This document shows positions 1 to 64,000 of a stretch of DNA of 64,000 nucleotides, piece by piece. The notes beneath the pieces are model-generated. The model was not told where the DNA came from. It saw only the letters and a list, made by a program, of their open reading frames with translations, and did no database searches. The stretch is from positions 124,001 to 188,000 of the forward strand of contig WGNM01000001.1 in NCBI GenBank assembly GCA_016124575.1, in the 5' to 3' direction. The position numbers were made by a program, and so were the translations under genes. The DNA is from Cryomorphaceae bacterium. Lineage in GTDB: Bacteria > Bacteroidota > Bacteroidia > Flavobacteriales_D > Sanyastnellaceae. How positions within the stretch are numbered: the stretch's first letter is position 1; every line of letters starts with the position of its first letter.

Positions 1-2106
1 TGGATCCAATCTGTTGTAGCGTGCATTGGTTGCCGAAGCTTGCTCTGACCAATCGAGATCATAATTTTCAAGGAAGTAACTGTATTTGACTTCTTCGGGA
101 TCTTTGAAGGTGATACCTATGAAATTAAACTCTACGCGATAGGTATTAAATGGCACTTCAACCAACTTATCAGCCGATTGAATACTATCTCCTACTATAA
201 CATTATGTAGGTTAATAGAGGGCTCAAGGTGTTTTTGCAAACGGTTATTGCCATGGTAAACTAGCAATCCCTTGCTGGTTCCGAATAACAAATCTCCGAA
301 TGGTGTCATCTTCGACTGATCCTGGATAAAATCCAACTTCGAAAATGGTTCGTTGTCGAGTTTTTCTATGCTAAAATCATTGATGTCTATTCTCGACATA
401 CCACCTCTGTGTCCAACCCAAATCTGTCCGAACTGGTCGGCTTCTGTTAAGTAACAATAGTCAGAAAGCAATCCGTCTTCACTGTTGAATGCAACAATCT
501 TATCTCCCTCCATCATCACAACTCCAAGTCCGTCAGTTCCAATCCAAATACGGCCTTTGGCATCTTCTGCGAAGGATGTAAAATCAATGAGTCGATCACC
601 AAAGGGCATCGATAATGTCATAATGTCTTCTCCGAAAATCAATGTTACCGAAGAAGTTTGTGTCCCAATAAAAACCCTATCGTTGCTATCTCTAAACAAG
701 GTGCGGATGCGGTTGTGTGGCAAACCTGATTGCATCGATAAATGCTGGGCCACTTCGCCATCACGGATGATGTATATTCCGTAATCTGTCGCAACCATGA
801 TTCGATCTTCTATCTCCAGAATCTTGTTGATGCGGTTACTGAGTTGGTCGTCACCAAAGGTGATGGACTGAAAATCGCTCGAGCCGAATTCCCGATAAAA
901 CAAGCCTTGACCTTCGGTTCCGACCCATAAATTACTATCGGCATCAACGCAGATTGAGGTAAAGGGTCCTCCGCGAAGTCCGTTCTCATGCTGTAATATA
1001 TCATCCGACTGATTCAGCTTGCCAGTAAAATGATACAAGTGATCATCTGTTCCCAACCAATACTCTCCATTGCAAAATTCCATGGAGCGGACTTTCTCAG
1101 GCTCAAATTGATTTCCTATGTTATAAAACGAAAAATCGTCGGGTGTAAGCAAAATCAACCCTCCTCCTTTCGTAGCCAACCAAATGTTCTCCTCATTGTC
1201 CATAAAGAGTTTTGATACACTGCGAATCTCAAATTCCTGCCCTGGATCAGGGTTCAAGGAACGTTGATAAATGTCTCCTTTTCTATCGGTGAGTCGATAT
1301 GCACCATTTCGATTTGTTGCTATCCATAAACTGCCACTTTTCGATTCGAGGATGTCGTTCACCAAAAAACGGCTCAAATCAATATCTGTTGCCGTAATTT
1401 GATGTAGCTCTTGGTTGTCTGACATGTATTGATAGACTCCGAACTCATCGGTCCCAACAAATACAGATGATTTGTCAAGCGATAAATTGAGCGAAGTAAT
1501 GGGCATGCCCTCCAAATCTGGAATCCATTCTACAGCGGGTGAGCCAGGATTGCCAGTGCCTATTCTTACAGCACCTAAATCTGTTCCTACCAACAACTGA
1601 TTATTCGATAACTTCAATATGCTACTTGGAATACCGCCAGAAAATAGATCTTCGTGAATACGCCACTCTCCACCTAACATGCGAACGGCTAGACGTCCGT
1701 CTTGCAACAAAGCCCATAAAGTGTAAGATTGTTGAGCTAAACCAAGGACTCGGACATTGGCAAAGCCCTTTGGAGTACCAGAAACAGCTTCTGTTGATCG
1801 AATGGCTAACTCCCCGTAATAATCGGCATACAATACTTCTCCATTGGAAAGTTGACTTGAGGAAGATACAAAGGTAAACTCGAGTTTATCGCTCGCTGTC
1901 GCCCGCTGCATGTGTACTCCATCAAATCGATAAACACCATTACCGGTGCCAATCATCAAATACCCCGAACTATCTTGATCGAGGGTATAGATAAAGCGCT
2001 CTTTTAATCCTTCCTTTTCTCCAAATCGCTTGATGTGATAGGTTTGAGAAAAAGAGGCAGAAGATACAAGAAGGAAAAACAGAATAAGGTGGAGTCTGTT
2101 CATCAT
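1..2106 (-). CDS. Two-component-regulator propeller / Y_Y_Y sensor protein (C-terminus cut by window edge)
   Basis: An open frame runs from an ATG at 2106 to the left edge, so only the N-terminal ~700 residues are seen. It starts with a signal peptide (MMNRLHLILFFLLVSS...FSQ). Many propeller blades of the two-component-regulator type follow, with recurring motifs such as 'LWIATNRNGAYRL', 'IWLATKGGGLILL', 'LWVGTEGQGLFYR' and 'IWIGTDGLGVVMM'. The last visible residues (VKYSYFLENYDLDWSE) are the start of a Y_Y_Y domain. In this family the missing C-terminus normally holds a transmembrane helix and a histidine kinase, LytTR, LuxR or other output domain; which one cannot be told here. The start overlaps the stop of the upstream gene by 4 bp (ATGA), so it appears to be the last visible gene of the T9SS surface-protein operon. 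Confidence 0.88.
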   Translation of the reverse strand, partial: MMNRLHLILFFLLVSSASFSQTYHIKRFGEKEGLKERFIYTLDQDSSGYLMIGTGNGVYRFDGVHMQRATASDKLEFTFVSSSSQLSNGEVLYADYYGELAIRSTEAVSGTPKGFANVRVLGLAQQSYTLWALLQDGRLAVRMLGGEWRIHEDLFSGGIPSSILKLSNNQLLVGTDLGAVRIGTGNPGSPAVEWIPDLEGMPITSLNLSLDKSSVFVGTDEFGVYQYMSDNQELHQITATDIDLSRFLVNDILESKSGSLWIATNRNGAYRLTDRKGDIYQRSLNPDPGQEFEIRSVSKLFMDNEENIWLATKGGGLILLTPDDFSFYNIGNQFEPEKVRSMEFCNGEYWLGTDDHLYHFTGKLNQSDDILQHENGLRGGPFTSICVDADSNLWVGTEGQGLFYREFGSSDFQSITFGDDQLSNRINKILEIEDRIMVATDYGIYIIRDGEVAQHLSMQSGLPHNRIRTLFRDSNDRVFIGTQTSSVTLIFGEDIMTLSMPFGDRLIDFTSFAEDAKGRIWIGTDGLGVVMMEGDKIVAFNSEDGLLSDYCYLTEADQFGQIWVGHRGGMSRIDINDFSIEKLDNEPFSKLDFIQDQSKMTPFGDLLFGTSKGLLVYHGNNRLQKHLEPSINLHNVIVGDSIQSADKLVEVPFNTYRVEFNFIGITFKDPEEVKYSYFLENYDLDWSEQASATNARYNRLDP

Positions 2107-3071
2107 TTTCGAATTGGCTTGGCTGACACCTTGCCTTGGAATTTAGGTATACCACCAATGGGAACCGTATAAAATGGTAATAGTTCCCCGTATTGGTTGG
2201 TGACGTAGAATACTACGTTGTTATTGTTCACTTTCAGTGTGTTGTCTTTGGTAAATTGAATGTCCAAAGACTTGCCTCTTTCAGCATCTTTAATCATGTA
2301 TTGACTCTGCGACCAATGGTCGTCGCCACTTGTTGTCAGATCTTCTGCAAAGGTTACTGCTGAATAAATGCGGATATAGCCGTCGTTGTCCCAATCGTAA
2401 TTGGCTTGCGCCAACGATATTACTTTATCGTCTACATAGGGATAAACATGAGACGTTTGCCATGGATCTGAATGCAATCGAAAAGTGTATTCAAATGTGA
2501 ATGCATTGCCTCCTTCTACTCCAATGTTTTTATCAGGAATGGTGGTCATGAAATAACGGTACAAATTACCGTCATCGCCTTTCAAACCTTCTGCAATAAG
2601 TTTGAAAACTATACCTCCGTATTTGGCACTTTTCTCACCTTCCGATGGATTAAAAGGCCCGAACGTATACCATTTATTGTCGTAATCGGCCTGATTGCCA
2701 AAGGTCTTGTTTGCTAACAAGGTACCGCTCTTGAAGTTTCCTTTTGGATTGGTAGCTCGAGCATCTGGATCTGTTATACACCCTACTCCACCATATACCG
2801 AAAAACGGGTCATGGTATTGAAACTGCCGTTCATCTCGTCGTTGGCACCACCGCAATCGGGATCAAAAATCCGGATGTAAAAAGGCTGCTTATAATCTGC
2901 AGGCACGGTGAAAAAGAAGGTCTGACTGTGGTCGTCATCGCCCCAAGATGTTGCTGCATCTCCGCCAAATGTGACGAGAAATGGGATATTTTCTTCAACC
3001 GCAGGCACAGGCTGAGCCTTCGCCACTGCAAATGAAAAAACAAATAATATAAACGACAATAACTTCATCAT
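2103..3071 (-). CDS. Secreted protein of unknown function
   Basis: A 322-residue protein I do not recognise. The chosen ATG gives a clean signal peptide (MMKLLSFILFVFSFAVAKA). A longer frame from 3122 would add 17 residues before it and overlap the upstream stop; the second ATG at 3068 is equally possible. The mature part is rich in Asp, Gly and aromatic residues and looks beta-stranded, with 'WGDDDHSQTFFFTVP' near the N-terminus, two isolated Cys (DPDCGG, GVGCI) and 'YDWDNDGYIRIY', which could bind calcium. There is no T9SS sorting domain and no lipobox. It lies between the OmpA-like gene and the propeller sensor and is translationally coupled to the latter, so a shared envelope role is likely by context only. 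Confidence 0.8.
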   Translation of the reverse strand: MMKLLSFILFVFSFAVAKAQPVPAVEENIPFLVTFGGDAATSWGDDDHSQTFFFTVPADYKQPFYIRIFDPDCGGANDEMNGSFNTMTRFSVYGGVGCITDPDARATNPKGNFKSGTLLANKTFGNQADYDNKWYTFGPFNPSEGEKSAKYGGIVFKLIAEGLKGDDGNLYRYFMTTIPDKNIGVEGGNAFTFEYTFRLHSDPWQTSHVYPYVDDKVISLAQANYDWDNDGYIRIYSAVTFAEDLTTSGDDHWSQSQYMIKDAERGKSLDIQFTKDNTLKVNNNNVVFYVTNQYGELLPFYTVPIGGIPKFQGKVSAKPIRK

Positions 3072-3118
3072 GGCTTGATTAATTGATGTTACGAAGAGAA
3101 TCGAAATTTGTTTCTCGT

Positions 3119-5203
3119 TCAATTACCGAACTTTAGCTTTAGCTCTACTCTTCGGTTTTGTGTTCGTCCTTCTTCTGTGTCATTGTTCGCCTTCGGCTGC
3201 GATGACCCAAAGCCTTCAGAATGCAGTCGCGCAGCTGAAATACCGCTTTTAACAAGGTATCCAACTACTGCTTCAGCTCGTTTTTCTGAAAGATTTTGGT
3301 TGTAATTCTCACGTCCAACATCGTCGGTATGGGCTGAAATATCTAAATACAGCAGCAACTCTTCACTCATGATGTCGGATATCAACTCGAGGTTAAACAC
3401 TGAAGTTTCTGTTAGTGTAGCACTGTTTGTTTCAAACTGAATATCTGCTAACTGCTGTACTTTGTCGTTCAATTCCATCTGCTCTTCTTCTGAATAAAAA
3501 GATCCCACTTGGGTGATGGCTACGTTGAACCTGTTCATCTCTTCACGTCGGACGATTGAATTGACGTATCCGCTGTCTAACAACTCTTGTCTCAATCCAT
3601 ACAAATTGCTCATACGCTCGTCGGCACCTACGCTGTAGTGAAATAAGCTATCGTGCTCTTGAAAGCGTTCGGTAATTTCATATTGAACTTTTCCAAAATA
3701 AGAATCTGTCAAGGCGACTCGTTCTGGCGATTCGTGAAACTCTACGAAATATGTCAGTGAATCAGCGTTCTCAAAAGCAGGCGCAACCGATTGAATGGAT
3801 GGTGCCGCTTCAACATAGGTTGGTTCAAATGCATCGCGGACAACAATGCGTTTCGAAGAACAACGTCTTGGCGAATGGGCGTCTGTAGGGTCGATGATTA
3901 CACCTACAGAAACCATGTAATCACCAGGCTCTTCAAAAGATATTTCTACGTTTTGATCTGCAAATTTTCTTCCGTCAGAGACGATCCAAAACCAGTTTTC
4001 ATTCGGAAAACCGTTCAGCTCAGTGTCGTCGGAAAGCATGGTAAATATGCTGTTGGTTGAAACAGTATCACTTGCAGTGATCAAAGGCAACCCAGAAGAC
4101 TCAATGCGTATTTCAAGCTCTGAAATTGTGCCGAAATGTGAGTTGGCAATGGTATCAAAAACGTTCAATTCAACATTGTACGTGCCCAAACCTGGAAAAC
4201 AGTGCTCGTTGCTCAAACCAATACCTCGTGTACCATCACCAAAGTCCCACTCATATCGCAATGGCAAGGTATCAACAGGCTGAAACTCTGTTTCTTCTAT
4301 CAAATAACAGGTTGCTGCTGGCCATGCTTCTTCACATGGTCCAAATTCTGGAAATCCGATTGTGAAACTAAAAAGATCCAATCCCTCTCTGTTTCTATCG
4401 CTAACCAAATAACCTGTCGACTGATCTCTAAAAACGACGTTGTAATCGTTGAATTCAGAATTTAATGGTGCATCAGCCCTTACCGGCAGTGTCCACCTAT
4501 TCTCTTCTTTCTCATTGATAAAAAAGATGTCAAAGCCTTCACAACCTGCAATGCTGTCGGTCGCAAACCACAATTTTCCATCGGGCGTGCAACTCGGAAA
4601 GATATCGGTCCCTGTGGTGTTTACTGCCAAGCCTAAATTTTCTGGTTTGTCCCAGCTATCCCCATTTCTGGCACTGCGAAAAATATCAGCTTTACCAACA
4701 GTTCCTGGTTGATCTGAGGAGAAGAACAAATACCTTCCATCCCTGCTGTACGCAGGATGTGTGATGTTGTAACTATTGTCTGAAGTATTCCACTCAAATG
4801 GAACGGGAGCACTCCATCCGCCTGGAAGGCGCTCGCTGAAAAACAATCCCAACATGCCTTCTTGTCGCTTGTCGTGTGGCATCGTTGCGCTGAAACATAT
4901 CTTTTGAGAATCAGGCGAAATGGCAATCGGGCCGAGATGAAAAGAAGGATCATAAGGCAATTGAAACGACGTTACTTTACCGCTATTTACAGCATACCAA
5001 TGTGTTGAGTACTTGTCGTCTTTGTCGAATTCTGCTTTGGTAAAATCAGTGCGACGATCGGAACAAAAAACCAATGTTCCATCAATCAACACAGGTGCAT
5101 ATTCATCTGACTGTGTATTAACGTCAATGAGCTGAACCTCATAGGTTTGACCAATCAGCGCCGATGAAACGATTAAACACAATATGACTAAAGTGGTCTT
5201 CAT
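3119..5203 (-). CDS. OmpA-family protein with PD40 propeller and PKD region
   Basis: A 694-residue envelope protein. Order: signal peptide (1-19); WD40-like PD40 propeller repeats at about 25-280 (for example 'PAYSRDGRYLFFSSDQPG' and 'IFPSCTPDGKLWFATD'); a PKD-like domain at about 310-355 (YEWDFGDGTRG...GLGTYNVEL); a second Ig-like stretch near 375-450; and a C-terminal OmpA peptidoglycan-binding domain at about 590-694 (ISAHTDDVGRENYNQNLSEK and GRTQNRRVEL, holding the usual Asp and Arg contacts). Proteins of this layout commonly sit next to PorP/SprF genes and are thought to anchor T9SS outer-membrane parts to the cell wall. Its start overlaps the PorP/SprF stop by one base (TGATG). Confidence 0.92.
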   Translation of the reverse strand: MKTTLVILCLIVSSALIGQTYEVQLIDVNTQSDEYAPVLIDGTLVFCSDRRTDFTKAEFDKDDKYSTHWYAVNSGKVTSFQLPYDPSFHLGPIAISPDSQKICFSATMPHDKRQEGMLGLFFSERLPGGWSAPVPFEWNTSDNSYNITHPAYSRDGRYLFFSSDQPGTVGKADIFRSARNGDSWDKPENLGLAVNTTGTDIFPSCTPDGKLWFATDSIAGCEGFDIFFINEKEENRWTLPVRADAPLNSEFNDYNVVFRDQSTGYLVSDRNREGLDLFSFTIGFPEFGPCEEAWPAATCYLIEETEFQPVDTLPLRYEWDFGDGTRGIGLSNEHCFPGLGTYNVELNVFDTIANSHFGTISELEIRIESSGLPLITASDTVSTNSIFTMLSDDTELNGFPNENWFWIVSDGRKFADQNVEISFEEPGDYMVSVGVIIDPTDAHSPRRCSSKRIVVRDAFEPTYVEAAPSIQSVAPAFENADSLTYFVEFHESPERVALTDSYFGKVQYEITERFQEHDSLFHYSVGADERMSNLYGLRQELLDSGYVNSIVRREEMNRFNVAITQVGSFYSEEEQMELNDKVQQLADIQFETNSATLTETSVFNLELISDIMSEELLLYLDISAHTDDVGRENYNQNLSEKRAEAVVGYLVKSGISAARLHSEGFGSSQPKANNDTEEGRTQNRRVELKLKFGN

Positions 5204-6105
5204 CAGAAAAAGCGGGGGTTATTGATTTGTCGGTTGTAAATCATGTCGTAACGCAAGGTCAACTCATGACTCCCTCTTGAATATTTCGAAAGGGCAATTC
5301 GCTCCATATCGTACGAGTAAGCAATACTGAACTGAGGTTTCACCCAATATCGCAACATCCCTACAAACGTCTCTGTGCTGCGTGAACTCAAGCCCAATTC
5401 AATTTGTTTGTTGTACGCCAAAAGCATATTGATATCCATTTTGATATAATCGCTTTGGCTTTTGTAAATCAATGTTGATGGACGTAACACCCATGAGTCA
5501 TTCACCTGCAAATTCAATCCCGTGTTGAAATACGGTCTGATTTTCAAGATGTCGAATTCTGCGAAATATCCACCGTCTTGGTATACTTTATTGAGTAAGC
5601 TAGGAGCAGACAAGCTGCAATAAAAGGTAGAATTGTAATAGTAAACCCCGGTTCCGATAACAGGCAATACCGAGCGATCATCGTTGGCAAAAAGTATGTC
5701 TTGATTATCAGTGGTGCGCACCTCAGACCACGAATTGTGCGCTTGCTCAATCCCTCCTCTCAACCCGAAATGCAAATTTCCAGTGAGGACTTTCAAACGA
5801 TAGCTACCCATAATTGTAGCTGTTGTGGTGCGTGTTACGCCTATTCTGTCGTTGGTTATCAATACCCCAGCACCAAAAGTGTTGGAGAAAAACGGACTGT
5901 GAGCACTAATGATTTGGGTCGAAGGCGCTCCCTCAAAACCTGTCCATTGCTCGCGCGATGTAGCCGAAATACTCATGGCACCAACCGACCCAGCAATGGC
6001 TGGATTTAATGGCAAGCCGTGATGCATGTACTGCGAAATTGGTATTTGTTGAGCAAACCCAGCAAGCACCATAAACTGCAATATGATCAGTGTTACATAC
6101 TTCAT
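5203..6105 (-). CDS. PorP/SprF family type IX secretion outer-membrane protein
   Basis: A 300-residue outer-membrane beta-barrel with signal peptide (MKYVTLIILQFMVLAGFAQ) and the family's N-terminal signature 'QYMHHGLPLNPAIAGS...REQWTGFEGAPSTQ', followed by 'FFSNTFGAGVLITNDRIG'. PorP/SprF proteins assist secretion or surface attachment of T9SS cargo; members encoded next to a large type B sorting-domain protein are usually dedicated to that cargo. That is the arrangement here: the start overlaps the stop of the giant HYR-repeat gene by 4 bp (ATGA), and the OmpA-like gene follows with a one-base overlap. Length and ends fit the family. Confidence 0.93.
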   Translation of the reverse strand: MKYVTLIILQFMVLAGFAQQIPISQYMHHGLPLNPAIAGSVGAMSISATSREQWTGFEGAPSTQIISAHSPFFSNTFGAGVLITNDRIGVTRTTTATIMGSYRLKVLTGNLHFGLRGGIEQAHNSWSEVRTTDNQDILFANDDRSVLPVIGTGVYYYNSTFYCSLSAPSLLNKVYQDGGYFAEFDILKIRPYFNTGLNLQVNDSWVLRPSTLIYKSQSDYIKMDINMLLAYNKQIELGLSSRSTETFVGMLRYWVKPQFSIAYSYDMERIALSKYSRGSHELTLRYDMIYNRQINNPRFF

Positions 6106-9100
6106 GATCTGCGTATGATTAAGTATGATTCCAATGTTGTTCCATCTGGTAATATCACAACCATGAAGTAGGTTTCTGCAGGCAATTCATCACCGCGAAG
6201 CGACACTCCATTCCATGAATTATCATAGTTATGGGCTTGATAAACCAAATTGCCGTCTCGATCGAAAACCTGTAGCTGTGTGTTTGGGTACAGCTCCAAT
6301 CCGGTGATCTCAAAATTGTCGTTGAATCCATCACCATTTGGTGAAAATCCATTCGGTATGCTCAACGACAGCACCTCTATTTTTAAATGATCGATTTCGC
6401 TGTGGCATGGTGAATTCGTTGATACCAAGACCATGTCATAAGTACCTTCTTCCAACCCACCAACTGCGATGTTGTTACCGATCATATCGATGGGAGTGCT
6501 TCCGCCGCCGAGCCAAGATACGCTCAGCTCGCCAATGCCGTCGAATGCAAAATTCGTATTCAAATCTTGTCCCAATAACAAGGTAATTTGATCTTGGCTA
6601 AAACTAGGGATTGATGGTGGCTCAACAAAAGTCACTGTCACGGTATCCGACGCTTGGCAGCCATACGACCCGAACCCTGTGAGCACAAAATGCTCGTCTT
6701 GATATTCGTCACTTTCTAAAATAGCAGTCAAATTATTGGCATCAAGCACCATGGCGAATGGTCCACTTGTCCACAAAACACTGTCTGCCGAACTCATTCC
6801 GTTTACCACTGTATTCAATCCACATGCTTCGAAGTCTACTCCGGCTGAAACAGTGGGACGCAAGCCAACGGTGAAAACTATCGTAGAATCTGCGGTGCAC
6901 ATTCCTTCAAAGCTGGTTAATGTGATGTTGTGTTCTCCTTCTCCTAAAATACTTGGGTCCATGATGTGCTCATTCACTACATCACCAGACCAACTGAATC
7001 CTTCGTCGCTAATTACAAGACTATTCAAATCGATTGCTTCATCTCCAACACACCAATTGATTGACATGTCCCAAGCTGGAATTGCTGGTAAGTTTATTTG
7101 TACGAGTGTAGTGCAAGATGCGGCATTGCCAGATACATCGGTAGCGATGTAAACCACTTCGTTGACTCCATCTGCAAATGCCAATCCCGGTTGCCAAATG
7201 TTCGATTCAGACAGTTCCAAAGTTGCAACTTCGCAATTGTCTTGAGCAATAGGCGATGATGGCATTACAAAAGGATTACACGATGATATATTCGTACCAC
7301 AGGTGATGGTAGGTGACTCATTGTCGGCAACAGTAATCACAAATGAATCACTTGCCATGTTGCCCCATTCGTCGGTGGCGGTGAACTCAATTTCATAATC
7401 ACCAATACCGACCATGTCGCCAATAGAAGGACCTGAGGTCTGAACCAATTCAACTTCGCCACATCCACCAACTAAAATCGGTGTTTCGAAGAAAATGGTC
7501 GCTTCGCAATTCGACTCAACACCAAGTGTTGTATCGTTTTGAAGTATAATGGATATATCAGCGAAGTAGTTGAGCGCTATCTGTTGCGAACAGGCAAATG
7601 TGTTTCCATTGCCATCAATGGCTTGAATTGAAACGTTAGCCGTGCTTTCTGAAACAATGGTACCTGCCTCTGGAATCTGCGTAAATACTACATCTCCACA
7701 ACTGCTCAATATCTCAATTCCATTCGTATAATCGGGAATCTCAAATGAACATGAAGAAACCGAAATATCTGAAGGTAAGTTGCATACAATGTCCAAAACC
7801 GTTGTCGTCTGAAACTCATACTGGGTTTGGCATGCATTGCTCAGCCCCATTTCATCGGTCACAGTTATTGTAATTGGGTAAATTCCTGGCGATATCAAGG
7901 TGCCGATAGATGGCTCTTGTACAAAATTATATGTGCTGCATTCGGCAATTGCAACCACTGCTAAAAGGTCTGGAATGGCTGCTAGACAAGCTTCGTTAGA
8001 TTGATAAAGAGATGTCGGACATTCAATAATAGGCGCTGTGGTATCTGATACATGCACGATGAATGAGCAAGTTGCAGAATTCCCTGATTCATCTGTGGCT
8101 GTTATTTCAACCAGGTGATCGCCAACACTTAAAAGACTGCCCGCTGCTGGAATTTGATCTAACACAGGGGTTCCACAGTTTTCGAAAACCGAGATAATAT
8201 TCGAAAAATCTTCTAGCTCATACATGCAATCCAATCCCAATGATCGTTCTTGATCTGCGATGCACTCTAAAACGGGCAACTCCACATCTTGAACAGTTAC
8301 AAGTTGAGTGCAAGTGCTCTGGTTGCCTGCTTCATCAGCTACAATCCAATTGATAGTGGTTGTTCCAATCGGAAATTCTGTCGGCGCGTCGTGCAAAACA
8401 TCAAATGATTCACAACTACTCTCTGCCAATGGGGCTTGGGGTGTGAACGATGAAATACATAGGCCTGCATCAGTATTTACTACGATGTTACTCTGACATT
8501 GAACAGTTGGTGGTGTGGTATCAACGACGTCGATAAAAAACGAACAAGATGTAACGTTGCCATGAATATCAATTACTTCTATGAAAACCTCATGCTGACC
8601 AGCAAACAAAACTGTTCCATGAATTGGACTTTGATCAATGGCTAGTATTCCGCAATTGTCTGAATAAACCAGTAATGATGTAAAATCTTCGAGCAGATAC
8701 TCGCATGCATCATTCACCTCACGATTTTGATCTGCGATACACGATAAGCTTGGGGCTTGGTCGTCAATAACTTCCAATTCAAACCCGCAGGTTGTTTGGT
8801 TTCCTGCCTGGTCTGTAGCTACAATTTGAATGGTATGTTGCCCAGTTGTTAATACTGTTCCGACAACCGGAATCTGTGTCAACACAACTGTTCCGCAATT
8901 GTCTGTGGCATTTGAAATCAATGTAAAATCTTCTAGTGTGTACTGACATTCTGCCCCTGCACTGCGCTGTGCATCAGACAAACAGTCTAAGGCCGGCGAT
9001 TGATCGTCGATAACGGTCACAAGTTGCACGCAAGAAGTGGTGTTTCCGTTTTGATCAACAATGGTCCAATTCACAGTGTTAGCACCAATGTTAAACTGCG

Positions 9101-12100
9101 CTGGTGCATCGTTTGATATGCTCTGAATTCCGCATGCATCAGTCGCAATTGGATTCACCAAGTTGGCTGCAGCCGCACAATCGCCAGCATCTGCGCTAAG
9201 AGTCAAATCAGGCGGACAAACTACTGCTGGGGCGATGTTGTCAACAACTTCTACGTTGAAAGTACAGGTCGCTACATTGCCGCCATTATCGGTTACAACT
9301 AAGCTCACGAGGTGTGTACCCACACTCAAAACCGTCCCAGAAACAGGGGTTTGAGTGATTGAGAGCACGCCGCAGTCGTCGGTTGCGGATGCTAGAACCG
9401 TAAAGTCTTCTAACATGTAGCTGCACAAAGCCGATGCATCACGCAATTGGTCACCTACGCAAGTAATTTGTGGCAACTCTTGGTCAATAACCGAAACGAT
9501 AAATGAACAAGTTGCCTCGTTTCCATCAATATCGGTGGCTGTGATCGTTACGGTATGGTCGCCAACAGAAAGAATTTCTCCCGGCAATGGTGATTGCTCG
9601 ATGGTGGTTGTTTGACAATCTGAAACAGCTAAACCTGTAATATAATCAGGAAGCAATGCGTTGCAAGATGCTGCGGTTATTACTTGAGAATTCAAACAAT
9701 TGAAAACCGGTGCTTCAATGTCGGCTACGTGCACGTTGGTGGTGCATGTCGATACATTTCCTCCCAAATCAGTAACTGTCCATGTAACCGCTGTTGTGCC
9801 TATTGAATAAACTGCTGGCTCGTTGTCTGTAACACTCAAAACACCACAAAAATCCTCTACTGTGGGCTGTGGCAAACTATGTGTCGCAAAACACTCGCCT
9901 GGATCGCTTGATAAATCAACGTTTGACTGACAAGTCACACCAGGAGCCGCAGTATCAACAACGGTCAATGAAAATGTGCATTGAGAGGTATTGCCTGAAA
10001 TATCGGTAGCGTAAATGTGAATCAAATGCACCCCTGCAGTCAGTGATGTGCCTACTGCTGGTGATTGTTGAACTGTTGATGCTCCACAATCGTCAACAAT
10101 GGTGACAAGAGATGTGAAATTTTCAACGTTGTACTCACAATTTGAATCAGCAATCCGGTTTTGGTTCGGCAAGCACGTTATATTCGGTGAATTTGAGTCT
10201 TTAATTTGCAGATTGAACTCACAAATTGAACTATTTCCACTGGCATCGGTTGCTGTTAGTGAAATCAAATGCTGGCCAATTGGCAAAATGGTACCTGCTA
10301 CGGGCGATTGAGTTATTGTAACTGCTCCACAATCTGTAACTGCTGCTATACCTGTATAGTTCGGTATTGCACGTGAACAGCCTGAGATTACAAAAAGTAC
10401 AATTTCAGTCGGACAAGCTATAGAAGGTGGTTGGTTGTCTTGAACAGTGATGAGCTGCTGACACGTTTTTTCTTCTCCTTCGTCGGATGTGATAGTCCAT
10501 GTTACTATTGAATCGCCAATTGGAAACATGCTTGGTGCATCGTTCGATATTGAATAGCCGACACATAAACCTTCAACTTCAGGCGCTACAAGGCTAACAG
10601 CCGTTGAGCATGTTCCAGCAGGTGCATTTACAACAAGGGCTGGCTGACATGTAACTGACCATGCAGCATTCGGCTCAACTCTCAAAATAAAATTCGCGAT
10701 AGTCGCATTGCCTGATGCATCTTCAACTTCTATTTCTATTGGTGTGTCTCCAATGCCTACAATCGAACCTGTAAATGGGAACTGGTTAAAAGAATAGGAT
10801 GTGCAATTTTCAGTTACGCTAACATACCCTGTAAGATCTTCTATCGTAAGCGTGCATGACGCATCAGCCTGCACAGTAACAATGCTTGGATAAGTCAATA
10901 TCGGGTCGATTTGATCTACTACCTCAACAGCAAAAGATGTGGTTGCTGAATTCCCAGAATTGTCTGTACAGGTTACAATAACGTTGTATGTACCTGGTGA
11001 TCTATGCAATCCTGGAGCAGGCGTTTGAGTCAATGTGTAGCCACACGACTCGTCGACTCCGATCAATGAGGTATAGTTCGGCATGGCAACTGTGCAGCCA
11101 GAAACTATCTGCACCGTCTGCACTCCTATGCCGCTCAATACTGGCGGTTGATCATCAATTACAGATAGGCCCATGCTGCAGTTTGAAACTGCCCCAAAAG
11201 CATCTGTTAACTGAAAGCTTATGGTATGATCACCAACGGTTAAAGGGGTTCCAACCGTTGGGGTTTGCACTATCGTTGTGCCTGAACAATAGCCCGTAAG
11301 CACCAAGAGTGTTTTAAAGTCTTCTACGGTATAACTGCAAGTCGATGTCGCTATTCGTGTTTGGTCAGCCGGACATTCAAACGTGTTTACACCAGAAACG
11401 ATGTGTAAAACAGATGTGCACGATGTGCTATTGCCATCAGCATCTGTAGCTTCAAAGGTAATATTGTAGTCGCCTACATTCAATGATGTACCTGGTGCAA
11501 TCGATTGTGTTACGGTCACCAATCCGCAATTATCATTTGTTGCAAAGAGGTTGGTAAGGTTCTCAAGAATGTACGGACAACCATTGGCAATGGCTTTGGT
11601 GATGTCGGGAACACAAACCATTGTCGGAGCTGATGTATCTTGCAGCGTCAAGTCGAATGAACAAGATACAACCGGCAAACCTGCAATTGACCCTTGAAAT
11701 GATACAGTGTAGAATCCTGATGTCAATGTCGTTCCTGGGGCTGGTGTTTGAACAATATCCATCGGACAAGCCCCAACAAGAATGAGTTCATTTGTATAGT
11801 CTGGCATTGCGAACGAACAACCGCTCGTTAACGATACCGCTTTATCAGCAGGACAGTCCAAAGAGATTGCAGCCGTCAGGTTCGTACTCAAGATATTCGA
11901 ATTGGCAGTTCCACAATCGCCAAAATCAGTTTTTACGCGGTAAAATCCAGAAAGTGGATTATTGATTACAATCGGGTTCGAAGTAACTGCCTGAACATTC
12001 ACCCACCCAAACCCCAATAAAGAATACTGCACCGTGCGATTTTCAGCCATAATATCATGATGAATGATCAAAGGCTGACCAGCGCAAAGACTGAGATCAT

Positions 12101-13619
12101 TACTTTTAATGGTTCCGCCATCATTGGCTAAACAGCAGTTCGCTGTTCCAGTAACGGGGTATGAAATTTTTGCAGCAAAGCCATTTTCACCATCCGATAC
12201 TTGGCTATCGATAAAACCGTTGAATGATTGTCCATTTTTACCACACACTACCAGCTCACCTGCGTCGACAATATCCATATCAAGCACGGCATCGGTGTCT
12301 TCACCCTGAAGCTGCAGCACCCATGTGGCGTTTCCATTTACATCTAAACCGAAAACAAGCCCATCTGCGTTATCGCCCGAAAGGGTTGGAAATCCTGGAA
12401 CAATAATACTTTGCTTGGTGAACCCACCTACGATTACCCCTCCGTGATTATCAACTTCAATGGCCATTGCGACTTCGTCATCATTGCCTTGAGGAGATTC
12501 ATAAACATTTACCCAAACCGTTTGTCCGCTGCCGGCAATAAACTTTGCCACGAACATTTCTCGCTTGTTCGATCCAGAAACGAGCATACCAGGAAACTGC
12601 AATCCGCTCGAAAAACGCATTGCACCGCTTAAATACAAGCCATCGCACCCCGCTGCTAGTCCGAAACCTCTAAAATTACCCGATGCTGTCTGTATGGGTT
12701 GAACCCAATTAAATCCGCCGCCGGTAATAAAGGACGTTAAGAAGACATTGTCGTTCGAAACAGCATCCCAGGTATTCGTAGAAATTGTAAACGTGTTACC
12801 AGAAATATTAAATCCAGGTGTGTTGTAGACACCTGCGATGTATAGGTTGTGATCAAACAGCGCCATCCGTGGTCGCTGATCGTCCAAATTTTCAAAATCG
12901 GTTGATGAACTCGGAGCTCCAAAACTCGTTTTCCAAATCAACTCATGCGAATAGTCGATATTTTGAAGCAAATACTGATGTTCACTATCCAAAGAATAGA
13001 ATGGTGAAATGAAAGTCTGAGATTCGTGATAAGTCAATACATTCAACCCATCTTCATCAGCTTTTATATCAACGATTGCTGCGTCTTCAGGTGTTCCGTA
13101 ACTCATGTTCCAAACGGGATCTCCATTCGGATTGAAGGCTACAATGAACGGATTGCGGGGCTCGTCTGAAACGTTCGAGCCTATCTGCATTGACGGACCT
13201 GTCGACGAAGAAATTGAGGCGATGCCTTGCAGAAAACCTCCTACGTAAAGCAATCCATCTGCTCCTACTTCAATGGTCAAAGCGAGATCTTCTTCATCAC
13301 TGCCGAAGGTCTTGAACCAAACCAGTTCACCATTGTCGGCTAATCGTGCCACAAAGACATCCTGGTCACCTTCTGAGGTAAACGACATTGGATAGCCGAA
13401 CTCAACCCCTCCACTAACCGCAACAGCATGTGTTATCGTGCCTTCGAAATACCCAGACACGTAAAAGCAACCTTGTGAATGATCTCTTACCACTGCAGTA
13501 GCGGTTTCTGTGCCATTCTCATCGGTTGAAAACATCCAATCTGTGCTTTGTGCTCCACCATTCAGGAACACAAAACACAAACTGAAAAAGACAAATAGTC
13601 GCAGGGTATTCGACATCAT
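6102..13619 (-). CDS. Giant HYR-repeat surface protein with T9SS type B sorting domain
   Basis: A 2505-residue protein, the largest in the window. A signal peptide (1-23) is followed by a propeller-like region of SBBP type to about residue 490 (repeats such as 'VFVARLADNGELVWFKTFG'). About twenty HYR-type immunoglobulin-like repeats of ~78 residues cover roughly 584-2173, then Ig-like spacers, and from about 2419 a gliding-motility-associated type B sorting domain (IPNGFSPNGDGFNDNFEI...VFDRDGNLVY) ending at the stop. HYR repeats are extracellular adhesion modules, so a surface adhesin or filament role is the best guess. It heads the operon with its PorP/SprF and OmpA partners. The repeat Cys residues are regularly spaced and probably form disulfides. 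Confidence 0.93.
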   Translation of the reverse strand: MMSNTLRLFVFFSLCFVFLNGGAQSTDWMFSTDENGTETATAVVRDHSQGCFYVSGYFEGTITHAVAVSGGVEFGYPMSFTSEGDQDVFVARLADNGELVWFKTFGSDEEDLALTIEVGADGLLYVGGFLQGIASISSSTGPSMQIGSNVSDEPRNPFIVAFNPNGDPVWNMSYGTPEDAAIVDIKADEDGLNVLTYHESQTFISPFYSLDSEHQYLLQNIDYSHELIWKTSFGAPSSSTDFENLDDQRPRMALFDHNLYIAGVYNTPGFNISGNTFTISTNTWDAVSNDNVFLTSFITGGGFNWVQPIQTASGNFRGFGLAAGCDGLYLSGAMRFSSGLQFPGMLVSGSNKREMFVAKFIAGSGQTVWVNVYESPQGNDDEVAMAIEVDNHGGVIVGGFTKQSIIVPGFPTLSGDNADGLVFGLDVNGNATWVLQLQGEDTDAVLDMDIVDAGELVVCGKNGQSFNGFIDSQVSDGENGFAAKISYPVTGTANCCLANDGGTIKSNDLSLCAGQPLIIHHDIMAENRTVQYSLLGFGWVNVQAVTSNPIVINNPLSGFYRVKTDFGDCGTANSNILSTNLTAAISLDCPADKAVSLTSGCSFAMPDYTNELILVGACPMDIVQTPAPGTTLTSGFYTVSFQGSIAGLPVVSCSFDLTLQDTSAPTMVCVPDITKAIANGCPYILENLTNLFATNDNCGLVTVTQSIAPGTSLNVGDYNITFEATDADGNSTSCTSVLHIVSGVNTFECPADQTRIATSTCSYTVEDFKTLLVLTGYCSGTTIVQTPTVGTPLTVGDHTISFQLTDAFGAVSNCSMGLSVIDDQPPVLSGIGVQTVQIVSGCTVAMPNYTSLIGVDESCGYTLTQTPAPGLHRSPGTYNVIVTCTDNSGNSATTSFAVEVVDQIDPILTYPSIVTVQADASCTLTIEDLTGYVSVTENCTSYSFNQFPFTGSIVGIGDTPIEIEVEDASGNATIANFILRVEPNAAWSVTCQPALVVNAPAGTCSTAVSLVAPEVEGLCVGYSISNDAPSMFPIGDSIVTWTITSDEGEEKTCQQLITVQDNQPPSIACPTEIVLFVISGCSRAIPNYTGIAAVTDCGAVTITQSPVAGTILPIGQHLISLTATDASGNSSICEFNLQIKDSNSPNITCLPNQNRIADSNCEYNVENFTSLVTIVDDCGASTVQQSPAVGTSLTAGVHLIHIYATDISGNTSQCTFSLTVVDTAAPGVTCQSNVDLSSDPGECFATHSLPQPTVEDFCGVLSVTDNEPAVYSIGTTAVTWTVTDLGGNVSTCTTNVHVADIEAPVFNCLNSQVITAASCNALLPDYITGLAVSDCQTTTIEQSPLPGEILSVGDHTVTITATDIDGNEATCSFIVSVIDQELPQITCVGDQLRDASALCSYMLEDFTVLASATDDCGVLSITQTPVSGTVLSVGTHLVSLVVTDNGGNVATCTFNVEVVDNIAPAVVCPPDLTLSADAGDCAAAANLVNPIATDACGIQSISNDAPAQFNIGANTVNWTIVDQNGNTTSCVQLVTVIDDQSPALDCLSDAQRSAGAECQYTLEDFTLISNATDNCGTVVLTQIPVVGTVLTTGQHTIQIVATDQAGNQTTCGFELEVIDDQAPSLSCIADQNREVNDACEYLLEDFTSLLVYSDNCGILAIDQSPIHGTVLFAGQHEVFIEVIDIHGNVTSCSFFIDVVDTTPPTVQCQSNIVVNTDAGLCISSFTPQAPLAESSCESFDVLHDAPTEFPIGTTTINWIVADEAGNQSTCTQLVTVQDVELPVLECIADQERSLGLDCMYELEDFSNIISVFENCGTPVLDQIPAAGSLLSVGDHLVEITATDESGNSATCSFIVHVSDTTAPIIECPTSLYQSNEACLAAIPDLLAVVAIAECSTYNFVQEPSIGTLISPGIYPITITVTDEMGLSNACQTQYEFQTTTVLDIVCNLPSDISVSSCSFEIPDYTNGIEILSSCGDVVFTQIPEAGTIVSESTANVSIQAIDGNGNTFACSQQIALNYFADISIILQNDTTLGVESNCEATIFFETPILVGGCGEVELVQTSGPSIGDMVGIGDYEIEFTATDEWGNMASDSFVITVADNESPTITCGTNISSCNPFVMPSSPIAQDNCEVATLELSESNIWQPGLAFADGVNEVVYIATDVSGNAASCTTLVQINLPAIPAWDMSINWCVGDEAIDLNSLVISDEGFSWSGDVVNEHIMDPSILGEGEHNITLTSFEGMCTADSTIVFTVGLRPTVSAGVDFEACGLNTVVNGMSSADSVLWTSGPFAMVLDANNLTAILESDEYQDEHFVLTGFGSYGCQASDTVTVTFVEPPSIPSFSQDQITLLLGQDLNTNFAFDGIGELSVSWLGGGSTPIDMIGNNIAVGGLEEGTYDMVLVSTNSPCHSEIDHLKIEVLSLSIPNGFSPNGDGFNDNFEITGLELYPNTQLQVFDRDGNLVYQAHNYDNSWNGVSLRGDELPAETYFMVVILPDGTTLESYLIIRRS
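7100..11868 (-). repeat. About 20 tandem HYR repeats inside the giant surface protein
   Basis: Each unit is ~78 codons and ends in 'D/E..P' before the next Cys. Three subtypes can be told apart by the sequence after the first Cys: a 'P' type (IPNYT, LPDYI), an 'L' type (LEDFT, VENFT) and a 'W' type that carries 'TWTV/NWTI/NWIV' in place of the 'GTxLxxGxH' turn. Units 4-12 read P-L-W three times and units 13-15 read L-L-W, so part of the array grew by copying three-unit blocks. Confidence 0.8.
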
Positions 13620-13716
13620 TGTTTTCGAAATCGCATTAGGGTGAGGCGCGATTCCGTCAATAGATACGGGTGTTACTCTTAAAAGGTTTCAAAAATTTCG
13701 ACCCTTTTTGTATAGG
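13620..13716. other. Short non-coding leader upstream of the giant surface-protein gene
   Basis: About 100 bases between the start of the giant gene and the metal-efflux remnant. On the minus strand it holds TTTTTG, then 23 bases later TATCTATTG (near 13658-13666). This loosely resembles a Bacteroidota -33/-7 pair but does not match TAnnTTTG exactly. No ORF or hairpin terminator is visible. Confidence 0.35.
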
Positions 13717-13887
13717 TTACTCGAAAGTCATCAGATGAATTCCGGAAACTAAGATGTAAGCATTTTCTGATAAATCAGTAAGCGGAATTCCTGTCAAGTC
13801 TTTGTTCTTAAATAAAACAGTCACATGCTTCTTTTGAAATGCCATCGATCCGTTTTCATTGGTCAGTAGCTCAAAAACAAAGGGCGA
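13717..13887 (-). pseudogene. Remnant of a CusB/HlyD-like efflux adaptor (C-terminal end)
   Basis: In the frame ending at the TAA at 13717-13719 the translation reads SPFVFELLTNENGSMAFQKK, then HVTV...LTGIPLTDLSENAYILVSG. This resembles the C-terminal membrane-proximal domain of heavy-metal RND periplasmic adaptors (pattern PFVFVLT-E-G-MAF-KK-V-V, then LPENA-IV--GAY). It has no start of its own and abuts the CusA-like fragment in a different frame. It is read as the 3' end of an efflux operon whose middle was deleted. The adaptor assignment is from memory of the family and is moderately sure. Confidence 0.5.
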
Positions 13888-14111
13888 ACATGGATTTCCA
13901 GCTCAATGGGAGCGGTGATCAATTTTTCGACATCTTCAGCGCTCAAGCTGGCAGAAGTCGTAATCACCTGTACTTGGTTGTTTGTGATATCGGGAACCGC
14001 TCCAACTGGCAAGTTTAAAGCCGACCAAACACCTACAAGCGCGATAAATGCTGTAGACAATAGAACAGCCGCTTTGTTGTGCAGGCTGAACCTGATAATT
14101 TTTTCTATGAT
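13863..14111 (-). pseudogene. Remnant of a CusA/CzcA heavy-metal RND efflux pump (N-terminal ~70 codons)
   Basis: The frame reads IIEKIIRFSLHNKAAVLLST, then AFIALVGVWSALNLPVGAVP, DITNNQVQVITTSASLSAED and VEKLITAPIELE. This is the conserved N-terminus of CusA/CzcA-family inner-membrane metal pumps, which are normally about 1000 or more residues long. The expected start Met is an ATC codon here (14109-14111). Homology stops after 'PIELE' near 13896, followed by a few unrelated residues and a TGA at 13863. It is therefore a dead fragment, apparently fused by deletion to the tail of an adaptor gene. Confidence 0.85.
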
Positions 14112-14139
14112 AATAAAAATTCGTCCGAAATGGTGATGA

Positions 14140-14163
14140 CTAATGATTGCGAAGAATCATTAG
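14140..14163. promoter_or_regulatory. Perfect 9-bp inverted repeat upstream of the efflux-pump remnant
   Basis: CTAATGATT - GCGAAG - AATCATTAG. It lies between the small remnant ORF and the CusA-like fragment, and has no T-tract on either strand. It could be a relic operator or an intercistronic hairpin of the former metal-efflux operon. Confidence 0.4.
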
Positions 14164-14188
14164 CAGTGCGGCGGACGTTCAAGAGGGG

Positions 14189-14317
14189 TTATACCTCGAG
14201 GTCGAGATGCATCTTGCTGACATAGACTAGAAGGAAAAGATTGCGCACTTCGTTTCCTGGCATCAAACAGCCAAGTCCGAAATACAACAGCCAAACATAA
14301 GTGAGCAATCTAAACAT
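14189..14317 (-). CDS. Small 42-residue ORF, probable remnant of the efflux-operon leader protein
   Basis: ATG at 14317 to TAA at 14189, reading MFRLLTYVWLLYFGLGCLMP, then GNEVRNLFLLVYVSKMHLDLEV. One hydrophobic segment is followed by 'GCLMPGNEV'. Small proteins with a single hydrophobic segment and a 'LMPG-D/E' motif are often encoded just before CusA-type pumps in Bacteroidota, and this one sits in that place. It is shorter than I would expect for such proteins and is probably decayed along with the pump genes, although the frame itself is intact. Confidence 0.45.
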   Translation of the reverse strand: MFRLLTYVWLLYFGLGCLMPGNEVRNLFLLVYVSKMHLDLEV

Positions 14318-14403
14318 GTTAGAAAGCTAACCATTTGGGTATATGCACAATATCACGAAAATATAAACTTCGTTATTATTCATGTTAACCCTTTTGTTCG
14401 CTG

Positions 14404-14411
14404 TACTTTTG
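14404..14411 (+). promoter_or_regulatory. Bacteroidota -7 element (TACTTTTG) for the MscS gene
   Basis: TACTTTTG matches TAnnTTTG exactly and ends 16 bases before the ATG at 14428. No convincing -33 TTG at the usual distance was identified. Confidence 0.45.
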
Positions 14412-14427
14412 TATCAGTTAATTCATC

Positions 14428-15288
14428 ATGTTTACAGAAAAGCTTCCTCAATATGTTATCCCGGTCGCGATAATAATTATACTCGCGATTGTATCCAACC
14501 GTTTGATTCGATGGATGTTGAACAAACATCTAGCAAAAATGGATCGCGATGCCGCTGAGGCAACGGGTATTAAGTTCCTAAAGAACACTACGAGATTTGT
14601 TGTTTGGGTAATTGCCGTTACCGCCATTATTTTTGTGATCCCACGATTCAGATCTGTAGCTGTTACTCTTTTTGCAGGTGCTGGTTTGATGGTTGCCATC
14701 ATCGGTTTTGCTGCTCAACAAGCCATTGGAAACATCATTAGTGGTATTTTCTTGGTGCTTTCGAAACCGTTCAGAGTAGGAGATTTGATAACGGTGGGGA
14801 AAAATGATTACCGCGGACGTGTGACCGATATTACGCTGCGACATGTGATCATCAAAGATTTTCAGAACAAACGCATCATTATACCGAACTCGGTAATAAG
14901 CGCAGCCACGCTGATCAATGACTCTATATTTGACCAGAAGATCTGTCGCTTTGTTGAAGTCGGAATCAGCTATGAATCCGATATCGACCTTGCAATGAAA
15001 ATCCTTCGCGATGAATGCACAAAACATCCATTGCTCATCGATCATCGCACTCCAGAGGAAATCGAAAACAATGAGCCTTTGGTTGATGTGCGTGTGATGG
15101 AACTAGGAGAATATGCTGTGAAATTGCGCGCTTGGGCATGGACAGATGGTCCCATTGAAGCGTTCAATTTAAATACAGATGTGAACTACTCTATCAAGAA
15201 GCGATTCCAAGAGGCTGGCATTGAAATACCATACCCGCACCGAACGTTAGTTATGAAGGGATCATCTGAAAAATCTGTAATAATATGA
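14428..15288 (+). CDS. MscS-family mechanosensitive ion channel
   Basis: A 286-residue inner-membrane channel that opens under hypo-osmotic stress to release small solutes. Three N-terminal transmembrane helices lie at about 10-28, 55-72 and 77-112. The third is the Gly/Ala-rich pore helix (VTLFAGAGLMVAIIGFAAQQ) followed by 'NIISGIFLVLSKPFRVGDLI', the family hallmark. The cytoplasmic beta domain follows (GRVTDITLRHVIIKDFQNKR, IIIPNSVI). Length is typical of compact MscS channels. Its stop overlaps the start of the glycerophosphodiesterase gene by 4 bp, so the two are co-transcribed. Confidence 0.95.
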   Translation: MFTEKLPQYVIPVAIIIILAIVSNRLIRWMLNKHLAKMDRDAAEATGIKFLKNTTRFVVWVIAVTAIIFVIPRFRSVAVTLFAGAGLMVAIIGFAAQQAIGNIISGIFLVLSKPFRVGDLITVGKNDYRGRVTDITLRHVIIKDFQNKRIIIPNSVISAATLINDSIFDQKICRFVEVGISYESDIDLAMKILRDECTKHPLLIDHRTPEEIENNEPLVDVRVMELGEYAVKLRAWAWTDGPIEAFNLNTDVNYSIKKRFQEAGIEIPYPHRTLVMKGSSEKSVII

Positions 15289-16157
15289 AACTCTTTCACC
15301 TTTTACCTTTATTAGTTTTGGTAAGCTGCACCCAGCCTGCTGCTATAGAAATGCCTGTTGTTGAAATACACGGACATAGAGGATGCCGCGGGTTGATGCC
15401 TGAAAACAGCATCCCAGGGTTTATTTTGTCTGCTGAATTGGGCGCTCAAACACTCGAAATGGATGTCGTTCTAACTGGCGACAACGAAGTAGTAGTTAGC
15501 CATGAACCTTGGTTCAATACCGATATTTGCCTCGATAGCTCCGGTAATCGATTCAGTGAGAAAACAAGCTTGCTGTCGCTGAGCTTGTCGGATATTCGAA
15601 AATGCGATTGCGGCTCCCTGGGAAATCCTAAATTTCCGACTCAACAAAAAATGGCTGTCGCAAAACCAGCTCTATGGGAGGTTTTCGCTGTAACAGAACA
15701 CATGTTGTCTATCGACTCGCTGCGCTTGAACTACAACATCGAAATCAAATACGAAGAGAATGAATTCTTCCCAGATCGCTTTATGCTTGTCGGACGTGTG
15801 ATGGAAGAGATTTCAAAAGCTGGTGTCGCCAGCAGGACAACCATTCAGTCTTTCGACCCCATGATTCTGGAAATCGTCAAGTCGGTTAATCAAGACATAA
15901 AATTGTCATTCCTTGTTGAAGACCTAAACAGTGTTTCTGAGACACTTCAAAAATTAACCTTCAAACCCTATGCTATCAGTCCTGAATTCAATGCTTTAAC
16001 AGCTGAAAAGGTGCAAGAAATGCACGATTTAGGAATTGTTTGTTTGCCGTGGACGGTAAACGACCCTGCTGAAATGTCGGCCCTCATCAACATGAAGGTT
16101 GACGGTATCATTACCGACTACCCCGACCGTCTGTACACCCTACTTCACGAAAAATAA
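15285..16157 (+). CDS. Glycerophosphodiester phosphodiesterase lipoprotein (GDPD family)
   Basis: A 290-residue enzyme predicted to hydrolyse glycerophosphodiesters to sn-glycerol 3-phosphate and an alcohol. The N-terminus is a lipoprotein signal (LLVLVSC, Cys at residue 15). GDPD motifs: 'IHGHRGCRGLMPENS' with the catalytic His and the metal-binding Glu; 'LEMDVVLTGDNEVVVSHE' with the metal-binding E-x-D and second His; 'YNIEIKYEE'; 'TIQSFDP'; and C-terminal 'CLPWTVND...DGIITDYPDRL'. It is likely exported and membrane-anchored. It is coupled to the MscS gene by an ATGA overlap. Confidence 0.94.
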   Translation: MKLFHLLPLLVLVSCTQPAAIEMPVVEIHGHRGCRGLMPENSIPGFILSAELGAQTLEMDVVLTGDNEVVVSHEPWFNTDICLDSSGNRFSEKTSLLSLSLSDIRKCDCGSLGNPKFPTQQKMAVAKPALWEVFAVTEHMLSIDSLRLNYNIEIKYEENEFFPDRFMLVGRVMEEISKAGVASRTTIQSFDPMILEIVKSVNQDIKLSFLVEDLNSVSETLQKLTFKPYAISPEFNALTAEKVQEMHDLGIVCLPWTVNDPAEMSALINMKVDGIITDYPDRLYTLLHEK

Positions 16158-16168
16158 AAAAACGGAAA

Positions 16169-16188
16169 AGCACCCGTTTCCAGGTGCT
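16169..16188. terminator. Bidirectional hairpin terminator between convergent genes
   Basis: AGCACC - 8 nt loop - GGTGCT. On the minus strand it is followed by TTTTCCGTTTTTTT, and on the plus strand by CTCTATTTT. It serves the glycerophosphodiesterase gene (+) and the broken membrane-protein gene (-). Confidence 0.7.
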
Positions 16189-16338
16189 CTCTATTTTCAG
16201 TATTTTGGTTAAGGGCGATGGTTAATCGCTAAATGGTCTACTAAATTAGTTATTTAATCGATACTATCAACATTTTAATCGAAGAAAATGGATGCATGCA
16301 TACCTCTTTTCGATAAAACAATTGATGTCTAGTCAATA

Positions 16339-16809
16339 TCAATCACCGTCATACGCCGGAACAGTGGCACCTTGTCTGATTTCTTCATGGCGTATCTCGC
16401 CACCAGAAGTACCAGCCCCTGTGCCTAAAACCACTACTACAACAGCAAGCAATAGCACAACGATTGTTATTCCTCCAGCGATCTTTTTTCCTTTGTAATT
16501 GGCTCACAGTGCGAGCAGTGCCGCAGCTCCCAAGATATACGACGCCAAAATAAACGTCTCTGCCCTTTCTTCATGCTCGTGTATCAATTGGTGCGATACT
16601 CCTGCTAATTCCTCCACCATCTCTTCGGCACCTTCACCGGTAAAAGCAGCAGGGAAAGTGAGTACCCCGCCTAAGACAAACAACCCTAACGCGACACGTT
16701 TAATGACTGCCGATTTGGTTCCGAATCCAATGACTAATACGATCAATGCGACAATCGGTATGATAATCGGGAAATGATTCAATACGAGATGGAGATGTGC
16801 ATCGTTCAT
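16339..16809 (-). pseudogene. Four-helix membrane protein interrupted by an in-frame TGA
   Basis: The frame from the ATG at 16809 (MNDAHLHLVLNHFPIIIPIV...) runs 101 codons to a TGA at 16504-16506. It then continues in the same frame for 54 more codons (ANYKGKKIAGGITIVVLLLA...GTSGGEIRHEEIR) to the stop at 16339. Bacteroidota relatives as I remember them are single proteins of ~150 residues with four transmembrane helices, a 'FTGEGAEE...IHEHEE' loop after helix 2 and a C-terminal 'TGGEIRH-EIR' tail, and they have Trp-Ala at the position of the stop. One TGG-to-TGA change explains the break. The downstream part has no ATG, so the product is probably truncated before the last helix. Function unknown. 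Confidence 0.75.
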
Positions 16810-16972
16810 GATTTCTAAATTTAATTTCTAACGAATTTAACCGTTTATTGGCGGGGTGCAACAGCAGGTGCTAATTTGAAATTAGTCCAATTAGACGTGA
16901 CAGTTTCGTGACCAACCAAGGATTTCGAGAGCATATCTTTTCAAATTGTTATTTCAACCCTACCTTCGCCTT
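16810..16972. promoter_or_regulatory. Divergent promoter region
   Basis: Separates the broken membrane-protein gene (-) from the YqaE-type lipoprotein gene (+). On the plus strand TACCTTCG (16961-16968) ends 4 bases before the ATG at 16973. On the minus strand TAAATTCG (around 16834-16841) lies about 22 bases before the ATG at 16809. Nothing else is recognised. Confidence 0.45.
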
Positions 16973-17575
16973 ATGAAAATACCGAACCTTTTTGTTGCTT
17001 CAACTTTTGCCATAACGCTTGTTTTAAGCTCGTGCGGCGTATCCTCTGATGTTGTGTCTGATCGTGGCATTCAAAAACGGAAATACAGAAAAGGTTACTT
17101 CGTAGTGAAGCCAGAACAAAAGCCCGATGCTGAAACAACTTACCTAGAGCCCATTGAAATCAATCGCACTGTCAATGCGATTCTGGTAGAGCGCGAAACG
17201 CCTGAGATGGCGGCTATAGCGCCGACAAAAACTGCAGATAAAAAGTCTACTTCACCCAATCCATTGAGCAAAGACGCACCTACAAATGCAACCTTGCCAG
17301 CAAAAGTTGGTGCAACTGAATTTCACGAATTGGCATCAATGCTGAAAAAACAGACACTTGCGTTTGAAACGACGAAGGCAGAAAAATCAGAAAAACCAAT
17401 GGATGATCAAGAACTCGTTCTTTTCTTGATTCTTGCCATTCTGCTCCCCTGGTTGGCTATGATTTTACTTTATGGTGTCGGCAAAGAATTCCTTATTTCA
17501 TTGCTGCTGTGGTTTGTTTTCCTGCTGCCCGGTATCGTATATGCTGTGATTATGGTGCTGCGTAAGCTGGGTTGA
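16973..17575 (+). CDS. Lipoprotein with C-terminal YqaE/Pmp3 membrane domain
   Basis: 200 residues. The ATG at 16973 is preferred over an upstream TTG at 16946 because it starts a lipoprotein signal (MKIPNLFVASTFAITLVLSSC, Cys at 21). Residues ~25-135 are a Lys/Glu/Thr-rich linker with no known fold. Residues ~142-200 hold two hydrophobic helices reading LVLFLILAILLPWLAMILLY, GVGKEFLISLLLWFVFLLPG and IVYAVIMVL. This is the YqaE/Pmp3 stress-related proteolipid pattern (ILAI-LPPLAV...G-GK-FLI...PGI-HA). Stand-alone YqaE proteins are about 50-60 residues, so this is a long fusion with a lipid anchor. Its role is not known; membrane stress adaptation is inferred from the domain. Confidence 0.85.
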   Translation: MKIPNLFVASTFAITLVLSSCGVSSDVVSDRGIQKRKYRKGYFVVKPEQKPDAETTYLEPIEINRTVNAILVERETPEMAAIAPTKTADKKSTSPNPLSKDAPTNATLPAKVGATEFHELASMLKKQTLAFETTKAEKSEKPMDDQELVLFLILAILLPWLAMILLYGVGKEFLISLLLWFVFLLPGIVYAVIMVLRKLG

Positions 17576-17590
17576 TTTAATCAGTTTCCC

Positions 17591-17598
17591 TAACTTTG
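17591..17598 (+). promoter_or_regulatory. -7 promoter element (TAACTTTG) for the FKBP gene
   Basis: Exact TAnnTTTG match, with TTG at 17572-17574 upstream (16-bp gap). The implied leader of ~45 nt contains a small CCCGG...CCGGG stem. Confidence 0.5.
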
Positions 17599-17647
17599 AA
17601 CCCTAAATCTTCCCGGTGCTTGTTTCCGGGTTTAACCTGGTAATTTT

Positions 17648-18076
17648 ATGCAAGTACAAGATCAACACACAGTGCGTGTCCATTACAAAGGGACATTGAG
17701 CGACGGAGAAGTATTCGATTCAAGCGAAGGACGTGAGCCTTTGGAGTTCGTAGTTGGGGCCGGACAAGTTATCCCTGGATTTGAAAATGGCGTTTTGGGA
17801 ATGGCTATTGGTGAAGAACGCACGCTAAACATCCCAAGTGATGAAGCATACGGCCCTGCCGATGACCGCCTAATTCAAGAAGTTGGCCGCGACCAACTGC
17901 CACCAGATATGCAGGTTGAAGAAGGCATGATGCTATCTTCTACTTTACCAAACGGACAGCAGATACCAGTTCGTGTAGATGCCGTAACTGATCAACACAT
18001 CGTGATTAATGCCAACCACCCATTGGCTGGTAAAGACCTTACTTTCGCTATCACTTTGGTTGAAATAGTTGAGTAA
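17648..18076 (+). CDS. FKBP-type peptidyl-prolyl cis-trans isomerase (SlyD-like)
   Basis: A 142-residue cytosolic isomerase/chaperone. The split FKBP fold is clear: 'VRVHYKGTLSDGEVFDSSEGREPLEFVVGAGQVIPGFENGVLGMAIGEERT' flanks an inserted IF (insert-in-flap) chaperone domain at about 70-122, and 'HPLAGKDLTFAITLVEI' closes the fold. It lacks the His-rich metal-binding tail of enteric SlyD. It has its own promoter element upstream and a strong terminator downstream, so it is monocistronic. Confidence 0.95.
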   Translation: MQVQDQHTVRVHYKGTLSDGEVFDSSEGREPLEFVVGAGQVIPGFENGVLGMAIGEERTLNIPSDEAYGPADDRLIQEVGRDQLPPDMQVEEGMMLSSTLPNGQQIPVRVDAVTDQHIVINANHPLAGKDLTFAITLVEIVE

Positions 18077-18095
18077 AATATTTTATCGATTAAGG

Positions 18096-18123
18096 AAAAG
18101 GACTGTTTTCAGTCCTTTTTTTT
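18096..18123 (+). terminator. Rho-independent terminator of the FKBP gene
   Basis: A 10-bp stem AAAAGGACTG / CAGTCCTTTT with a TTTT loop, followed by a run of T. Confidence 0.9.
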
Positions 18124-18180
18124 TGCCCATACCAAAGCCGTCAATTCTGTAACAATCGAAAAAAGATAAACCCTATTTCG

Positions 18181-18188
18181 TAACTTTC
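18181..18188 (+). promoter_or_regulatory. -7-like element (TAACTTTC) 5 bp before a start codon
   Basis: TAACTTTC ends 5 bases before the ATG at 18194, implying a leaderless or near-leaderless message. Confidence 0.4.
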
Positions 18189-18193
18189 TAGGC

Positions 18194-18796
18194 ATGAACT
18201 TGCAAGAAAAACTGGGTAACATCGACATATATCTACTCGATCAGTTGCTAAAAGGAACGTATAACAATTGTAATTCGGTGCTGGATGTCGGTTGCGGAAG
18301 CGGTCGTAACCTCACCTACCTTGCTAAGGTTGGCAAAACGATTTCAGGCATCGATCGAAATGAAGAAACTGCCAAGCTTGCTTTGAAGAACATTTCTTCA
18401 ATTCCCGACGCAAAAGTAGGCGTCTTCGCACAAGCTGAAGCCGATGATTTGCCATTCGAAAAGGAAACTTTTGACTTGGTTATCGCCAACGCAATGCTTC
18501 ATTTTGCGAAAGATGAAGCACATTTCAACGCTATTCTCGATGAGTGTTTTCGCGTTCTTAAAACGGGCGGGTATTTCTTTTGCCGCACTGCCAGCGACAT
18601 CGGAATTGAAAGCCTCGTTAAAAACCAGCATGAACGCACATTCATCCTGCCGGATGGCAGTACCCGCTTCTTGGTAAATCTCAAAATATTGATTGATGCC
18701 GAACTGCGACTAAAGGCCATTCCCCACGAACCCATTAAAACCACGAACGTGCAAAACCTGCGGTGCATGACGACTTGGTGTCTGCTGAAAACCTAA
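18194..18796 (+). CDS. Class I SAM-dependent methyltransferase
   Basis: A 200-residue cytosolic methyltransferase. Motif I is 'VLDVGCGSGRNLTYLA' (SAM binding), motif II 'ISGIDRN', then 'AEADDLPFEKETFDLVIANAMLHF' and 'ILDECFRVLKTGGYFFCRT', as in the UbiE/Methyltransf_11 group. The substrate cannot be told. A short-chain dehydrogenase gene follows 38 bp after its stop, so the two may be co-transcribed. Confidence 0.9.
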   Translation: MNLQEKLGNIDIYLLDQLLKGTYNNCNSVLDVGCGSGRNLTYLAKVGKTISGIDRNEETAKLALKNISSIPDAKVGVFAQAEADDLPFEKETFDLVIANAMLHFAKDEAHFNAILDECFRVLKTGGYFFCRTASDIGIESLVKNQHERTFILPDGSTRFLVNLKILIDAELRLKAIPHEPIKTTNVQNLRCMTTWCLLKT

Positions 18797-18834
18797 AAAA
18801 TGAACAAAAGTCTGATTTTGCTGTTCTCTTTCAC

Positions 18835-19527
18835 ATGGCGAACATACTCATCATCGGAGGCTCTTCAGGCATTGGTTTAGAACTGGCAACGCAGCTATCT
18901 AGCAACGGGAACCACGTTTTTACATCGTTCAATAAGAATGATCAACCTAGCAAAAATAACCTGACCTATTTTCGACACGACGCGCTAGAAGAACCGAATA
19001 TGGATCTCTTGCCAGAGGTCATCGATGGTTTGGTGTACTGCCCGGGAACGATTAGCCTTCGTCCGTTCGCTCGAATAGATTCCGTTGCTTTTCTTAACGA
19101 CTTTAACCTTCAAGTGGGTGGCGCCATTCGTTGGATTCAAGCGGCATTGCCTCGTTTGAAAAAGTCTGAACAAGCATCCATCCTGCTTTTTTCAACGGTA
19201 GCCGTTTCAACAGGATTGAATTTTCACTCGTTGGTGGCTTCGTCGAAGGGTGCCATTGAAGGACTTACACGATCTCTCGCTGCTGAACTAGCTCCGAAAA
19301 TACGTGTGAACTGCCTTGCCCCTTCCCTAACCGACACTCCGCTAGCTGAAGGGTTGTTGAACTCACCTGAAAAACGTGATGCCAATGCTCAACGACACCC
19401 CCTGAAGCGCATTGGAACACCTGCCGACCTCGCCAATGCCGCAAAGTTTCTGCTTTCAGACCAAGCTGGTTGGATAACTGGACAAGTCTTACACGTCGAT
19501 GGCGGTCTCTCGAATTTGAAAATCTAA
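18835..19527 (+). CDS. SDR-family oxidoreductase with an atypical active site
   Basis: 230 residues from the ATG at 18835; an in-frame upstream ATG at 18763 would overlap the methyltransferase gene and add 24 residues before the Rossmann strand. NAD(P)-binding 'ILIIGGSSGIGLELA' and 'VYCPGTISL' (in place of NNAG) are present. The active-site Ser is in 'LLFSTVAVSTG', but the usual YxxxK Tyr is replaced: the helix reads 'LNFHSLVASSKGAIEGLTRSLAAEL', keeping only the Lys. The C-terminus is typical (GWITGQVLHVDGG). A subgroup of SDRs has this His/Phe variant. Substrate unknown. Confidence 0.9.
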   Translation: MANILIIGGSSGIGLELATQLSSNGNHVFTSFNKNDQPSKNNLTYFRHDALEEPNMDLLPEVIDGLVYCPGTISLRPFARIDSVAFLNDFNLQVGGAIRWIQAALPRLKKSEQASILLFSTVAVSTGLNFHSLVASSKGAIEGLTRSLAAELAPKIRVNCLAPSLTDTPLAEGLLNSPEKRDANAQRHPLKRIGTPADLANAAKFLLSDQAGWITGQVLHVDGGLSNLKI

Positions 19528-19537
19528 TACCAATTAT

Positions 19538-19717
19538 ATGTTCTCTTTCCTGAAGAAAAAATCACCTCTCGAAAAACTCAACGAGCAATACGCTGCGCTC
19601 ATGAAGGAGGCCTTCAACCTTTCGAAGGTGAATCGCCAAAAAAGCGATGAGAAAATAGCCGAGGCTGAAGCCATTATGAAAGAAATCGAAAAACTTTCCT
19701 CAAAAGGCAATCATTAA
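19538..19717 (+). CDS. Lacal_2735-like small charged protein
   Basis: 59 residues: MFSFLKKKSPLEKLNEQYAA, then LMKEAFNLSKVNRQKSDEKI and AEAEAIMKEIEKLSSKGNH. It matches the short Flavobacteriia family (Lacal_2735) with 'MF-FLKKKS---KL---Y--LMKEA--LS--NR--SD----EAE-I-KEIE'. It is almost entirely charged alpha-helix, probably a short coiled coil, cytosolic, of unknown function. It lies 10 bp after the SDR gene and is likely in the same transcript. Confidence 0.8.
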   Translation: MFSFLKKKSPLEKLNEQYAALMKEAFNLSKVNRQKSDEKIAEAEAIMKEIEKLSSKGNH

Positions 19718-19729
19718 GGTTGTCTGAAG

Positions 19730-19737
19730 TATATTTC
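19730..19737 (+). promoter_or_regulatory. -7-like element (TATATTTC) for the peptidase gene
   Basis: TATATTTC, 13 bases before the ATG at 19751; a one-base variant of TAnnTTTG. Confidence 0.35.
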
Positions 19738-19750
19738 GAGAAATCGATGT

Positions 19751-21031
19751 ATGAAACTTTGTGCACTATTACTCTTTGTGGCGGCTCCTTTGTTCCTTAA
19801 AGGACAATCGTACACTTCCTATTTCACTGGTAATCAATCAAATATCACAACTATTCCGTCGGGAGGTACTTGCCTCATGGGCGGCGCTTCCGAAAGCGAT
19901 GAAGCGATGATTTGGTTTCTTGAACAAGCAAACGGTGGAGATGTTTTGGTGTTGCGCGCCAGCGGCGCGGATGGTTACAACGACTACTTCTATTCAGAGC
20001 TTGGCGTAAATGTAAACTCAGTAGAAACGATCGTTTTCTCGAGTGCTGCTGCGAGTTTTGACACGTTTGTTCACGACAAAATAGCCGGTGCAGAAGCCAT
20101 CTGGTTTGCCGGTGGCGACCAATGGAACTACGTAAATTACTGGAGAAACTCCCCCGTTCAAGACCTCATCAACAGCGCCATTTCAGATCGGAATATTGTG
20201 ATCGGTGGGACGAGTGCAGGCATGGCCATCTTGGGAGAATATTATTTTTCGGCTCAAAACGGTACCATATCTTCTACCGCGGCTTTGAACAACCCTTACA
20301 ATGCCAACGTAACCGTAGATAATACGCCGTTTCTCAACATCCCATTTATGGAGAATGTGGTGACAGATACGCACTATGACAGCCCCGACAGACGAGGCAG
20401 GCACGTGGCTTTTATGGCGCGTATCGCGACCGATTATGGTGCCAACCCAAAGGGTATCGCAAGTGAAGAATATACCGCTGTTTGTGTCGATACCAATGGC
20501 ATAGGTCGTGTTTTTGGCGGATATCCGCAATACGAAGATTACGCCTACTTCATCCAAACCAATTGCGAACTTCAAGATTCTTCGCCTGAAACATGCGAAG
20601 CAGGCTCAAACCTGGTTTGGTCGCATAACAATGCTGCACTCAATGTCTTAAAAGTGCCCGGCACAACAACAGGAGAATACTACTTGGATCTAAACAATTG
20701 GGAAACTTCGAACGTTGATGCCTGGCAAAAATGGTATGTCATCAATGCCAATTTAGGCACTGTAAATAGCCTCGCTCCCAATTGCAGCGTGAACATTGTT
20801 GAAACAAAGAGCAATTTGTGGTATGGACCAAACCCAACCGCAGACAACGTTTCAATTACGAGCGATGAAAGTGTGTTGCGTATTGAGTGCTATAACCTTT
20901 TCGGACAACTTGTAATCGCCGAAAAAGGAAAGAAAGAAATTTCAATGCAACATCTTGAAAGTGGGAATTACATTTTACGTGTCATCACTCAAACAGGTGA
21001 AAAACGCATTCCCGTGGTGAAAATCAATTAA
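19751..21031 (+). CDS. Secreted cyanophycinase-like S51 peptidase with T9SS type A sorting domain
   Basis: 426 residues. Signal peptide (1-19), then a cyanophycinase/peptidase S51 domain: 'IPSGGTCLMGGASESDEAM', 'IWFAGGDQWNYVNYW' and the nucleophile elbow 'IVIGGTSAGMAILGEYYFSA' with Ser155. A linker follows, and a type A sorting domain occupies about 350-426 (WYGPNPTADNVSI...ECYNLFGQLV...LESGNYILRVITQTGEKRIPVVKI). Cyanophycinases cleave multi-Arg-poly-Asp; whether this secreted form uses that polymer or other beta-aspartyl peptides cannot be told. The T9SS tail predicts transport across the outer membrane and surface attachment or release. The stop overlaps the convergent lipoprotein gene by 4 bp. 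Confidence 0.92.
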   Translation: MKLCALLLFVAAPLFLKGQSYTSYFTGNQSNITTIPSGGTCLMGGASESDEAMIWFLEQANGGDVLVLRASGADGYNDYFYSELGVNVNSVETIVFSSAAASFDTFVHDKIAGAEAIWFAGGDQWNYVNYWRNSPVQDLINSAISDRNIVIGGTSAGMAILGEYYFSAQNGTISSTAALNNPYNANVTVDNTPFLNIPFMENVVTDTHYDSPDRRGRHVAFMARIATDYGANPKGIASEEYTAVCVDTNGIGRVFGGYPQYEDYAYFIQTNCELQDSSPETCEAGSNLVWSHNNAALNVLKVPGTTTGEYYLDLNNWETSNVDAWQKWYVINANLGTVNSLAPNCSVNIVETKSNLWYGPNPTADNVSITSDESVLRIECYNLFGQLVIAEKGKKEISMQHLESGNYILRVITQTGEKRIPVVKIN

Positions 21032-21423
21032 TCGAAATCGGCATCGGTTACATATAAAACAAACTCATGCTCCCAGTTTGAAGGTGCTTTTTTGAGTTGA
21101 TTAGAATAAACAACCCAGCTATCAACATCGTAAAGGTTCGTTTTCAACGTATCGTTATCGCTGTTCACGATTACAAAACCCAAAACATCAATCAATGGTT
21201 CACCAGCATAATCGCTGCCCCCAAATTGACTTGAGGCAAATACCGTTTCACGTCTCCCTGAAGGGATCTGAAATGTCGTCCACACAGAATCATACGACAT
21301 AACATAAGCTGTAATCTCAGAAGTAGTTACATTTTTTACAATTCTAACTCTGTCGGTATTGCCTTCACACGCGCTCAGTACAAGTGCCATTCCTAGTAGA
21401 CCCAACATGTATTTTACTCGCAT
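21028..21423 (-). CDS. Hypothetical lipoprotein
   Basis: 131 residues from the ATG at 21423, which starts a lipoprotein signal (MRVKYMLGLLGMALVLSACE). The frame continues upstream to 21501, but that adds 26 residues ahead of the signal. The mature part has no domain I recognise; 'TSEITAYVMSYDSVWTTFQIPSG' and 'LLDVLGFVIVNSDNDTL'-type strands suggest a small beta-rich fold. TATCTTTG, an exact -7 element, lies 22 bases upstream. Confidence 0.75.
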   Translation of the reverse strand: MRVKYMLGLLGMALVLSACEGNTDRVRIVKNVTTSEITAYVMSYDSVWTTFQIPSGRRETVFASSQFGGSDYAGEPLIDVLGFVIVNSDNDTLKTNLYDVDSWVVYSNQLKKAPSNWEHEFVLYVTDADFD

Positions 21424-21445
21424 AATAAATTGAATTGCTCTTAAA

Positions 21446-21453
21446 CAAAGATA
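21446..21453 (-). promoter_or_regulatory. -7 promoter element (TATCTTTG) for the hypothetical lipoprotein
   Basis: Exact TAnnTTTG on the minus strand, 22 bases before the ATG at 21423. Confidence 0.5.
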
Positions 21454-21805
21454 GACAAGCATTCTTGCTTTTGGTTTCATCTCTGAAAACTGATTACTCA
21501 AATCGTATAGGATTCTCGATCGGGCAATGTTATGTTTTACAATCGTGTATTACCTTAACAATCAATCAACCTCGGGCTATCATTAATTTTTTTTAACTCG
21601 CCCATTCTAGCGATAGAATTTTTCCTCGAAGCACCCATTTGCAGCGACTTACAAACTGTTACCATCGGTTGAAACATCTGCACACAGCGGTAATGATTGT
21701 TCGCATAGTAATAGCATTCAGTTAATTGAAACTTAGGGTAAGAAACGGAATTTGCACTGGTTTATTCAACCATTCAAGTCTCCATTTCTAACCAAAATCA
21801 AAAAA
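21454..21805. other. Intergenic region without a recognisable gene
   Basis: About 350 bases between divergent genes. It holds an AT-rich tract (around 21580-21600) and must contain the promoter of the 1154-residue repeat protein, but I found no exact TAnnTTTG on the plus strand and no ORF or hairpin worth calling. Confidence 0.4.
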
Positions 21806-24800
21806 ATGAGATTAATTCACTTAACACTCTGCTTAGGCTTGCTGCTGGGCGGAATCAATGCTTCAGCACAAGACATGCTGATAACCGCCATTTATGATGG
21901 CCCCCTCTCAGGAGGAACTCCGAAAGGAATTGAACTTTATGTTGTTAACGACATACCTGATCTTTCAATTTATGGGATTGGCTCTGCAACCAATGGTGGT
22001 GCTTCAAATGGTGTAGACTACACTTTACCTGCCGATGCTGCTACTGCTGGTTCCTATATTTACATTGTTAGTTCATCTGCTACCTTTCCTGCATTTTTCG
22101 GAACAACTGCCACATATGTGACTGGAACTGCTGCCATCAACGGAGATGACGTTATTGAACTATTCTTGAACGGAGTCGCTTTTGATGTCTACGGAGTTGT
22201 GGGCGTTGACGGCACCGGACAACCTTGGGACTACGAAGACAGCTGGGCTTACCGTGTTAGCGGAACCGCAGCATCTACGACCTGGAATCCTGCTTCATGG
22301 ACTGTAGCTGGATCAAATGTATACGATGGAACAACCACAAATGCTGCCGCAAATCCATCAATGCCAATTGGCACATACACTGCAGCCGCAGGTACTCCTG
22401 GCTGTACCGACGCCAATGCTTGTAACTACGATAGCAACGCGACTGTAAACGATGGTAGCTGCTTCTCAATTGGCGATGCTTGCGACGATAGCGACGCCAA
22501 TACAGTGAATGACGTGATACAATCGAACTGCTCATGCCTCGGTGAAACGTCAATTCCGGGCTGTACAGATGCCAATGCTTGTAACTACGACAACACAGCC
22601 ACTGTAGACAATGGATCTTGTGACTACTCTTGCATTGGCTGTACAAACGCATTGGCCTGTAACTACGATTCTAATGCCACAACAGACAGTGGCCTTTGTG
22701 CATTTATCGGAGATTCTTGCGACGATAACGACCCACTCACTGCAGGTGATGTTTACCAAGGTGACTGCTCATGTGCTGGAGTTGTTAATGTGCCTGGATG
22801 TACAAACAACACCGCATGTAACTACAACTCAAATGCAACAACCGACGATGGTTCTTGCGACTTCTCGTGTCTTGGTTGTACAAACAGTGCCGCTTGTAAT
22901 TACAACCTTGCAGCAACCATCGACAATGGAACATGTATTTTGATAGGCGATGCTTGCGACGACAGCAACGCTTTCACTGTTAATGATATCATTCAAGCCA
23001 ATTGTTCTTGTGCGGGTGAACTACAAACTCCAACCTCTTCGTTAATTATCACTGCTGTTTACGATGGACCGCTTTCAGGTGGTATTCCAAAAGGTGTTGA
23101 ACTGTACACGCTAGCTGCCATTGCTGACTTAAGCACTTTCGGAATTGGTTCTGCTAACAATGGTGGTGGAACAGACGGACAAGAATTTACATTCCCTGCG
23201 ATTTCACTCCCAGCTGGCACATTCTTCTTTGTTTCATCTGATGAACCAGGAGCTCCTGCTTTCTTCGAAAGTACAGCACTGAACATCAATGCTTCTTCGG
23301 TTATGGGTATAAACGGTGATGATGCGATTGAATTATATGAGTTCGGTCAAGTGATCGATACTTTTGGAGATATAAATGCTTCTGGTACTGGCACTGCGTG
23401 GGAATACCTCGACGGTTGGGCAGTTCGCAATTGTGCTACAGATGCTTCAGGAACGACCTTTGACGCAAACAACTGGACTTTCAGCGGTATCAATGTATTT
23501 GATGGCGTAACGACTGTGAATTCTGCAGCCTCTTTGCCTATGCCTATTGGGGCTTACCTTGAATCTTGTCCGTCTGTAATTTTTGGATGCACAAACTCTC
23601 TGGCTTGTAACTACAACATCGCTGCAACTGACGACGATGGTTCGTGCATACTCATCGGAGATGCCTGTGATGATGGCAACATTTTCACTGAGAATGATAT
23701 TACTGGTAGTGACTGCTCATGTGCTGGAACTGCAATCGTTTTGTGCAATCCAGTTGTATGGACAGCTGTAGATGTTACACTGTCGTCAGGATCAACTGGC
23801 GGTTCTTTCGTTGAAAATGCCGGTAGCTACAATGCCAATGGTTACTGCGGAGTCGGTTGTATTCAGCCTGTTGAAACATGGTTGGTGAGCAATGGATACG
23901 ATTTCTCTGCTGCTACCACTTCGTCGATGTTGATTACACTGTCTGAATCTTTCGGTGTTACTGACCTTGAATTACTCTACACCACTGAATTTGACGGAGT
24001 ACCTGCAAACTCAATTTGGTATCCTCTAGCCGTATTTACTGCTTCAGGTCAAACAAACTTCGATTTATCAGAAATTATCGGCGAACCAGGAATTTACTTC
24101 GGTTTCCGCTACGCAGATGATGGCGCTGATGGTTATAGTTCATGGACAATCTCTCAAGCCGCAATTGCTGGTGACTGTCCATCAAACATCACAATCTACG
24201 ACTGTCCTGCGCTGCTTGCTAACTTCGGCGCTCCTTGTAACGACAACGATCCTTTGACAATCAACGACATGATCCAAACGGATTGTACTTGTGCTGGTGA
24301 AACCTTTACTCAAACCAATGCCTTGGTAATTACAGCGATTTTCGACGGACCGCTTGGTGGAGGTCTTCCAAAAGGTATCGAAGTGTATGCAAAGCAAGAC
24401 ATTCCTGATTTGAGCATCTTCGGCGTTGGAAGTGCCTCTAATGGAGGTGGATCAGGCGGACTAGAATATTCATTCCCTGCTGATGCAGTTACGGCTGGAA
24501 CATTCTTCTTCGTAACTTCTGACGAAACAGGAGTACTTACTTTCTTCGAAAGCACCAATACCAACTACAATGCTGGCAATGTTATGTCTATAAACGGCGA
24601 TGATGCCATCGAGCTTTTTGAGAATGGTTTTGTAATCGATGTTGTTGGCGATGTAAATGTTGACGGGACTGGAACAGCATGGGATCACCTTGATGGTTTC
24701 GGTGTCCGCAACTGTGGCACAGGTCCTGACGGTGGCACTTTCGTTCAGGAAAACTGGACCTTCAGTGGCATCAACGCCCTTGATGATGCGCTGCCTCTCA

Positions 24801-25270
24801 ACGTGAACGGAACAACACCAATGCCTGTGGCTGCTTACCAAATCACTTGTGAGCTTGGTTGTACCGACATAAATGCCTGTAACTACAGCGCTACTGCAAC
24901 TGCTGATGACAATTCTTGTATTCTTCCTGTAGCAAATTGCTCGGTTTGTAATGCTACCAACGATGGACTCGACATTGTAGATAGCGATAGTGATGGCATT
25001 TGTGATGCTGATGAAGTAGCAGGCTGTACTTCTTTAACTGCTTGTAACTACGATTCTTCTGCAACAGATGACAATGGTTCTTGCCTTGAGCCGGTTGCGA
25101 ATTGTTCAGAGTGTAGCGGACAAACGTTGATTATCATTGACACCGATGGTGATGGCATTTGTGATGCTGAAGATGGACCTGTATGTGATGAAGATATAAA
25201 TCACGATGGCGTTGTAGACGTAAACGACTTCCTACGCTTGATTGCTGTATTCGGATCTGTTTGCGAATAA
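21806..25270 (+). CDS. Secreted lamin-tail-like / GCT-motif repeat protein with EF-hand-type C-terminal tail
   Basis: 1154 residues from the ATG at 21806, which begins a signal peptide (MRLIHLTLCLGLLLGGINASA); a longer frame from 21752 only adds residues before it. Three copies of a ~170-residue lamin-tail-like beta domain are visible (each with 'LITAIYDGPLSGG-PKGIELY', 'GDD-IELF--G---D--G' and 'W-Y-D-WA-R'). Between and after them are eight Cys motifs of GCT-x-ACNY-x-AT-x-DGSC form and five 'IGDACDD...C-CAGE' motifs. The protein ends in a dockerin-like calcium loop (DINHDGVVDVND) and 'FGSVCE', not a standard T9SS domain. Probably an extracellular structural or adhesive protein. Confidence 0.88.
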   Translation: MRLIHLTLCLGLLLGGINASAQDMLITAIYDGPLSGGTPKGIELYVVNDIPDLSIYGIGSATNGGASNGVDYTLPADAATAGSYIYIVSSSATFPAFFGTTATYVTGTAAINGDDVIELFLNGVAFDVYGVVGVDGTGQPWDYEDSWAYRVSGTAASTTWNPASWTVAGSNVYDGTTTNAAANPSMPIGTYTAAAGTPGCTDANACNYDSNATVNDGSCFSIGDACDDSDANTVNDVIQSNCSCLGETSIPGCTDANACNYDNTATVDNGSCDYSCIGCTNALACNYDSNATTDSGLCAFIGDSCDDNDPLTAGDVYQGDCSCAGVVNVPGCTNNTACNYNSNATTDDGSCDFSCLGCTNSAACNYNLAATIDNGTCILIGDACDDSNAFTVNDIIQANCSCAGELQTPTSSLIITAVYDGPLSGGIPKGVELYTLAAIADLSTFGIGSANNGGGTDGQEFTFPAISLPAGTFFFVSSDEPGAPAFFESTALNINASSVMGINGDDAIELYEFGQVIDTFGDINASGTGTAWEYLDGWAVRNCATDASGTTFDANNWTFSGINVFDGVTTVNSAASLPMPIGAYLESCPSVIFGCTNSLACNYNIAATDDDGSCILIGDACDDGNIFTENDITGSDCSCAGTAIVLCNPVVWTAVDVTLSSGSTGGSFVENAGSYNANGYCGVGCIQPVETWLVSNGYDFSAATTSSMLITLSESFGVTDLELLYTTEFDGVPANSIWYPLAVFTASGQTNFDLSEIIGEPGIYFGFRYADDGADGYSSWTISQAAIAGDCPSNITIYDCPALLANFGAPCNDNDPLTINDMIQTDCTCAGETFTQTNALVITAIFDGPLGGGLPKGIEVYAKQDIPDLSIFGVGSASNGGGSGGLEYSFPADAVTAGTFFFVTSDETGVLTFFESTNTNYNAGNVMSINGDDAIELFENGFVIDVVGDVNVDGTGTAWDHLDGFGVRNCGTGPDGGTFVQENWTFSGINALDDALPLNVNGTTPMPVAAYQITCELGCTDINACNYSATATADDNSCILPVANCSVCNATNDGLDIVDSDSDGICDADEVAGCTSLTACNYDSSATDDNGSCLEPVANCSECSGQTLIIIDTDGDGICDAEDGPVCDEDINHDGVVDVNDFLRLIAVFGSVCE
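22400..25083 (+). repeat. Eight dispersed Cys motifs (GCT...ACNY...DGSC)
   Basis: Eight units of 21 codons share the Cys, Asn-Tyr and Asp-Gly-Ser-Cys positions. Six share nearly identical codons over 'GCTTGTAACTAC'-type cores, so copying at DNA level is recent. They link the lamin-tail-like domains. Confidence 0.8.
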
Positions 25271-25288
25271 TACGATTCTTAAATAATG

Positions 25289-25325
25289 AAGTGGCTGCTG
25301 GATTTCTAGCAGCCACTTTTTTTTA
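25289..25325 (+). terminator. Rho-independent terminator of the repeat-protein gene
   Basis: AGTGGCTGCT (25290-25299) pairs with AGCAGCCACT (25308-25317), followed by nine or more T. Confidence 0.92.
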
Positions 25326-25383
25326 TCCTTGCCGTGCGCAAGAGGAAGATAAAACTTTGGAAACAGCAAACACAGCGATTTCA

Positions 25384-25391
25384 TATCTTCG
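25384..25391 (+). promoter_or_regulatory. -7-like element (TATCTTCG) 5 bp before the glycosyltransferase start
   Basis: TATCTTCG ends 5 bases before the ATG at 25397; TTTG at 25356-25359 lies upstream. It supports the ATG at 25397 as the start and a leaderless message. Confidence 0.42.
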
Positions 25392-25396
25392 CCAAC

Positions 25397-26269
25397 ATGT
25401 TGGTGCACGGATTCACGTTTATTAAAAATGCAATTCTTTACGACTACCCCGTTGTAGAAGCCATTCAATCGATACTGCCACTTTGCGACAAGGTAGTTGT
25501 AGCAGTCGGCCGGTCGGATGATGGTACGCGCGAATTGATTGAAAGCATCAGCCCAGATAAAATCATCATTGTCGACACCGTTTGGGATGAATCGCTGCGA
25601 GAAGGTGGACGTGTGCTGGCAGTTGAGACAGACAAAGCTTTTCAGGCCATTTCGGCCGATGTTGATTGGGCAATATACATTCAAGGCGATGAGGTGATTC
25701 ACGAACAATACTTGCCTGAAATCAAATCGAAAATGCAGCAACATTTGAATAACGATGCCGTTGATGGCCTTTTGTTCAAATACGCTCACTTCTATGGTTC
25801 GTACGACTACGTCGGATCTTCATCAAATTGGTACCGCAACGAAATACGTGTCGTTAAAAACAACAAGTCGATATTTTCTTTTCGCGACGCGCAAGGGTTT
25901 AGGAAGGGCGATAATCTCAAACTTCGTGTCAAAGAGATCGACGCATATGTGTATCACTATGGCTGGGTAAAAGACCCACGTGCGATGCAACGAAAGCAAG
26001 AAAACTTTCATAAGATGTGGCACGATGACCAATGGGTAGAAGAAAATGTCGTGAAGGCCGAAGCCTTCGATTATTCGGCAAACCTACGCAGCTTAGAAAA
26101 ATTTAAAGGAACCCACCCCGCGGTGATGCAAGAGCGTTTGAAACGCGTGAACTGGCAGTTTGATGTCGATATTTCTTTTAATCGCGACACCTTTAAAGAC
26201 AAGGTAAAGCGTTTGTCATACAAGTGGTTCGGACTGGATTTCAACTATAAAAACTACAAGAAGGTTTAA
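25397..26269 (+). CDS. Family 2-like glycosyltransferase
   Basis: 290 residues from the ATG at 25397 (MLVHGFTFIKNAILYDYPVV); a GTG at 25334 in the same frame would add 21 basic residues before the first strand. The GT-A fold is suggested by 'VEAIQSILPLCDKVVVAVGRSDDGTRELI', the opening of GT2 enzymes, and by 'WAIYIQGDEVIHEQY' at the metal/nucleotide site (QGDE). The remainder, with 'YRNEIRVVKN', 'VYHYGWVKDPRAM' and a basic C-terminus (KDKVKRLSYKWFG), resembles uncharacterised GT2 enzymes of Bacteroidota. Donor and acceptor are unknown; there are no sugar-pathway genes around it. It ends 2 bp before the convergent DUF4249 gene. Confidence 0.8.
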   Translation: MLVHGFTFIKNAILYDYPVVEAIQSILPLCDKVVVAVGRSDDGTRELIESISPDKIIIVDTVWDESLREGGRVLAVETDKAFQAISADVDWAIYIQGDEVIHEQYLPEIKSKMQQHLNNDAVDGLLFKYAHFYGSYDYVGSSSNWYRNEIRVVKNNKSIFSFRDAQGFRKGDNLKLRVKEIDAYVYHYGWVKDPRAMQRKQENFHKMWHDDQWVEENVVKAEAFDYSANLRSLEKFKGTHPAVMQERLKRVNWQFDVDISFNRDTFKDKVKRLSYKWFGLDFNYKNYKKV

Positions 26270-26271
26270 CC

Positions 26272-27111
26272 TTATTCCATCAATTGCTCGTCAGCAGCGT
26301 ACCCAGCAAATATGCCCAGTCCGCCCTGTATGTTACTATAAATCTGTACCGGCTGAGAAAAGGGATTTCCAGAAGCATCGGTAGCTAATTTCAGCGACTT
26401 TCGGTAGTTGAAATAATCACTTGAAACATGCACCAACTGAATACGATTATCAGTTTCGAGTAATGCAAACGCTGTAAAACGAATATCTACTGATTGGCTG
26501 GTGAAACTGTTGTCGTCGAACAGACAATCATCAAAATAAAAGAAGGAGTTCTCCGACAATTCATCGGTGTTTCTTAAAAATTCTTCTTGTGTTTCGAAAG
26601 ACAATAAATTTGGTTGTCCGCCAAAATCAGTATACAACAACAAATGGTAAAAATCGTCTTCTGAAGCTCCATCTTCGAATCTGATATCGATGTCAATCTT
26701 GCCTTCCAAGTCGTCTGCGATTTCAACGTTTACCACTTCCAATGCAACATTATTCGGCACTGTAGTCTCAGCCTGCACCTCACCAAGCAACGGATCAGCG
26801 CATTTGATATTGTAAGTTTTACCCGCTTCAGGAGTATAATTCAAGACATATCTACCTTCTCCCAATGAAGTAAAAGTCCCAATCAACGTGCTGCCATCAA
26901 AAAGTTGCACCACTGCGTTTGAAACGAAAGTAAGCGGCTCGTCTGAAAGCACCGTCTCCGTGCGACTCACCTCGGCATAAACTGCCAACTCTCCTGCGCC
27001 AATATAACAATTCAACACAACTTTTTGCGCGCTGAGGTCGCCGTCAAAAGGAATTTCTTTCTCACAAGAAACCAAGGCTAGAACCAGAGCTATGTATAGT
27101 AAATGTCTCAT
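26272..27111 (-). CDS. DUF4249 lipoprotein, partner of the TonB receptor
   Basis: 279 residues. The ATG at 27111 lies 2 bp after the receptor's stop and starts a lipoprotein signal (MRHLLYIALVLALVSCEKEI). The 'F-G-LSAQKVVLNCYI--G-L-VY-E-SRTE', 'VQLFDGSTLIG', 'Y-LNYTPEAGKTYNIKC' and 'AETTVPNNV' pattern is DUF4249. These lipoproteins are encoded immediately after carboxypeptidase-regulatory-like TonB receptors in Bacteroidota and probably form the surface lid or substrate-binding partner, in analogy with SusD. The substrate is unknown. Confidence 0.88.
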   Translation of the reverse strand: MRHLLYIALVLALVSCEKEIPFDGDLSAQKVVLNCYIGAGELAVYAEVSRTETVLSDEPLTFVSNAVVQLFDGSTLIGTFTSLGEGRYVLNYTPEAGKTYNIKCADPLLGEVQAETTVPNNVALEVVNVEIADDLEGKIDIDIRFEDGASEDDFYHLLLYTDFGGQPNLLSFETQEEFLRNTDELSENSFFYFDDCLFDDNSFTSQSVDIRFTAFALLETDNRIQLVHVSSDYFNYRKSLKLATDASGNPFSQPVQIYSNIQGGLGIFAGYAADEQLME

Positions 27112-27113
27112 TA

Positions 27114-29468
27114 TCAAAATTTAAAGCTGTAAGTAATGGCGGGCAAAACAGGAAACAAACTGATTTGATACAATCCGCGATTGCCCAGTTCGTTGGTGGA
27201 GAAGTACAAGAAAAATGGATTCTGTCGGTTGTACGCATTGTACAACCCCAAGCTCCAGGTTCGCTCACCGTACTTCGTAGGTTTATGGATGTTGAAAACG
27301 AAATCCAAGCGGTGATAGGCGGGCATTCGATAGTCGTTTCGATTTTCAAAGTAATCGGCGCTGAAGAAATTGCCAGCATTATTTCCTGTATTATCAATGC
27401 TCGGTATAATGGTGTAATTGTTAAAACGCGTGGTGGGCAAGCTGATAGCATTGCCTGTGCCATACACCCATACCACCCCTATGTCTAAGCGGTCACTTAT
27501 GGTATATGTCGCTGCAGCTCCTATGTCATGCCGCCTGTCGTAACGATAATAAAACGGCTCTCCGAAATTCAGGTTTTCAAAGTCTCTCCAACTCCAACTG
27601 AGCGTATACCCTATCCATCCCGTTAAGGCTCCTCGCTTTTTCTCGAAAAGCAACTCCAATCCATAGGCTGTGCCATCGCCACTTTCTACGAGGCTCTCCC
27701 AATTCGATCCCGAACCTTGAAAAGTTGCCCCGTCTTTGTATTCAATTAGGTTTTTCATCCATTTGTAGTAGACTTCGCCGCTGAGTGCGTAATCGCTGCC
27801 GATGTCGTGGCTCAGTCCCAACGCTACCTGGTCGCTCGTTTGCGGCTTCACAGCGTCGGTTGCTGGCAACCATAAATCTGTCGGCAATCCAATGCCTACG
27901 TTGGTCAACAAATGCAAAAATTGATACATCTTGGCATAAGAGGCTTTGACAGATAATTTGCTATTGATGAGGTATCTGCCTGAAAATCGCGGCTGTAGAC
28001 CTTGGTAGGTGCGGCCTTGGACAAAAAACGCAGCATGGTGAAGGCCGATGTTCATCTTGAACTTTTCACTCACTCGCCAATCGTCTTCAACATAGGTGAA
28101 GATCTCATTGGCAAACACGTCATCAGAGCCATAGCGCAAAGAAACATTCGACAACTGATCAGAAAATGAGGTCTCGTTGACGCCCGGTGAGAATACGTGA
28201 TATGTGTACCCGCCCCCAAATCGAACGTAATGGTCTGGCTTGGGGAAGAAATCGAAGTCGGCTTTTACGCCGTAATCATTAATTCCAGAGAAATAGACAA
28301 ATTCCGACTCATCGAATTCACTGCTGTTGGGGTCGTCACTTCTGAACTTGAATCCTGTCGAAAACTTATATTTAGAAAACGTTGCAGTGTAGTTAGCAAA
28401 TAATTTGGGCGATAATATGTTGTTCCAACGCAAGGCAACTATGCTATTTCCCCACGAAAGATCTGAATCAAACTCTTCTGTTGTGCCCGAAAATCGCTCT
28501 TTGTAGTTTATATAGGCTCTGTCTTTCCCATGGTATAAACTCAAAAACAATCGGTTGTTGTCGTTGATTTTGTGGTTCACCTTCCCATTCAAATCGTAAA
28601 AGTAATATCCGCCACTGGCGTCATCTGTATTCGCGGCGATAATTGGCCTAGTGAGAAAATCGATGTAGGTGCGCCTGCCCGATACCAAAAAAGATGTCCG
28701 ATCTTTCCAAATGGGCCCCTCCAACGTCAACTTGCTCGATATCAAACCAATAGCACCCTCCCCTTTGAACTCTTTCGAATTTCCTTCTTTCATGCGGATG
28801 TCGATAACAGAGCTCGTTCTACCACCATATCGCGCAGGAAATCCACCTTTTATGAGCTCTACATTGCGAATTGCATCAGAGTTAAAGACTGAGAAAAAGC
28901 CAAAGAGGTGTGAGGCGTTATAAACGGGTACGCCATCTAAAAGTATGAGATTTTGGTCGGGTCCGCCGCCGCGAACATATATGCCACTTGCCCCTTCAGT
29001 GCCTGATTGCACCCCGGGCAGCAATTGCAAGGTTTTCAGAACGTCGCGCTCACCAAGCAGCACGGGCAACGAGGCTACCTTCGACATATCGAGGGTGATC
29101 GCACTCATCTGACTGTCCTCAACTTTCGAATCGGATTGAGACTCGATAACGGCTTCACCAATCAGTGTGATCGGACTAAGAGAAACATCCAATCGGGTAT
29201 CTTCTGTTAAAACCAAGCGGAATTTTTGAGGCTGGTAACCGACATAACTGAACGTCAATTCAACGGTATCTGCTGCAAGCGATAAACTGAAAAAGCCATA
29301 CACGTTGGTCCCTGTGCCTTTTTGTAAACGCGACTCATAAACAGTGGCTCCGATGAGCTTTTCACCTGTTTCGGCATCTTGAATATCTCCGCTAATGGTG
29401 CGCACGGGTTGCGCAAATGACATGATGGCGCTGCAAGTAAATACAAGAAAAGAGAATAGAACCTTCAT
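27114..29468 (-). CDS. TonB-dependent receptor with carboxypeptidase-regulatory-like domain
   Basis: 784 residues from the ATG at 29468, which gives a signal peptide (MKVLFSFLVFTCSAIMSFAQ); an in-frame start at 29651 would prepend 61 residues. Order: CarboxypepD_reg-like domain (~22-105, 'ISGDIQDAETGEKLIGATVY...YVGYQPQKFRL'), plug domain (~130-230, 'GVQSGTEGASGIYVRGGGPDQNLILLDGVPVYNASHLFGFFSVFNSDAIRNVELIKGGFPARYGGR'), then a beta-barrel ending in 'YSFKF'. It transports an unknown ligand across the outer membrane using TonB energy. With the DUF4249 gene 2 bp downstream it forms a two-gene operon. Residues are shown only to name the domains; the barrel is of normal length. Confidence 0.93.
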   Translation of the reverse strand: MKVLFSFLVFTCSAIMSFAQPVRTISGDIQDAETGEKLIGATVYESRLQKGTGTNVYGFFSLSLAADTVELTFSYVGYQPQKFRLVLTEDTRLDVSLSPITLIGEAVIESQSDSKVEDSQMSAITLDMSKVASLPVLLGERDVLKTLQLLPGVQSGTEGASGIYVRGGGPDQNLILLDGVPVYNASHLFGFFSVFNSDAIRNVELIKGGFPARYGGRTSSVIDIRMKEGNSKEFKGEGAIGLISSKLTLEGPIWKDRTSFLVSGRRTYIDFLTRPIIAANTDDASGGYYFYDLNGKVNHKINDNNRLFLSLYHGKDRAYINYKERFSGTTEEFDSDLSWGNSIVALRWNNILSPKLFANYTATFSKYKFSTGFKFRSDDPNSSEFDESEFVYFSGINDYGVKADFDFFPKPDHYVRFGGGYTYHVFSPGVNETSFSDQLSNVSLRYGSDDVFANEIFTYVEDDWRVSEKFKMNIGLHHAAFFVQGRTYQGLQPRFSGRYLINSKLSVKASYAKMYQFLHLLTNVGIGLPTDLWLPATDAVKPQTSDQVALGLSHDIGSDYALSGEVYYKWMKNLIEYKDGATFQGSGSNWESLVESGDGTAYGLELLFEKKRGALTGWIGYTLSWSWRDFENLNFGEPFYYRYDRRHDIGAAATYTISDRLDIGVVWVYGTGNAISLPTTRFNNYTIIPSIDNTGNNAGNFFSADYFENRNDYRMPAYHRLDFVFNIHKPTKYGERTWSLGLYNAYNRQNPFFLYFSTNELGNRGLYQISLFPVLPAITYSFKF

Positions 29469-29515
29469 AAAATGAAATTGGTTATCAGGAGTTCTAGCTA
29501 ACGCAAAAACCGCGA

Positions 29516-29523
29516 CAAATATA
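29516..29523 (-). promoter_or_regulatory. -7 promoter element (TATATTTG) for the TonB receptor operon
   Basis: Exact TAnnTTTG on the minus strand, 47 bases before the ATG at 29468. Confidence 0.55.
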
Positions 29524-29564
29524 TATCCCAAGAGATTAAAAAAACATACAAACCTTGAATTCCT

Positions 29565-29572
29565 TACCTTCG
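29565..29572 (+). promoter_or_regulatory. -7-like element (TACCTTCG) for the DinB-like gene
   Basis: TACCTTCG, 19 bases before the ATG at 29592. Confidence 0.4.
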
Positions 29573-29591
29573 ATTTCAATTTTCCTCTCAC

Positions 29592-30167
29592 ATGGATTTC
29601 ATCGACAGCGCAAAAAAGCAATTCGCCTATTATCGCCACCTCGGTGCGCAAACAATAGATCGTTTAAACGACGAACAACTGGTTTGGCATCCCGAAGGCG
29701 ATAACAATAGCATTGGCATTGTTGTAAAACACTTGTGGGGCAATATGATGTCGAGATGGACCGATTTCCTGACCTCCGATGGTGAGAAAGAATGGCGCAA
29801 ACGCGATGAAGAATTCGAAAATGATGGGTTGACAAAAATATCCATCACCCACATGTGGAATGAAGGATGGGATTGCCTGGAAAAAGCTCTCGCTGAAATC
29901 ACAAACGACGATTTGGAGAGAATAATATATATTCGAAATCAAGGACATACGGTAATGGAGGCCATAAATCGGCAGTTGTCGCATTACCCTTACCACGTCG
30001 GACAAATCGTGTTTCTCGGTAAAATGATTTTGGGGGCAGAATGGACGTCTCTGTCTATTCCAAAAGGGAACTCGCAAGTGTACAATGCAGATAAGTTTTC
30101 GAAAGAGCAGCGCCGCGGACATTTCACCGATGAGATTTTGAAAAAGCCAGGAGAAAAAAATGCATGA
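29592..30167 (+). CDS. DUF1572 / DinB-like four-helix protein
   Basis: 191 residues. The DinB-like fold is indicated by 'LGAQTIDRLNDEQLVWHPEGDNNSIGIVVKHLWGNMMSRWTDFLTSDGE', with a His at the position of the first metal ligand, and by 'QLSHYPYHVGQIVFLGKM', which supplies the second and third His. These proteins often bind a divalent metal and may act as thiol-dependent transferases or hydrolases; activity here is unproven. The stop overlaps the start of the GT39 gene by 4 bp. Confidence 0.88.
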   Translation: MDFIDSAKKQFAYYRHLGAQTIDRLNDEQLVWHPEGDNNSIGIVVKHLWGNMMSRWTDFLTSDGEKEWRKRDEEFENDGLTKISITHMWNEGWDCLEKALAEITNDDLERIIYIRNQGHTVMEAINRQLSHYPYHVGQIVFLGKMILGAEWTSLSIPKGNSQVYNADKFSKEQRRGHFTDEILKKPGEKNA

Positions 30168-31600
30168 TGAAAGTATTTAGTAGTCGATACTTCGCGATCT
30201 ACATAGTTCTTCTCTTGTTTCTGGTTCAATCTATAGGCCTCACAAATCCTCCGTTGGAAATAGAACACAACTGGCGCCAGGTAACAGGTCTTATGGTTTC
30301 ACGAAACTTCTTAGAACAAGGCCCTGATCTTTTCTATCCGAAGGTTGACGATAACCAAGGGGGCAGCGGAATCATAGGCATGGAATTCCCACTGATGAAC
30401 TACCTGTATTATCTTGTAGCATCTGTGTTTGGATATAGCCACTGGTACGGACGAATCATCAATGCAGTGGTTACCTGCTTCGGTTTACTCGCATTCTTCC
30501 ATATCGCAAAATCGCTGTTCAACGAAAAGATCGCGCAGATAGCTCTGCTCATGATTTCATGCTCCATCTGGTTCGCATTTGGCCGAAAAATGATGCCTGA
30601 TACTTTTGCATTATCACTAACTATGATCGGCATTTGGTCAGGTATTCGCTTTTTAAAAGATGGAAAACCATTGCAGATTGCCTTGTATTTCATCTTCTTA
30701 GCATTGGGGATACTCTCAAAAATACCGGCTGCTGTTGTCGGCGCTTTTTTGTTTATTCCGCTTTTCGACAAATCTATTTCTCAACAACGTAAGTGGACGC
30801 TTGCCATCGTAGGCGCCCTAGCCCTAGCCCCAGCTGTGTGGTGGTATTTCGTTTGGAACAGTCATTTGTCTGAGAAATTTGGGTATTGGTACAATAGCGG
30901 ACAATCTTTTAGCGATGGAATGCGCGCTATAACATCACATCCGCTTTCATTCTTTAACAGATTCATTTTCAGCGGATTCAAAAGCTACATCGCGTTCACC
31001 GTATGTCTAACAGGAACGGTTTTAGCATTCCGTCAATTCTTTAAATCAAAAAGAAAGTACCAATTGTTTGCACTTGCTACCGCTATATTGTCGCTGCTGT
31101 ATATCATTCGATCCGGACATTTTTTCATTCATCATGATTATTATATGCTGCCGTTGCTTCCCTTTCTCGCCTTACTCGGCGGATTTGCTGTCGCCACGTT
31201 AAACAAAAAGTGGATGGTTGCCATAGTGCTCGCTGGAATGTTCGAAGGCCTTGCCAACCAGCAGCATGAACTTTTCATTAAAGAATCTGAAAAGTATAAG
31301 ATGACACTGGAAGGCATAGCAGATATCCATATCCCCAAAGATGCGCTGATTGTAATCAACGGAAACGGTAATCCACAACAACTGTATTTGGCTCACCGAA
31401 AGGGTTGGAATATCAGCAATGAAGAAGCGCAATCTGTTGATTTTATTTCTTCCCTAAAAGCCAAAGGAGCCGACTACCTAATCTTAAACAGATCTTCAAA
31501 AATTGAGTTCGCTATTGATCCAGTTTATAGCGACGATCACTACCAAATTTTTGATCTTCGCAAATTCAAAAACAACCTCTCACGAGGTTCCAATGTATAG
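30164..31600 (+). CDS. Family 39 glycosyltransferase (ArnT/PMT-like membrane protein)
   Basis: 478 residues, polytopic inner-membrane protein with about ten to twelve hydrophobic helices. The first periplasmic loop holds 'NPPLEIEHNWRQVTGLMVSRNFLEQGPDLFYPKVD'; the acidic residue before the HNWR motif matches the catalytic Asp/Glu loop of GT-C enzymes of family 39. 'YGRIINAVVTCFGLLAFF' and 'FGRKMMPDTFALSLTMIGIW' are further family features. Such enzymes move sugars from polyprenyl-phosphate donors to lipid or protein acceptors on the outer face of the inner membrane. It is followed by an overlapping thioredoxin-like gene. Confidence 0.88.
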   Translation: MMKVFSSRYFAIYIVLLLFLVQSIGLTNPPLEIEHNWRQVTGLMVSRNFLEQGPDLFYPKVDDNQGGSGIIGMEFPLMNYLYYLVASVFGYSHWYGRIINAVVTCFGLLAFFHIAKSLFNEKIAQIALLMISCSIWFAFGRKMMPDTFALSLTMIGIWSGIRFLKDGKPLQIALYFIFLALGILSKIPAAVVGAFLFIPLFDKSISQQRKWTLAIVGALALAPAVWWYFVWNSHLSEKFGYWYNSGQSFSDGMRAITSHPLSFFNRFIFSGFKSYIAFTVCLTGTVLAFRQFFKSKRKYQLFALATAILSLLYIIRSGHFFIHHDYYMLPLLPFLALLGGFAVATLNKKWMVAIVLAGMFEGLANQQHELFIKESEKYKMTLEGIADIHIPKDALIVINGNGNPQQLYLAHRKGWNISNEEAQSVDFISSLKAKGADYLILNRSSKIEFAIDPVYSDDHYQIFDLRKFKNNLSRGSNV

Positions 31601-31886
31601 CATGTCAAAAGGAAGAATCTTGTATTTCAGCGGACCCGATTGCTCGGTATGCCGTGACTTGAAACCAAAGTTAAACGATGTCGCCCTCAGCGAATTCCCT
31701 GATTTCGAATGGGTAGAAATTGATTGTGCCCTTCAACCTGATGTTGCCGCCCTGCATAGCGTCTTTACTGTGCCTGTTGTCGAAATTGAAATCGAAGAAA
31801 AAACCTATTTGCGGTTTGTCAGACAGATCTCAGTTTCTGATTTCACTGAAAAAACAAGACGTTTGTACGACATGTTGTCTGATTGA
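31593..31886 (+). CDS. Thioredoxin-like protein with CxxC
   Basis: 97 residues from the ATG at 31593, with GAGG about 6 bases upstream; it overlaps the GT39 stop by 8 bp, and a second ATG at 31602 would avoid the overlap. Thioredoxin fold: 'RILYFSGPDCSVCRDLKPKLNDVA' with active site CSVC in place of CGPC, 'FEWVEIDCALQPDVAALHSVFTVPVVEI' with the cis-Pro, and 'EKTYLRFV'. No signal peptide, so cytosolic. Probably a thiol-disulfide reductase or a monitoring thioredoxin; partner unknown. Confidence 0.87.
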   Translation: MYSMSKGRILYFSGPDCSVCRDLKPKLNDVALSEFPDFEWVEIDCALQPDVAALHSVFTVPVVEIEIEEKTYLRFVRQISVSDFTEKTRRLYDMLSD

Positions 31887-31910
31887 TCAATGCTTTTAAC
31901 AGCATATTCT

Positions 31911-31918
31911 TATCTTCC
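31911..31918 (+). promoter_or_regulatory. -7-like element (TATCTTCC)
   Basis: TATCTTCC, 29 bases before the methyltransferase ATG at 31948; differs from TAnnTTTG at two positions. Confidence 0.28.
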
Positions 31919-31947
31919 CCCCTCAAAGCCAAAACCAATTGCTTAAG

Positions 31948-32682
31948 ATGCACACTGAACACGTACCAGCCCAAGGAGTTCGAAAACTTAGAATTGAAGA
32001 TCAAGCACCAAATTGTGAGATTTTAATCAACGGTACGCTTTTTCATTTGGAAGATGTATGCAGAAACAAACGCGTTGCCGACATCGGGTGCGGATACGGT
32101 GCAAACAAACCCATTGTTGAAGGTGTTGGCGGTGAGTGGATAGGGGTGGAACCTTTTGAAGGGGGTGCGCACACGGTTACTGCGAGTGCCGAAGACCTTC
32201 CTTTTGAAGACAACAGCTTCGATGTTGTGATCATGCATGCCGTTTTAGAACACATCCCGAATGTTGCTGCGGCCTTTTCAGAGGTGGCACGCATTCTTAA
32301 ACCAGGTGGGGTATTTGTAGGATATGTGGCTTTTATGGAGTGTTTCCACGAGATATCATACTCTCACCTGTCGCACAAAGCACTCGAACATTTCAGCGAT
32401 ATCAACGGTATGAAGCTGGAGAAGATAGCAGGCGGTAGCCGTTTTGGTATCGACTATCACTTATCGGTACTCATGTTTCCCCTTCCGTTTCAGTGGATTC
32501 GTCCGCTGATCGCTTCGTGCATTCGCGGACATATTAAAATCAAATCGTGGGCGATGTACTGTGGTTTGCGTTTCGCACGGAAAAGACCAGCCGAAGAAGC
32601 AACCCGAAGGTCAAAACTCTACTATCAAGTGGAGTGTCTGCGCCAGTCGAATGGCTTTCAATACATCATACGAAAGCAGTAA
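31948..32682 (+). CDS. Class I SAM-dependent methyltransferase
   Basis: 244 residues from the ATG at 31948; a TTG at 31939 is also in frame. The SAM site is 'VADIGCGYGANKPIVEGVGGEWIGVEPF', then 'SAEDLPFEDNSFDVVIMHAVLEHI' and 'EVARILKPGGVFVGYVAF', a Methyltransf_11 arrangement. The C-terminal third ('SHLSHKALEHFSDINGMKLEKIAGGS') resembles methyltransferases of cell-surface glycan clusters, which would fit the GT39 gene upstream, but the substrate is not known. It is convergent with the TauE/SafE gene, with an 11-bp gap. Confidence 0.87.
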   Translation: MHTEHVPAQGVRKLRIEDQAPNCEILINGTLFHLEDVCRNKRVADIGCGYGANKPIVEGVGGEWIGVEPFEGGAHTVTASAEDLPFEDNSFDVVIMHAVLEHIPNVAAAFSEVARILKPGGVFVGYVAFMECFHEISYSHLSHKALEHFSDINGMKLEKIAGGSRFGIDYHLSVLMFPLPFQWIRPLIASCIRGHIKIKSWAMYCGLRFARKRPAEEATRRSKLYYQVECLRQSNGFQYIIRKQ

Positions 32683-32693
32683 TTGAGAGATCT

Positions 32694-33434
32694 TTAGAAA
32701 AAAGCACGGTAGAAAAACGGATACACCATCACCGCTCCTACTATTAATATGAGGCCAAGAGAAATGCGCTTAAATGATTTCTGACTGATTTCCTTCAGCA
32801 TTTTTCTACCTATCCATGTGCCTACCCATCCGATGATAAGAAGAACAGGGACGAACATCAACACTTGTTTGGTAAAATATCCGTTCAAAAAGTAAACTCC
32901 ACCTCTGCTTAGATCTACCGCTAGATCTATTCCTGCAGATGTCGCAACGAATGTCGACTTCTCCAAATTGAAAGCAGCCATGGTCAATCCGCGAACAGCG
33001 CCACCCGTGCCCACCAATCCGGCGAGAAACCCTGAAGAGGTCCCGCCAATAATCGCTTGAATTTTACCGGCTTTTATCTGAACCTCATCAAAAAGCAAAA
33101 AGAAAAGGCTGAAAAGAACGATAAAACTGGCCAAGCCAAACTTGAGGTATTCTGCATTTAAAATTGAACTCAACCAACCACCAAATATGACAAACATCAC
33201 CGATGGCAGTCCCAACCATAGCAAAAGCTTTTTGTCCATGCCCTTTCGAAACATAGCTATCTTGCTCAAATTGCTACCGATGTGAAACAAAGCCGTCATT
33301 CCCAAAACGGTATTGAAATCGAAATAAAAATTGGCAATGGGGACGAAAAAAACACTGCTTCCAAAACCTCCTACTGTGCCAATGATTTCAGCTATCAAGG
33401 TCAACAATAAGAAGCCAATTACTTTGATATCCAT
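32694..33434 (-). CDS. TauE/SafE-family permease
   Basis: 246 residues with seven or eight hydrophobic helices. N-terminal 'IGTVGGFGSSVFFVPIANFYFDFNTVLGMTALFHIGSNLSK' and the internal repeat 'IIGGTSSGFLAGLVGTGGAVRGLTMAAFNLEKSTFVATSAGIDLAVDLSR' are the two half-repeats of the TauE/SafE (DUF81) family. Members export sulfite, sulfoacetate or other organic anions; the substrate here is not evident. TACCTTCA ends 4 bp before its ATG. Confidence 0.92.
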   Translation of the reverse strand: MDIKVIGFLLLTLIAEIIGTVGGFGSSVFFVPIANFYFDFNTVLGMTALFHIGSNLSKIAMFRKGMDKKLLLWLGLPSVMFVIFGGWLSSILNAEYLKFGLASFIVLFSLFFLLFDEVQIKAGKIQAIIGGTSSGFLAGLVGTGGAVRGLTMAAFNLEKSTFVATSAGIDLAVDLSRGGVYFLNGYFTKQVLMFVPVLLIIGWVGTWIGRKMLKEISQKSFKRISLGLILIVGAVMVYPFFYRAFF

Positions 33435-33438
33435 GCAA

Positions 33439-33446
33439 TGAAGGTA
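33439..33446 (-). promoter_or_regulatory. -7-like element (TACCTTCA) 4 bp before the TauE/SafE start
   Basis: On the minus strand TACCTTCA-TTGC-ATG, one half of a 44-bp divergent promoter. Confidence 0.4.
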
Positions 33447-33466
33447 TTTGAATCTTTCGGAAATCG

Positions 33467-33474
33467 TACATTTA
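33467..33474 (+). promoter_or_regulatory. -7-like element (TACATTTA) 4 bp before the DUF1697 start
   Basis: TACATTTA-AATC-ATG, with TTTG at 33447-33450 16 bp upstream. Back to back with the TauE/SafE element. Confidence 0.4.
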
Positions 33475-33478
33475 AATC

Positions 33479-34021
33479 ATGAACAAACAAATTGCGCTGC
33501 TGCGGGGAATAAACGTAAGTGGACAAAAGAAAATAGCAATGGCAGATCTCAGAATGTGGCTTTCTGAGTTGGCTGTTTCCAATGTCCAAACCTACATTCA
33601 AAGTGGAAATATTGTATTGAGCTCTAAACTCGAAAACAAAATTTTGAGCGAAAGCATCAAAAATAAAATATCCGAAAAATCTGGATTTGATGTTGTTACA
33701 CTTACAATCTCAGAAGCTGAATTGCAAGCAGCGATTGATAACAATCCCTTTTCTGAACAGGTGAACAATGGCTCCCAAATATATGTTACCTTTTTTGAGG
33801 AAGAACCAAGAGCCGAAAATGTAAAAGCTGTTATCGATGTTTGTCCGCCCAATGAATACCTACATTTCTACCCAAAACTTGTCTATTTCTTCTCAGAAAC
33901 AAGCTACGGATCAGCCAAATTGAATAATAACTTTCTGGAAAAAAAACTCAAAGTGAGCTGCACAACGCGCAATTGGAAGAGTGTTGAAACGTTGTTGATT
34001 ATGTCACAAATCAATAAATGA
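33479..34021 (+). CDS. DUF1697 protein
   Basis: 180 residues. It shows the family's opening 'QIALLRGINVSGQKKIAMADLRMWLSELAVSNVQTYIQSGNIVLSS', then 'ISEKSGFDVVTLTISEAELQAAIDNNPF', 'YVTFFEEEPRA', 'YFFSETSYGSAKLNNNFLEKKLKVSCTTRNWKSVETLLIM'. Full-length, cytosolic, function unknown. Its codons look more AT-rich than those of most neighbours, as do those of the histidine kinase downstream. Confidence 0.93.
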   Translation: MNKQIALLRGINVSGQKKIAMADLRMWLSELAVSNVQTYIQSGNIVLSSKLENKILSESIKNKISEKSGFDVVTLTISEAELQAAIDNNPFSEQVNNGSQIYVTFFEEEPRAENVKAVIDVCPPNEYLHFYPKLVYFFSETSYGSAKLNNNFLEKKLKVSCTTRNWKSVETLLIMSQINK

Positions 34022-34117
34022 AGAATTAATTGAATTGTAAGAAATTGTCCTACAAATTTAACCATCTGCTTTATTCACTTTTGTAAATAAGCAGTTACAA
34101 AAGCTGCCAAACTATCA

Positions 34118-35158
34118 ATGATGTCAACCATTTCACTAATTCAGCTCATTCAAAAGCTAGAACCGTATTATGTCGTTATCGATAAGCATCAATCCATCGT
34201 TCTGGTTTCTAATGCATTAGAAATTAAGCATCCCAATTTCAAATCTAAATCTACCTTTTTCGAATTATGCAATTGCAAATTAAATTTCGATTCTCAGCCG
34301 AAGGATGCTGTAGGTTTTATTGAAAACAAGCAGATCATTCTGCATTTTCACTACGAAGAAGATCACATTATTTGTGATTTTAATGAGATATCAATTGAAA
34401 ACAATAAAATAACTCTTCGTCAGCGCAATCGGGAGGTTGAAGATGTTTTAGACTCTGAAATAAAATTAAATCGAAGATTGATTCAAACAGAAGGGTTTGT
34501 GCGCGCTACTGTGCATGATCTCGGTGCTCCAATCAATAACCTGAAAGCCTTGATCAAACTTTATGAAATAGAAACAGAAAAAAAAGAATCAGATTACCTT
34601 TTCGAATTAATCAAAAGATCGGTAGAAACCCTTTCTTCTCGACAGAAATACGTCAATCAACTCATTAAAGACGATTACTTGTTCGATGAAGAAGCCATGG
34701 GCCCCCTCGAATTGCATGCCCCTTTAGTTGAAATCATAGAAGAGTTCGAGCCACTTTTCAAAAGTCAAAAAGGCAGAATAGTAAAGGATATTCCAATTCA
34801 AACAGTGGTGCATTTCTCTTCTACTGCTTTGCGCAGTGTCTTTGAGAATCTACTCAGCAATTCTTTAAAGTATAAAAAACAAGATGAAGCGCCAGTTGTC
34901 GTGATAAGCTGTGCGATTGAAAGTAAGAAAGTGACAATAACGTATACAGACAATGGCATAGGTATGGACATAGCCAAGTTCAATCAGAATCCCTTCGGGT
35001 TGTATCGCCGGTTCAATGAAGATGCAGCTTCAGGAAGTGGATTGGGGCTGTACATTACGAAATCGCAAATAGAAAAAGCAGAAGGACATATTGATATTCA
35101 GAGTGAACAAGGTCAAGGCGTGACGTGTACAATCACCCTCAAAATACCAGCGAAATGA
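34118..35158 (+). CDS. Cytosolic sensor histidine kinase
   Basis: 346 residues with no transmembrane segment. Residues 1-~100 look like a degenerate PAS-type sensor (YYVVIDKHQSIVLVSNALEI). The dimerisation helix carries the phosphoacceptor in 'FVRATVHDLGAPINNLKALI' (His ~131). The ATPase domain has an N box (FENLLSNSLKYKK), G1 (YTDNGIGMD), an F box (NPFGLYRRFNEDAA) and G2 (GSGLGLYITK). It is coupled by an ATGA overlap to a single-domain response regulator. The signal is unknown; the soluble location suggests an internal cue. Confidence 0.93.
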   Translation: MMSTISLIQLIQKLEPYYVVIDKHQSIVLVSNALEIKHPNFKSKSTFFELCNCKLNFDSQPKDAVGFIENKQIILHFHYEEDHIICDFNEISIENNKITLRQRNREVEDVLDSEIKLNRRLIQTEGFVRATVHDLGAPINNLKALIKLYEIETEKKESDYLFELIKRSVETLSSRQKYVNQLIKDDYLFDEEAMGPLELHAPLVEIIEEFEPLFKSQKGRIVKDIPIQTVVHFSSTALRSVFENLLSNSLKYKKQDEAPVVVISCAIESKKVTITYTDNGIGMDIAKFNQNPFGLYRRFNEDAASGSGLGLYITKSQIEKAEGHIDIQSEQGQGVTCTITLKIPAK

Positions 35159-35529
35159 AATCTATCATTTTACTAGATGACGATGAAATTGCTCAAATCA
35201 TCTCTAAGAAAATGATTAGCATAGTGCTGCCTGATTCAAAAACTACCTGTTTCTTTTCCCCCATCGCATGCACCGCGTTTTTAGAATCGGCGAACGATCG
35301 CAATCAGTTCATCCTGTTCTCGGATCTGAATTTACCCGATGCTGATGGATGGACGTTCTTATCGCATATTATCAGCCGGAAACTATTGAACCACAGTCAA
35401 ATCGTTGTCCTCACATCAGAAGAGCTGTGTGAAGATGGACGTGAATTAAAATCCAAACTCGGTATTGAGCACTGTGTTCCCAAACCACTATCTCCCGACT
35501 TCTTAGAAAAACATTTGCGGAATATTTAA
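35155..35529 (+). CDS. Single-domain response regulator
   Basis: 124 residues from the ATG at 35155, overlapping the kinase stop (ATGA). The receiver domain has 'IILLDDDEIAQII' (acidic pocket), the phosphorylated Asp in 'FILFSDLNLPDADGWTFL', the Thr in 'QIVVLTSEE' and the Lys in 'HCVPKPLSPDFLEKHL'. It has no output domain, so it probably works through protein contacts or a phosphorelay, or as a phosphate sink for the kinase. Confidence 0.93.
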   Translation: MKSIILLDDDEIAQIISKKMISIVLPDSKTTCFFSPIACTAFLESANDRNQFILFSDLNLPDADGWTFLSHIISRKLLNHSQIVVLTSEELCEDGRELKSKLGIEHCVPKPLSPDFLEKHLRNI

Positions 35530-35574
35530 TTGTCTGCATCGGTTCTTTATCTTCACGGCACTTATACCTGAAAT

Positions 35575-35949
35575 ATGAAAAACTGCACCAAATGTGGTCA
35601 TCAAAATGATGATTCTGCGTCGTTCTGCTCTGCTTGCGGAACAAATTTCTCTACCGTCGAAGCCGGCACTGTGGCAACAGGTGGTGAAATGTTGGATAGC
35701 ATGAAGCCCACAAAACCCGACAACCACTTGGCTTGGGCGATTCTCACAACACTGCTTTGCTGCATGCCTTTCGGTATAGCATCTATTGTGGCTGCATCTA
35801 AGGTCGATTCGCTCTATAACAATGGCGATTACGATGGGGCAATTGAAGCTTCGAAAAATGCTCAAAAATGGGCTGTCGTTTCTGCTATTGTCGGTGTCGT
35901 TATCACGATTCTATACGTTGCTGTTGTATTCGCTACAGAATTCATGTAA
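35575..35949 (+). CDS. Zinc-ribbon CD225/dispanin-family membrane protein
   Basis: 124 residues. An N-terminal zinc ribbon (CTKCGHQNDDSASFCSACG) with four Cys is followed by a CD225 domain: 'PDNHLAWAILTTLLCCMPFGIASIVAASKVDSLYNNGDYDGAIEASKNAQKWAVVSAIVGVV', with two hydrophobic segments. In bacteria these genes often sit beside DUF2752 genes, as here. Function unknown. Confidence 0.92.
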   Translation: MKNCTKCGHQNDDSASFCSACGTNFSTVEAGTVATGGEMLDSMKPTKPDNHLAWAILTTLLCCMPFGIASIVAASKVDSLYNNGDYDGAIEASKNAQKWAVVSAIVGVVITILYVAVVFATEFM

Positions 35950-35950
35950 C

Positions 35951-36334
35951 GTGTATGCAAGCAAACTAAAATACTGGGCCATCCTCCTCTTTTTGTTGAG
36001 TTGGATGGCCTACTTGTTTTATTTCAATCCTGAAAGTGCCGACGGTATTTACCCAAAGTGCATATTTAAAGCCGCTACCGGACTGGATTGTCCGGGATGT
36101 GGCAGCTCACGTTGCGCCTACGACATTGTCCATTTGGATTTTTGGGCAGCTTTCAAACACAATCCGCTGGCTTTTATAGCAATACCCAGCTTAATCATCT
36201 ACGCCGTTGGCGGGATTTTTAGCGTGAAATTTGAAAAATTCTTCGGATTTATTCCCAGAAAATTGCGATCGAATTTTAGTATCATGCTTCTCGTGGTAGT
36301 GGTTGTCTTCACTCTCTTGAGAAACCTGCTTTGA
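35951..36334 (+). CDS. DUF2752 membrane protein (GTG start)
   Basis: 127 residues. No ATG lies ahead of the domain; a GTG at 35951, one base after the CD225 stop, gives 'VYASKLKYWAILLFLLSWMAYLFYF'. The signature 'YPKCIFKAATGLDCPGCGSSRCAYDIVHLDFWAAFKHNPLAFIAIP' defines DUF2752, with the CPGCGxxR motif. Three hydrophobic helices. Probably translationally coupled to the CD225 gene and functionally linked. Ends directly against the convergent esterase gene. Confidence 0.87.
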   Translation: MYASKLKYWAILLFLLSWMAYLFYFNPESADGIYPKCIFKAATGLDCPGCGSSRCAYDIVHLDFWAAFKHNPLAFIAIPSLIIYAVGGIFSVKFEKFFGFIPRKLRSNFSIMLLVVVVVFTLLRNLL

Positions 36335-37369
36335 TTAGTTTATCACTCGTTTTTCGAAACTACCGTCACTAAAGCGATACACATACAATTCGCCTGCTAA
36401 CACTTGTTCTACATCTATCACACGTCCAGTCAAATCATACACAGCATCCAGAAATCGATCGTTTGCGTGCGCAGTGGTTGCGATGTTTTGAGGTAAACTA
36501 AACAAGTTGAAAAAATCCCAGATCTCTTCGTTGACGTCGATATCTTGATTGGTATTTCCGAAAACAACCGTCGGAAACGCTCCTGGCCATGTATGTCCGC
36601 CACCTTCAATCAAATAATTCCAAACACGCACTCCATCATCACAATCTGCATACTCTGTTTTCACTACATTGCTGAAATCAAGCAAATTAGGGTTCGCCAA
36701 TGGTGTTGTAATAGGTGCCGCACAACTATTGAAATCTGTCCAATACGAAATGACATCTGCTACCGATAGCAGTTGACCGAATCCAGCTCCTTGATTTGTA
36801 CCTCCTATAGCCACCACCAAATCGGCATCGCCATGCACTTCCATAATCGGGAAACTGCGCGTTGGGGTGCATTGATCCATCATATCCGTGTTCATCGATC
36901 CAGCCACAGAAGCAATGGCCGCGAACTCATCACTTAGCTGGCAGGCTATGGCATAACTCATGATGCCGCCGTTTGAAAATCCGCAAGAATAAACCCTGTT
37001 GGCATCAAAAGCATATGTGTCTATAAGGTACGACCGCAATGCGCTGATAAACCCAATGTCATCAACATCATTCGGGTCTTGCCACGCATTCCAATGGTTG
37101 ATGCCAAATGAATCAGGTGTTCCTTGCGCATACACAACAGCAAAACCGCTGGTGCTGGCGGTTTCATTCATCCCTGTTAATGTCATTTGCTGGCTCGCAT
37201 TGCTCGTGTATCCGTGTAAATTGAATACCAATGGCATTCCTTGGGTGCTGCCCGATGGGGTGTATAAAATATAGTCTCTGCTTAAACCCTGGTATTCAAA
37301 GGTATACTCGGTTTGTCCGATTAAATTGATAGTGAAAAACGCTAATACAATTACAAATAAATGCTTCAT
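36335..37369 (-). CDS. Secreted PHB-depolymerase/feruloyl-esterase-like hydrolase with T9SS-like tail
   Basis: 344 residues. Signal peptide (1-19), then an alpha/beta-hydrolase of the LpqC/esterase-PHB depolymerase type: 'PLVFNLHGYTSNASQQ' (oxyanion region), 'VYSCGFSNGGIMSYAIA' with nucleophile Ser132, 'EVHGDADLVV', which may supply the Asp, and 'GGGHTWPGAFP' with the His. The last ~40 residues (AVYDLTGRVIDVE...GELYVYRFSDGSFEKRVI) resemble the end of a T9SS type A domain. Predicted to be exported; the natural ester (polyhydroxyalkanoate, feruloyl or acetyl groups on polysaccharide) cannot be told. It lies 3 bp after the CUB-protein gene. Confidence 0.9.
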   Translation of the reverse strand: MKHLFVIVLAFFTINLIGQTEYTFEYQGLSRDYILYTPSGSTQGMPLVFNLHGYTSNASQQMTLTGMNETASTSGFAVVYAQGTPDSFGINHWNAWQDPNDVDDIGFISALRSYLIDTYAFDANRVYSCGFSNGGIMSYAIACQLSDEFAAIASVAGSMNTDMMDQCTPTRSFPIMEVHGDADLVVAIGGTNQGAGFGQLLSVADVISYWTDFNSCAAPITTPLANPNLLDFSNVVKTEYADCDDGVRVWNYLIEGGGHTWPGAFPTVVFGNTNQDIDVNEEIWDFFNLFSLPQNIATTAHANDRFLDAVYDLTGRVIDVEQVLAGELYVYRFSDGSFEKRVIN

Positions 37370-37372
37370 ACA

Positions 37373-38401
37373 CTACTTTATGAAAATCTGTTGTCGCGAT
37401 ACATCTTCGTTCGACTTCACCTCTAAAATATAACATCCAATTGAAAATGCTTGTAAATCAACAATTTGATTTCCTACACAGTTGTTCTTCTGATAGATTA
37501 ATGTTCCATCAAGAGCAAACACGCTGCATTCAAATATGCCATTCATGTCTGTGTTGATATTGAATAAACCATCACTTGGATTTGGAAAACACTTAAAAGT
37601 AGCGGCTTCTATCACATCCGCCGATTGAGGCGCCTCAGTGCATGAAATGGTGGCTTCCCATCCTTGTTGAGTGATGGAAAAATCGCTTGTAAATTTGAAT
37701 GTCAGACAATTTTCCGTTGACGTATAAGTCAAGGGTCCATAAGATCCCGTCAATGAAGCTAATTCGGGGTCAGCCACCGTGGGGCCATCATAGATGGTCA
37801 GATAATCGTAAGAGTTCTCAAGAATTAACGTCTGAAACGAAACGATTACATGAACGTCGATATAGGCTGCACAAATGGTCTTCACGAAATCTTCATTGTC
37901 CATATAATTTTCTCCGCCCCCTGAATCTGTGAAAACGCCGTTACAAGTAGAAATTCGATCGTTTGCCATAGGATAAACGCTTCCTGTTGGACCGCATTCA
38001 GTGCATCCAATCTCCGCCTCCCAACCTGAACCTATAACTGAAAAGTCAGTTACAAAAACGAAGGTCATGCAACCACTTGTCGCACAAAAATCGACATCAG
38101 ACATGGTTCCTGTTAAAACTCCAAGCACTTCGCTTTCTGCCGAATCACCGTTAAACACCGTCAATGCATCGAAGCCATTTTCTGAAATAAAATTATTGAA
38201 GTGTATTTGTAGTGGACTTCCTTCAATTACTGAACAAATGGTAGTGGTCACATACAAATCGTTCGAATAATCACCAGCCCCGCCCGGATCTCGAAAAATG
38301 CCCTTACAAGCTTCAAATGATCCTTCAGTCATGTCGATGTACTGCGCCGACAACGTGGACGACATCACCAAAAACAATGTTAAAAATAGTATTCGTGCCA
38401 T
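37373..38401 (-). CDS. Secreted protein with two CUB domains and T9SS type A sorting domain
   Basis: 342 residues from the ATG at 38401, which starts the signal peptide (MARILFLTLFLVMSSTLSAQ). Two CUB-like domains occupy about 25-140 and 150-255, each with paired Cys, 'GF-ALTVFNGDSAESEVLGVLTG' or 'YDYLTIYDGPTVADPELASLTG', and 'FVFVTDFSVIGSGWEAEIGCTEC' or 'FKFTSDFSITQQGWEATISCTE'. A type A sorting domain ends the protein (FPNPSDGLFNI...FALDGTLIY...GCYILEVKS). Co-transcribed with the esterase downstream. Probably a binding or adhesive surface protein. Confidence 0.9.
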   Translation of the reverse strand: MARILFLTLFLVMSSTLSAQYIDMTEGSFEACKGIFRDPGGAGDYSNDLYVTTTICSVIEGSPLQIHFNNFISENGFDALTVFNGDSAESEVLGVLTGTMSDVDFCATSGCMTFVFVTDFSVIGSGWEAEIGCTECGPTGSVYPMANDRISTCNGVFTDSGGGENYMDNEDFVKTICAAYIDVHVIVSFQTLILENSYDYLTIYDGPTVADPELASLTGSYGPLTYTSTENCLTFKFTSDFSITQQGWEATISCTEAPQSADVIEAATFKCFPNPSDGLFNINTDMNGIFECSVFALDGTLIYQKNNCVGNQIVDLQAFSIGCYILEVKSNEDVSRQQIFIK

Positions 38402-38483
38402 TTGGAAATTTTCAGTAAAGAGAAGGATTTTTAGTGGATCACGAAACACCCAACTTTTGCAATGTTTGAACTCTTGAAAACCC

Positions 38484-40598
38484 TCAATTCTCTTTCATAC
38501 TCAAGCCTATACGCTTGCGCGGGATGTCTAGTTCTGTAATGCGGACATAAACCACCTGTCCCAATTGCACCACTTCCATGGGGTCACTCACAAATCGATC
38601 TGCCAATTGAGACACGTGCACCAAGCCGTCTTGCTTCACGCCTATGTCTACGAAGGCTCCAAACTTTGTGATGTTGGTGACTTTTCCAGGCAAACGCATG
38701 CCTTCTCTCAAATCGCCAATTGAGGATACGTTTCCAAATTCAAACTGCTTGGCTTTACCTCGCGGGTCGCGCCCTGGCTTCTTCAACTCTTGGCGGATAT
38801 CTTCCAAGGTGGGAAGTCCTACATCTTTGCCTACATACTTTTGCAGATCTACGTCATCAATCCACGAGCTGTTCAAAAGCTCTGACTCTGCCACGCCGTG
38901 ATCTTTGGCCATCAGGCGCACCAATGCATAGCGCTCTGGGTGTATGGCCGAATTATCGAGAATATCGTCGGCATCTTGAATGCGCAAAAATCCAGCGCAC
39001 TGCTCGTATGCTTTGGGACCAAGACCCGATACATCAAGCAAACTCTTCCTGGTTGTAAAACCTCCGTTCTTTCTACGATGATCGACGATTTTCTTTGCCA
39101 ATCCTGCACTCAATCCACTTACATACTGCAGCAAGTGCTCACTGGCGAGGTTGAGGTCGACGCCTACGCGGTTAACGACACGTTCTGTTACCCATTGCAG
39201 CTTCTGCTTGAGTTTATTCTGGTCGACGTCGTGCTGGTACTGCCCCACCCCAATCGATTTCGGATCGATTTTCACCAATTCTGAAAGCGGATCCATCAAT
39301 CTTCTGCCTATGCTCACTGCGCCGCGAACCGTGACATCGTAGTCGGGAAACTCAGCCCTCGCCACAGCCGATGCCGAGTAAATAGATGCGCCAGCTTCGT
39401 TCACCATGTATATTTCTACCTGGCGTTTTACATATACTTCTTTGCGTATCCACTGCTCTGTTTCTCTGCCCGCAGTGCCGTCACCAATGGCTACTACGTC
39501 TATTTTATGCGCTTCAATAAGCTGACTGATCTTCGAAGCGGCCTCTTTGTGTTTTGAAACTGGCGGATGAGGGTAGATGGTGGTGTTCTCTTTCAACTCC
39601 CCTTGTGCATTCAGACAAACCACTTTACAACCTGTTCTAAATCCGGGATCGATAGCCAAGGTTGCTTTACTGCCCAGTGGTGGTGCCATCAATAGTTGAT
39701 CGAGATTCTTAGAAAAAACCTCAATCGCCTCATCTTCCGCACGTTCCAATAGTTCAAGACGTACTTCAGATTCCATTGCAGGTCGCAACAAACGCATGTA
39801 GGCATCTTTCACTGTGTTGGCCATAATTTCTGCCATGGCCCCTTTGCACCGAATAAAAAACCGATCGAGTTGCTCCAAAGCGATGTCGCGCGGTGGCTCA
39901 ATCGATAAGCTTAAAAATCCTTCGTTCTCTCCGCGAACCATGGCAAGCAATCGATGCCCGGGTGTTCTATTCGCTGGCGAACTGTACTTAAAATAATCGC
40001 GGTACTTCTGTGCCTCTTCTTTGTCCGACTTCTTTTCCTTTGCCACGAGCATTCCTTGGCGTTGAAATAGCTGCCGCATTCTATTGCGCGCTCCTTCGCG
40101 CTCACTCATCCACTCTGCCATGATGTGGCAAGCACCTTCAATGGCTTCTTCTAAAGTCTGCACTTCACCCTTCACAAAGCGTTGCGCATACCCTTCAGGA
40201 TCAGTCAATTCTTGTTTCATAAAAGCCCCAGCCAACGGCTCCAGTCCTTTTTCACGAGCTACCGAAGCTTTGGTCTTGCGCTTTGGTTTGTAAGGCAAGT
40301 AGATGTCTTCTAACACCGCTCCATCCCACGTCTCCTCTATCCGCTTCTCGAGCTCAATAGTCAAAAACCCTTGTTCGCGAATGGTATCTAAAATGCTGAT
40401 TTTCCGCTTTTTGAGCTCTTCAAGTTTGTCGTGTTGCTCTTTTATCCCCGCAATCTGCACCTCATCCAAACCGCTGGTAGACTCCTTTCGATAGCGCGCA
40501 ATAAAGGGTATGGTGGCACCATCTTGCAACAAATGCAGGGTTGCTTCTATTTGCTTCCCGTTAGCACCGGGGATGTTGATGAGGTGGGTTATAGACAT
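38484..40598 (-). CDS. tex: Tex-family RNA-binding transcription accessory protein
   Basis: 704 residues, near the usual Tex length. N-terminal helical Tex domain ('TIPFIARYRKESTSGLDEVQI'), YqgF/RNase H-like domain from about 320 ('LAIDPGFRTGCKVVCLN', 'VVAIGDGTAGRETEQWI'), helix-hairpin-helix region ('YVSGLSAGLAKKIVDHRRKNGGFTTRKSLLDVSGLGPKAYEQCAGFLRI'), and a C-terminal S1 domain ('KVTNITKFGAFVDIGVKQDGLVHVSQLADRFV'). Tex binds nucleic acid and influences transcription elongation and stress response. TATATTTG ends 4 bases before the ATG, suggesting a leaderless message. Confidence 0.97.
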   Translation of the reverse strand: MSITHLINIPGANGKQIEATLHLLQDGATIPFIARYRKESTSGLDEVQIAGIKEQHDKLEELKKRKISILDTIREQGFLTIELEKRIEETWDGAVLEDIYLPYKPKRKTKASVAREKGLEPLAGAFMKQELTDPEGYAQRFVKGEVQTLEEAIEGACHIMAEWMSEREGARNRMRQLFQRQGMLVAKEKKSDKEEAQKYRDYFKYSSPANRTPGHRLLAMVRGENEGFLSLSIEPPRDIALEQLDRFFIRCKGAMAEIMANTVKDAYMRLLRPAMESEVRLELLERAEDEAIEVFSKNLDQLLMAPPLGSKATLAIDPGFRTGCKVVCLNAQGELKENTTIYPHPPVSKHKEAASKISQLIEAHKIDVVAIGDGTAGRETEQWIRKEVYVKRQVEIYMVNEAGASIYSASAVARAEFPDYDVTVRGAVSIGRRLMDPLSELVKIDPKSIGVGQYQHDVDQNKLKQKLQWVTERVVNRVGVDLNLASEHLLQYVSGLSAGLAKKIVDHRRKNGGFTTRKSLLDVSGLGPKAYEQCAGFLRIQDADDILDNSAIHPERYALVRLMAKDHGVAESELLNSSWIDDVDLQKYVGKDVGLPTLEDIRQELKKPGRDPRGKAKQFEFGNVSSIGDLREGMRLPGKVTNITKFGAFVDIGVKQDGLVHVSQLADRFVSDPMEVVQLGQVVYVRITELDIPRKRIGLSMKEN

Positions 40599-40602
40599 GC
40601 CA

Positions 40603-40610
40603 CAAATATA
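40603..40610 (-). promoter_or_regulatory. -7 promoter element (TATATTTG) 4 bp before tex
   Basis: Exact TAnnTTTG on the minus strand, then TGGC, then ATG at 40598. The best match among the leaderless-type sites in the window. Confidence 0.55.
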
Positions 40611-40660
40611 ATGTGACTCTCATGAATCAGAAAGCAGAAGTTACGTGGGTTAAATGAATA

Positions 40661-40688
40661 AAAAAAGCCACCAGAAAGTGACTTTTTT
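40661..40688 (-). terminator. Terminator of the DoxX gene
   Basis: On the minus strand AAAAAGTCAC and GTGGCTTTTT form a stem with one T-G wobble and a short TTTCT loop, running into T's. It lies 23 bp after the DoxX stop. Confidence 0.65.
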
Positions 40689-40710
40689 GTTTGAAAAAGA
40701 GTGCAATGCT

Positions 40711-41085
40711 CTATTTAATCATCGGCATATACTTCTCTCTGCTATCGATGATTACCCACATGTTGATTGCAAACAACACCAAGGCAACTGGCAGACCTGT
40801 GCCTGCAACTACGTGGGTTAACAATATCCCAATCATAATCGGAAAAATCATGATGGCTCCCAAAGCGCGAAACTTCGGTACCATAAACAATATCCCGCCT
40901 ACAATCTCTACAATGGCAACGAGGGGAAGTATCCACCCAATGGTCATCATGGCTCCAAAGGCATCCAACATATAGGTCGGCATGTCTTCTGGCATGGGCA
41001 TATACTGTAAAAATTTATTCAAGCCTGAATTCACGAACATCAAGCCGAACAAAATGCAAAGCACTAAGAGTATTTTATTTTTCAT
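40711..41085 (-). CDS. DoxX-family membrane protein
   Basis: 124 residues with four transmembrane helices. 'GLMFVNSGLNKFLQYMPMPEDMPTYMLDAFGAMMTIGWILPLVAIVEIVGGILFMVPKFRALGAIMIFPIMIGILLTHVV' is the DoxX pattern. DoxX-like proteins are associated with quinone-linked or redox processes at the membrane; the activity of this one is unknown. TACCTTAC lies about 23 bases upstream as a possible -7 element. Confidence 0.9.
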   Translation of the reverse strand: MKNKILLVLCILFGLMFVNSGLNKFLQYMPMPEDMPTYMLDAFGAMMTIGWILPLVAIVEIVGGILFMVPKFRALGAIMIFPIMIGILLTHVVAGTGLPVALVLFAINMWVIIDSREKYMPMIK

Positions 41086-41174
41086 GGTATAAAGGTGTTT
41101 GTTGAATAGTAAGGTACGTCGATTTTAAAAACTCTTTGCACAGCACTTTATTCTCTTCAACAAGTTCTCTGTTT

Positions 41175-41208
41175 ACAACCGACAAAAGTCCTGTAGATTA
41201 TCGGTTGT
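41175..41208. promoter_or_regulatory. 8-bp dyad between the DoxX and alcohol dehydrogenase-like genes
   Basis: ACAACCGA - 18 bp - TCGGTTGT. No T-tract follows on the minus strand, so it is more likely an operator or mRNA-end hairpin than a classical terminator. Confidence 0.4.
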
Positions 41209-41240
41209 GATGTCTCAGAAATATTAACCAATCGCTATGC

Positions 41241-42203
41241 TTACAGAATTTTCACAAGCACATTCCCTATTTTCTCACCCGTGAGGACGTATGTGAAAGC
41301 TTCTTTTGTCTGCTCCAACTGATATGTGCGGTCTATCAAGGGTTTAAATGTGCCAATAGCAAGCATATTGGCAATGAAATCGACATGACTAGGATTGATG
41401 ATGGGTATCGGAAAAAGAAGCTTTTTGCCCGTTGAAAATTTTGAAGTCAATGCTAAAAATGGATTCTGGTTGTACGGACCTAACTCGGTAGAAATATAGA
41501 TTCCTTTGGGCTTTAAGATGCGTTTGCACTTCGCAAAGGTACTCTTGCCCACAGCGTCGAAAATAAAGTCGAACTGTTTGTCGATCTGGGTGAAATCTGA
41601 AGTGCGGTAATCGATAACTTCATCCGCGCCGAGCGTTTTTATGGTTGATAAATGATCGGTTCCGCAAACAGCAACTACTTCGGCCCCGAGGTGTTTCATG
41701 ATCTGAACCGCTGCTGAACCAATAGCCCCAGTGGCCCCATTCACCAAAACAACACTCCCTTTTTCAACCTTGGCTTTTTGTATATCAATCAAAGCGTAAT
41801 GCCCGCCTTCACATGCCGCTGCAGCCTGAACAAAGTCGATGTTATCAGGTATTTTTCCTACACCTCCGTTTTCATCTATTACCATATACTCGGCATGAGC
41901 TCCAAAATGAGTGCCCTCGTGACCAAAAACACGATCTCCTACTTTGAATCGTTTCACATCGTTGCCGATGGCAACCACTTCTCCTGCGAATTCATTGCCA
42001 AGGACTTGAAAACGCGGACGTCGCAAACCACTGAAAAAGCGAGCTATGAAAGGCTTACCCGTCAAAAACCCGCAATCGGTGCGGTTGACAGTGGTAAAAT
42101 GTACGCGGATTTTAATCTGCTCCGATGTGGGCGTTGGCTCAGGTATATCGCGAATCGATAATTGCTCAACTCCTCCGTAATTGGTGTAATATGATGCTTT
42201 CAT
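41241..42203 (-). CDS. NAD(P)-dependent quinone oxidoreductase-like MDR protein
   Basis: 320 residues from the ATG at 42203 (MKASYYTNYGG), the usual family start; another in-frame ATG at 42221 would add six residues. Medium-chain dehydrogenase/reductase without the structural zinc Cys cluster: 'FTTVNRTDCGF', 'FQVLGNEFAGEVVAIG', 'FGHEGTHFGAHAEYMVID', Rossmann 'GSVVLVNGATGAIGSAAVQIMKHLGAEVVAVCG', 'GADEVIDYRTSDF', 'KFDFIFDAVGKSTF'-type core, and C-terminal 'EKIGNVLVKIL'. Probably reduces quinones or enones with NAD(P)H. Confidence 0.92.
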   Translation of the reverse strand: MKASYYTNYGGVEQLSIRDIPEPTPTSEQIKIRVHFTTVNRTDCGFLTGKPFIARFFSGLRRPRFQVLGNEFAGEVVAIGNDVKRFKVGDRVFGHEGTHFGAHAEYMVIDENGGVGKIPDNIDFVQAAAACEGGHYALIDIQKAKVEKGSVVLVNGATGAIGSAAVQIMKHLGAEVVAVCGTDHLSTIKTLGADEVIDYRTSDFTQIDKQFDFIFDAVGKSTFAKCKRILKPKGIYISTELGPYNQNPFLALTSKFSTGKKLLFPIPIINPSHVDFIANMLAIGTFKPLIDRTYQLEQTKEAFTYVLTGEKIGNVLVKIL

Positions 42204-42259
42204 GTCTGTTGTTGCTGACATGCTGACGTTCAAGCCAGTACAATTGTTACTTGTGGTGT

Positions 42260-42670
42260 TTATTTGTTTCTGATCACCAACTTCCCTCCTATGTAGGCCA
42301 TGGGAATATATGCCAGTAACAAATCTGCTGCGTTAAACCACATGGGGGCTGGCAACACTGTTACCATGTATACTCCTCCTATCAAAAAGACACCGCCTAT
42401 GACCAGTGCAAAGGTCATTTTCCGCGTTCCAGCTATGAGAGCTGCCAATAATGCTCCTACAAAGGTGCCAAGGGCATGAGCTAAAAATGGCATCGTGTAA
42501 TGTTTTGCTTCCAGCAGGTGTATGGTCGACTTCATTCCTTCAATGGTGGTGCTGTCGTACCCGTCAGGCAAGGGTATTATGTTTCCACTTATTCCTATGA
42601 TTCCGCCATTTACCAGACTTCCTACAAAAAGGCCAATCAATATGGCTGCTATGTTTCTAAAAATTTGCAT
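42260..42670 (-). CDS. Hypothetical four-helix membrane protein
   Basis: 136 residues, four predicted transmembrane helices (about 7-30, 62-82, 87-106, 112-131). 'IAAILIGLFVGSLVNGGII' and 'HALGTFVGALLAALIAGTRKM' are Gly-rich helix pairs also seen in uncharacterised Bacteroidota membrane proteins. I do not recognise a named family. It lies in a row of minus-strand membrane/redox genes but with 38-bp gaps on both sides. Confidence 0.8.
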   Translation of the reverse strand: MQIFRNIAAILIGLFVGSLVNGGIIGISGNIIPLPDGYDSTTIEGMKSTIHLLEAKHYTMPFLAHALGTFVGALLAALIAGTRKMTFALVIGGVFLIGGVYMVTVLPAPMWFNAADLLLAYIPMAYIGGKLVIRNK

Positions 42671-42708
42671 GTCGCTTTATATTATAATATTCATTATCAA
42701 TCCATTAA

Positions 42709-43398
42709 CTATATACCAGAAACTCCGAAAAGATACCCAATTAAAGCTGTAATCCCCATCGCTACTGTGCCCCAAAAGGTAATCCTTAGGATGGCTTTTT
42801 TGATACTCGATCCGCCAGCACGGGATGCAATGGTACCCAAAACAATCAAAAATAACAATGAAAAACCGTATTGGATGTATTCCATTCCCCTAACAGGTGC
42901 GAATAAAGCGACACTAACGGGAAGCAAACCTCCAAAAACAAATGCTGCACCAGATGCCAAGGCTGCCTGCATGGGTTTGGCCTGGCTAATTTCATTGATA
43001 CCCAGCTCATCGCGCGCATGGGCTTCAAGCGCATTGTGTTCGGTGAGTTGCTTGGCCACCTGTAGCGCTAGGTCTTTGTCTAACCCGCGCTTTTGGTAAA
43101 TTTGCCGCAGCTCTTCTAACTCCATTTCGGGTGTTTCTGCCAATTCTTTCATCTCCCGTTGCAAATCTGCGTGCTCAAGGTCAGATTGAGAACTAACAGA
43201 AACGTATTCACCGGCTGCCATTGAAAGTGCTCCAGCAACCAATCCTGCAACACCTGCTAAAATAATGGTGTCGCGTGTATCACTTGCAGCAGCTACGCCA
43301 ATCACAATACTGGCTGTTGAGATTATCCCGTCGTTGGCGCCTAAAACAGCTGCCCGCAACCAACCGCTCCTTGTGGTATAGTGCTTCTCTGTTTCCAT
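42709..43398 (-). CDS. VIT1/CCC1-family transporter
   Basis: 229 residues from the ATG at 43398 (METEKHYTTRSGWLRAAVLG); a longer frame from 43497 adds no domain. Hallmark 'GANDGIISTASIVIGVAAAS' in helix 1 and 'GLVAGALSMAAGEYVSVSSQSDLEHAD' in helix 2, a charged cytosolic helical hairpin (~88-145), then three more helices. The family moves Fe(II) or Mn(II) out of the cytosol in exchange for protons. Glu-rich metal-collecting residues in the hairpin (EMELEELRQIY) are kept. Confidence 0.93.
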   Translation of the reverse strand: METEKHYTTRSGWLRAAVLGANDGIISTASIVIGVAAASDTRDTIILAGVAGLVAGALSMAAGEYVSVSSQSDLEHADLQREMKELAETPEMELEELRQIYQKRGLDKDLALQVAKQLTEHNALEAHARDELGINEISQAKPMQAALASGAAFVFGGLLPVSVALFAPVRGMEYIQYGFSLLFLIVLGTIASRAGGSSIKKAILRITFWGTVAMGITALIGYLFGVSGI

Positions 43399-43528
43399 GA
43401 TCTGTTTGAATGAAAAACCCGTTTCTAGCAACAAGCATGTACAAGTTAGAAAATCTATTCGCTCGAAGTGGGTAATTGTTTCGGGTATGACATACAAATC
43501 GTCATTTGAAGGTTACCTAAAAAAGAAT

Positions 43529-43548
43529 AGGAGGCACTTTTGCCCCCT
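43529..43548 (-). terminator. Probable terminator of the glucan operon
   Basis: Minus-strand stem AGGGGGCA / TGCCTCCT (one mismatch) with an AAAG loop, followed by TATTCTTTTTT. It lies ~75 bp after the last operon stop at 43623. Confidence 0.6.
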
Positions 43549-43622
43549 ACTCCAATCCAAATACAATATATGAAGTACTCTCCGTTAGCAGATTTATAAT
43601 CGTACTAAGCAGAAAAGCGAGG

Positions 43623-44891
43623 TTATTCTGTTACATAAAAAGGAAAATTAGCAGTGGCTACTTTGTCTTTCCCATCGGTGATATAAACAAACAAGCGGTA
43701 TGGGCCTGGTACTGATGGTGCGCTAAACTGCATGGTGCTCTGGTCTTGATAAGAAACGAGCCCTGATAAACTTTTCGGACGTGCTTCTTTGTCACCACCA
43801 GCCCTGATATCAGTGCTTTCAGGCAATATCTCCCACCTCACTTCGATTGGGTCACCATCGGGCTCTTCAACTTCAATTTTGGCTTGTCCACTCGATCCTG
43901 TGGCAAGCTTTACGCTCGATCGCAATGCTTCGTCTTCTAAGCTAAATGACTTCAAAATCGGCGCGCGGTTCGCTGGTTCCGCCTTTTTCCATGAGCGATG
44001 CAAGGCATCCAATGCCCCTGTTTGCTTGCCATCTTCTAAAAATACTCCGTACCATGTCGGGGTGGTTTCTTGCTTTTGACCCCATAAAAAGACGTATGAT
44101 CCAATGCAATGTTCACCATCGGCAGCTATACCTGTGCGGTAACGTGTTTCGTATGCCACTGCTTTCTCACTGCTGGTCTCCTCAAATGGCGCGCCCCAGG
44201 TGGTTTTAGGGACTTCCCAGTGTCCTGTTGGACCCCATTCCGTAACCATATATGGCTTGTCCCAACCAAACATGGCGATGTCGTACTTTAAATTCCCAAT
44301 ACCTCCGTAGGTGTTCACTCCAAGTATATCAATGCTGGGTGCACGCTCTTGAATAAGCTGCACTTCAGCAACGTCAATACCAGCGGTTACAGCACATGTA
44401 GGGTGATTCGGGTCGAGCTCATGTATCATGGCTGCTATCTTCTCTGTGGCATCCCAAACGTTCAAATCACTGTAAAAAAGGTCTACTTCGTTTCCAACAC
44501 CCCACATCAATAAGGCTGGATGGTCTTTAAACTCTTCTACTGCTTTCCTAAAACCAATTAACTGATCGGCAACTGCCCACTCGTCGCTGTAGTTAAAACC
44601 ATGGCGCTCATGTGCCATCCACAACCCCAACATAACGGTGAGTCCGTGGGCCTGGGCGTCGTCTAAAATGGCTTTGGCATTCTCTAATCCCCAAGTGCGC
44701 ACTGAGTTACCTCCGCACTCTACAACTACGTCCATGTGCACTGTGCCTCCCGCTCCGTTTACATAGTAAGGCTGTCCGCCCCGCAACATCTGCCAGCCAC
44801 TTGCGGTGCGCTGCAGCTCAACCTTCACCGGACCAGCAGACATCCCATTTATGGTTATTCCAAAAAGAAATAATATGATGGCTAATCTCAT
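43623..44891 (-). CDS. Secreted clan GH-A glycoside hydrolase (GH2/GH5-like TIM barrel)
   Basis: 422 residues. Signal peptide (1-19), short beta segment, then a TIM barrel with 'NSVRTWGLENAKAILDDAQAHGLTVMLGLWM', acid/base Glu135 in 'LLMWGVGNEVDLF', 'IDILGVNTYGGI', and nucleophile Glu218 in 'PYMVTEWGPTGHWE'. These are the two strand-4 and strand-7 Glu of clan GH-A. Residues ~310-422 form an Ig-like C-terminal domain. The exact CAZy family is uncertain. Last gene of the operon, overlapping the GH16 stop by 4 bp; beta-glucan oligosaccharides are the likely substrate by context. Confidence 0.87.
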   Translation of the reverse strand: MRLAIILFLFGITINGMSAGPVKVELQRTASGWQMLRGGQPYYVNGAGGTVHMDVVVECGGNSVRTWGLENAKAILDDAQAHGLTVMLGLWMAHERHGFNYSDEWAVADQLIGFRKAVEEFKDHPALLMWGVGNEVDLFYSDLNVWDATEKIAAMIHELDPNHPTCAVTAGIDVAEVQLIQERAPSIDILGVNTYGGIGNLKYDIAMFGWDKPYMVTEWGPTGHWEVPKTTWGAPFEETSSEKAVAYETRYRTGIAADGEHCIGSYVFLWGQKQETTPTWYGVFLEDGKQTGALDALHRSWKKAEPANRAPILKSFSLEDEALRSSVKLATGSSGQAKIEVEEPDGDPIEVRWEILPESTDIRAGGDKEARPKSLSGLVSYQDQSTMQFSAPSVPGPYRLFVYITDGKDKVATANFPFYVTE

Positions 44892-46666
44892 GGTACGAAT
44901 ATCTTGCGGACAACCAAATCTTGTCCTGATAGTAACTGAACGAAGTAGATTCCTGAAACCGCTGGTAAGTCGATTTGCGAATTCCCAGGAACAATTTTTT
45001 GCTGATGAATGTTCTGTCCATTAACATTGTAAACGCAAACGTCCCCTGCTATCGATGAGGATATCTGAAGTATGTCATTGCTCATGAATGCTTCAAATGC
45101 GATGTCTGTATTTTCAACAATGCCTATCGGCAGGCATGTGGCATCGTAAACAACTATGTCATCGATGTAAAAGGTATACCCCAAATTCTGAGGTCCAACT
45201 ACACGAAATTCAAGTTGATTGATGGTTGTTGGATCAATAGCAGGTGTAAAACTGCTTTCTTGATTGAATACCATTGTACTCCAAACATACGATGCCGTTG
45301 TGGTCTGCAAGTAGATAGATTGTGTGCCACCTGTGCCATCTGAAATGTTTTCGTTTTGCAAACGGACTTCAACCGTGCTTTCCGGTGGGGCGTTGGTGTA
45401 ATATTTGATGCCCAAAACTTTTTCGCCTGTGTGAAATGCTGTTGCATCGGTAATGCCTTCAACTCCCAATCGCAAGCGAGAAACTTCATTCGGTGGCAAA
45501 CTCCATCGCAGGCAAATTGAGCTGTTGTTAGTAGCATTTGGAGCTGGTACTGGTTCAATTCCCATTCCGCCATTAAAAGATGTCCAATGTGCTCCAAACT
45601 TGGTTTCAAAATCAGTTAAAACGCCAACACATTCATTCAAAACATGAACTGTTCTCTCCACAACACTGGTGCATCCGTTGTTCGAAATGGTCGCTTGCAA
45701 TACTTGATCTCCTGATGCTGTCCATACCAACTCGGCTGTATCACCACTGCTTACTGAAAACGCTGCACCTTCCGATGACCACGTTACTTCAGCTCCCATC
45801 GCGTTGTCGATCGAATAGGTATGTGTTTCTTCTGTCGGTGCGTATGCCGGACCAGAGATAATGGCCATCTCAGGCTCTTGGTATATGCGCACGTAATCAA
45901 CAAACATGCTCTGTGGAAACTGGGTTGTTTCATTGGGGTAACCGGGGAAATATCCTCCCACCGCAACGTTTAACAAGAGGTGAAATGCTTCGTCAAAATG
46001 CCATGGAAATGTGCCCAAGTTGCTTTGGGTGCGTATACTGTACAATTGATCATCGAAATACCAACGGATGGTGTCTTGCTTCCACTCTACGGCGTAGTTA
46101 TGGAAATCTTGATTCAATTGAAACGGGAGGGTGATGTTCTCGCCATTGTACTGGTTGTTCGGCCATTTTGCGCCAAAATGTATGGTGCCAAAGGTGGTTG
46201 ATGGCATGCTACCTATCAATTCGGTAATATCTATCTCTCCAGACAAGGGCCATCGTCCGTAAACCTCATCTTCTGGCAACATCCAAAATGCTGGCCACAA
46301 GCCCTGACCAGTGGGCATCTTGATACTGGCCTCAATGCGCCCTGAGGTAAATGATGCGAAATTTTTTGTCCGCAAGCGCGCAGATGTTACTTCCGGATTC
46401 CCTCCGTCATTAAACTGTGCTGTGATACGCAATAATCCGTCTTCAACGCCCAAATTCTCGGGCTGACCGGTGTACGATTGCATCTCTGCATTGCCCCAGC
46501 CACAAAGGTTCGGACAACCATCTCCCAATTGGATTTCCCACTTCGTGAGATCCAGTGAGGTACCATCAAACTCGTCGCTCCAAACCAGCTCTGAACATTG
46601 ATTCTGGGCACCAAGCTGAATGGCCATTACCGACAATCCAAGTATTATATTGAGTCTCTTCATCAT
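44888..46666 (-). CDS. GH16 endo-beta-glucanase with T9SS type A sorting domain
   Basis: 592 residues. Signal peptide, GH16 domain at about 25-270 ('LVWSDEFDGTSLDLTKWEIQ', 'GWGNAEMQSYTG', 'SGRIEASIKMPTGQGLWPAFWMLP'), with catalytic ExDxxE as E144-I-D146-I-T-E149 in 'GEIDITELIG', and 'LLLNVAVGGYFPGYP'. A PKD-like segment lies near 275-345, then a carbohydrate-binding-like beta domain (~350-510) and a type A sorting domain (~515-592). Laminarinases of GH16 cut internal beta-1,3 or mixed-linkage glucan. Translationally coupled on both sides (4-bp overlaps). Confidence 0.94.
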   Translation of the reverse strand: MMKRLNIILGLSVMAIQLGAQNQCSELVWSDEFDGTSLDLTKWEIQLGDGCPNLCGWGNAEMQSYTGQPENLGVEDGLLRITAQFNDGGNPEVTSARLRTKNFASFTSGRIEASIKMPTGQGLWPAFWMLPEDEVYGRWPLSGEIDITELIGSMPSTTFGTIHFGAKWPNNQYNGENITLPFQLNQDFHNYAVEWKQDTIRWYFDDQLYSIRTQSNLGTFPWHFDEAFHLLLNVAVGGYFPGYPNETTQFPQSMFVDYVRIYQEPEMAIISGPAYAPTEETHTYSIDNAMGAEVTWSSEGAAFSVSSGDTAELVWTASGDQVLQATISNNGCTSVVERTVHVLNECVGVLTDFETKFGAHWTSFNGGMGIEPVPAPNATNNSSICLRWSLPPNEVSRLRLGVEGITDATAFHTGEKVLGIKYYTNAPPESTVEVRLQNENISDGTGGTQSIYLQTTTASYVWSTMVFNQESSFTPAIDPTTINQLEFRVVGPQNLGYTFYIDDIVVYDATCLPIGIVENTDIAFEAFMSNDILQISSSIAGDVCVYNVNGQNIHQQKIVPGNSQIDLPAVSGIYFVQLLSGQDLVVRKIFVP

Positions 46667-48894
46667 CTTACTGTAAATGGTATTACCAGTGTGTCAATTT
46701 GAACGCTGAACTTACCAGGCTCCAACACCCACTTTAAATCTTGTCCTACAAATGCCAATTCCCTCACGGGGATGTCGAAGCGGACTTGCTGTTGCGAGCC
46801 CTCTGCCATTTCAATCCTGCGATAACCGCGTAAGCGTTTTACCGATGGTGTAATAGTCGCGACACTGTCTGAAACATACAATTGCACTACTTCTGCTCCT
46901 GCCCTATTTCCGGTGTTGCTTACTTCTACATCCACCCGCAGGGTGTCGTCCATTCCCAATTCGTTGCGCTCAATCTGCAAACCTGAATAAGCGAAAGTGG
47001 TGTAAGCTAAACCACTACCGAAGGTGTAAAGTGGATCAAAGGCGTTCTGCGAAAAATCAGTATCGATGCGATCGGTGTACTTGTGATCATACGTTGTGTG
47101 CGATGAGGCATGACGGGGATATGTAAACGGTAGCTTACCACATGGATTGAACTTGCCGAAAACTATGTCTGCAATGGCTTCTCCGCCGAAATCTCCCGGC
47201 AACATGGCCAACATAACTGAATTGATTTTCTCAATGGATGCTGGCAAAACACGCGGACGTCCTTCAATCAACAATACCAAACTCGGCAACTGCAAATAGT
47301 CTAGTTTGTCAATTACACGGGCTGATTGCAGTGGTATAGACAAATCTTCAATGTCACCAGGCTTTTCGGTATAGGTAGACTCTGAAATAACAGCAACAAT
47401 GCAGTCGTATTTCTGAGTCATGCGCATACTTAAAAATTCTTGCTCCGTAATCCATTGCACGTTGTCGCTGTGTTGCTGCAATGCTTCGTAAACCGTCGCT
47501 CTATCAGGGGTGTTGTACTGTGGATCCGCTCCTTGCCAGGTGCGTGTCCAACCGCCATTCAATATGTTCAAACTATTCGCTCCATCACCGATAACCAAAA
47601 TCTTCGCGCCTTCACTCAAAGGCAATAGGTTATCGTTCTTCAACAATACTATGCTTTCGTGGGCAGCTTTCAACGCCAATGCGTGATGTTCTTCACTTCC
47701 AAATTTTGGATAGTCAGCAATCGTTGGAACCCCTGTTTCAAACAACCCTAACTTGTACTTCATCTTTAAAATGCGACGCACAGATAGGTCCAATCGTTCT
47801 TCTGTCACGCGTCCTTCAAGAACTAGCTGCTTCAGCAATACTGGAAACTCGAGATCAACGGGTACCATGCTCATATCTATACCAGCGGCTAGAGACATCT
47901 CAATGGCATCTTTGTAGGTCGCAGCAACGCGATGTCGGGTTACAAGGTATTTTATGTCTTCCCAATCGGTTACTGCTACGCCCTCAAAACCGAGTTCGTT
48001 GCGCAAAAGGTCAGTGAGGATGTTCTTGTTAACGTGAACGGGTATTCCGTTTATCTCTCCTGAATTTATCATGATCGACATCGCCCCGGCATCCATTGCG
48101 CGTTCAAATGTCGGCAAGAAATACTCCCTCAATTGTCGCTCTGCTATCCATGCTTGGGTGCGATCTTTTCCGCTCAGGGTGACGCTATAGCCCATGAAAT
48201 GCTTCAGACAAGCGGCAACGTGTGCATCACCAATGGCGTCGCCTTGATAGCCTTGCACCATGGCTTCTCCAAAGTCAGATGCCAATTTGACATCTTCTCC
48301 AAAGGTTTCCCAAAATCGCGGCCAGCGCGGATCACGCGCTATGTCCAACACGGGTGAGAAATTCCAACGGATGCCAGATGCCCGCACTTCATAAGCCGAC
48401 ATCTCAGCCAACTGTCGAACCAACGCGGTGTCCCATGTGGCTGCAAGTGCTATCTGCTGTGGAAACAAGGTCGAACTGTCGGTATACGTCACTCCATGAA
48501 TGGCATCGATGCCATACAAAATGGGTATGCCAAGTCGTGTTTTCGATGCTTTCCGTTGAATGTCTCCAATCATGTCCAACCACTTCTCTCGAGGATATGA
48601 ATGTCCACCACAATTCAATATCGACCCGACATGCAATTGGTTGATTACAACGTCCAACTTGGCGGTATCAATGGTATGCGGCTCACTCAAGGCATAAGGC
48701 TCGCCGTAGCAAACCATGTCGAGGGTGAGCTGGGTCATCTGTCCGATTTTCTCATCTACAGACATCAATGCAAGCAGGGAGTCGACTTTTTTGTCGATTT
48801 CACTGACATCCGCCGCAGGCGCGTGCTCAGAATTTGGTGAGCATGAAAACATGAACCCGATAAAAAATACGAATATGAAATTGGACTTACTCAT
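46663..48894 (-). CDS. GH3 beta-glucosidase lipoprotein
   Basis: 743 residues. Lipoprotein signal (FIGFMFSC, Cys18). GH3 N-terminal barrel: 'VDSLLALMSVDEKIGQMTQL', 'LGIPILYGIDAIHGVTY', 'FSPVLDIARDPRWPRFWETFGED', 'AACLKHFMGYS', and nucleophile Asp310 in 'GFEGVAVTDWEDI'. The C-terminal sandwich has 'LPLSEGAKILVIGDGANSLNILNGGWTRTWQG', and a fibronectin-III-like end domain (~650-743). It should remove terminal glucose from beta-1,3/1,4 gluco-oligosaccharides released by the GH16 enzymes. As a lipoprotein it probably acts in the periplasm or on the surface. Confidence 0.95.
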   Translation of the reverse strand: MSKSNFIFVFFIGFMFSCSPNSEHAPAADVSEIDKKVDSLLALMSVDEKIGQMTQLTLDMVCYGEPYALSEPHTIDTAKLDVVINQLHVGSILNCGGHSYPREKWLDMIGDIQRKASKTRLGIPILYGIDAIHGVTYTDSSTLFPQQIALAATWDTALVRQLAEMSAYEVRASGIRWNFSPVLDIARDPRWPRFWETFGEDVKLASDFGEAMVQGYQGDAIGDAHVAACLKHFMGYSVTLSGKDRTQAWIAERQLREYFLPTFERAMDAGAMSIMINSGEINGIPVHVNKNILTDLLRNELGFEGVAVTDWEDIKYLVTRHRVAATYKDAIEMSLAAGIDMSMVPVDLEFPVLLKQLVLEGRVTEERLDLSVRRILKMKYKLGLFETGVPTIADYPKFGSEEHHALALKAAHESIVLLKNDNLLPLSEGAKILVIGDGANSLNILNGGWTRTWQGADPQYNTPDRATVYEALQQHSDNVQWITEQEFLSMRMTQKYDCIVAVISESTYTEKPGDIEDLSIPLQSARVIDKLDYLQLPSLVLLIEGRPRVLPASIEKINSVMLAMLPGDFGGEAIADIVFGKFNPCGKLPFTYPRHASSHTTYDHKYTDRIDTDFSQNAFDPLYTFGSGLAYTTFAYSGLQIERNELGMDDTLRVDVEVSNTGNRAGAEVVQLYVSDSVATITPSVKRLRGYRRIEMAEGSQQQVRFDIPVRELAFVGQDLKWVLEPGKFSVQIDTLVIPFTVR

Positions 48895-50044
48895 TGATAT
48901 CTATGCTTATATTTCTCATCTCTACCAATCCGCTACCTTTTGTTAAAACGATGAGCTGCTTCAATTTCGAAACGTTCAAATTCTTGTATCCTTTAAAATC
49001 TTCAAATGGTATACTCACACGTAACCATTGACTCTCGAGCATGGCCCCGTTCAAAGTTTTTGAATCCAACTCTATACTGGCGTTGGTGTAATCGTAGCTT
49101 TCAAGGGTCAAGGTGATCGGTAGCTTGGTAACTCCTGCATCGCTCAAATTTCGAATTTCAAAGCTCACTGCAGCGCGATCAGCCGTTGCCGACATGTTCG
49201 CAGCCTTCCAATTCGTCCAGCTCAATCCCCAGCGATACCAATAGCAGTCGTCGCAATCTTCCCACTGCATCCGAATAACTCCGTCGTTACCGATCTTGTC
49301 GAAATATCTTCCTTTGATGCTTCCTAGTCCCCAAATCTTTGTATCGGTAGATTTCATGAGGTCTACAGTTGCATTCGTAGACACCACACTTGGTGGAAAG
49401 ACTTTCTTGTTCGCAATCTGCCGATTAACCTGCGGCTCTATGCGAATATTGTCCATCAATAGGTTGCCAGACCCTTGCAACTCGATAACGAGCTGTTTGA
49501 TGTTCGTCAAGTCTATTCCGCATGTCTTGTAATCGAAAGCACTCAAGGGCAATCTGCACTCTTGCCACACGGTGTCAATGGGGTAACGCTCAATGCAGCC
49601 TGCACCGGCAACTCCGGCAGACATAGTAGTTCCGTAATCTTCAAGCAAGAAAATCATGGTCGGTATCGGCGATATTCCTTCCGCTGCGCGGATATTAAAA
49701 ACAAATTCACCGTATTCCATTACTTCAGACATGTCTTTGGCCTGCCAGCCCGACCATCCAATTCCAAAACCTACCCAGTCACATGTGGTTTTATTCCAAT
49801 TCAAATGCAAAACAGTTTGATGGGCGTTGTCCATCCGCACTTCCTGAAAGTCTTTGCAGGCGTCTTTCTCCAATCCCCAAACGTCGGTGGTTGAGTTCAA
49901 AAATACCTGCCGAGCACCAAAAAAATTGAATGCTTGCGACTTGGTGATCGGTGCAGCGGCGCTGTCGTCGAGGGTGAGGCTCTGAAAACCAATTCCACAC
50001 CCTGAAAGCAAAATCGATAAGATTAAAATTCTTACGGTGCCCAT
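48887..50044 (-). CDS. Surface lipoprotein with two duplicated carbohydrate-binding-like domains
   Basis: 385 residues with a lipoprotein signal (ILILSILLSGC, Cys16). The mature protein is two copies of one ~165-residue beta-sandwich: 'VWGLEKDACKDFQEV...WNKTTCDWVGFGIGWSGWQAKDMSEV...FVFNIRA' and 'IWGLGSIKGRYFDKI...WEDCDDCYWYRWGLSWTNWKAANMSAT...VSFEIRN', each ending in 'LTNIKQLVIELQGSGNLLMDNIRI' or 'VSKLKQLIVLTKGSGLVEMRNISI'. The fold resembles CBM11/CIA30-type glycan binders, but I cannot assign a family. It sits where a SusE/SusF-like surface glycan-binding protein would be expected. Overlaps the GH3 start by 8 bp. Confidence 0.85.
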   Translation of the reverse strand: MGTVRILILSILLSGCGIGFQSLTLDDSAAAPITKSQAFNFFGARQVFLNSTTDVWGLEKDACKDFQEVRMDNAHQTVLHLNWNKTTCDWVGFGIGWSGWQAKDMSEVMEYGEFVFNIRAAEGISPIPTMIFLLEDYGTTMSAGVAGAGCIERYPIDTVWQECRLPLSAFDYKTCGIDLTNIKQLVIELQGSGNLLMDNIRIEPQVNRQIANKKVFPPSVVSTNATVDLMKSTDTKIWGLGSIKGRYFDKIGNDGVIRMQWEDCDDCYWYRWGLSWTNWKAANMSATADRAAVSFEIRNLSDAGVTKLPITLTLESYDYTNASIELDSKTLNGAMLESQWLRVSIPFEDFKGYKNLNVSKLKQLIVLTKGSGLVEMRNISIDINE

Positions 50045-51084
50045 GGTGTGTATCTAGTGAAGTTGCAATAATCAAGTCCGTAACCTACAAACCCTGTCGT
50101 TCCCTCCCTTGCCAATAAGAGATATTCTATGCTCGCAATGCGATCTATGTTTTGCACTCCGGTGCCGTCGATGTTCCCAAAACCAGCTACTGTGCTGAGG
50201 TTAAACTCATCCAAGCGGATAGATACTACTTTCCATCCAAGCCAATCGACAACGATTTCTCGGTTGTAAGTACCCTCCGTAAAGCGGTCATAGGTGCCAT
50301 CCAAATTGTCATCTTCCTGAAGCCCTATCGATAGTCGGGTATTCCCATCTCCAAAACCATGCACCAGCATGTTCAGGTACACGTGCTGCGAATTGGTTGT
50401 TCCTACGTTGAAATAGGTTCCTGCTGGTGTCTGACTGCTATTGGCTGCCGAAATGCTGGTACCACAAATGAATACGCTGCTTTGGTTCAAATAGGTCATA
50501 CGCCAATGTCCCGACCCTTCTGGTGCCACGACCTGGATAAACGAGGGTGTGGCACTGCTCGGATCTTGCACAAAATAGGGTGTTGTCGCCAACTGATTTG
50601 TGGCGGGTGCTTCTGCAAATGATCCCCAACCTCCGGCTGTTTCAAAGTCTGAAATGAGGACGTCAATGTTGGCTTCCGGACGCACGGATTCAATGTATAT
50701 GGTATCTCCCCATAAGGTATCCGGATAACTGGCAAAGGTCATCATGGTCATGCAATTCTCCGCTTCAAACAAGGGCGCGAAGGTTATGGTGCCATCCCAA
50801 ACGGCTACGTCGTCGGCAATGCTGCGGTCACGACCTGTAATTTCTTTCTTAGCGCCGCTGGTCATGCCTATTATAGATATGGTCCAATCGGTGCGAATGG
50901 TCAACTCGCCATTGAAACGTACTTTTTGTCCCAATGAAAAATCAACGGTGTCGCGATCAGCACTCAAGGTTTCGATGACGTCAAATTCACCAAAAATATC
51001 TTGTAGCTCAGGTCCTTCGATCTTATCGGGACGACAGCCGGCCAATACGACCATCAATCCGAGCGTGAGGTAAATACTTTTCAT
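50032..51084 (-). CDS. Lipoprotein with Ig-like and glycan-binding-like domains
   Basis: 350 residues from the ATG at 51084 (MKSIYLTLGLMVVLAGC, Cys17); the start shares one base with the upstream stop (TGATG). Residues ~45-145 look like an Ig-type domain ('VRFNGELTIRTDWTISIIGMTSGAKKEITG'), and ~150-350 a beta-sandwich with 'VLISDFETAGGWGSFA', 'YLNMLVHGFGDGNTRLSIGLQEDDNLDG', 'WLGWKVVSIRLDEFNLS' and 'IEYLLLAREGTTGFVGYGLDYCNFTRY', similar in style to surface glycan-binding proteins of PULs. The domain order (Ig-like then binding) resembles SusE, but this is inference. Confidence 0.82.
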   Translation of the reverse strand: MKSIYLTLGLMVVLAGCRPDKIEGPELQDIFGEFDVIETLSADRDTVDFSLGQKVRFNGELTIRTDWTISIIGMTSGAKKEITGRDRSIADDVAVWDGTITFAPLFEAENCMTMMTFASYPDTLWGDTIYIESVRPEANIDVLISDFETAGGWGSFAEAPATNQLATTPYFVQDPSSATPSFIQVVAPEGSGHWRMTYLNQSSVFICGTSISAANSSQTPAGTYFNVGTTNSQHVYLNMLVHGFGDGNTRLSIGLQEDDNLDGTYDRFTEGTYNREIVVDWLGWKVVSIRLDEFNLSTVAGFGNIDGTGVQNIDRIASIEYLLLAREGTTGFVGYGLDYCNFTRYTPWAP

Positions 51085-52853
51085 CAGAAAAACATGTTGT
51101 AGGTAACAATTACTTGATTCCACTTGTAGTTAGATCCAACAATGTTGCGATCTTCTATGTTCGAAGTGCGCGCCTGAATCAATAAGTGGTTGTTCTGTGT
51201 GAACGAATATTTAATTCCACCAAACCAGGTCTGATCCATCATATCGATGTCGACCTCGGTGTAATCGGTAATGTATGAGTATTGATCTCGAACGCTCAAA
51301 TACTCATTTCCTTTGGCACTCAGCAACACCAATCCTCCCTGCAAGTAGAAATGATCAGATAGTTCATGCGAAATGGATGCTTCTATAAAATTCGAAGCAA
51401 GGGTTACGGCTCCTATTCCGCTCAAACTGGCGATGTCTGATGTCAATCCATCTCGGTTGGTAGATTCTGAATGGATGTGCAGCTCTCCCATGGTCTCCTT
51501 CTTTCCTTCCCAAATGTTATGCAAACCAAGTCCGGCTCGTACATCTGCCAAAAAGAAGTTGCGGTAGGTGTTGATGCCTTCCCCACTCACTTCGGTGAGG
51601 TAGGCTACGTCGGCATCTATGTATGCGCTGCTTGATGAGTCGGCCTTAAACGATATACCTCCGCGAATACCTTGTCTGTTCGGTGTGGCTGCCCCATACG
51701 GCAATACGTTCGAATAGGCTGGATTGAAGGTTTGCAAAGAAGCAGAAATGGTTGATTGATAGACGTTTGGGTCTTGATACAAGTCAAACACGCTCAATGC
51801 ACGTGGCGTTTCTTGGTTGGTTTGAAATGTAAAGACTTCTGGTGCTGTGCTGTAGTTCACTTGGCGTGATTGTGCACCCGGACTTCTGAATCCTGCTTTG
51901 ACGTGAATGAATTCGCCGTAAAACTTCAATTTGCTGCTGGCGTCTACTTTGCGTATTCCCAATTGCAAAAATACGTCTCCTGTATCTGCCGGGGCGCCTT
52001 CTTTCTCTTTGTATTTGGTGCCCGACATTCCCATTTCTCCATATAAAACCAACGGTTTTGATGTGAAAGGCATCACCTCAAAATTAAGGGTCTGCACGGT
52101 GATAGAAGTAGTAGCATCTGAAAATTGTGCGGTCTCGGCGATCTCGAATAGACTTACATAACGATAACCAATATGTCCCAATTCTTTGCGGTGGAAATCA
52201 AACTGCCCTCCGCCTAACATGCGGTCTGGCGTAAAGAAATAATCCGATTGTCGATTTTTGGTTATGAATCCATAAACGTCCAATCTATTCCCTTCACCTG
52301 GCAGTCGCAATTTAAAGTCTGTCTCAGCACCTTGCTGCCTCCATCGGTTGTCGCGATAAAAATGCTCGTAATCAACGATGTCGCGATAAACATGCAATGG
52401 AGACAATCTGCCATTCAACAAATCACCACCGGTGTTGTAAAGGGTAAATGGCGTTAGCTTCACATCCAAGTCGCCAACGCGGTAGCGCACTTTTCCTTTT
52501 ATGACGCCTCTCGCATACAATTCGCGGAAACCAAAGCCAATACCTGCTCCCCAAAATCCGTCGAGCTCGCTGCGCACGCGTGTGAGTACTTTGATTTCTG
52601 TTGATGCATTCGGACGCAAACGGAATCCCAAATCGAAAAGGGCATACCCTTGAATCTCTCGTCGGGCATTTACGCTATCTGCCGCCAATGTGTCTCCCGC
52701 AAACACTCCTCCTTCATATCGGTCTCCTTGTGCCTTATTGGTCTGCATTACAAATCGTCCAGAGCCATACACACTGAACTTATCATCCTGCCCAAAAAGG
52801 GACGATGTAAGCAGCAATAAGCTGAAAAGTATATAGTTAAATTTCATCTTCAT
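51084..52853 (-). CDS. Outer-membrane beta-barrel protein of the glucan operon
   Basis: 589 residues. Signal peptide (MKMKFNYILFSLLLLTSSLFG), no plug and no CarboxypepD-regulatory domain, repeated alternating hydrophobic strands ('GYALFDLGFRLRP', 'KVRYRVGDLDVKLTPFTLY', 'LYGEMGMSGTKY', 'IEASISHELSDHFYLQGGLVLL', 'WFGGIKYSFTQNNHLLIQARTS') and C-terminal '...QVIVTYNMFF', with the terminal Phe used for barrel insertion. It is not a TonB receptor and I do not recognise the family. By position it could be the oligosaccharide porin of the locus. One-base overlaps with genes on both sides. Confidence 0.85.
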   Translation of the reverse strand: MKMKFNYILFSLLLLTSSLFGQDDKFSVYGSGRFVMQTNKAQGDRYEGGVFAGDTLAADSVNARREIQGYALFDLGFRLRPNASTEIKVLTRVRSELDGFWGAGIGFGFRELYARGVIKGKVRYRVGDLDVKLTPFTLYNTGGDLLNGRLSPLHVYRDIVDYEHFYRDNRWRQQGAETDFKLRLPGEGNRLDVYGFITKNRQSDYFFTPDRMLGGGQFDFHRKELGHIGYRYVSLFEIAETAQFSDATTSITVQTLNFEVMPFTSKPLVLYGEMGMSGTKYKEKEGAPADTGDVFLQLGIRKVDASSKLKFYGEFIHVKAGFRSPGAQSRQVNYSTAPEVFTFQTNQETPRALSVFDLYQDPNVYQSTISASLQTFNPAYSNVLPYGAATPNRQGIRGGISFKADSSSSAYIDADVAYLTEVSGEGINTYRNFFLADVRAGLGLHNIWEGKKETMGELHIHSESTNRDGLTSDIASLSGIGAVTLASNFIEASISHELSDHFYLQGGLVLLSAKGNEYLSVRDQYSYITDYTEVDIDMMDQTWFGGIKYSFTQNNHLLIQARTSNIEDRNIVGSNYKWNQVIVTYNMFF

Positions 52854-54823
52854 TAGAAAAATACCTTGAGTTCAATTGTGGTCTCGGTGCCACTGATCTT
52901 ATCTTCTACAAAATGGCTGTCTGCCTGATTGAATCGTTTGTGGCGGATATACAATCCTGAATGCTCCGACATTTTAATGTCGACACCAAGTCCTATCGAA
53001 TGGGATGTTTGATCCAAATATCCTGGCGCCCCAGTCGTCGCTCCTGCATAACTGCTTCCAGGAATGGCTGTGCCTTCCAATCCGTAATCGGCAAATGATG
53101 CCGCCGCGCTAACATTGGCACCAGCCAAATTTCCATCAACATCAAAATAATAGAGGTTGTTGGTCTGGTCGTTGGCTTGAATGCGCTCCAATCCGTATGC
53201 GAGGTCAACACCAAACCAATCGTTGATCGGGATGATGATGTCGAACTCATGATATCCGGTGCGCAAATAAGCCTGATCGTTCAATTTAGGAACGATCGAA
53301 ATCTTGTCGCCTACGCTGCCCAAAGAGCCGAGGTAAAGGACATATATGTCTTGTTTTCCGATCTCAAATTTGTGCTTCAATTGGAATTGGAAGGTGTTGA
53401 AGGCGAGCTTCTGAAAGGGCAATCCTGCTGTATCTACATCTGTTATGAAGACGTCTTCAGCTACGCCACGATAAAAGGATGTCCAACGTCTGTACGGACC
53501 GATTCCAGCTGCGAAAGGAGCAAATCGTGAAAGCGCCAACCCGTTGATCTTATGTCCGAATGATAAGCGATTGGTCGTTCTCTCCATCTCTTGAGAAACC
53601 ATGTTCCCGAAGTTTATAGTGGTATTCTTAAAATTGAACCACATGTTCACTGATCCCCCTTGTCTGTTGTTCAAGATCTGACCAACGTCGGTAATGCTGC
53701 CCACAAAATTTGAAGCACCTCCTCCTCCAGAAACGTTCTGCAACTGTCCGTCGCCCAATATCTGGGTGTTGAAACTCAAGAAATTGCCGTAGTAGTTGAC
53801 AAACTGTGGCGAAAGTCGAAAGACTTCAAACTCAATCGGAACTTTTGGTAACAATTCTTTGAGGCGCAGATTCAAACGAATGCCTTCTCCCCAGCCTTCA
53901 TTTTGGACTGTCGAATACAATTGTCCTACCCCTCCCTCTGCATTGAATGCTATCTTGTCGTTCTCATAACTGGCAGAAAGGGTGTTGATGCTGATTCCAC
54001 CTCTTTCCGTTGCAATGGAATCAAGGTAAACGACGTAATTCATGCTGTTCACTCCAACCATCCCTTTTGTAAAGGTTTTGTTGATACGTCCACCGGCGGT
54101 GAAATTCGGACTTTCAGCACCCAGCACTGCGGTTGTTGGAGTTTTACCATACAATAGTCGCGCATTGATGCCGTATGGCAACTCGTCAAGATCTATGAGC
54201 ACTCCTTTAAAGGCCTGCATCGCCCATCTGCTCTCACGCGAGATGTCGCCGTATTGCATGTAATTCTGAGCGCGATCGGCCCCTTGAGCGTTTCCTTCCC
54301 AGGCCCATCGTTCAAACAGGCTGAATCGGTTATAACCTACAAAACTCGAAAACACCATGCCCGATACATCGGTCCAGTTAATACCGCCTATCTGAAATCC
54401 CAAACGGGCAAAAGAGGTGGGCACGGTGCCATAAAGACTAATTCCTAAGTTCAAGTTCGATGGCACTTGTCCAGGTATCCCAACTGCGTTAGAATAGAGG
54501 GCGTAATCCATGTTGATGGCTGCGCCGCCTCCCGGACGAATACCGGCTGTCATGAGCAAGATGGGCGGATCTCTGTATACGTCTCCTAAGCCAAACACAT
54601 ACGGTGGTGTGTTGGCAAACTGATTGTCTGGCAATACGCGATACCCCGCATCTAAATTCCTATTGAAGCCATAAAAACGATAATATCCTCCCACCGAAAA
54701 TCCGTTCTTGCGCTGAATAACTTTATAGCGATTCAAGGTTTCTGGCTTCCAAGACAAAGTGTCGTCTTGCGCTACTCCTGCGTATGAGGATAAAATGGCG
54801 AGTATTAGTAAAAGCTTCCTCAT
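52853..54823 (-). CDS. Second outer-membrane beta-barrel protein of the glucan operon
   Basis: 656 residues. Signal peptide (1-18), then 'FSVGGYYRFYGFNRNLDAGY', 'INMDYALYSNAV', 'FARLGFQIGGINWTDVSGMVFSSFVGYNRF' and many further amphipathic strands, with a C-terminal '...ETTIELKVFF' barrel end. Gly-rich and aromatic throughout, no plug domain, no TonB box seen. It is not clearly homologous to the 589-residue barrel beyond general style. The start overlaps the symporter stop by 4 bp, and the stop shares one base with the next start. A channel for glucan fragments or a scaffold for surface enzymes are both possible. Confidence 0.85.
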   Translation of the reverse strand: MRKLLLILAILSSYAGVAQDDTLSWKPETLNRYKVIQRKNGFSVGGYYRFYGFNRNLDAGYRVLPDNQFANTPPYVFGLGDVYRDPPILLMTAGIRPGGGAAINMDYALYSNAVGIPGQVPSNLNLGISLYGTVPTSFARLGFQIGGINWTDVSGMVFSSFVGYNRFSLFERWAWEGNAQGADRAQNYMQYGDISRESRWAMQAFKGVLIDLDELPYGINARLLYGKTPTTAVLGAESPNFTAGGRINKTFTKGMVGVNSMNYVVYLDSIATERGGISINTLSASYENDKIAFNAEGGVGQLYSTVQNEGWGEGIRLNLRLKELLPKVPIEFEVFRLSPQFVNYYGNFLSFNTQILGDGQLQNVSGGGGASNFVGSITDVGQILNNRQGGSVNMWFNFKNTTINFGNMVSQEMERTTNRLSFGHKINGLALSRFAPFAAGIGPYRRWTSFYRGVAEDVFITDVDTAGLPFQKLAFNTFQFQLKHKFEIGKQDIYVLYLGSLGSVGDKISIVPKLNDQAYLRTGYHEFDIIIPINDWFGVDLAYGLERIQANDQTNNLYYFDVDGNLAGANVSAAASFADYGLEGTAIPGSSYAGATTGAPGYLDQTSHSIGLGVDIKMSEHSGLYIRHKRFNQADSHFVEDKISGTETTIELKVFF

Positions 54824-56511
54824 GCGATTCCCATTGTGCTAAATACAATCCAAACCACTGCAACAGCCACAAGCAAAATGATGCTCAACAAAATGTCGTT
54901 GCGCACCGAATTCCCCATTCCTGTTATTACCGATCCGCTGCCAACTGTGAGGTGGTCTATCTTCTCACTTTCTTCCTGGGTGGATGTTAAACTGATGCCA
55001 AACAAGACAAATGAGCATATCATAAACAGCAGCAATGCGAAGTGAAGGAAGTTCATGTCGACGATCATCGATAATATGGAGTCGTGCGGAAATTGAAAAT
55101 AAATCTCTCCCGCTTGGTTGGGTGTCTTCAAAAACTCAAAAACCAACCTTCCAACGCCGATGATAAATCCTGACCACAATGCCCACAGTGCCCCGCGGGA
55201 ATTCACTCGGCGCGAAAGTATTCCAAACAAGAATACTGCTGCTATTGGCGGTGAAATATAGGCTTGTATGCTTTGCAGGTATTTGAACAATCCACCTTCC
55301 GACATCATGTTCTCCATCAATGGTATCCAAAGCAATCCTATCACAACCAAAATGGCTGTTGAAAGCTGTCCAACCAAAACGAGTTTCCTATCTGATGTTT
55401 CAGGTCTCCAAATCTTAAAAAAGTCGAATGTGAAAAGTGTCGAACAAGAATTAAAGACGCTGCTCAGTGAGCTCATCAAGGCAGCCAACAATCCTGCTGC
55501 TACTAGTCCTCGTAACCCGCTTGGCAAATAGTTCTTTACCATAGATGGCAATGCTGCGTCGTGCACCACTTTTCCTGATTCGTCGAGCAATAAGGTGCCG
55601 TCTTGGGTGTGCAAGGCAAATGCGACAACGCCTGGAAGTACAAACAAGAAAATAGGTAGCAATTTCAAAAATGCCGCAAAAATAGTCCCTTTACGAGCGT
55701 TCGATTGATCTTTTGCCGACAATACGCGCTGCACGATAAACTGATCGGTACACCAATACCAAACGCCTAAAATAGGCGCTCCGAAAAGTATACCTGTCCA
55801 CGGATAATTGGTGTCTGACGATGGACGCCACAAATTCAAATAGTCGCCAGATTTGCTGCCGGCACCAGCCGAAATGGAAGCTCGCAACTCCGACCATCCG
55901 CCGAGTTCTGAAATCCCAAAGTATGTAACTACCACAGCTCCGCCAATTAAGACGAACATCTGAACCATGTCGGTATAAACTACGGCACGCAAACCTCCAA
56001 AAATGGTATACACACCGGTGGCTACAACCACCAAAACGGCTCCTGTCCAAAACTCTATGCCCAGCAATTGTTCGAAAACCAAAGCTCCCGCAAAAATGGT
56101 TACAGATATCTTTGTTAAGATGTACGCGACAATTGATATGATACTCAAATAGTTACGCGCTCCTCTTGCATATCGCTTTTCAAGAAACTCGGGCATGGTG
56201 AAAACGCCACTGCGGAGGTAGAATGGGACAAAAAACCATCCCAGCAGCAACAATATCAGTGCTGCAAGTATCTCAAATTGTCCGTTTACAAAATCTCCTC
56301 GCGATCCTGATCCAGCCAATCCTATCAGGTGCTCGCTGCCTATGTTGGAGGCAAACAAGGAAGCACCAATGACAAACCAACCTGAATTTTTTCCACCCAA
56401 GAAATAACCAGAAGAAGAGACTTCTTTCCGTTCTTTTTTGGTAACAAAAAATGCTACCGCAAAGACGAGGATGAAGTATGCAAAAACGATTGCGTAATCT
56501 AAAATGCTCAT
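54820..56511 (-). CDS. Sodium/solute symporter (SSS family, SGLT-like)
   Basis: 563 residues with about 14 transmembrane helices. SSS signatures: 'YFLGGKNSGWFVIGASLFASNIGSEHLIGLAGSG', 'YLRSGVFTMPEFLEKRY', 'TGVYTIFGGLRAVVYTDMVQMFVLIGGA', 'YWCTDQFIVQRVLSAKD' and 'GLVAAGLLAALMSSLSSVFNSCSTLFTFDFF' with the Na2-site Ser residues. The 'NIGSEHLIGLAGSG' and 'WCTDQFIVQR' motifs are those of sugar-transporting members such as vSGLT. It should bring glucose or short oligosaccharides into the cytosol with Na+. Second gene of the operon, 2 bp after the first. Confidence 0.94.
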   Translation of the reverse strand: MSILDYAIVFAYFILVFAVAFFVTKKERKEVSSSGYFLGGKNSGWFVIGASLFASNIGSEHLIGLAGSGSRGDFVNGQFEILAALILLLLGWFFVPFYLRSGVFTMPEFLEKRYARGARNYLSIISIVAYILTKISVTIFAGALVFEQLLGIEFWTGAVLVVVATGVYTIFGGLRAVVYTDMVQMFVLIGGAVVVTYFGISELGGWSELRASISAGAGSKSGDYLNLWRPSSDTNYPWTGILFGAPILGVWYWCTDQFIVQRVLSAKDQSNARKGTIFAAFLKLLPIFLFVLPGVVAFALHTQDGTLLLDESGKVVHDAALPSMVKNYLPSGLRGLVAAGLLAALMSSLSSVFNSCSTLFTFDFFKIWRPETSDRKLVLVGQLSTAILVVIGLLWIPLMENMMSEGGLFKYLQSIQAYISPPIAAVFLFGILSRRVNSRGALWALWSGFIIGVGRLVFEFLKTPNQAGEIYFQFPHDSILSMIVDMNFLHFALLLFMICSFVLFGISLTSTQEESEKIDHLTVGSGSVITGMGNSVRNDILLSIILLVAVAVVWIVFSTMGIA

Positions 56512-56513
56512 GC

Positions 56514-57908
56514 TTAGTTGGTTGTTGTGCCGAACACAACTTGCTTATGAGCAACTTTATCTCCTGCGGTTAAGCGCAATACGTAAACACCTGATGCCAA
56601 ACCTTCAACAATTGCTGAGTTAAGACCTTTGGTAGATAAGGTTTGGACAATGCGACCAGATAGATCAATCACTTCCAAGAACTCAACTGCACCTGACGCA
56701 TCCCAAGTAACCTGCATGGCTGTTGTTGCCGGGTTAGGAAATGCATTGAAGGTGAAATCCGATTCTTCAGAAACACTAACCTCAGTTACCAATTTCAAAT
56801 TATCAATGTAAAAGGTCTCTGCCAATGGCTCTCCTGGAGCAATTAACAAAACGAAATTGGTCGCATTTGGCAATCCTGTCATTGCTGCTAAGTCCATTGT
56901 CAATGTCTCCCATGTGTTACTCGCTGTTGAAGTCAGGTTGAAGAGCCCGAGCTCCAATCCAAAATTGTCTTGAATAGAAAAGACAATGTTTGTAGGGGCA
57001 TTCGGATCGTAAAAATCAAAAGACAAGGTGGTGAGCGGCAAGATGTTCAAGGCTCCGTTGAAGTCGCCAACAATTACATCGTCAGTTGCTCCTCCATTGC
57101 GAGCATACTCCAATACGTTCCCTCCAACTGCTAAATCGGGATTCGGGAAGATGCTCAAACGTCCGTCTTTGTATTCTACATCAAAGCGATCGTTCTCACA
57201 ATCAGCATCCATCAACATTTCAAGGTCGGTGTTTGCTTCGGTGCAAGCTTCGGTAACCCGGGCAGGGCCCGACAAGTTGTCGAAGTAATAGTTCTCGTTG
57301 ATGTTCACTCCTGGATTAAACAACAACACCATTTGATCTACGTCGTTGTTAGCAGTATTGGCATCTGGCCACCATCCTGAGTTTGATGGATCCATCCACG
57401 GCTGACCCGTCAATGAAAAGGTAAGCGTCTCCCATTGGCCACCCGTGGTAGTCACCGCCTGATATTCGCTATGTCGACCTTGTGGATATCCTCCGAGTGA
57501 CAATAGATTGTTCTGCAATGATATCTGGATCGTAATGCCCGGTACCGGCGCAAATACATCCATGGTCATTTGATTGGCTCCCGAAAGATGTCCACTCAAA
57601 TCAGCCAAATCTCCACAATTGATTAAGATAACATCGTATGTCTCTGAAGCATTCCGCGTATACTGCGCACACATGTCGCTTGAGTTCACGCCATTAGCGC
57701 CTGGATTTTCAATATACTGAAGAAAGGTTCCGTGCCAACCTGGCCATATTGTCCCCCCTATTCCGTTCTGCAACTGGTCAGGAAATGGAACATTCAATCC
57801 ATAAGTCACGTTCCGAACATCGTCAAATGTGTCGTACATAACCTGTGAAGTCGTTGTTTGAACCATTGCAAACAAACATGAAGCTAAAATTGTAAATCTC
57901 TTAATCAT
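56514..57908 (-). CDS. T9SS-exported protein with tandem carbohydrate-binding-like domains
   Basis: 464 residues, first gene of the glucan operon. Signal peptide (MIKRFTILASCLFAMVQTTTS). Two beta-sandwich domains at about 24-200 and 225-375, each with 'MTMDVFAPVPGITIQISLQNN...GGQWETLTFSLTGQ...VDQMVLLFNPGVNINENYYFDNL' or 'LSFDFYDPNAPTNIVFSIQDN...NTWETLTMDLAAM...NFVLLIAPGEPLAETFYIDNL'. A type A sorting domain is at ~388-464 (AFPNPATTAMQVTW...VIDLSGRIVQTL...GVYVLRL). It probably holds glucan at the cell surface, but no catalytic residues are visible. Confidence 0.88.
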   Translation of the reverse strand: MIKRFTILASCLFAMVQTTTSQVMYDTFDDVRNVTYGLNVPFPDQLQNGIGGTIWPGWHGTFLQYIENPGANGVNSSDMCAQYTRNASETYDVILINCGDLADLSGHLSGANQMTMDVFAPVPGITIQISLQNNLLSLGGYPQGRHSEYQAVTTTGGQWETLTFSLTGQPWMDPSNSGWWPDANTANNDVDQMVLLFNPGVNINENYYFDNLSGPARVTEACTEANTDLEMLMDADCENDRFDVEYKDGRLSIFPNPDLAVGGNVLEYARNGGATDDVIVGDFNGALNILPLTTLSFDFYDPNAPTNIVFSIQDNFGLELGLFNLTSTASNTWETLTMDLAAMTGLPNATNFVLLIAPGEPLAETFYIDNLKLVTEVSVSEESDFTFNAFPNPATTAMQVTWDASGAVEFLEVIDLSGRIVQTLSTKGLNSAIVEGLASGVYVLRLTAGDKVAHKQVVFGTTTN

Positions 57909-58118
57909 AAAGGTTCTAGATTTGGGTGAGACAAGGTAACACGAAAGTCATACATACAGTTAAAATAGACTACATCAGAATTTCATCTACTAAATTCTTT
58001 ACTACATCATTGGTACTTCATTCGGTCTTAAAGCTACTACTAACATGCTGAAATCAAGTTTTTTATCAGATTTTATTAAAACTTATCATTGAATTGTTAT
58101 TCATCTTATCTTAGTAGC
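57909..58118. promoter_or_regulatory. Divergent control region of the glucan locus
   Basis: 210 bases between the operon and its regulator. ACTACATCA occurs twice in direct orientation (57969-57977 and 58001-58009), 32 bp apart or about three helix turns, with the related CATCTACTA between them. TATCTTAG (58107-58114) ends 4 bases before the regulator ATG. On the minus side TACCTTGT lies near 57932-57939. Candidate regulator binding sites. Confidence 0.45.
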
Positions 58119-60959
58119 ATGCGCTACAATCTATTTCAACTCTCGTTCCTTACCATGTGCGTTTTGATGTATCAAACGATGTGGTCTCAACAAGCCGGTA
58201 GCCCGAATATTATCAATTTCTCGAAGTCCGACTTCCAAGGTGGTTCCCAAACCATGGAAATTCAGCAACTGCCCAATGGCTATATCTGCGCAGCAAACAA
58301 CCATGGTTTGCTGATTTTTGACGGTACTTCGTGGCAATGCTTCCGTCAACCAAATCAAACCATCATGAGGTCAATTGAGGTGGTGGGAGAGCGTATTTAC
58401 TGCGGCGGACAAAATGAACTCGGCTACTTTACGTTCGAAACGGGGAAAGCAAAATACAACTCGCTACTTCACTTACTGCCGCCTTCTCTTTCGAATATCG
58501 GCGATGTCTGGCAAATTCAAACGGTAAATGACAAGTTAATTTTCCGGACGTCTGAGCAGATATTCAGCATTGAAAATGAGAAACTTACTCTCCTCGCTGA
58601 AAACGGTGAGTTTAAAAGCTCGTTCTTCTTCGCACAGTCGTTCTTCTTCCAAAAAGACAATGATGTATTCTCCCTCGAAGATGGCAAGGCTTTTATATCG
58701 CTTGAAGCGGATGCCATTGTGAAGGGGTGCATCGTTAGCAATGCCGATACGGTAATCGTAACCGAAAAATCTGGATTGCTAAATTTGTCAAAAAACAATG
58801 CTGCTGCCGCTTTCTCTGGCTCCCTCCACACGCTGCTTTTGGATGCTGGCGTAAATGCGTTCTATGCCATCGATCAGGGATACGCTTTCTGCACGGCGCG
58901 TGGTGGTGTAATTCTGTCTGACCAAAACCTTGTCGTAACAGGGGCTTACACCATTGAAGAAGGTATGCAACGAAATGATGTACTCTGCCTTTTTAGTGAT
59001 GATCACGGCGATCTGTGGGCAGGTACAAGCAATGGTATCGATTTTATTACGCAAAGCTCTCCGTTTCGATATATCCATCCTGACGGACGTTTATTGGGTG
59101 CCGGGTACGCTACTGCCCTATTCAATGGTAGAATGTACTTCGGGACCAACAATGGTGTCTATGAAACATATTACAATCACCTCGCGAATCAGGATTTTCA
59201 ACTGCTCAATGGCACGGTCGGACAAGTTTGGGGTCTTAAAAACATTGCTGATCTGCTGTGGGTCGCACATCATGAAGGACTATTCTACTACAATGGTACA
59301 ACTCTGAAAAATGTTTCGGGTTTAAGTGGTGTGTGGGATGTCCAAGAAATACCCGGACATGTTGATCATTTGCTGGTGGGACATTACAATGGTATCAGTT
59401 TAATTGCGCTTGAAAATGGTGAATGGAGGTTGAAAAAGTCGTTCGATCAACCCGCACAGTCTGCTCGTATATTCGCCCGTGAAAACAACAACACATGGTG
59501 GATATCTCACCCTTACGTTGGTTCATGGCGCTTCTCTATCAATACGTCGAATTGGGAGATGGAGTCAATAAAATTCTATGGTGAAGACGAGGGGTTTCCT
59601 TCAAACCTCCACATCCACGTAGCAAACATCGCTGATGAAATGGTTTTTACGGCCGAAAACGGACTGTTCGCCTACGATTCGAAAAGCGATCGCATTGTGG
59701 AATTACCCGACTTCAATAACCTTTTCACTGGTAACCAACGTTTCCTCCGTCTGTACGATAGCCCCAACAATGATGTATGGTTTATTACTGAAAAAGAAGC
59801 AGGCATCATCGCTATCGAAGAGTCTGCGCTTGTGAAATCGGCCAATAAACACACGATAACTCCTCTAAAATCAAAACTCGTTGGTGGTTTCGAATTGATT
59901 GCCTTTGTAAATAACGAATCTGTGATCGTTGGCGCTGAAGATGGTTTCATTCACGTCAATTACCCGCAACTGGAAAAGGTATACCTGGAAGGCCCGAAAA
60001 TCTCTATCCGGAGGGTTGAGGTGATTCACAAATCCGACTCTACTATATTCGACGCTCTGGCTAACAATGATTCGTCGTTCACGGTGTCGTACGATCAACG
60101 GTCGCTGAGATTTGGATTTACGAATACAAGCTTCCATATCGCCAAAGACATCGATTACCAGTTTAAGTTGGAGAAATTTGATGTCGATTGGGTCAATTGG
60201 GACAACAGCTTCTCGAAAGAATATACCAACCTGCGCGCAGGTGATTACACGTTTAATGTCCGCGCTGTATCAGCCGATGGCACTGAACTTTCTCGCTCTA
60301 GCATCCCATTCACTGTCTTACCTCCTTGGTACATGACAACAACAGCCATCGTGGGTGGTGTGCTGCTCTTTATCTTCCTCATTACGCTGTTCGTATGGGC
60401 GCCAAAACGAAAGTATGAGCGTGAGAAATTGGCTATTGTGACCATGAAAGAAAAGGAATTTGATGAACACAAGGCGCAAAGTGACTATGTGATCGATAAA
60501 CTAAAAAATGAAAAGCTGGAGGTCGAAATCGGTCACAAAAACAAGGAACTGGCGTCGGCAACAATGCACTTGGTGCAAAAGGGACAAATACTGCAGAGCA
60601 TACGCGATAGCTTGCAAGAATTTGATCCTTCGTCAGGCGATAAAGCGAAAAAAGAACTGCGCCGTTTGGTGAAGTTGATCAATGATGATATCAAACTAGA
60701 CAACAACTGGGATCAGTTTGAATTGCATTTTGATCAGGTTCACGTGGATTTCCTAAAACGTCTGCGAGCGGCATACCCAAAGCTTACTCCCAACGATCAC
60801 AAGCTCTGTGCATACCTACGCATGAATCTGTCAACAAAAGAAATAGCGACCATCCTCAACATCTCTGTACGTGGTGTTGAAATTAGTCGCTATCGTCTTC
60901 GCAAAAAGTTAGATCTCGATACCAACGATAATCTAACGGAGTTTATCACAAACCTCTAA
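58119..60959 (+). CDS. Propeller - Y_Y_Y - LuxR-type one-piece regulator of the glucan locus
   Basis: 946 residues from the ATG at 58119; a TTG ten codons upstream is less likely. Signal peptide, a periplasmic two-component-regulator propeller (to ~640, with 'LWAGTSNGIDFI', 'MYFGTNNGVYETYYN', 'LWVAHHEGLFYYNG'), Y_Y_Y domain (~655-735, 'DIDYQFKLEKFDVDWVNWDN...AGDYTFNVRAVSADG'), one transmembrane helix (~755-775), a cytosolic coiled coil and a C-terminal LuxR-type helix-turn-helix ('LTPNDHKLCAYLRMNLSTKEIATILNISVRGVEISRYRLRKKLDL'). It has no kinase or receiver. Such proteins are thought to sense oligosaccharides in the periplasm and control neighbouring genes directly from the membrane. Transcribed away from the operon. 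Confidence 0.92.
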   Translation: MRYNLFQLSFLTMCVLMYQTMWSQQAGSPNIINFSKSDFQGGSQTMEIQQLPNGYICAANNHGLLIFDGTSWQCFRQPNQTIMRSIEVVGERIYCGGQNELGYFTFETGKAKYNSLLHLLPPSLSNIGDVWQIQTVNDKLIFRTSEQIFSIENEKLTLLAENGEFKSSFFFAQSFFFQKDNDVFSLEDGKAFISLEADAIVKGCIVSNADTVIVTEKSGLLNLSKNNAAAAFSGSLHTLLLDAGVNAFYAIDQGYAFCTARGGVILSDQNLVVTGAYTIEEGMQRNDVLCLFSDDHGDLWAGTSNGIDFITQSSPFRYIHPDGRLLGAGYATALFNGRMYFGTNNGVYETYYNHLANQDFQLLNGTVGQVWGLKNIADLLWVAHHEGLFYYNGTTLKNVSGLSGVWDVQEIPGHVDHLLVGHYNGISLIALENGEWRLKKSFDQPAQSARIFARENNNTWWISHPYVGSWRFSINTSNWEMESIKFYGEDEGFPSNLHIHVANIADEMVFTAENGLFAYDSKSDRIVELPDFNNLFTGNQRFLRLYDSPNNDVWFITEKEAGIIAIEESALVKSANKHTITPLKSKLVGGFELIAFVNNESVIVGAEDGFIHVNYPQLEKVYLEGPKISIRRVEVIHKSDSTIFDALANNDSSFTVSYDQRSLRFGFTNTSFHIAKDIDYQFKLEKFDVDWVNWDNSFSKEYTNLRAGDYTFNVRAVSADGTELSRSSIPFTVLPPWYMTTTAIVGGVLLFIFLITLFVWAPKRKYEREKLAIVTMKEKEFDEHKAQSDYVIDKLKNEKLEVEIGHKNKELASATMHLVQKGQILQSIRDSLQEFDPSSGDKAKKELRRLVKLINDDIKLDNNWDQFELHFDQVHVDFLKRLRAAYPKLTPNDHKLCAYLRMNLSTKEIATILNISVRGVEISRYRLRKKLDLDTNDNLTEFITNL

Positions 60960-61007
60960 AACAATGCGGCTCTAGAAGCTTAGTGCACCCGGCTTTTCGA
61001 ATATGCG

Positions 61008-63113
61008 TTAATCGCAGTAGGTTCCAAAGGCAGATAAGAAGGTCAGCAAATCTTGGGCGTTTACTACTCCGTCACCGCTGATGTCTTCCGGACAGGCGTT
61101 GGCTTCCCATACACATTGTCCGTCATCTGTCGTGGCGTTCGGGTTATAATTGCTTGCTGAGTCATAGGTACATCCCAAAACCATTGGGCCACTGCACATG
61201 GCTTGATCTCCTATTGCAAATGGATTGAAATTCGCTTGCAGCGGATCGTTACATCCTACACAAAGTCCACATGATCCAAAGCATTCTATCGGCAACACAA
61301 CATCCACCGCAGGTGCCGCAATACTGCGCTCCCCTGCATTAAAACACGCTGCTGTTGCACTCTCCGAAACACCGTCTTTCTCAAAATGATACGCTACCTG
61401 ATCTCCTGACTGTAAGGTGATTGAAACTGTCCACAAGCCCCATCCTTCATGATTCATGGTCAACGATTGCTGCGCCTGTCCTTCAGGCGTTACTTCACAC
61501 GTTACAACGCCAGCTTCCCCTTCCACATCAACACGAAATGTAACGTCTACACTTGTTGCAGCGCAGGTTTCACATGAATTGAAACATACAATATTCAATG
61601 CCATGGGTTGTGGCAACTGGGTGAAAATTCGGTTAGTAAAAACTTCGCCATTGCCTCCAAATGTGGTGAGGGTGCACGCGGCACCGATGTCAAACATCTC
61701 TATCTCTCCACTCCATCCGTTCACGGTGAACTTGTACTCGTGATTGCCGACTGGCAGATTGACAGTGGTCTCCCATTCATTCGGTTGTGCTTCAATCATC
61801 GGATTGCACGTCCCACACCAACCGTTGAATGTGGAATTGAGGTGAACAACATCGGTCGGAAGCAAGCCCAACTCTGAAGTATTAACCCTAAAAGTGGTGG
61901 CGTAAACACAACTGCCATCGTCGGTGTTCGCTCCGGGGTCGTAATTCGTTGCGTCACTATCTGTGCATCCTGCGAAGGTATTTGTCACACAGCTGGCACA
62001 ACTATTAAAACATACAAGCGGCAGTGTAACATCCGTAAATGCAATGTTTGCATACCGATTGACAAAATTACTCGGGTTGCCGTATGTGGTGATGGTGCAA
62101 AGCTGTCCTTCAGAAAACTGCTCTTCCAAGCCGTCCCATCCGTTGGTTGTGTATTTGTACTCGTGCAGTCCGGGTGGCAATGGAAGGGTGATGGTCCAAA
62201 TGCCATTTCCTGTATTGATCATCGGATTGCAGGTGCCGCACCAACTATTGAAAGCACCGTTAACGTACACGATATCTCCCGGGTTTAGAGTTTCTTCGCT
62301 CATGTCGACACGAAAGGTCACCGGAACGGTCATGGGGGTGTATTGGTAGGCGCGTACGTAATCGACAACCATTTCTTGCGGAAATACGGTAGTTCCATTT
62401 GGTGCTCCAGGCCAGTTTCCGCCAACAGCTACATTGAGCAGCATGTAGTAATCTTCATCAAACAACCACTCGAAATTGGGAGTCACTTGTGATCTGTTTA
62501 CTTCGTAATACATCTGGCCATCTAAAAACCAACGGATGTTATCCGGAAACCATTCAATGCTATACGTATGAAAGTTGTCTGTCAACGACGAAGGTGACAC
62601 GATTGAACCTCCGAGTGAATAAACGTTGCCTGCGGTTCCTTGGTGACATGTGCCATGTAAGGTATTCGGCGCATTGCCGACGGTTTCCATAATGTCTATT
62701 TCACCGGGCCAAATACCAGCTTCGCGCAGCATCCAAAAAGCCGGCCAAATGCCCTGCCCTGTTGGAAGCTTCATCCTTGCTTCTATCTTCCCATAAGTCC
62801 AATACGCATTGCCTACAGTTCGAATCCTGCCTGATGTATAGTTCATGCCTCCAACGTTCTGCTGTTTGGCGACAATGTGCAGGTTACCCCCGCTAACAAA
62901 CACGTTTTCTGTACTGTTGGTGTAATACTGCAGCTCGTTGTTTCCCCAGCCGTTGAGACCAAATTGTGAGCCTGTGCCAAGGTCGTACGTCCAAACATCG
63001 GTGTTCAATGATGTGCCGTTAAACTCGTCACTCCACACCAAGTTCCACGTCTGCGCTGTTAGCGCAACTGAGCATAAAAAGAAAGATAGTAGTAGGTATA
63101 TACGCATGACCAT
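61008..63113 (-). CDS. GH16 endo-beta-glucanase with starch-binding-like modules and EF-hand-type tail
   Basis: 701 residues (an ATG at 63107 is an alternative start). Signal peptide, GH16 domain at ~20-262 ('VWSDEFNGTSLNTDVWTYDLG', 'GWGNNELQYYT', 'LPTGQGIWPAFWML') with catalytic E138-I-D140-I-M-E143 in 'GEIDIMETVG'. Then three ~105-residue modules opening with 'VTFRVDMS/TTFRVNTS/VTFRVDVE' and closing with 'LVCFNSCASC/IVCFNSCETC/IECFGSCGLC', like starch-binding-type beta domains. Cys motifs (GCT...NY...DGSC) lie between them, and a final calcium loop (DISGDGVVNAQD) ends in 'FGTYCD'. There is no standard T9SS domain, unlike the GH16 in the operon. Confidence 0.93.
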   Translation of the reverse strand: MVMRIYLLLSFFLCSVALTAQTWNLVWSDEFNGTSLNTDVWTYDLGTGSQFGLNGWGNNELQYYTNSTENVFVSGGNLHIVAKQQNVGGMNYTSGRIRTVGNAYWTYGKIEARMKLPTGQGIWPAFWMLREAGIWPGEIDIMETVGNAPNTLHGTCHQGTAGNVYSLGGSIVSPSSLTDNFHTYSIEWFPDNIRWFLDGQMYYEVNRSQVTPNFEWLFDEDYYMLLNVAVGGNWPGAPNGTTVFPQEMVVDYVRAYQYTPMTVPVTFRVDMSEETLNPGDIVYVNGAFNSWCGTCNPMINTGNGIWTITLPLPPGLHEYKYTTNGWDGLEEQFSEGQLCTITTYGNPSNFVNRYANIAFTDVTLPLVCFNSCASCVTNTFAGCTDSDATNYDPGANTDDGSCVYATTFRVNTSELGLLPTDVVHLNSTFNGWCGTCNPMIEAQPNEWETTVNLPVGNHEYKFTVNGWSGEIEMFDIGAACTLTTFGGNGEVFTNRIFTQLPQPMALNIVCFNSCETCAATSVDVTFRVDVEGEAGVVTCEVTPEGQAQQSLTMNHEGWGLWTVSITLQSGDQVAYHFEKDGVSESATAACFNAGERSIAAPAVDVVLPIECFGSCGLCVGCNDPLQANFNPFAIGDQAMCSGPMVLGCTYDSASNYNPNATTDDGQCVWEANACPEDISGDGVVNAQDLLTFLSAFGTYCD

Positions 63114-63124
63114 AAATTTAAAAA

Positions 63125-63152
63125 AAAGGGGATTCCGAAGAACCCCCTTTTT
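63125..63152 (-). terminator. Strong terminator between the two tail-sharing genes
   Basis: Minus strand AAAGGGG-G-TTC-TTCG-GAA-T-CCCCTTT with a run of T after it; one internal mismatch. It lies 28 bp after the stop at 63180 and just before the GH16 start. Confidence 0.88.
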
Positions 63153-63179
63153 CGCTTTAGTTAGTTATAGGAGTCAATA

Positions 63180-64000
63180 TTACAAACAAGCTGTACCGAA
63201 AGCACCAAGGAACTGAAGTAGGTCACCAGCATTGATAATGCCATCTCCGTTCAAGTCTTCAGGACAATCTGAACCTGTAGTAAACATGCAGCTTCCGTCG
63301 TCTACGTTAGCAGCAGCGTTGTAGTTGTCTGCATCAGAATAAGTACATCCGTAAACCAAACTTGTTGCACAAGAACCATCGTCAGAACCTGCAAATGGGT
63401 TGTATTCCAAGCTCAACGGATCAGTACATCCGGCGCAAGCCTCACATGAACTGAAACAAACCAATAAGGTTTCATCGCTGTTACCTACTGTGTGCGTGCG
63501 GTTGAATGCTCCAAATCCGTCATCTAAACCACATGCACCAGGTACTGTTTCTTCACCAACGAAATCGTTACCATTCAAGTACTTGTATTCGAACGAATCA
63601 CCTGAACCAAACAATATTGCGTATTCATAGATACCATAACCCATGTAAGACGTTGGCGTTGATGTAGCATCCCATCCTTGGAAAGAACCTACCAAATAAA
63701 CACCAGTTGGTGATACCGTTTCGTTCGACATGTCTACGCGGAATGTTACTGTGTAAAATTCTGTAGCACAAGCGCTGCAGCTTTCCCAACAAACAACTGG
63801 AAGCACAACTGAGCTGTTTACAATGATTTCACGGTTTGTGAAGCCCAACGATGTGAAAGTACAAGGCTCGCCTCCAACAAATGTTTCATCATCAGCCCAC
63901 ATGTCTACCTGGAACTTGTACTCCTGGCTGCCTGAATTGAGCAACAACGTTGTTTGCCAAATGCCATCAAGGTCAGCATCTTGCAATGGGTTAGCATCTG
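63180..64000 (-). CDS. Secreted binding-module protein with EF-hand-type tail (N-terminus beyond window)
   Basis: The frame is open to the right edge (273 codons visible), so the start lies outside. It shows the end of one and all of another module of the type found in the GH16 protein ('VTFRVDMSNETVSPTGVYLVGSFQGWDATS...YEYAILFGSGDSFEYKYLNG...LLVCFSSCEAC'), then two Cys motifs (GCT...EYN...DGSC, GCT...NYN...DGSC) and a calcium loop (DLNGDGIINAGD) ending in 'FGTACL'. An enzyme domain may lie upstream. It is related to the neighbouring GH16 gene by tandem duplication of the tail half. Confidence 0.88.
   Translation of the reverse strand, partial: DANPLQDADLDGIWQTTLLLNSGSQEYKFQVDMWADDETFVGGEPCTFTSLGFTNREIIVNSSVVLPVVCWESCSACATEFYTVTFRVDMSNETVSPTGVYLVGSFQGWDATSTPTSYMGYGIYEYAILFGSGDSFEYKYLNGNDFVGEETVPGACGLDDGFGAFNRTHTVGNSDETLLVCFSSCEACAGCTDPLSLEYNPFAGSDDGSCATSLVYGCTYSDADNYNAAANVDDGSCMFTTGSDCPEDLNGDGIINAGDLLQFLGAFGTACL

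Follow-up and report, generated by a model that had tools for sequence, protein, structure and literature searches.

The operon at positions 43623-57908 of the window, i.e., the whole 64,000-nucleotide stretch that was analyzed, is probably a β-1,3-glucan (laminarin-type) locus in which a paralogous pair of plug-less outer-membrane barrels and two lipoproteins replace SusCD and act independently of TonB, transport itself being inferred. The enzyme families, the gene order, the lack of a plug and of SusD, the barrel models and the exclusion with a laminarin SusCD locus were all obtained computationally. The standard route for glycans across the outer membrane in Bacteroidota is SusCD, which is used to find and count loci of this kind; in this Flavobacteriales bacterium, as in many of its uncultured relatives, a gene set for the predicted use of laminarin has a conserved new barrel pair at the place where SusCD would be expected.

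Organization of the operon

Nine open reading frames (ORFs), all on the minus strand, were confirmed in this region, where they are joined by overlaps of 1, 4, 4, 4, 8 and 13 bp and by one 2-bp gap. This arrangement is that of the original prediction, with the start of P5 moved from GTG 51123 to ATG 51084. The listed GTG codon results in a 40-bp overlap with the preceding gene, while the ATG codon gives a 1-bp overlap and a protein of 350 aa. Close homologues of P5 are 349-351 aa long, and ATG 51084 is the likely true start. In the order of the operon, and followed by two neighboring genes, the features are:

56514..57908, minus strand: P9, secreted protein carrying a C-terminal signal for type IX secretion (TIGR04183, 3.3e-14)
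54820..56511, minus strand: P8, SGLT-type sodium/sugar symporter of the inner membrane (PF00474, 6.8e-91)
52853..54823, minus strand: P7, barrel A, predicted plug-less outer-membrane β-barrel of 656 aa (AlphaFold2 model)
51084..52853, minus strand: P6, barrel B, predicted plug-less outer-membrane β-barrel of 589 aa (AlphaFold2 model)
50032..51084, minus strand: P5, lipoprotein and probable surface protein (LAGC lipobox, charged residues after the cysteine)
48887..50044, minus strand: P4, lipoprotein with CBM30-like and SGBP_B-like domains (PF21582, 3.2e-15; PF18329, 0.0011)
46663..48894, minus strand: P3, GH3 β-glucosidase type enzyme with a lipobox (PF00933, 3.4e-74)
44888..46666, minus strand: P2, laminarinase of family GH16, bearing a signal for type IX secretion (PF00722, 4.5e-22; TIGR04183, 1.4e-7)
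43623..44891, minus strand: P1, GH158 endo-β-1,3-glucanase (PDB 9oro, 6.8e-101; 6pal, 6.5e-79)
58089..60959, plus strand: divergent regulator with propeller repeats, a Y_Y_Y domain and a LuxR-type HTH (PF07495, 2.1e-9; PF07494, 1.5e-4)
61008..63113, minus strand: second GH16 gene, past the regulator (NCBIfam GH16-type models)

The GerE match of the regulator (1.7e-4) fell below the cut-off. Close relatives likewise have a homologue of this regulator and the second GH16 gene next to the operon. Upstream of P9, the pattern expected of a Bacteroidota-type promoter was absent from the operon strand.

Enzymes, symporter and lipoproteins

The hydrolase that had been placed only in clan GH-A could now be typed. 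Residues 11-420 of P1 align to 9oro and residues 24-421 to 6pal, which amounts to full-length GH158 similarity; P1 is thus assigned to GH158 by sequence, while its activity on β-1,3-glucan is inferred. P1 lacks a type IX signal and carries an ordinary signal peptide, which makes a location in the periplasm probable. The assignments of a GH16 enzyme, a GH3 enzyme and an SGLT-like symporter were corroborated both by Pfam (PF00722, PF00933 and PF00474, respectively) and, for P2 and P8, by structures in the PDB: P2 is of the laminarinase type (3azx, 7.8e-58), and the best match of P8 was SGLT1 (7.6e-113), with vSGLT matching as well. For P3, the closest NCBIfam model was that of an exo-β-1,3/1,6-glucosidase, with 500.7 bits, under its cut-off of 1330. 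The C-terminal sorting domain TIGR04183, typical of type IX cargo, scored above the cut-off in both P2 and P9, and P9 further displayed a weak likeness to a surface glycan-binding domain (SGBP_B_XBD, E 0.019, below the cut-off).

The P4 profile weakly reached carbohydrate-binding module (CBM) structures in the PDB (2c24 and 1wmx). Homologues of P5 share a conserved C-x-K-D/E-type start, with a charged stretch past the cysteine. In Bacteroidota, a charged stretch after the lipoprotein cysteine is often a surface-export signal. The P5 alignment profile had no relative in the PDB; this, together with the absence of a SusD match in Pfam, argues at the level of sequence comparison against P5 being a SusD protein.

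Taken as a set, GH158, GH16 and GH3 would fit β-1,3-glucan, with laminarin as the substrate predicted from the enzyme families. Hydrolases for one glycan, a CBM30-like lipoprotein and a Y_Y_Y regulator are co-located here as they are in SusCD-type loci. Nevertheless, as had been claimed for the operon, none of its nine proteins matched Plug or SusD in Pfam, or SusC in NCBIfam.

The two barrels

No family in Pfam or NCBIfam matched barrels A and B of the window, and their relatives (52 and 48 aligned) gave only a few weak OMP_b-brl and DUF matches. The Plug domain was matched neither by the window barrels nor by any member of the two barrel alignments. When the barrel A and B profiles were compared with PDB sequences, matches remained at chance level, with no porin among them. 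A and B are distant paralogues of each other (profile match probability 95.7, E 9.6e-9).

Structural models were obtained with AlphaFold2, with a pLDDT of 78.5 for barrel A, where the first strand begins at residue 42, and of 87.8 for barrel B, where it begins at residue 26. DSSP assigned 22 long strands to the predicted model of barrel B and 22-23 to that of barrel A. In line with the original prediction of two plug-less barrels, the modeled strands of both proteins start directly past the signal peptide, and no N-terminal plug is predicted; the intervening stretch, inspected by eye for a TonB box, is short and variable. The most conserved motifs of the family sit in long inter-strand segments, namely 152-202 and 338-386 in barrel A and 319-392 in barrel B.

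In fold comparison, barrel B came closest to AlgE and OprD-type proteins (Z ~18, rmsd 5-6 Å, ~300 residues); TonB-dependent transporters aligned to it through their barrels over 375-393 residues at 4.1-5.0 Å, with 4.1-4.7 Å for OprC and FecA. Barrel A matched usher and TonB-dependent barrels, including the SusC protein BT1763 (5t3r_D, Z 14.8, 388 residues, 4.5 Å). All alignments to TonB-dependent transporters begin past the plugs of the transporters. We also considered that the barrels could be derived SusC proteins that had lost their plug. Profile comparison with SusC revealed no similarity for either barrel, which speaks against such an origin without excluding a more distant one.

Other candidate transporters in the genome

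A plug or SusD in any of the nine proteins, or a separate glucan SusCD pair elsewhere in the genome, had been named beforehand as findings that would refute the proposal, and none of these was found. The only PF07980 SusD match of the genome and its only SusC over the TIGR04056 cut-off are adjacent on contig C44, in a locus (L101:94-18959) that also holds two GH13-type genes, a CotH-domain type IX cargo protein and an NrtR-type regulator, and which is an α-glucan (α-amylase) locus. A single low-scoring SusD similar to that of C44 was found in most genomes of the family. A whole-genome search with PF00722 detected only two GH16 genes, P2 and the gene at 61008..63113, both within the window, and one of the two GH3 genes of the genome is P3 of the operon. 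Plug proteins number about 25 in the genome. Within the window, a TonB-dependent receptor (845 aa; 27114-29651, in the region 26272-29651) adjoins a lipoprotein gene that by eye resembles DUF4249; it was rejected as the glucan importer, as this neighbor is an unrelated lipoprotein gene and no glycan enzymes are near.

Conservation of the cassette

We define the cassette as barrel A, barrel B, the lipoprotein and the CBM protein. Among the 61 family genomes sampled first, 38 had barrel A and 37 had barrel B. A contig scan with a 9-row alignment yielded 103 loci, 80 of which were kept, from Flavobacteriales, Crocinitomicaceae and other Bacteroidota assemblies. Distinct barrel A sequences amounted to 104, and 45 of their loci were flank-complete (>6 kb on each side). 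Barrel A was followed by barrel B and then by the lipoprotein in 45/45 of these loci, and next by the CBM protein in 43/45, an arrangement of barrels and lipoprotein that is far beyond chance. GH158 was encoded in 42/45, GH3 in 36/45 and GH16 in 32/45, and there was no SusD (0/45) and a SusC-like ORF in a single locus (1/45).

Beyond this group, barrel A was detected in 10/80 genomes of another, GC-rich order of the phylum. Barrel B and the lipoprotein are present in all four loci read from that order (L226-L229), and GH158 or the CBM protein in three; in L228, a SusC-like ORF lies ~5 kb upstream. In an even draw over the phylum, the cassette was rare (5/395 genomes).

Some cassettes (L104, L105, L091, L111, L113, L114 and L230-L237) retain A, B, the lipoprotein and the CBM protein and are flanked by sulfatases, in L104 also by a sulfatase-maturing enzyme. 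They usually hold a diverged GH158-like protein (~40-48% identical), and this form of the cassette probably serves a sulfated glycan.

Exclusion between the cassette and laminarin-type SusD

The distribution of the cassette was compared with that of high-scoring SusD proteins (PF07980, E<1e-18) across the 114 genomes of the family. Whether a locus contained a sulfatase, as judged with a model built from verified sulfatases, decided its type, and three genomes with a cassette remained untyped. High-scoring SusD occurred in 54/114 genomes and the cassette, in any form, in 56/114. The sulfatase-free cassette and high-scoring SusD were never found together: 37 genomes had the cassette, 54 had SusD, 23 had neither and none had both (Fisher p 2.3e-14). 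The 12 genomes that did combine a cassette with high-scoring SusD all contained the sulfatase-associated form.

As the threshold of E<1e-18 was chosen after the first 61 genomes had been seen, the pattern was tested on the other 53. In these held-out genomes, none had both, eight had the cassette, 35 had SusD and 10 had neither (p 4.9e-5), with a p of only 0.06 when any form of the cassette was counted. The Fisher p values overstate independence because the split follows genera; a genus-level test on the first sample gave p 0.03. Further, the assemblies are mostly incomplete metagenome bins. Within genera g14 and g18, different species have either the cassette or SusD, and this one-or-other pattern suggests replacement. 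The cassette is carried by five genomes with completeness of 88-99% (G006, G022, G025, G036 and G053) in which SusD goes unmatched and no SusC exceeds the TIGR04056 cut-off.

The loci with high-scoring SusD that were read have the look of a classical laminarin locus (GH3, GH16, SusC, SusD, a PKD lipoprotein and GH16); a second class of high-scoring SusD, untyped, exists in some genera. The reading of the operon as a β-glucan locus without SusC/SusD, in which the two barrels could form an import route, is supported, not least by this family-wide exclusion with laminarin SusCD, which is stronger evidence than that on which the reading was originally based.

Proposed mechanism and alternative explanations

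In the mechanism that we favor, P2 and P9 would leave the cell through the type IX system to bind and cut the glucan at the cell surface, and P4 and P5 would hold the resulting fragments. Oligosaccharides would pass down their gradient through A and B by facilitated diffusion, in a maltoporin- or chitoporin-like manner and without TonB. In the periplasm, GH158 and GH3 would degrade them to glucose, which the Na+ symporter would import, keeping the gradient steep, and the divergent membrane-spanning regulator would sense the glucan. Localization, oligosaccharide passage, the lack of energy coupling and induction are inferences; the absence of a plug and the exclusion pattern are the grounds on which TonB-free import by the barrels is inferred. 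As an open 22-strand pore would be leaky, something must close it, and by analogy with the constriction loops of porins the inter-strand segments 319-392 of B and 152-202 and 338-386 of A are candidates; their position in the pore was not seen. The evidence is evenly poised on a broader proposal, that of a SusCD-independent, TonB-independent family of Bacteroidota importers, composed of paralogous 22-strand plug-less barrels and surface lipoproteins, which would be evolutionarily interchangeable with SusCD and retargeted via sulfatases to at least one further substrate.

The barrels might import glucan and yet be energized, with a plug or the contact to TonB contributed by another protein, by internal barrel segments or by the lipoproteins. 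The fold alignment of A and B with TonB-dependent transporter barrels (BT1763; OprC and FecA) would be compatible with energized import, as would the concentration of the most conserved motifs in the long inter-strand segments. We nevertheless regard it as unlikely, given that no plug was found by profile or model, that the signal peptide is followed at once by the strands, from residue 26 or 42, that the cassette comes without a plug gene and that SusC profile similarity is lacking. Another view is that A and B do not import glucan at all and rather anchor or assemble surface enzymes, or fulfill another role at the surface, with glucose that is released outside the cell entering through general porins. 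Type IX signals are indeed present on GH16 and P9, the lipobox of GH3 means that this enzyme too could be surface-located, and the symporter takes a monosaccharide. However, a periplasmic location is probable for GH158, the cassette and a SusCD importer locus exclude each other, which would be expected if the cassette were an importer, and the A-B order is kept even where sulfatases replace the enzymes; a role other than import seems quite improbable to us. It is harder still to sustain that β-glucan fragments also enter through the α-glucan SusCD or through an orphan TonB-dependent transporter, the barrels being mere accessories. The genome does encode one SusCD and ~25 plug proteins that could be invoked, but the SusCD sits with α-amylases, cassette genomes without any SusCD over the cut-off exist, and the TonB-dependent receptor of the window has no glucanase neighbor, both GH16 genes lying in the window. 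We consider this last explanation very improbable.

Comparison with known systems

Facilitated import by the barrel pair, the reading we prefer, can be set against several described systems. Laminarin SusCD loci (Formosa, PMC6246565; Bacteroides GH158 loci, PMC7157763) share with the operon a surface GH16, a periplasmic-type GH3, glycan-binding lipoproteins and a dedicated regulator, and in some cases GH158, but the operon has neither SusC nor SusD and encodes instead two plug-less barrels without a family match. A plug-less barrel likewise stands beside sugar enzymes in the case of LamB, chitoporin, ScrY and OprD/Occ from Proteobacteria, and of the AlgE exporter. Those proteins have 16-18 strands and are encoded by a single gene, whereas the operon encodes a paralogous pair, each modeled with ~22 strands, along with two lipoproteins, and no sequence relation to the window barrels is detectable. 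TonB-dependent transporters resemble A and B in their ~22 strands, with the barrel part superposing over 350-390 residues; in contrast to A and B, they possess a plug, and A and B show no SusC profile similarity.

Co-located CAZyme genes without susCD, as in the operon, have been set aside as ‘CAZyme clusters’ (PMC10108472), a term that marks only the absence of susCD, whereas the operon has a specific conserved outer-membrane module at that place. Further, for one Crocinitomicaceae strain, not known to have or to lack the cassette, an absence of PULs has been reported (PMC12313589). These two studies show how a barrel system could be overlooked. A laminarin-induced porin of Formosa (PMC6246565) belongs to a nitrogen cluster and was set aside as another case, without sequence comparison. 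In the open-access literature, no match was found for SusCD-independent uptake or for a laminarin porin pair, although this absence is no proof of novelty. The operon would thus be a glycan utilization locus with an outer-membrane module undescribed in the libraries searched, and possibly a new importer class.

If the barrels import laminarin, which represents a globally large carbon flux, genomes that seemingly have no such loci would still have the function. A TonB-free route also raises the question of an energized lid-and-barrel in some species and an open barrel pair in close relatives. In addition, two barrel families become available for annotation.

Variation around the cassette

By eye, many cassettes have an NrtR/NUDIX-type-like gene in place of the propeller regulator of the window; near L192, L193, L097, L096 and similar loci, an ORF of 247-257 aa resembles the NrtR/NUDIX-type regulator of C44. 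Likewise by eye, L226 and L227 have an adjacent LacI-type gene. The full bacterial cassette was also present in L163, a record labeled Euryarchaeota, which is probably a mislabeled metagenome bin.

After GH3, a small lipoprotein-like protein of 274-277 aa starting with CKQSNPEDVLGR is encoded in L095, L097, L098 and L120 and is conserved in many cassettes; the one such protein checked had no Pfam match. Near some cassettes without the SGLT-type symporter, an MFS sugar transporter type gene was observed (L098:2343-3761 and L107:2288-3697), as though one transporter type could stand in for the other at the inner membrane.

Follow-up and report, generated by a model that had tools for sequence, protein, structure and literature searches.

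The genes B656, B589 and LP363 form a conserved three-gene core that we read, at a probability of roughly 0.55, as a SusCD-independent outer-membrane uptake module of a beta-1,3-glucan PUL. Neither of the two protein families on which the locus rests matched a Pfam or NCBIfam model. These two families are homologous to each other, carry outer-membrane-type sequence features and are tightly coupled to enzymes of glycan degradation; by analogy with the 1,3-glucan loci of Bacteroides, the pair occupies the place that SusC and SusD hold there.

Organization of the glycan locus

The locus lies in the window, by which we mean the whole 64,000-nucleotide stretch of DNA that was analysed. The genome that contains the window is that of a marine-type Bacteroidota. 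The genes and their supporting matches are collected in Table 1.

Table 1. Genes of the glycan locus, with positions counted from the first nucleotide of the window
Feature	Position	Strand	Features and matches
GH158, beta-1,3-glucanase type	43623..44891	minus	Signal peptide, without lipid box (by eye)
GH16, laminarinase type, type IX secretion tail	44888..46666	minus	PDB 3azx laminarinase, 7.8e-58
GH3, beta-glucosidase type	46663..48894	minus	Pfam GH3, 3.4e-74
CBM30-containing lipoprotein	48887..50044	minus	Pfam CBM30, 3.2e-15; lipid box LSGC
LP363	50032..51084	minus	Lipoprotein; conserved [E/D]GPxLxD motif close behind the lipid-box Cys
B589	51084..52853	minus	589 aa, C-terminal MFF; second barrel-like protein, distant B656 homologue
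B656	52853..54823	minus	656 aa, C-terminal ELKVFF (VFF); outer-membrane barrel-like, first of the pair
SSS sodium:solute symporter, inner membrane	54820..56511	minus	Pfam SSF, 6.8e-91; TIGR00813, 2.4e-113
T9SS-secreted protein	56514..57908	minus	T9SS tail, 3.3e-14; SGBP_B_XBD, 0.019, below cut-off
Divergent regulator	58089..60959	plus	Two-component type; ORF in window
Second GH16-like protein	61008..63113	minus	ORF; family by resemblance to the first GH16

Transcription runs from the T9SS-tailed protein through the SSS symporter, B656, B589, LP363, the CBM30 lipoprotein, GH3 and GH16 to GH158. As read directly from the sequence, the upstream symporter gene overlaps B656 by four bases (ATGA), while B656 and B589 have one base in common (TAATG), as do B589 and LP363 (TGATG), LP363 starting at the ATG at 51084 and not at the GTG given in the ORF list. 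An earlier note on this DNA had described two tandem genes for proteins of 589 and 656 residues with signal peptides and a C-terminal Phe, joined to each other and to the next gene by single-base stop/start overlaps; both descriptions are confirmed by the reading frames and the junctions. Production of B656 and B589 in fixed stoichiometry, as that note proposed, is possible.

The downstream genes encode predicted glucan-directed enzymes. The GH158 protein shows full-length similarity (residues 11-420) to PDB 9oro, named 'Glycoside hydrolase family 158' (6.8e-101), and also matches PDB 6pal (6.5e-79). The T9SS sorting domain of the first GH16 scores 31.3 bits against a cut-off of 23. Against the NCBIfam exo-beta-1,3/1,6-glucosidase model the GH3 protein reaches 500.7 bits, below the cut-off of 1330, and it is probably a lipoprotein, judging by eye from its lipid box. 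The CBM30-containing lipoprotein, which in the Pfam scan approaches SGBP_B_XBD at 0.0011, below cut-off, is probably a surface glycan-binding protein, and the T9SS-secreted protein at the head of the operon is possibly glycan-binding as well. Beyond it, the divergent regulator comprises what we take to be a propeller with Y_Y_Y-like and LuxR-like parts and is presumably of the two-component type. The second GH16-like protein falls into one similarity cluster with the first GH16, a cluster that is also chained by T9SS tails.

Co-localised CAZymes, predicted glycan-binding lipoproteins, a transporter and a putative regulator make this locus a PUL in the broad sense. The susCD genes of the strict sense are missing from it: neither SusC nor SusD was found among the scanned operon genes of the window with Pfam or NCBIfam.

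Two homologous families with outer-membrane features

B656 and B589 gave no Pfam match at E<=1, no NCBIfam match and no PDB match by sequence; when the family profiles were searched against PDB, one search came back empty and the other with a single match at E=0.31. The earlier note had called the family unrecognised, and these searches bear it out. Searches of open-licence full texts showed no earlier account of a B656/B589-type pair.

For family-level comparisons we picked sequences from the fetched loci and aligned 26 B656 (A1), 25 B589 (A2) and 20 LP363 (A5) proteins. Alignment of the B656 profile with the B589 profile by hhalign gave 97.7% (E 1.4e-12, 487 columns), against 0.1-0.3% for two reversed and five column-shuffled controls, so that the two are most likely paralogues of ancient origin with a common fold. 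Scanned singly against Pfam, 6 of the 25 B589 homologues match OMP_b-brl at E<=10 (best 8.5e-5) and one of these 25 weakly matches DUF2490; among the 26 B656 homologues, one matches OMP_b-brl at 0.0079. Barrel-like proteins of the DUF6029 family (PF19494) resemble the pair in size and strand alternation and were considered as the parent family, a candidate that we rejected: neither protein has a Pfam hit to DUF6029, and hhalign against the single PF19494 protein that this genome encodes gave 0.1-0.2%, a level like that of the reversed controls. Against the SusC of this genome the pair scored 0.9-1.4%, and no plug or SusC match was found in Pfam or NCBIfam.

Several features of these sequences make it likely that both proteins are outer-membrane barrels. 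The C-terminal 10-mer alternates in the manner of a beta-signal in 25 of 26 B656 and in all 25 B589 proteins, against 7/20, 10/27 and 10/30 in three soluble control families, and the terminal residue is Phe in 24/26 and 19/25, against 1/20, 0/27 and 0/30 in the same controls. Hydrophobic helix-like segments past residue 120 (KD 1.6) are found in 0/26 B656 and 1/25 B589 proteins, compared with 8/8 symporters. Signal peptides are present on both window proteins as judged by eye, and Cys is scarce in both families (66 of 27694 residues for B656 and 19 of 25136 for B589). The many amphipathic strands of the earlier note are there, in that strand alternation reaches 1.69 and 1.72 times the shuffled null and equals that of the SusC barrel and of the DUF6029 protein; we nevertheless rejected this measure as proof of a barrel, because the values for beta-sandwich lipoproteins from these loci come close to it (LP363 1.62, CBM30 1.45). 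The barrel assignment rests on the sequence features, because AlphaFold2, run with three-sequence alignments only, gave models with a pLDDT of just 25.5 and 27.9 for the two proteins.

Synteny and glycan context

Gene order was tallied over 66 distinct loci with the pair, with the window included and without L117, L124 and L116, the last of which duplicates L090. The neighbour-gene profiles were built from these same loci, that for GH16 from the two window sequences only, and sulfatases and the sulfatase-activating enzyme were identified with Pfam on representatives. The order B656-B589 is kept in all 66 loci. LP363 directly follows B589 in 65, the remaining locus ending at a contig edge, and a CBM30-type protein is the fourth core gene in 60. 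Within 12 kb of the pair we found GH158 in 57 loci, GH3 in 37, GH16 in 35 and a sulfatase in 14, together with regulators of the NrtR/AraR type (23) and the Y_Y_Y type (12) and the SSS symporter (10). At least one of the four enzyme types is near the pair in 61 of the 66 loci, and the five loci without one (L072, L087, L102, L103, L138) are each situated at the end of a contig or on a short one.

The pair is therefore a component of glycan loci, as the earlier note had it, and its homologues do not lie mostly outside such loci, the outcome that note had named as speaking against it. Two of its narrower suggestions fared less well. Co-occurrence with an SSS symporter, at 10 of 66 loci, is not a rule, and strict specificity for glucan is not supported in view of L084 and L093, second copies that keep B656-B589-LP363 beside GH3 and sulfatases but have neither GH158 nor CBM30; the three-gene core is therefore reused with different enzyme sets. 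The usual partner is nonetheless GH158, which suggests beta-1,3-glucan as the substrate in most loci. The pair is present in 51 of the 52 GH158-positive family genomes; the other eight members sampled from the genus of the one exception (G461, 84% complete) all carry it. Of the 146 genomes of the distant class, that of G219, 44 are GH158-positive, among them every one of the 8 that carry the pair.

Distribution and co-inheritance

B656 homologues occur in 53 and B589 homologues in 52 of the 101 family genomes, both genes in 50; the pair is absent from 46. Three genomes have B656 only (G421, G431, G469) and two B589 only (G409, G463), and by coordinates all five break at contig ends. Of 395 genomes in a phylum sample, 5 carry B656 homologues, and these 5 are also the ones with B589 homologues. 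The pair is found in 8 of 146 genomes of the distant class. In the order, family genomes included, 74 of 199 genomes, from 32 of 62 genera, have a B589 homologue. Searches for plasmid-borne copies and for relatives on viral contigs found none.

Pairwise distances over 37 loci (mirror-tree, L074 left out), which include the effect of shared descent, correlate at r=0.95 for B656 with B589 and at 0.93 for B656 with LP363, and at 0.82-0.83 for the pair with GH158 (B656/GH158 0.82). B656, B589 and LP363 are obligately co-inherited, and that the set travels together across one order and a second class suggests a different route for algal sugar through the outer membrane.

The LP363 lipoprotein and its relation to the barrels

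The [E/D]GPxLxD motif of LP363 lies a few residues past the lipid-box Cys, and the Cys, the G and the P are invariant in all 20 aligned sequences. Two or more D/E residues occupy positions +2 to +6 in 34 of 46 LP363 proteins, resembling the K-(D/E)2 signal for lipoprotein export as described in PMC5080379, and surface exposure of LP363 is therefore plausible. LP363 showed no match to SusD at E<=1 in Pfam, and its profile found matches in PDB only at E 0.054 or weaker, none of them named SusD. Homology between the CBM30 lipoprotein and LP363, at 12.3% by hhalign, is not claimed. We regard LP363 as a probable surface glycan-binding or docking partner, whose motif could dock the lipoprotein to a barrel.

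The same observations feed the main rival to an uptake module, in which the barrels would be membrane anchors or exporters for surface lipoproteins, as a display scaffold or a Slam-like translocator, and the sugar would enter elsewhere. The constant place of LP363 after the barrels (65/66 loci), the strict conservation of its N-terminal motif beside the lipid anchor and the correlation of its distances with those of B656 (0.93) would all be accounted for. We consider this reading unlikely all the same: the acidic residues in 34 of 46 LP363 proteins look like an export signal (cf. PMC5080379), so that the general export route may suffice. Moreover, no Slam-type match was found in Pfam, and a dedicated exporter need not accompany glucan enzymes.

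The barrel-type features would also suit ordinary nonspecific porins that stand in the operon by chance, and porins are often large and without known specificity. This is improbable given the distribution of the pair, which 46 of 101 family genomes lack and which has glycan enzymes nearby in 61 of 66 loci, the others being cut by contig ends. It always comes as two homologues with LP363, and housekeeping porins would not track GH158.

Relation to SusC/SusD

PUL-type SusD (>=60 bits, a threshold picked after the scores were seen) occurs in 10 of 55 family genomes with the pair versus 36 of 46 without it. SusD is thus rarer where the pair is present (Fisher p 1.8e-9, phylogeny ignored; within-genus CMH p 0.021), and GH158 is found in 0 of the 36 family genomes that have PUL-type SusD but no pair. 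Replacement is not strict, because 10 family genomes carry both.

Like SusC/SusD (TIGR04056, PF07980), the pair is a two-gene outer-membrane core of a glycan locus that is reused with different enzymes, and this core is syntenic in 66/66 loci with enzymes near it in 61. Unlike SusC/SusD, it has no SusC, plug or SusD match, its two barrel-like members are homologous, and its lipoprotein is a third, unrelated gene. A close parallel is the 1,3-glucan locus (1,3GUL) of B. uniformis, described as comprising SusC, SusD, SGBP-B, GH16, GH158 and GH3 with a regulator (PMC7157763). GH16, GH158, GH3, a surface glycan-binding lipoprotein and a two-component-type regulator are common to that description and the window, whereas the SusC TonB-dependent transporter and SusD of the Bacteroides locus are matched in the window by two homologous barrel-like proteins without a plug or TonB domain, and the SSS symporter and T9SS-secreted proteins of the window set it apart from the 1,3GUL as described there. 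A laminarin PUL without susCD has been reported from an NS4 MAG and predicted to be a 'variant 1' laminarin PUL (PMC10108472); the passages of that paper that describe it name no replacement outer-membrane module.

The genome of the window does have one SusD, a weak match of 37.6 bits, encoded beside a SusC on contig 44 (the window belongs to contig 33), and TonB receptors are also present elsewhere in it; uptake through an unlinked receptor is therefore possible. Under such a scheme an unlinked TonB-dependent receptor would import the glucan oligosaccharides and the pair would be accessory, for example in sensing or retaining products. In its favour, GH158 loci of the distant class that have no pair are likewise without a recognised linked outer-membrane glycan transporter: the prediction that these loci carry SusCD failed, none being found among the 20 large ORFs scanned as neighbours in 12 GH158 loci, which instead encode MFS sugar transporters, a GH94-like enzyme and other or long unassigned proteins. 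The scheme is improbable, however: the single SusD is a weak match, and its type is shared by most genomes of the family, pair or no pair.

A model for SusCD-independent glucan uptake

Export or construction of a surface glycan in place of import is very unlikely: large barrels without TonB plugs also serve polysaccharide export, but the neighbours of the pair are hydrolases, sulfatases, a sulfatase-activating enzyme and a symporter, and Pfam found no glycosyltransferase or polymerase in the window operon and ten neighbour clusters.

In the uptake module that we favour, the type IX-secreted GH16 would cut beta-1,3-glucan at the surface, where LP363 and the CBM30 lipoprotein would hold the glucan chains. 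The two homologous barrels would pair up as a pore or channel complex, at whose mouth LP363 would dock by its conserved N-terminal EGPxLxD motif, and would let oligosaccharides through to the periplasm without a TonB plug. GH158 and GH3 would then degrade them to glucose, to be carried inward by the Na+-coupled SSS symporter, while the divergent regulator would sense the products.

More tentatively, the set may represent a second uptake architecture independent of SusCD and of TonB, namely a heteromeric channel of paralogous barrels with an LP363 cap docked by its motif, whose core is reused with other enzymes and spread over the order and at least one other class.

Implications for glycan uptake in Bacteroidota

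Glycan uptake in Bacteroidota is treated as near-synonymous with SusC/SusD. One study defines PULs by susCD or susC (PMC10108472), and marine surveys find loci by counting susCD. The present reading offers a testable role for two families that matched nothing in Pfam or NCBIfam, and it raises the question of oligosaccharide import by large pores without a TonB plug. Laminarin-type glucan is an abundant marine carbon source; if the reading holds for the whole set of families, laminarin-type loci of this kind would have been overlooked and their glucan turnover underestimated.

Further neighbours of the pair

The high-GC distant loci with the pair of homologous barrel-like proteins (B656 and B589) include a further protein encoded upstream of the pair, weakly similar to LP363, the lipoprotein encoded after B589 in the window; the copy in L087 carries a T9SS tail and falls in neighbour-protein cluster c16. 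A second recurrent neighbour, the protein of cluster c9, follows GH3 in 10 of the first 37 loci fetched, and its representative in L078 has no Pfam match at 0.01.

Features at pair loci and in the window
Feature	Locus	Position	Remark
LP363-like upstream protein	L087	14367	37-43 bits
	L088	14664	37-43 bits
	L115	12851	37-43 bits
276-aa protein, cluster c9	L078 and relatives	16596-17426 (L078)	
Interrupted B589 homologue	L122 (G447 contig 59)	about 6689-8400	in-frame TAA
Presumed TonB-type receptor (845 aa) and adjoining small lipoprotein	window	26272-29651	
PorP/SprF-like 300-aa protein and adjoining 2505-aa protein	window	5203-13619	

Duplicated, interrupted and pair-less loci

Some genomes hold two pair loci (L074/L075, L083/L084, L092/L093 and L155/L156). 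The second copies L084 and L093, accompanied by sulfatases or CBM_4_9, are among the most divergent, with 21–28% identity to the window. The interruption in L122, seen in one genome, reflects either a broken copy or an assembly error.

In the GH158 loci without the pair (L157-L168) from the distant class, a second class of the phylum in which the pair occurs, MFS sugar transporters adjoin the beta-1,3-glucanase-type GH158. Proteins of 1,131–1,264 aa beside GH158 have no Pfam match at 1e-5 in these loci; their size and neighbours suggest a putative beta-1,3-glucan phosphorylase-type enzyme.

Window genes outside the operon

The 300-aa protein and its large neighbour presumably form a typical T9SS/gliding surface pair. 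The presumed receptor and small lipoprotein apparently constitute an uptake pair of their own, without linkage to the beta-1,3-glucan operon.
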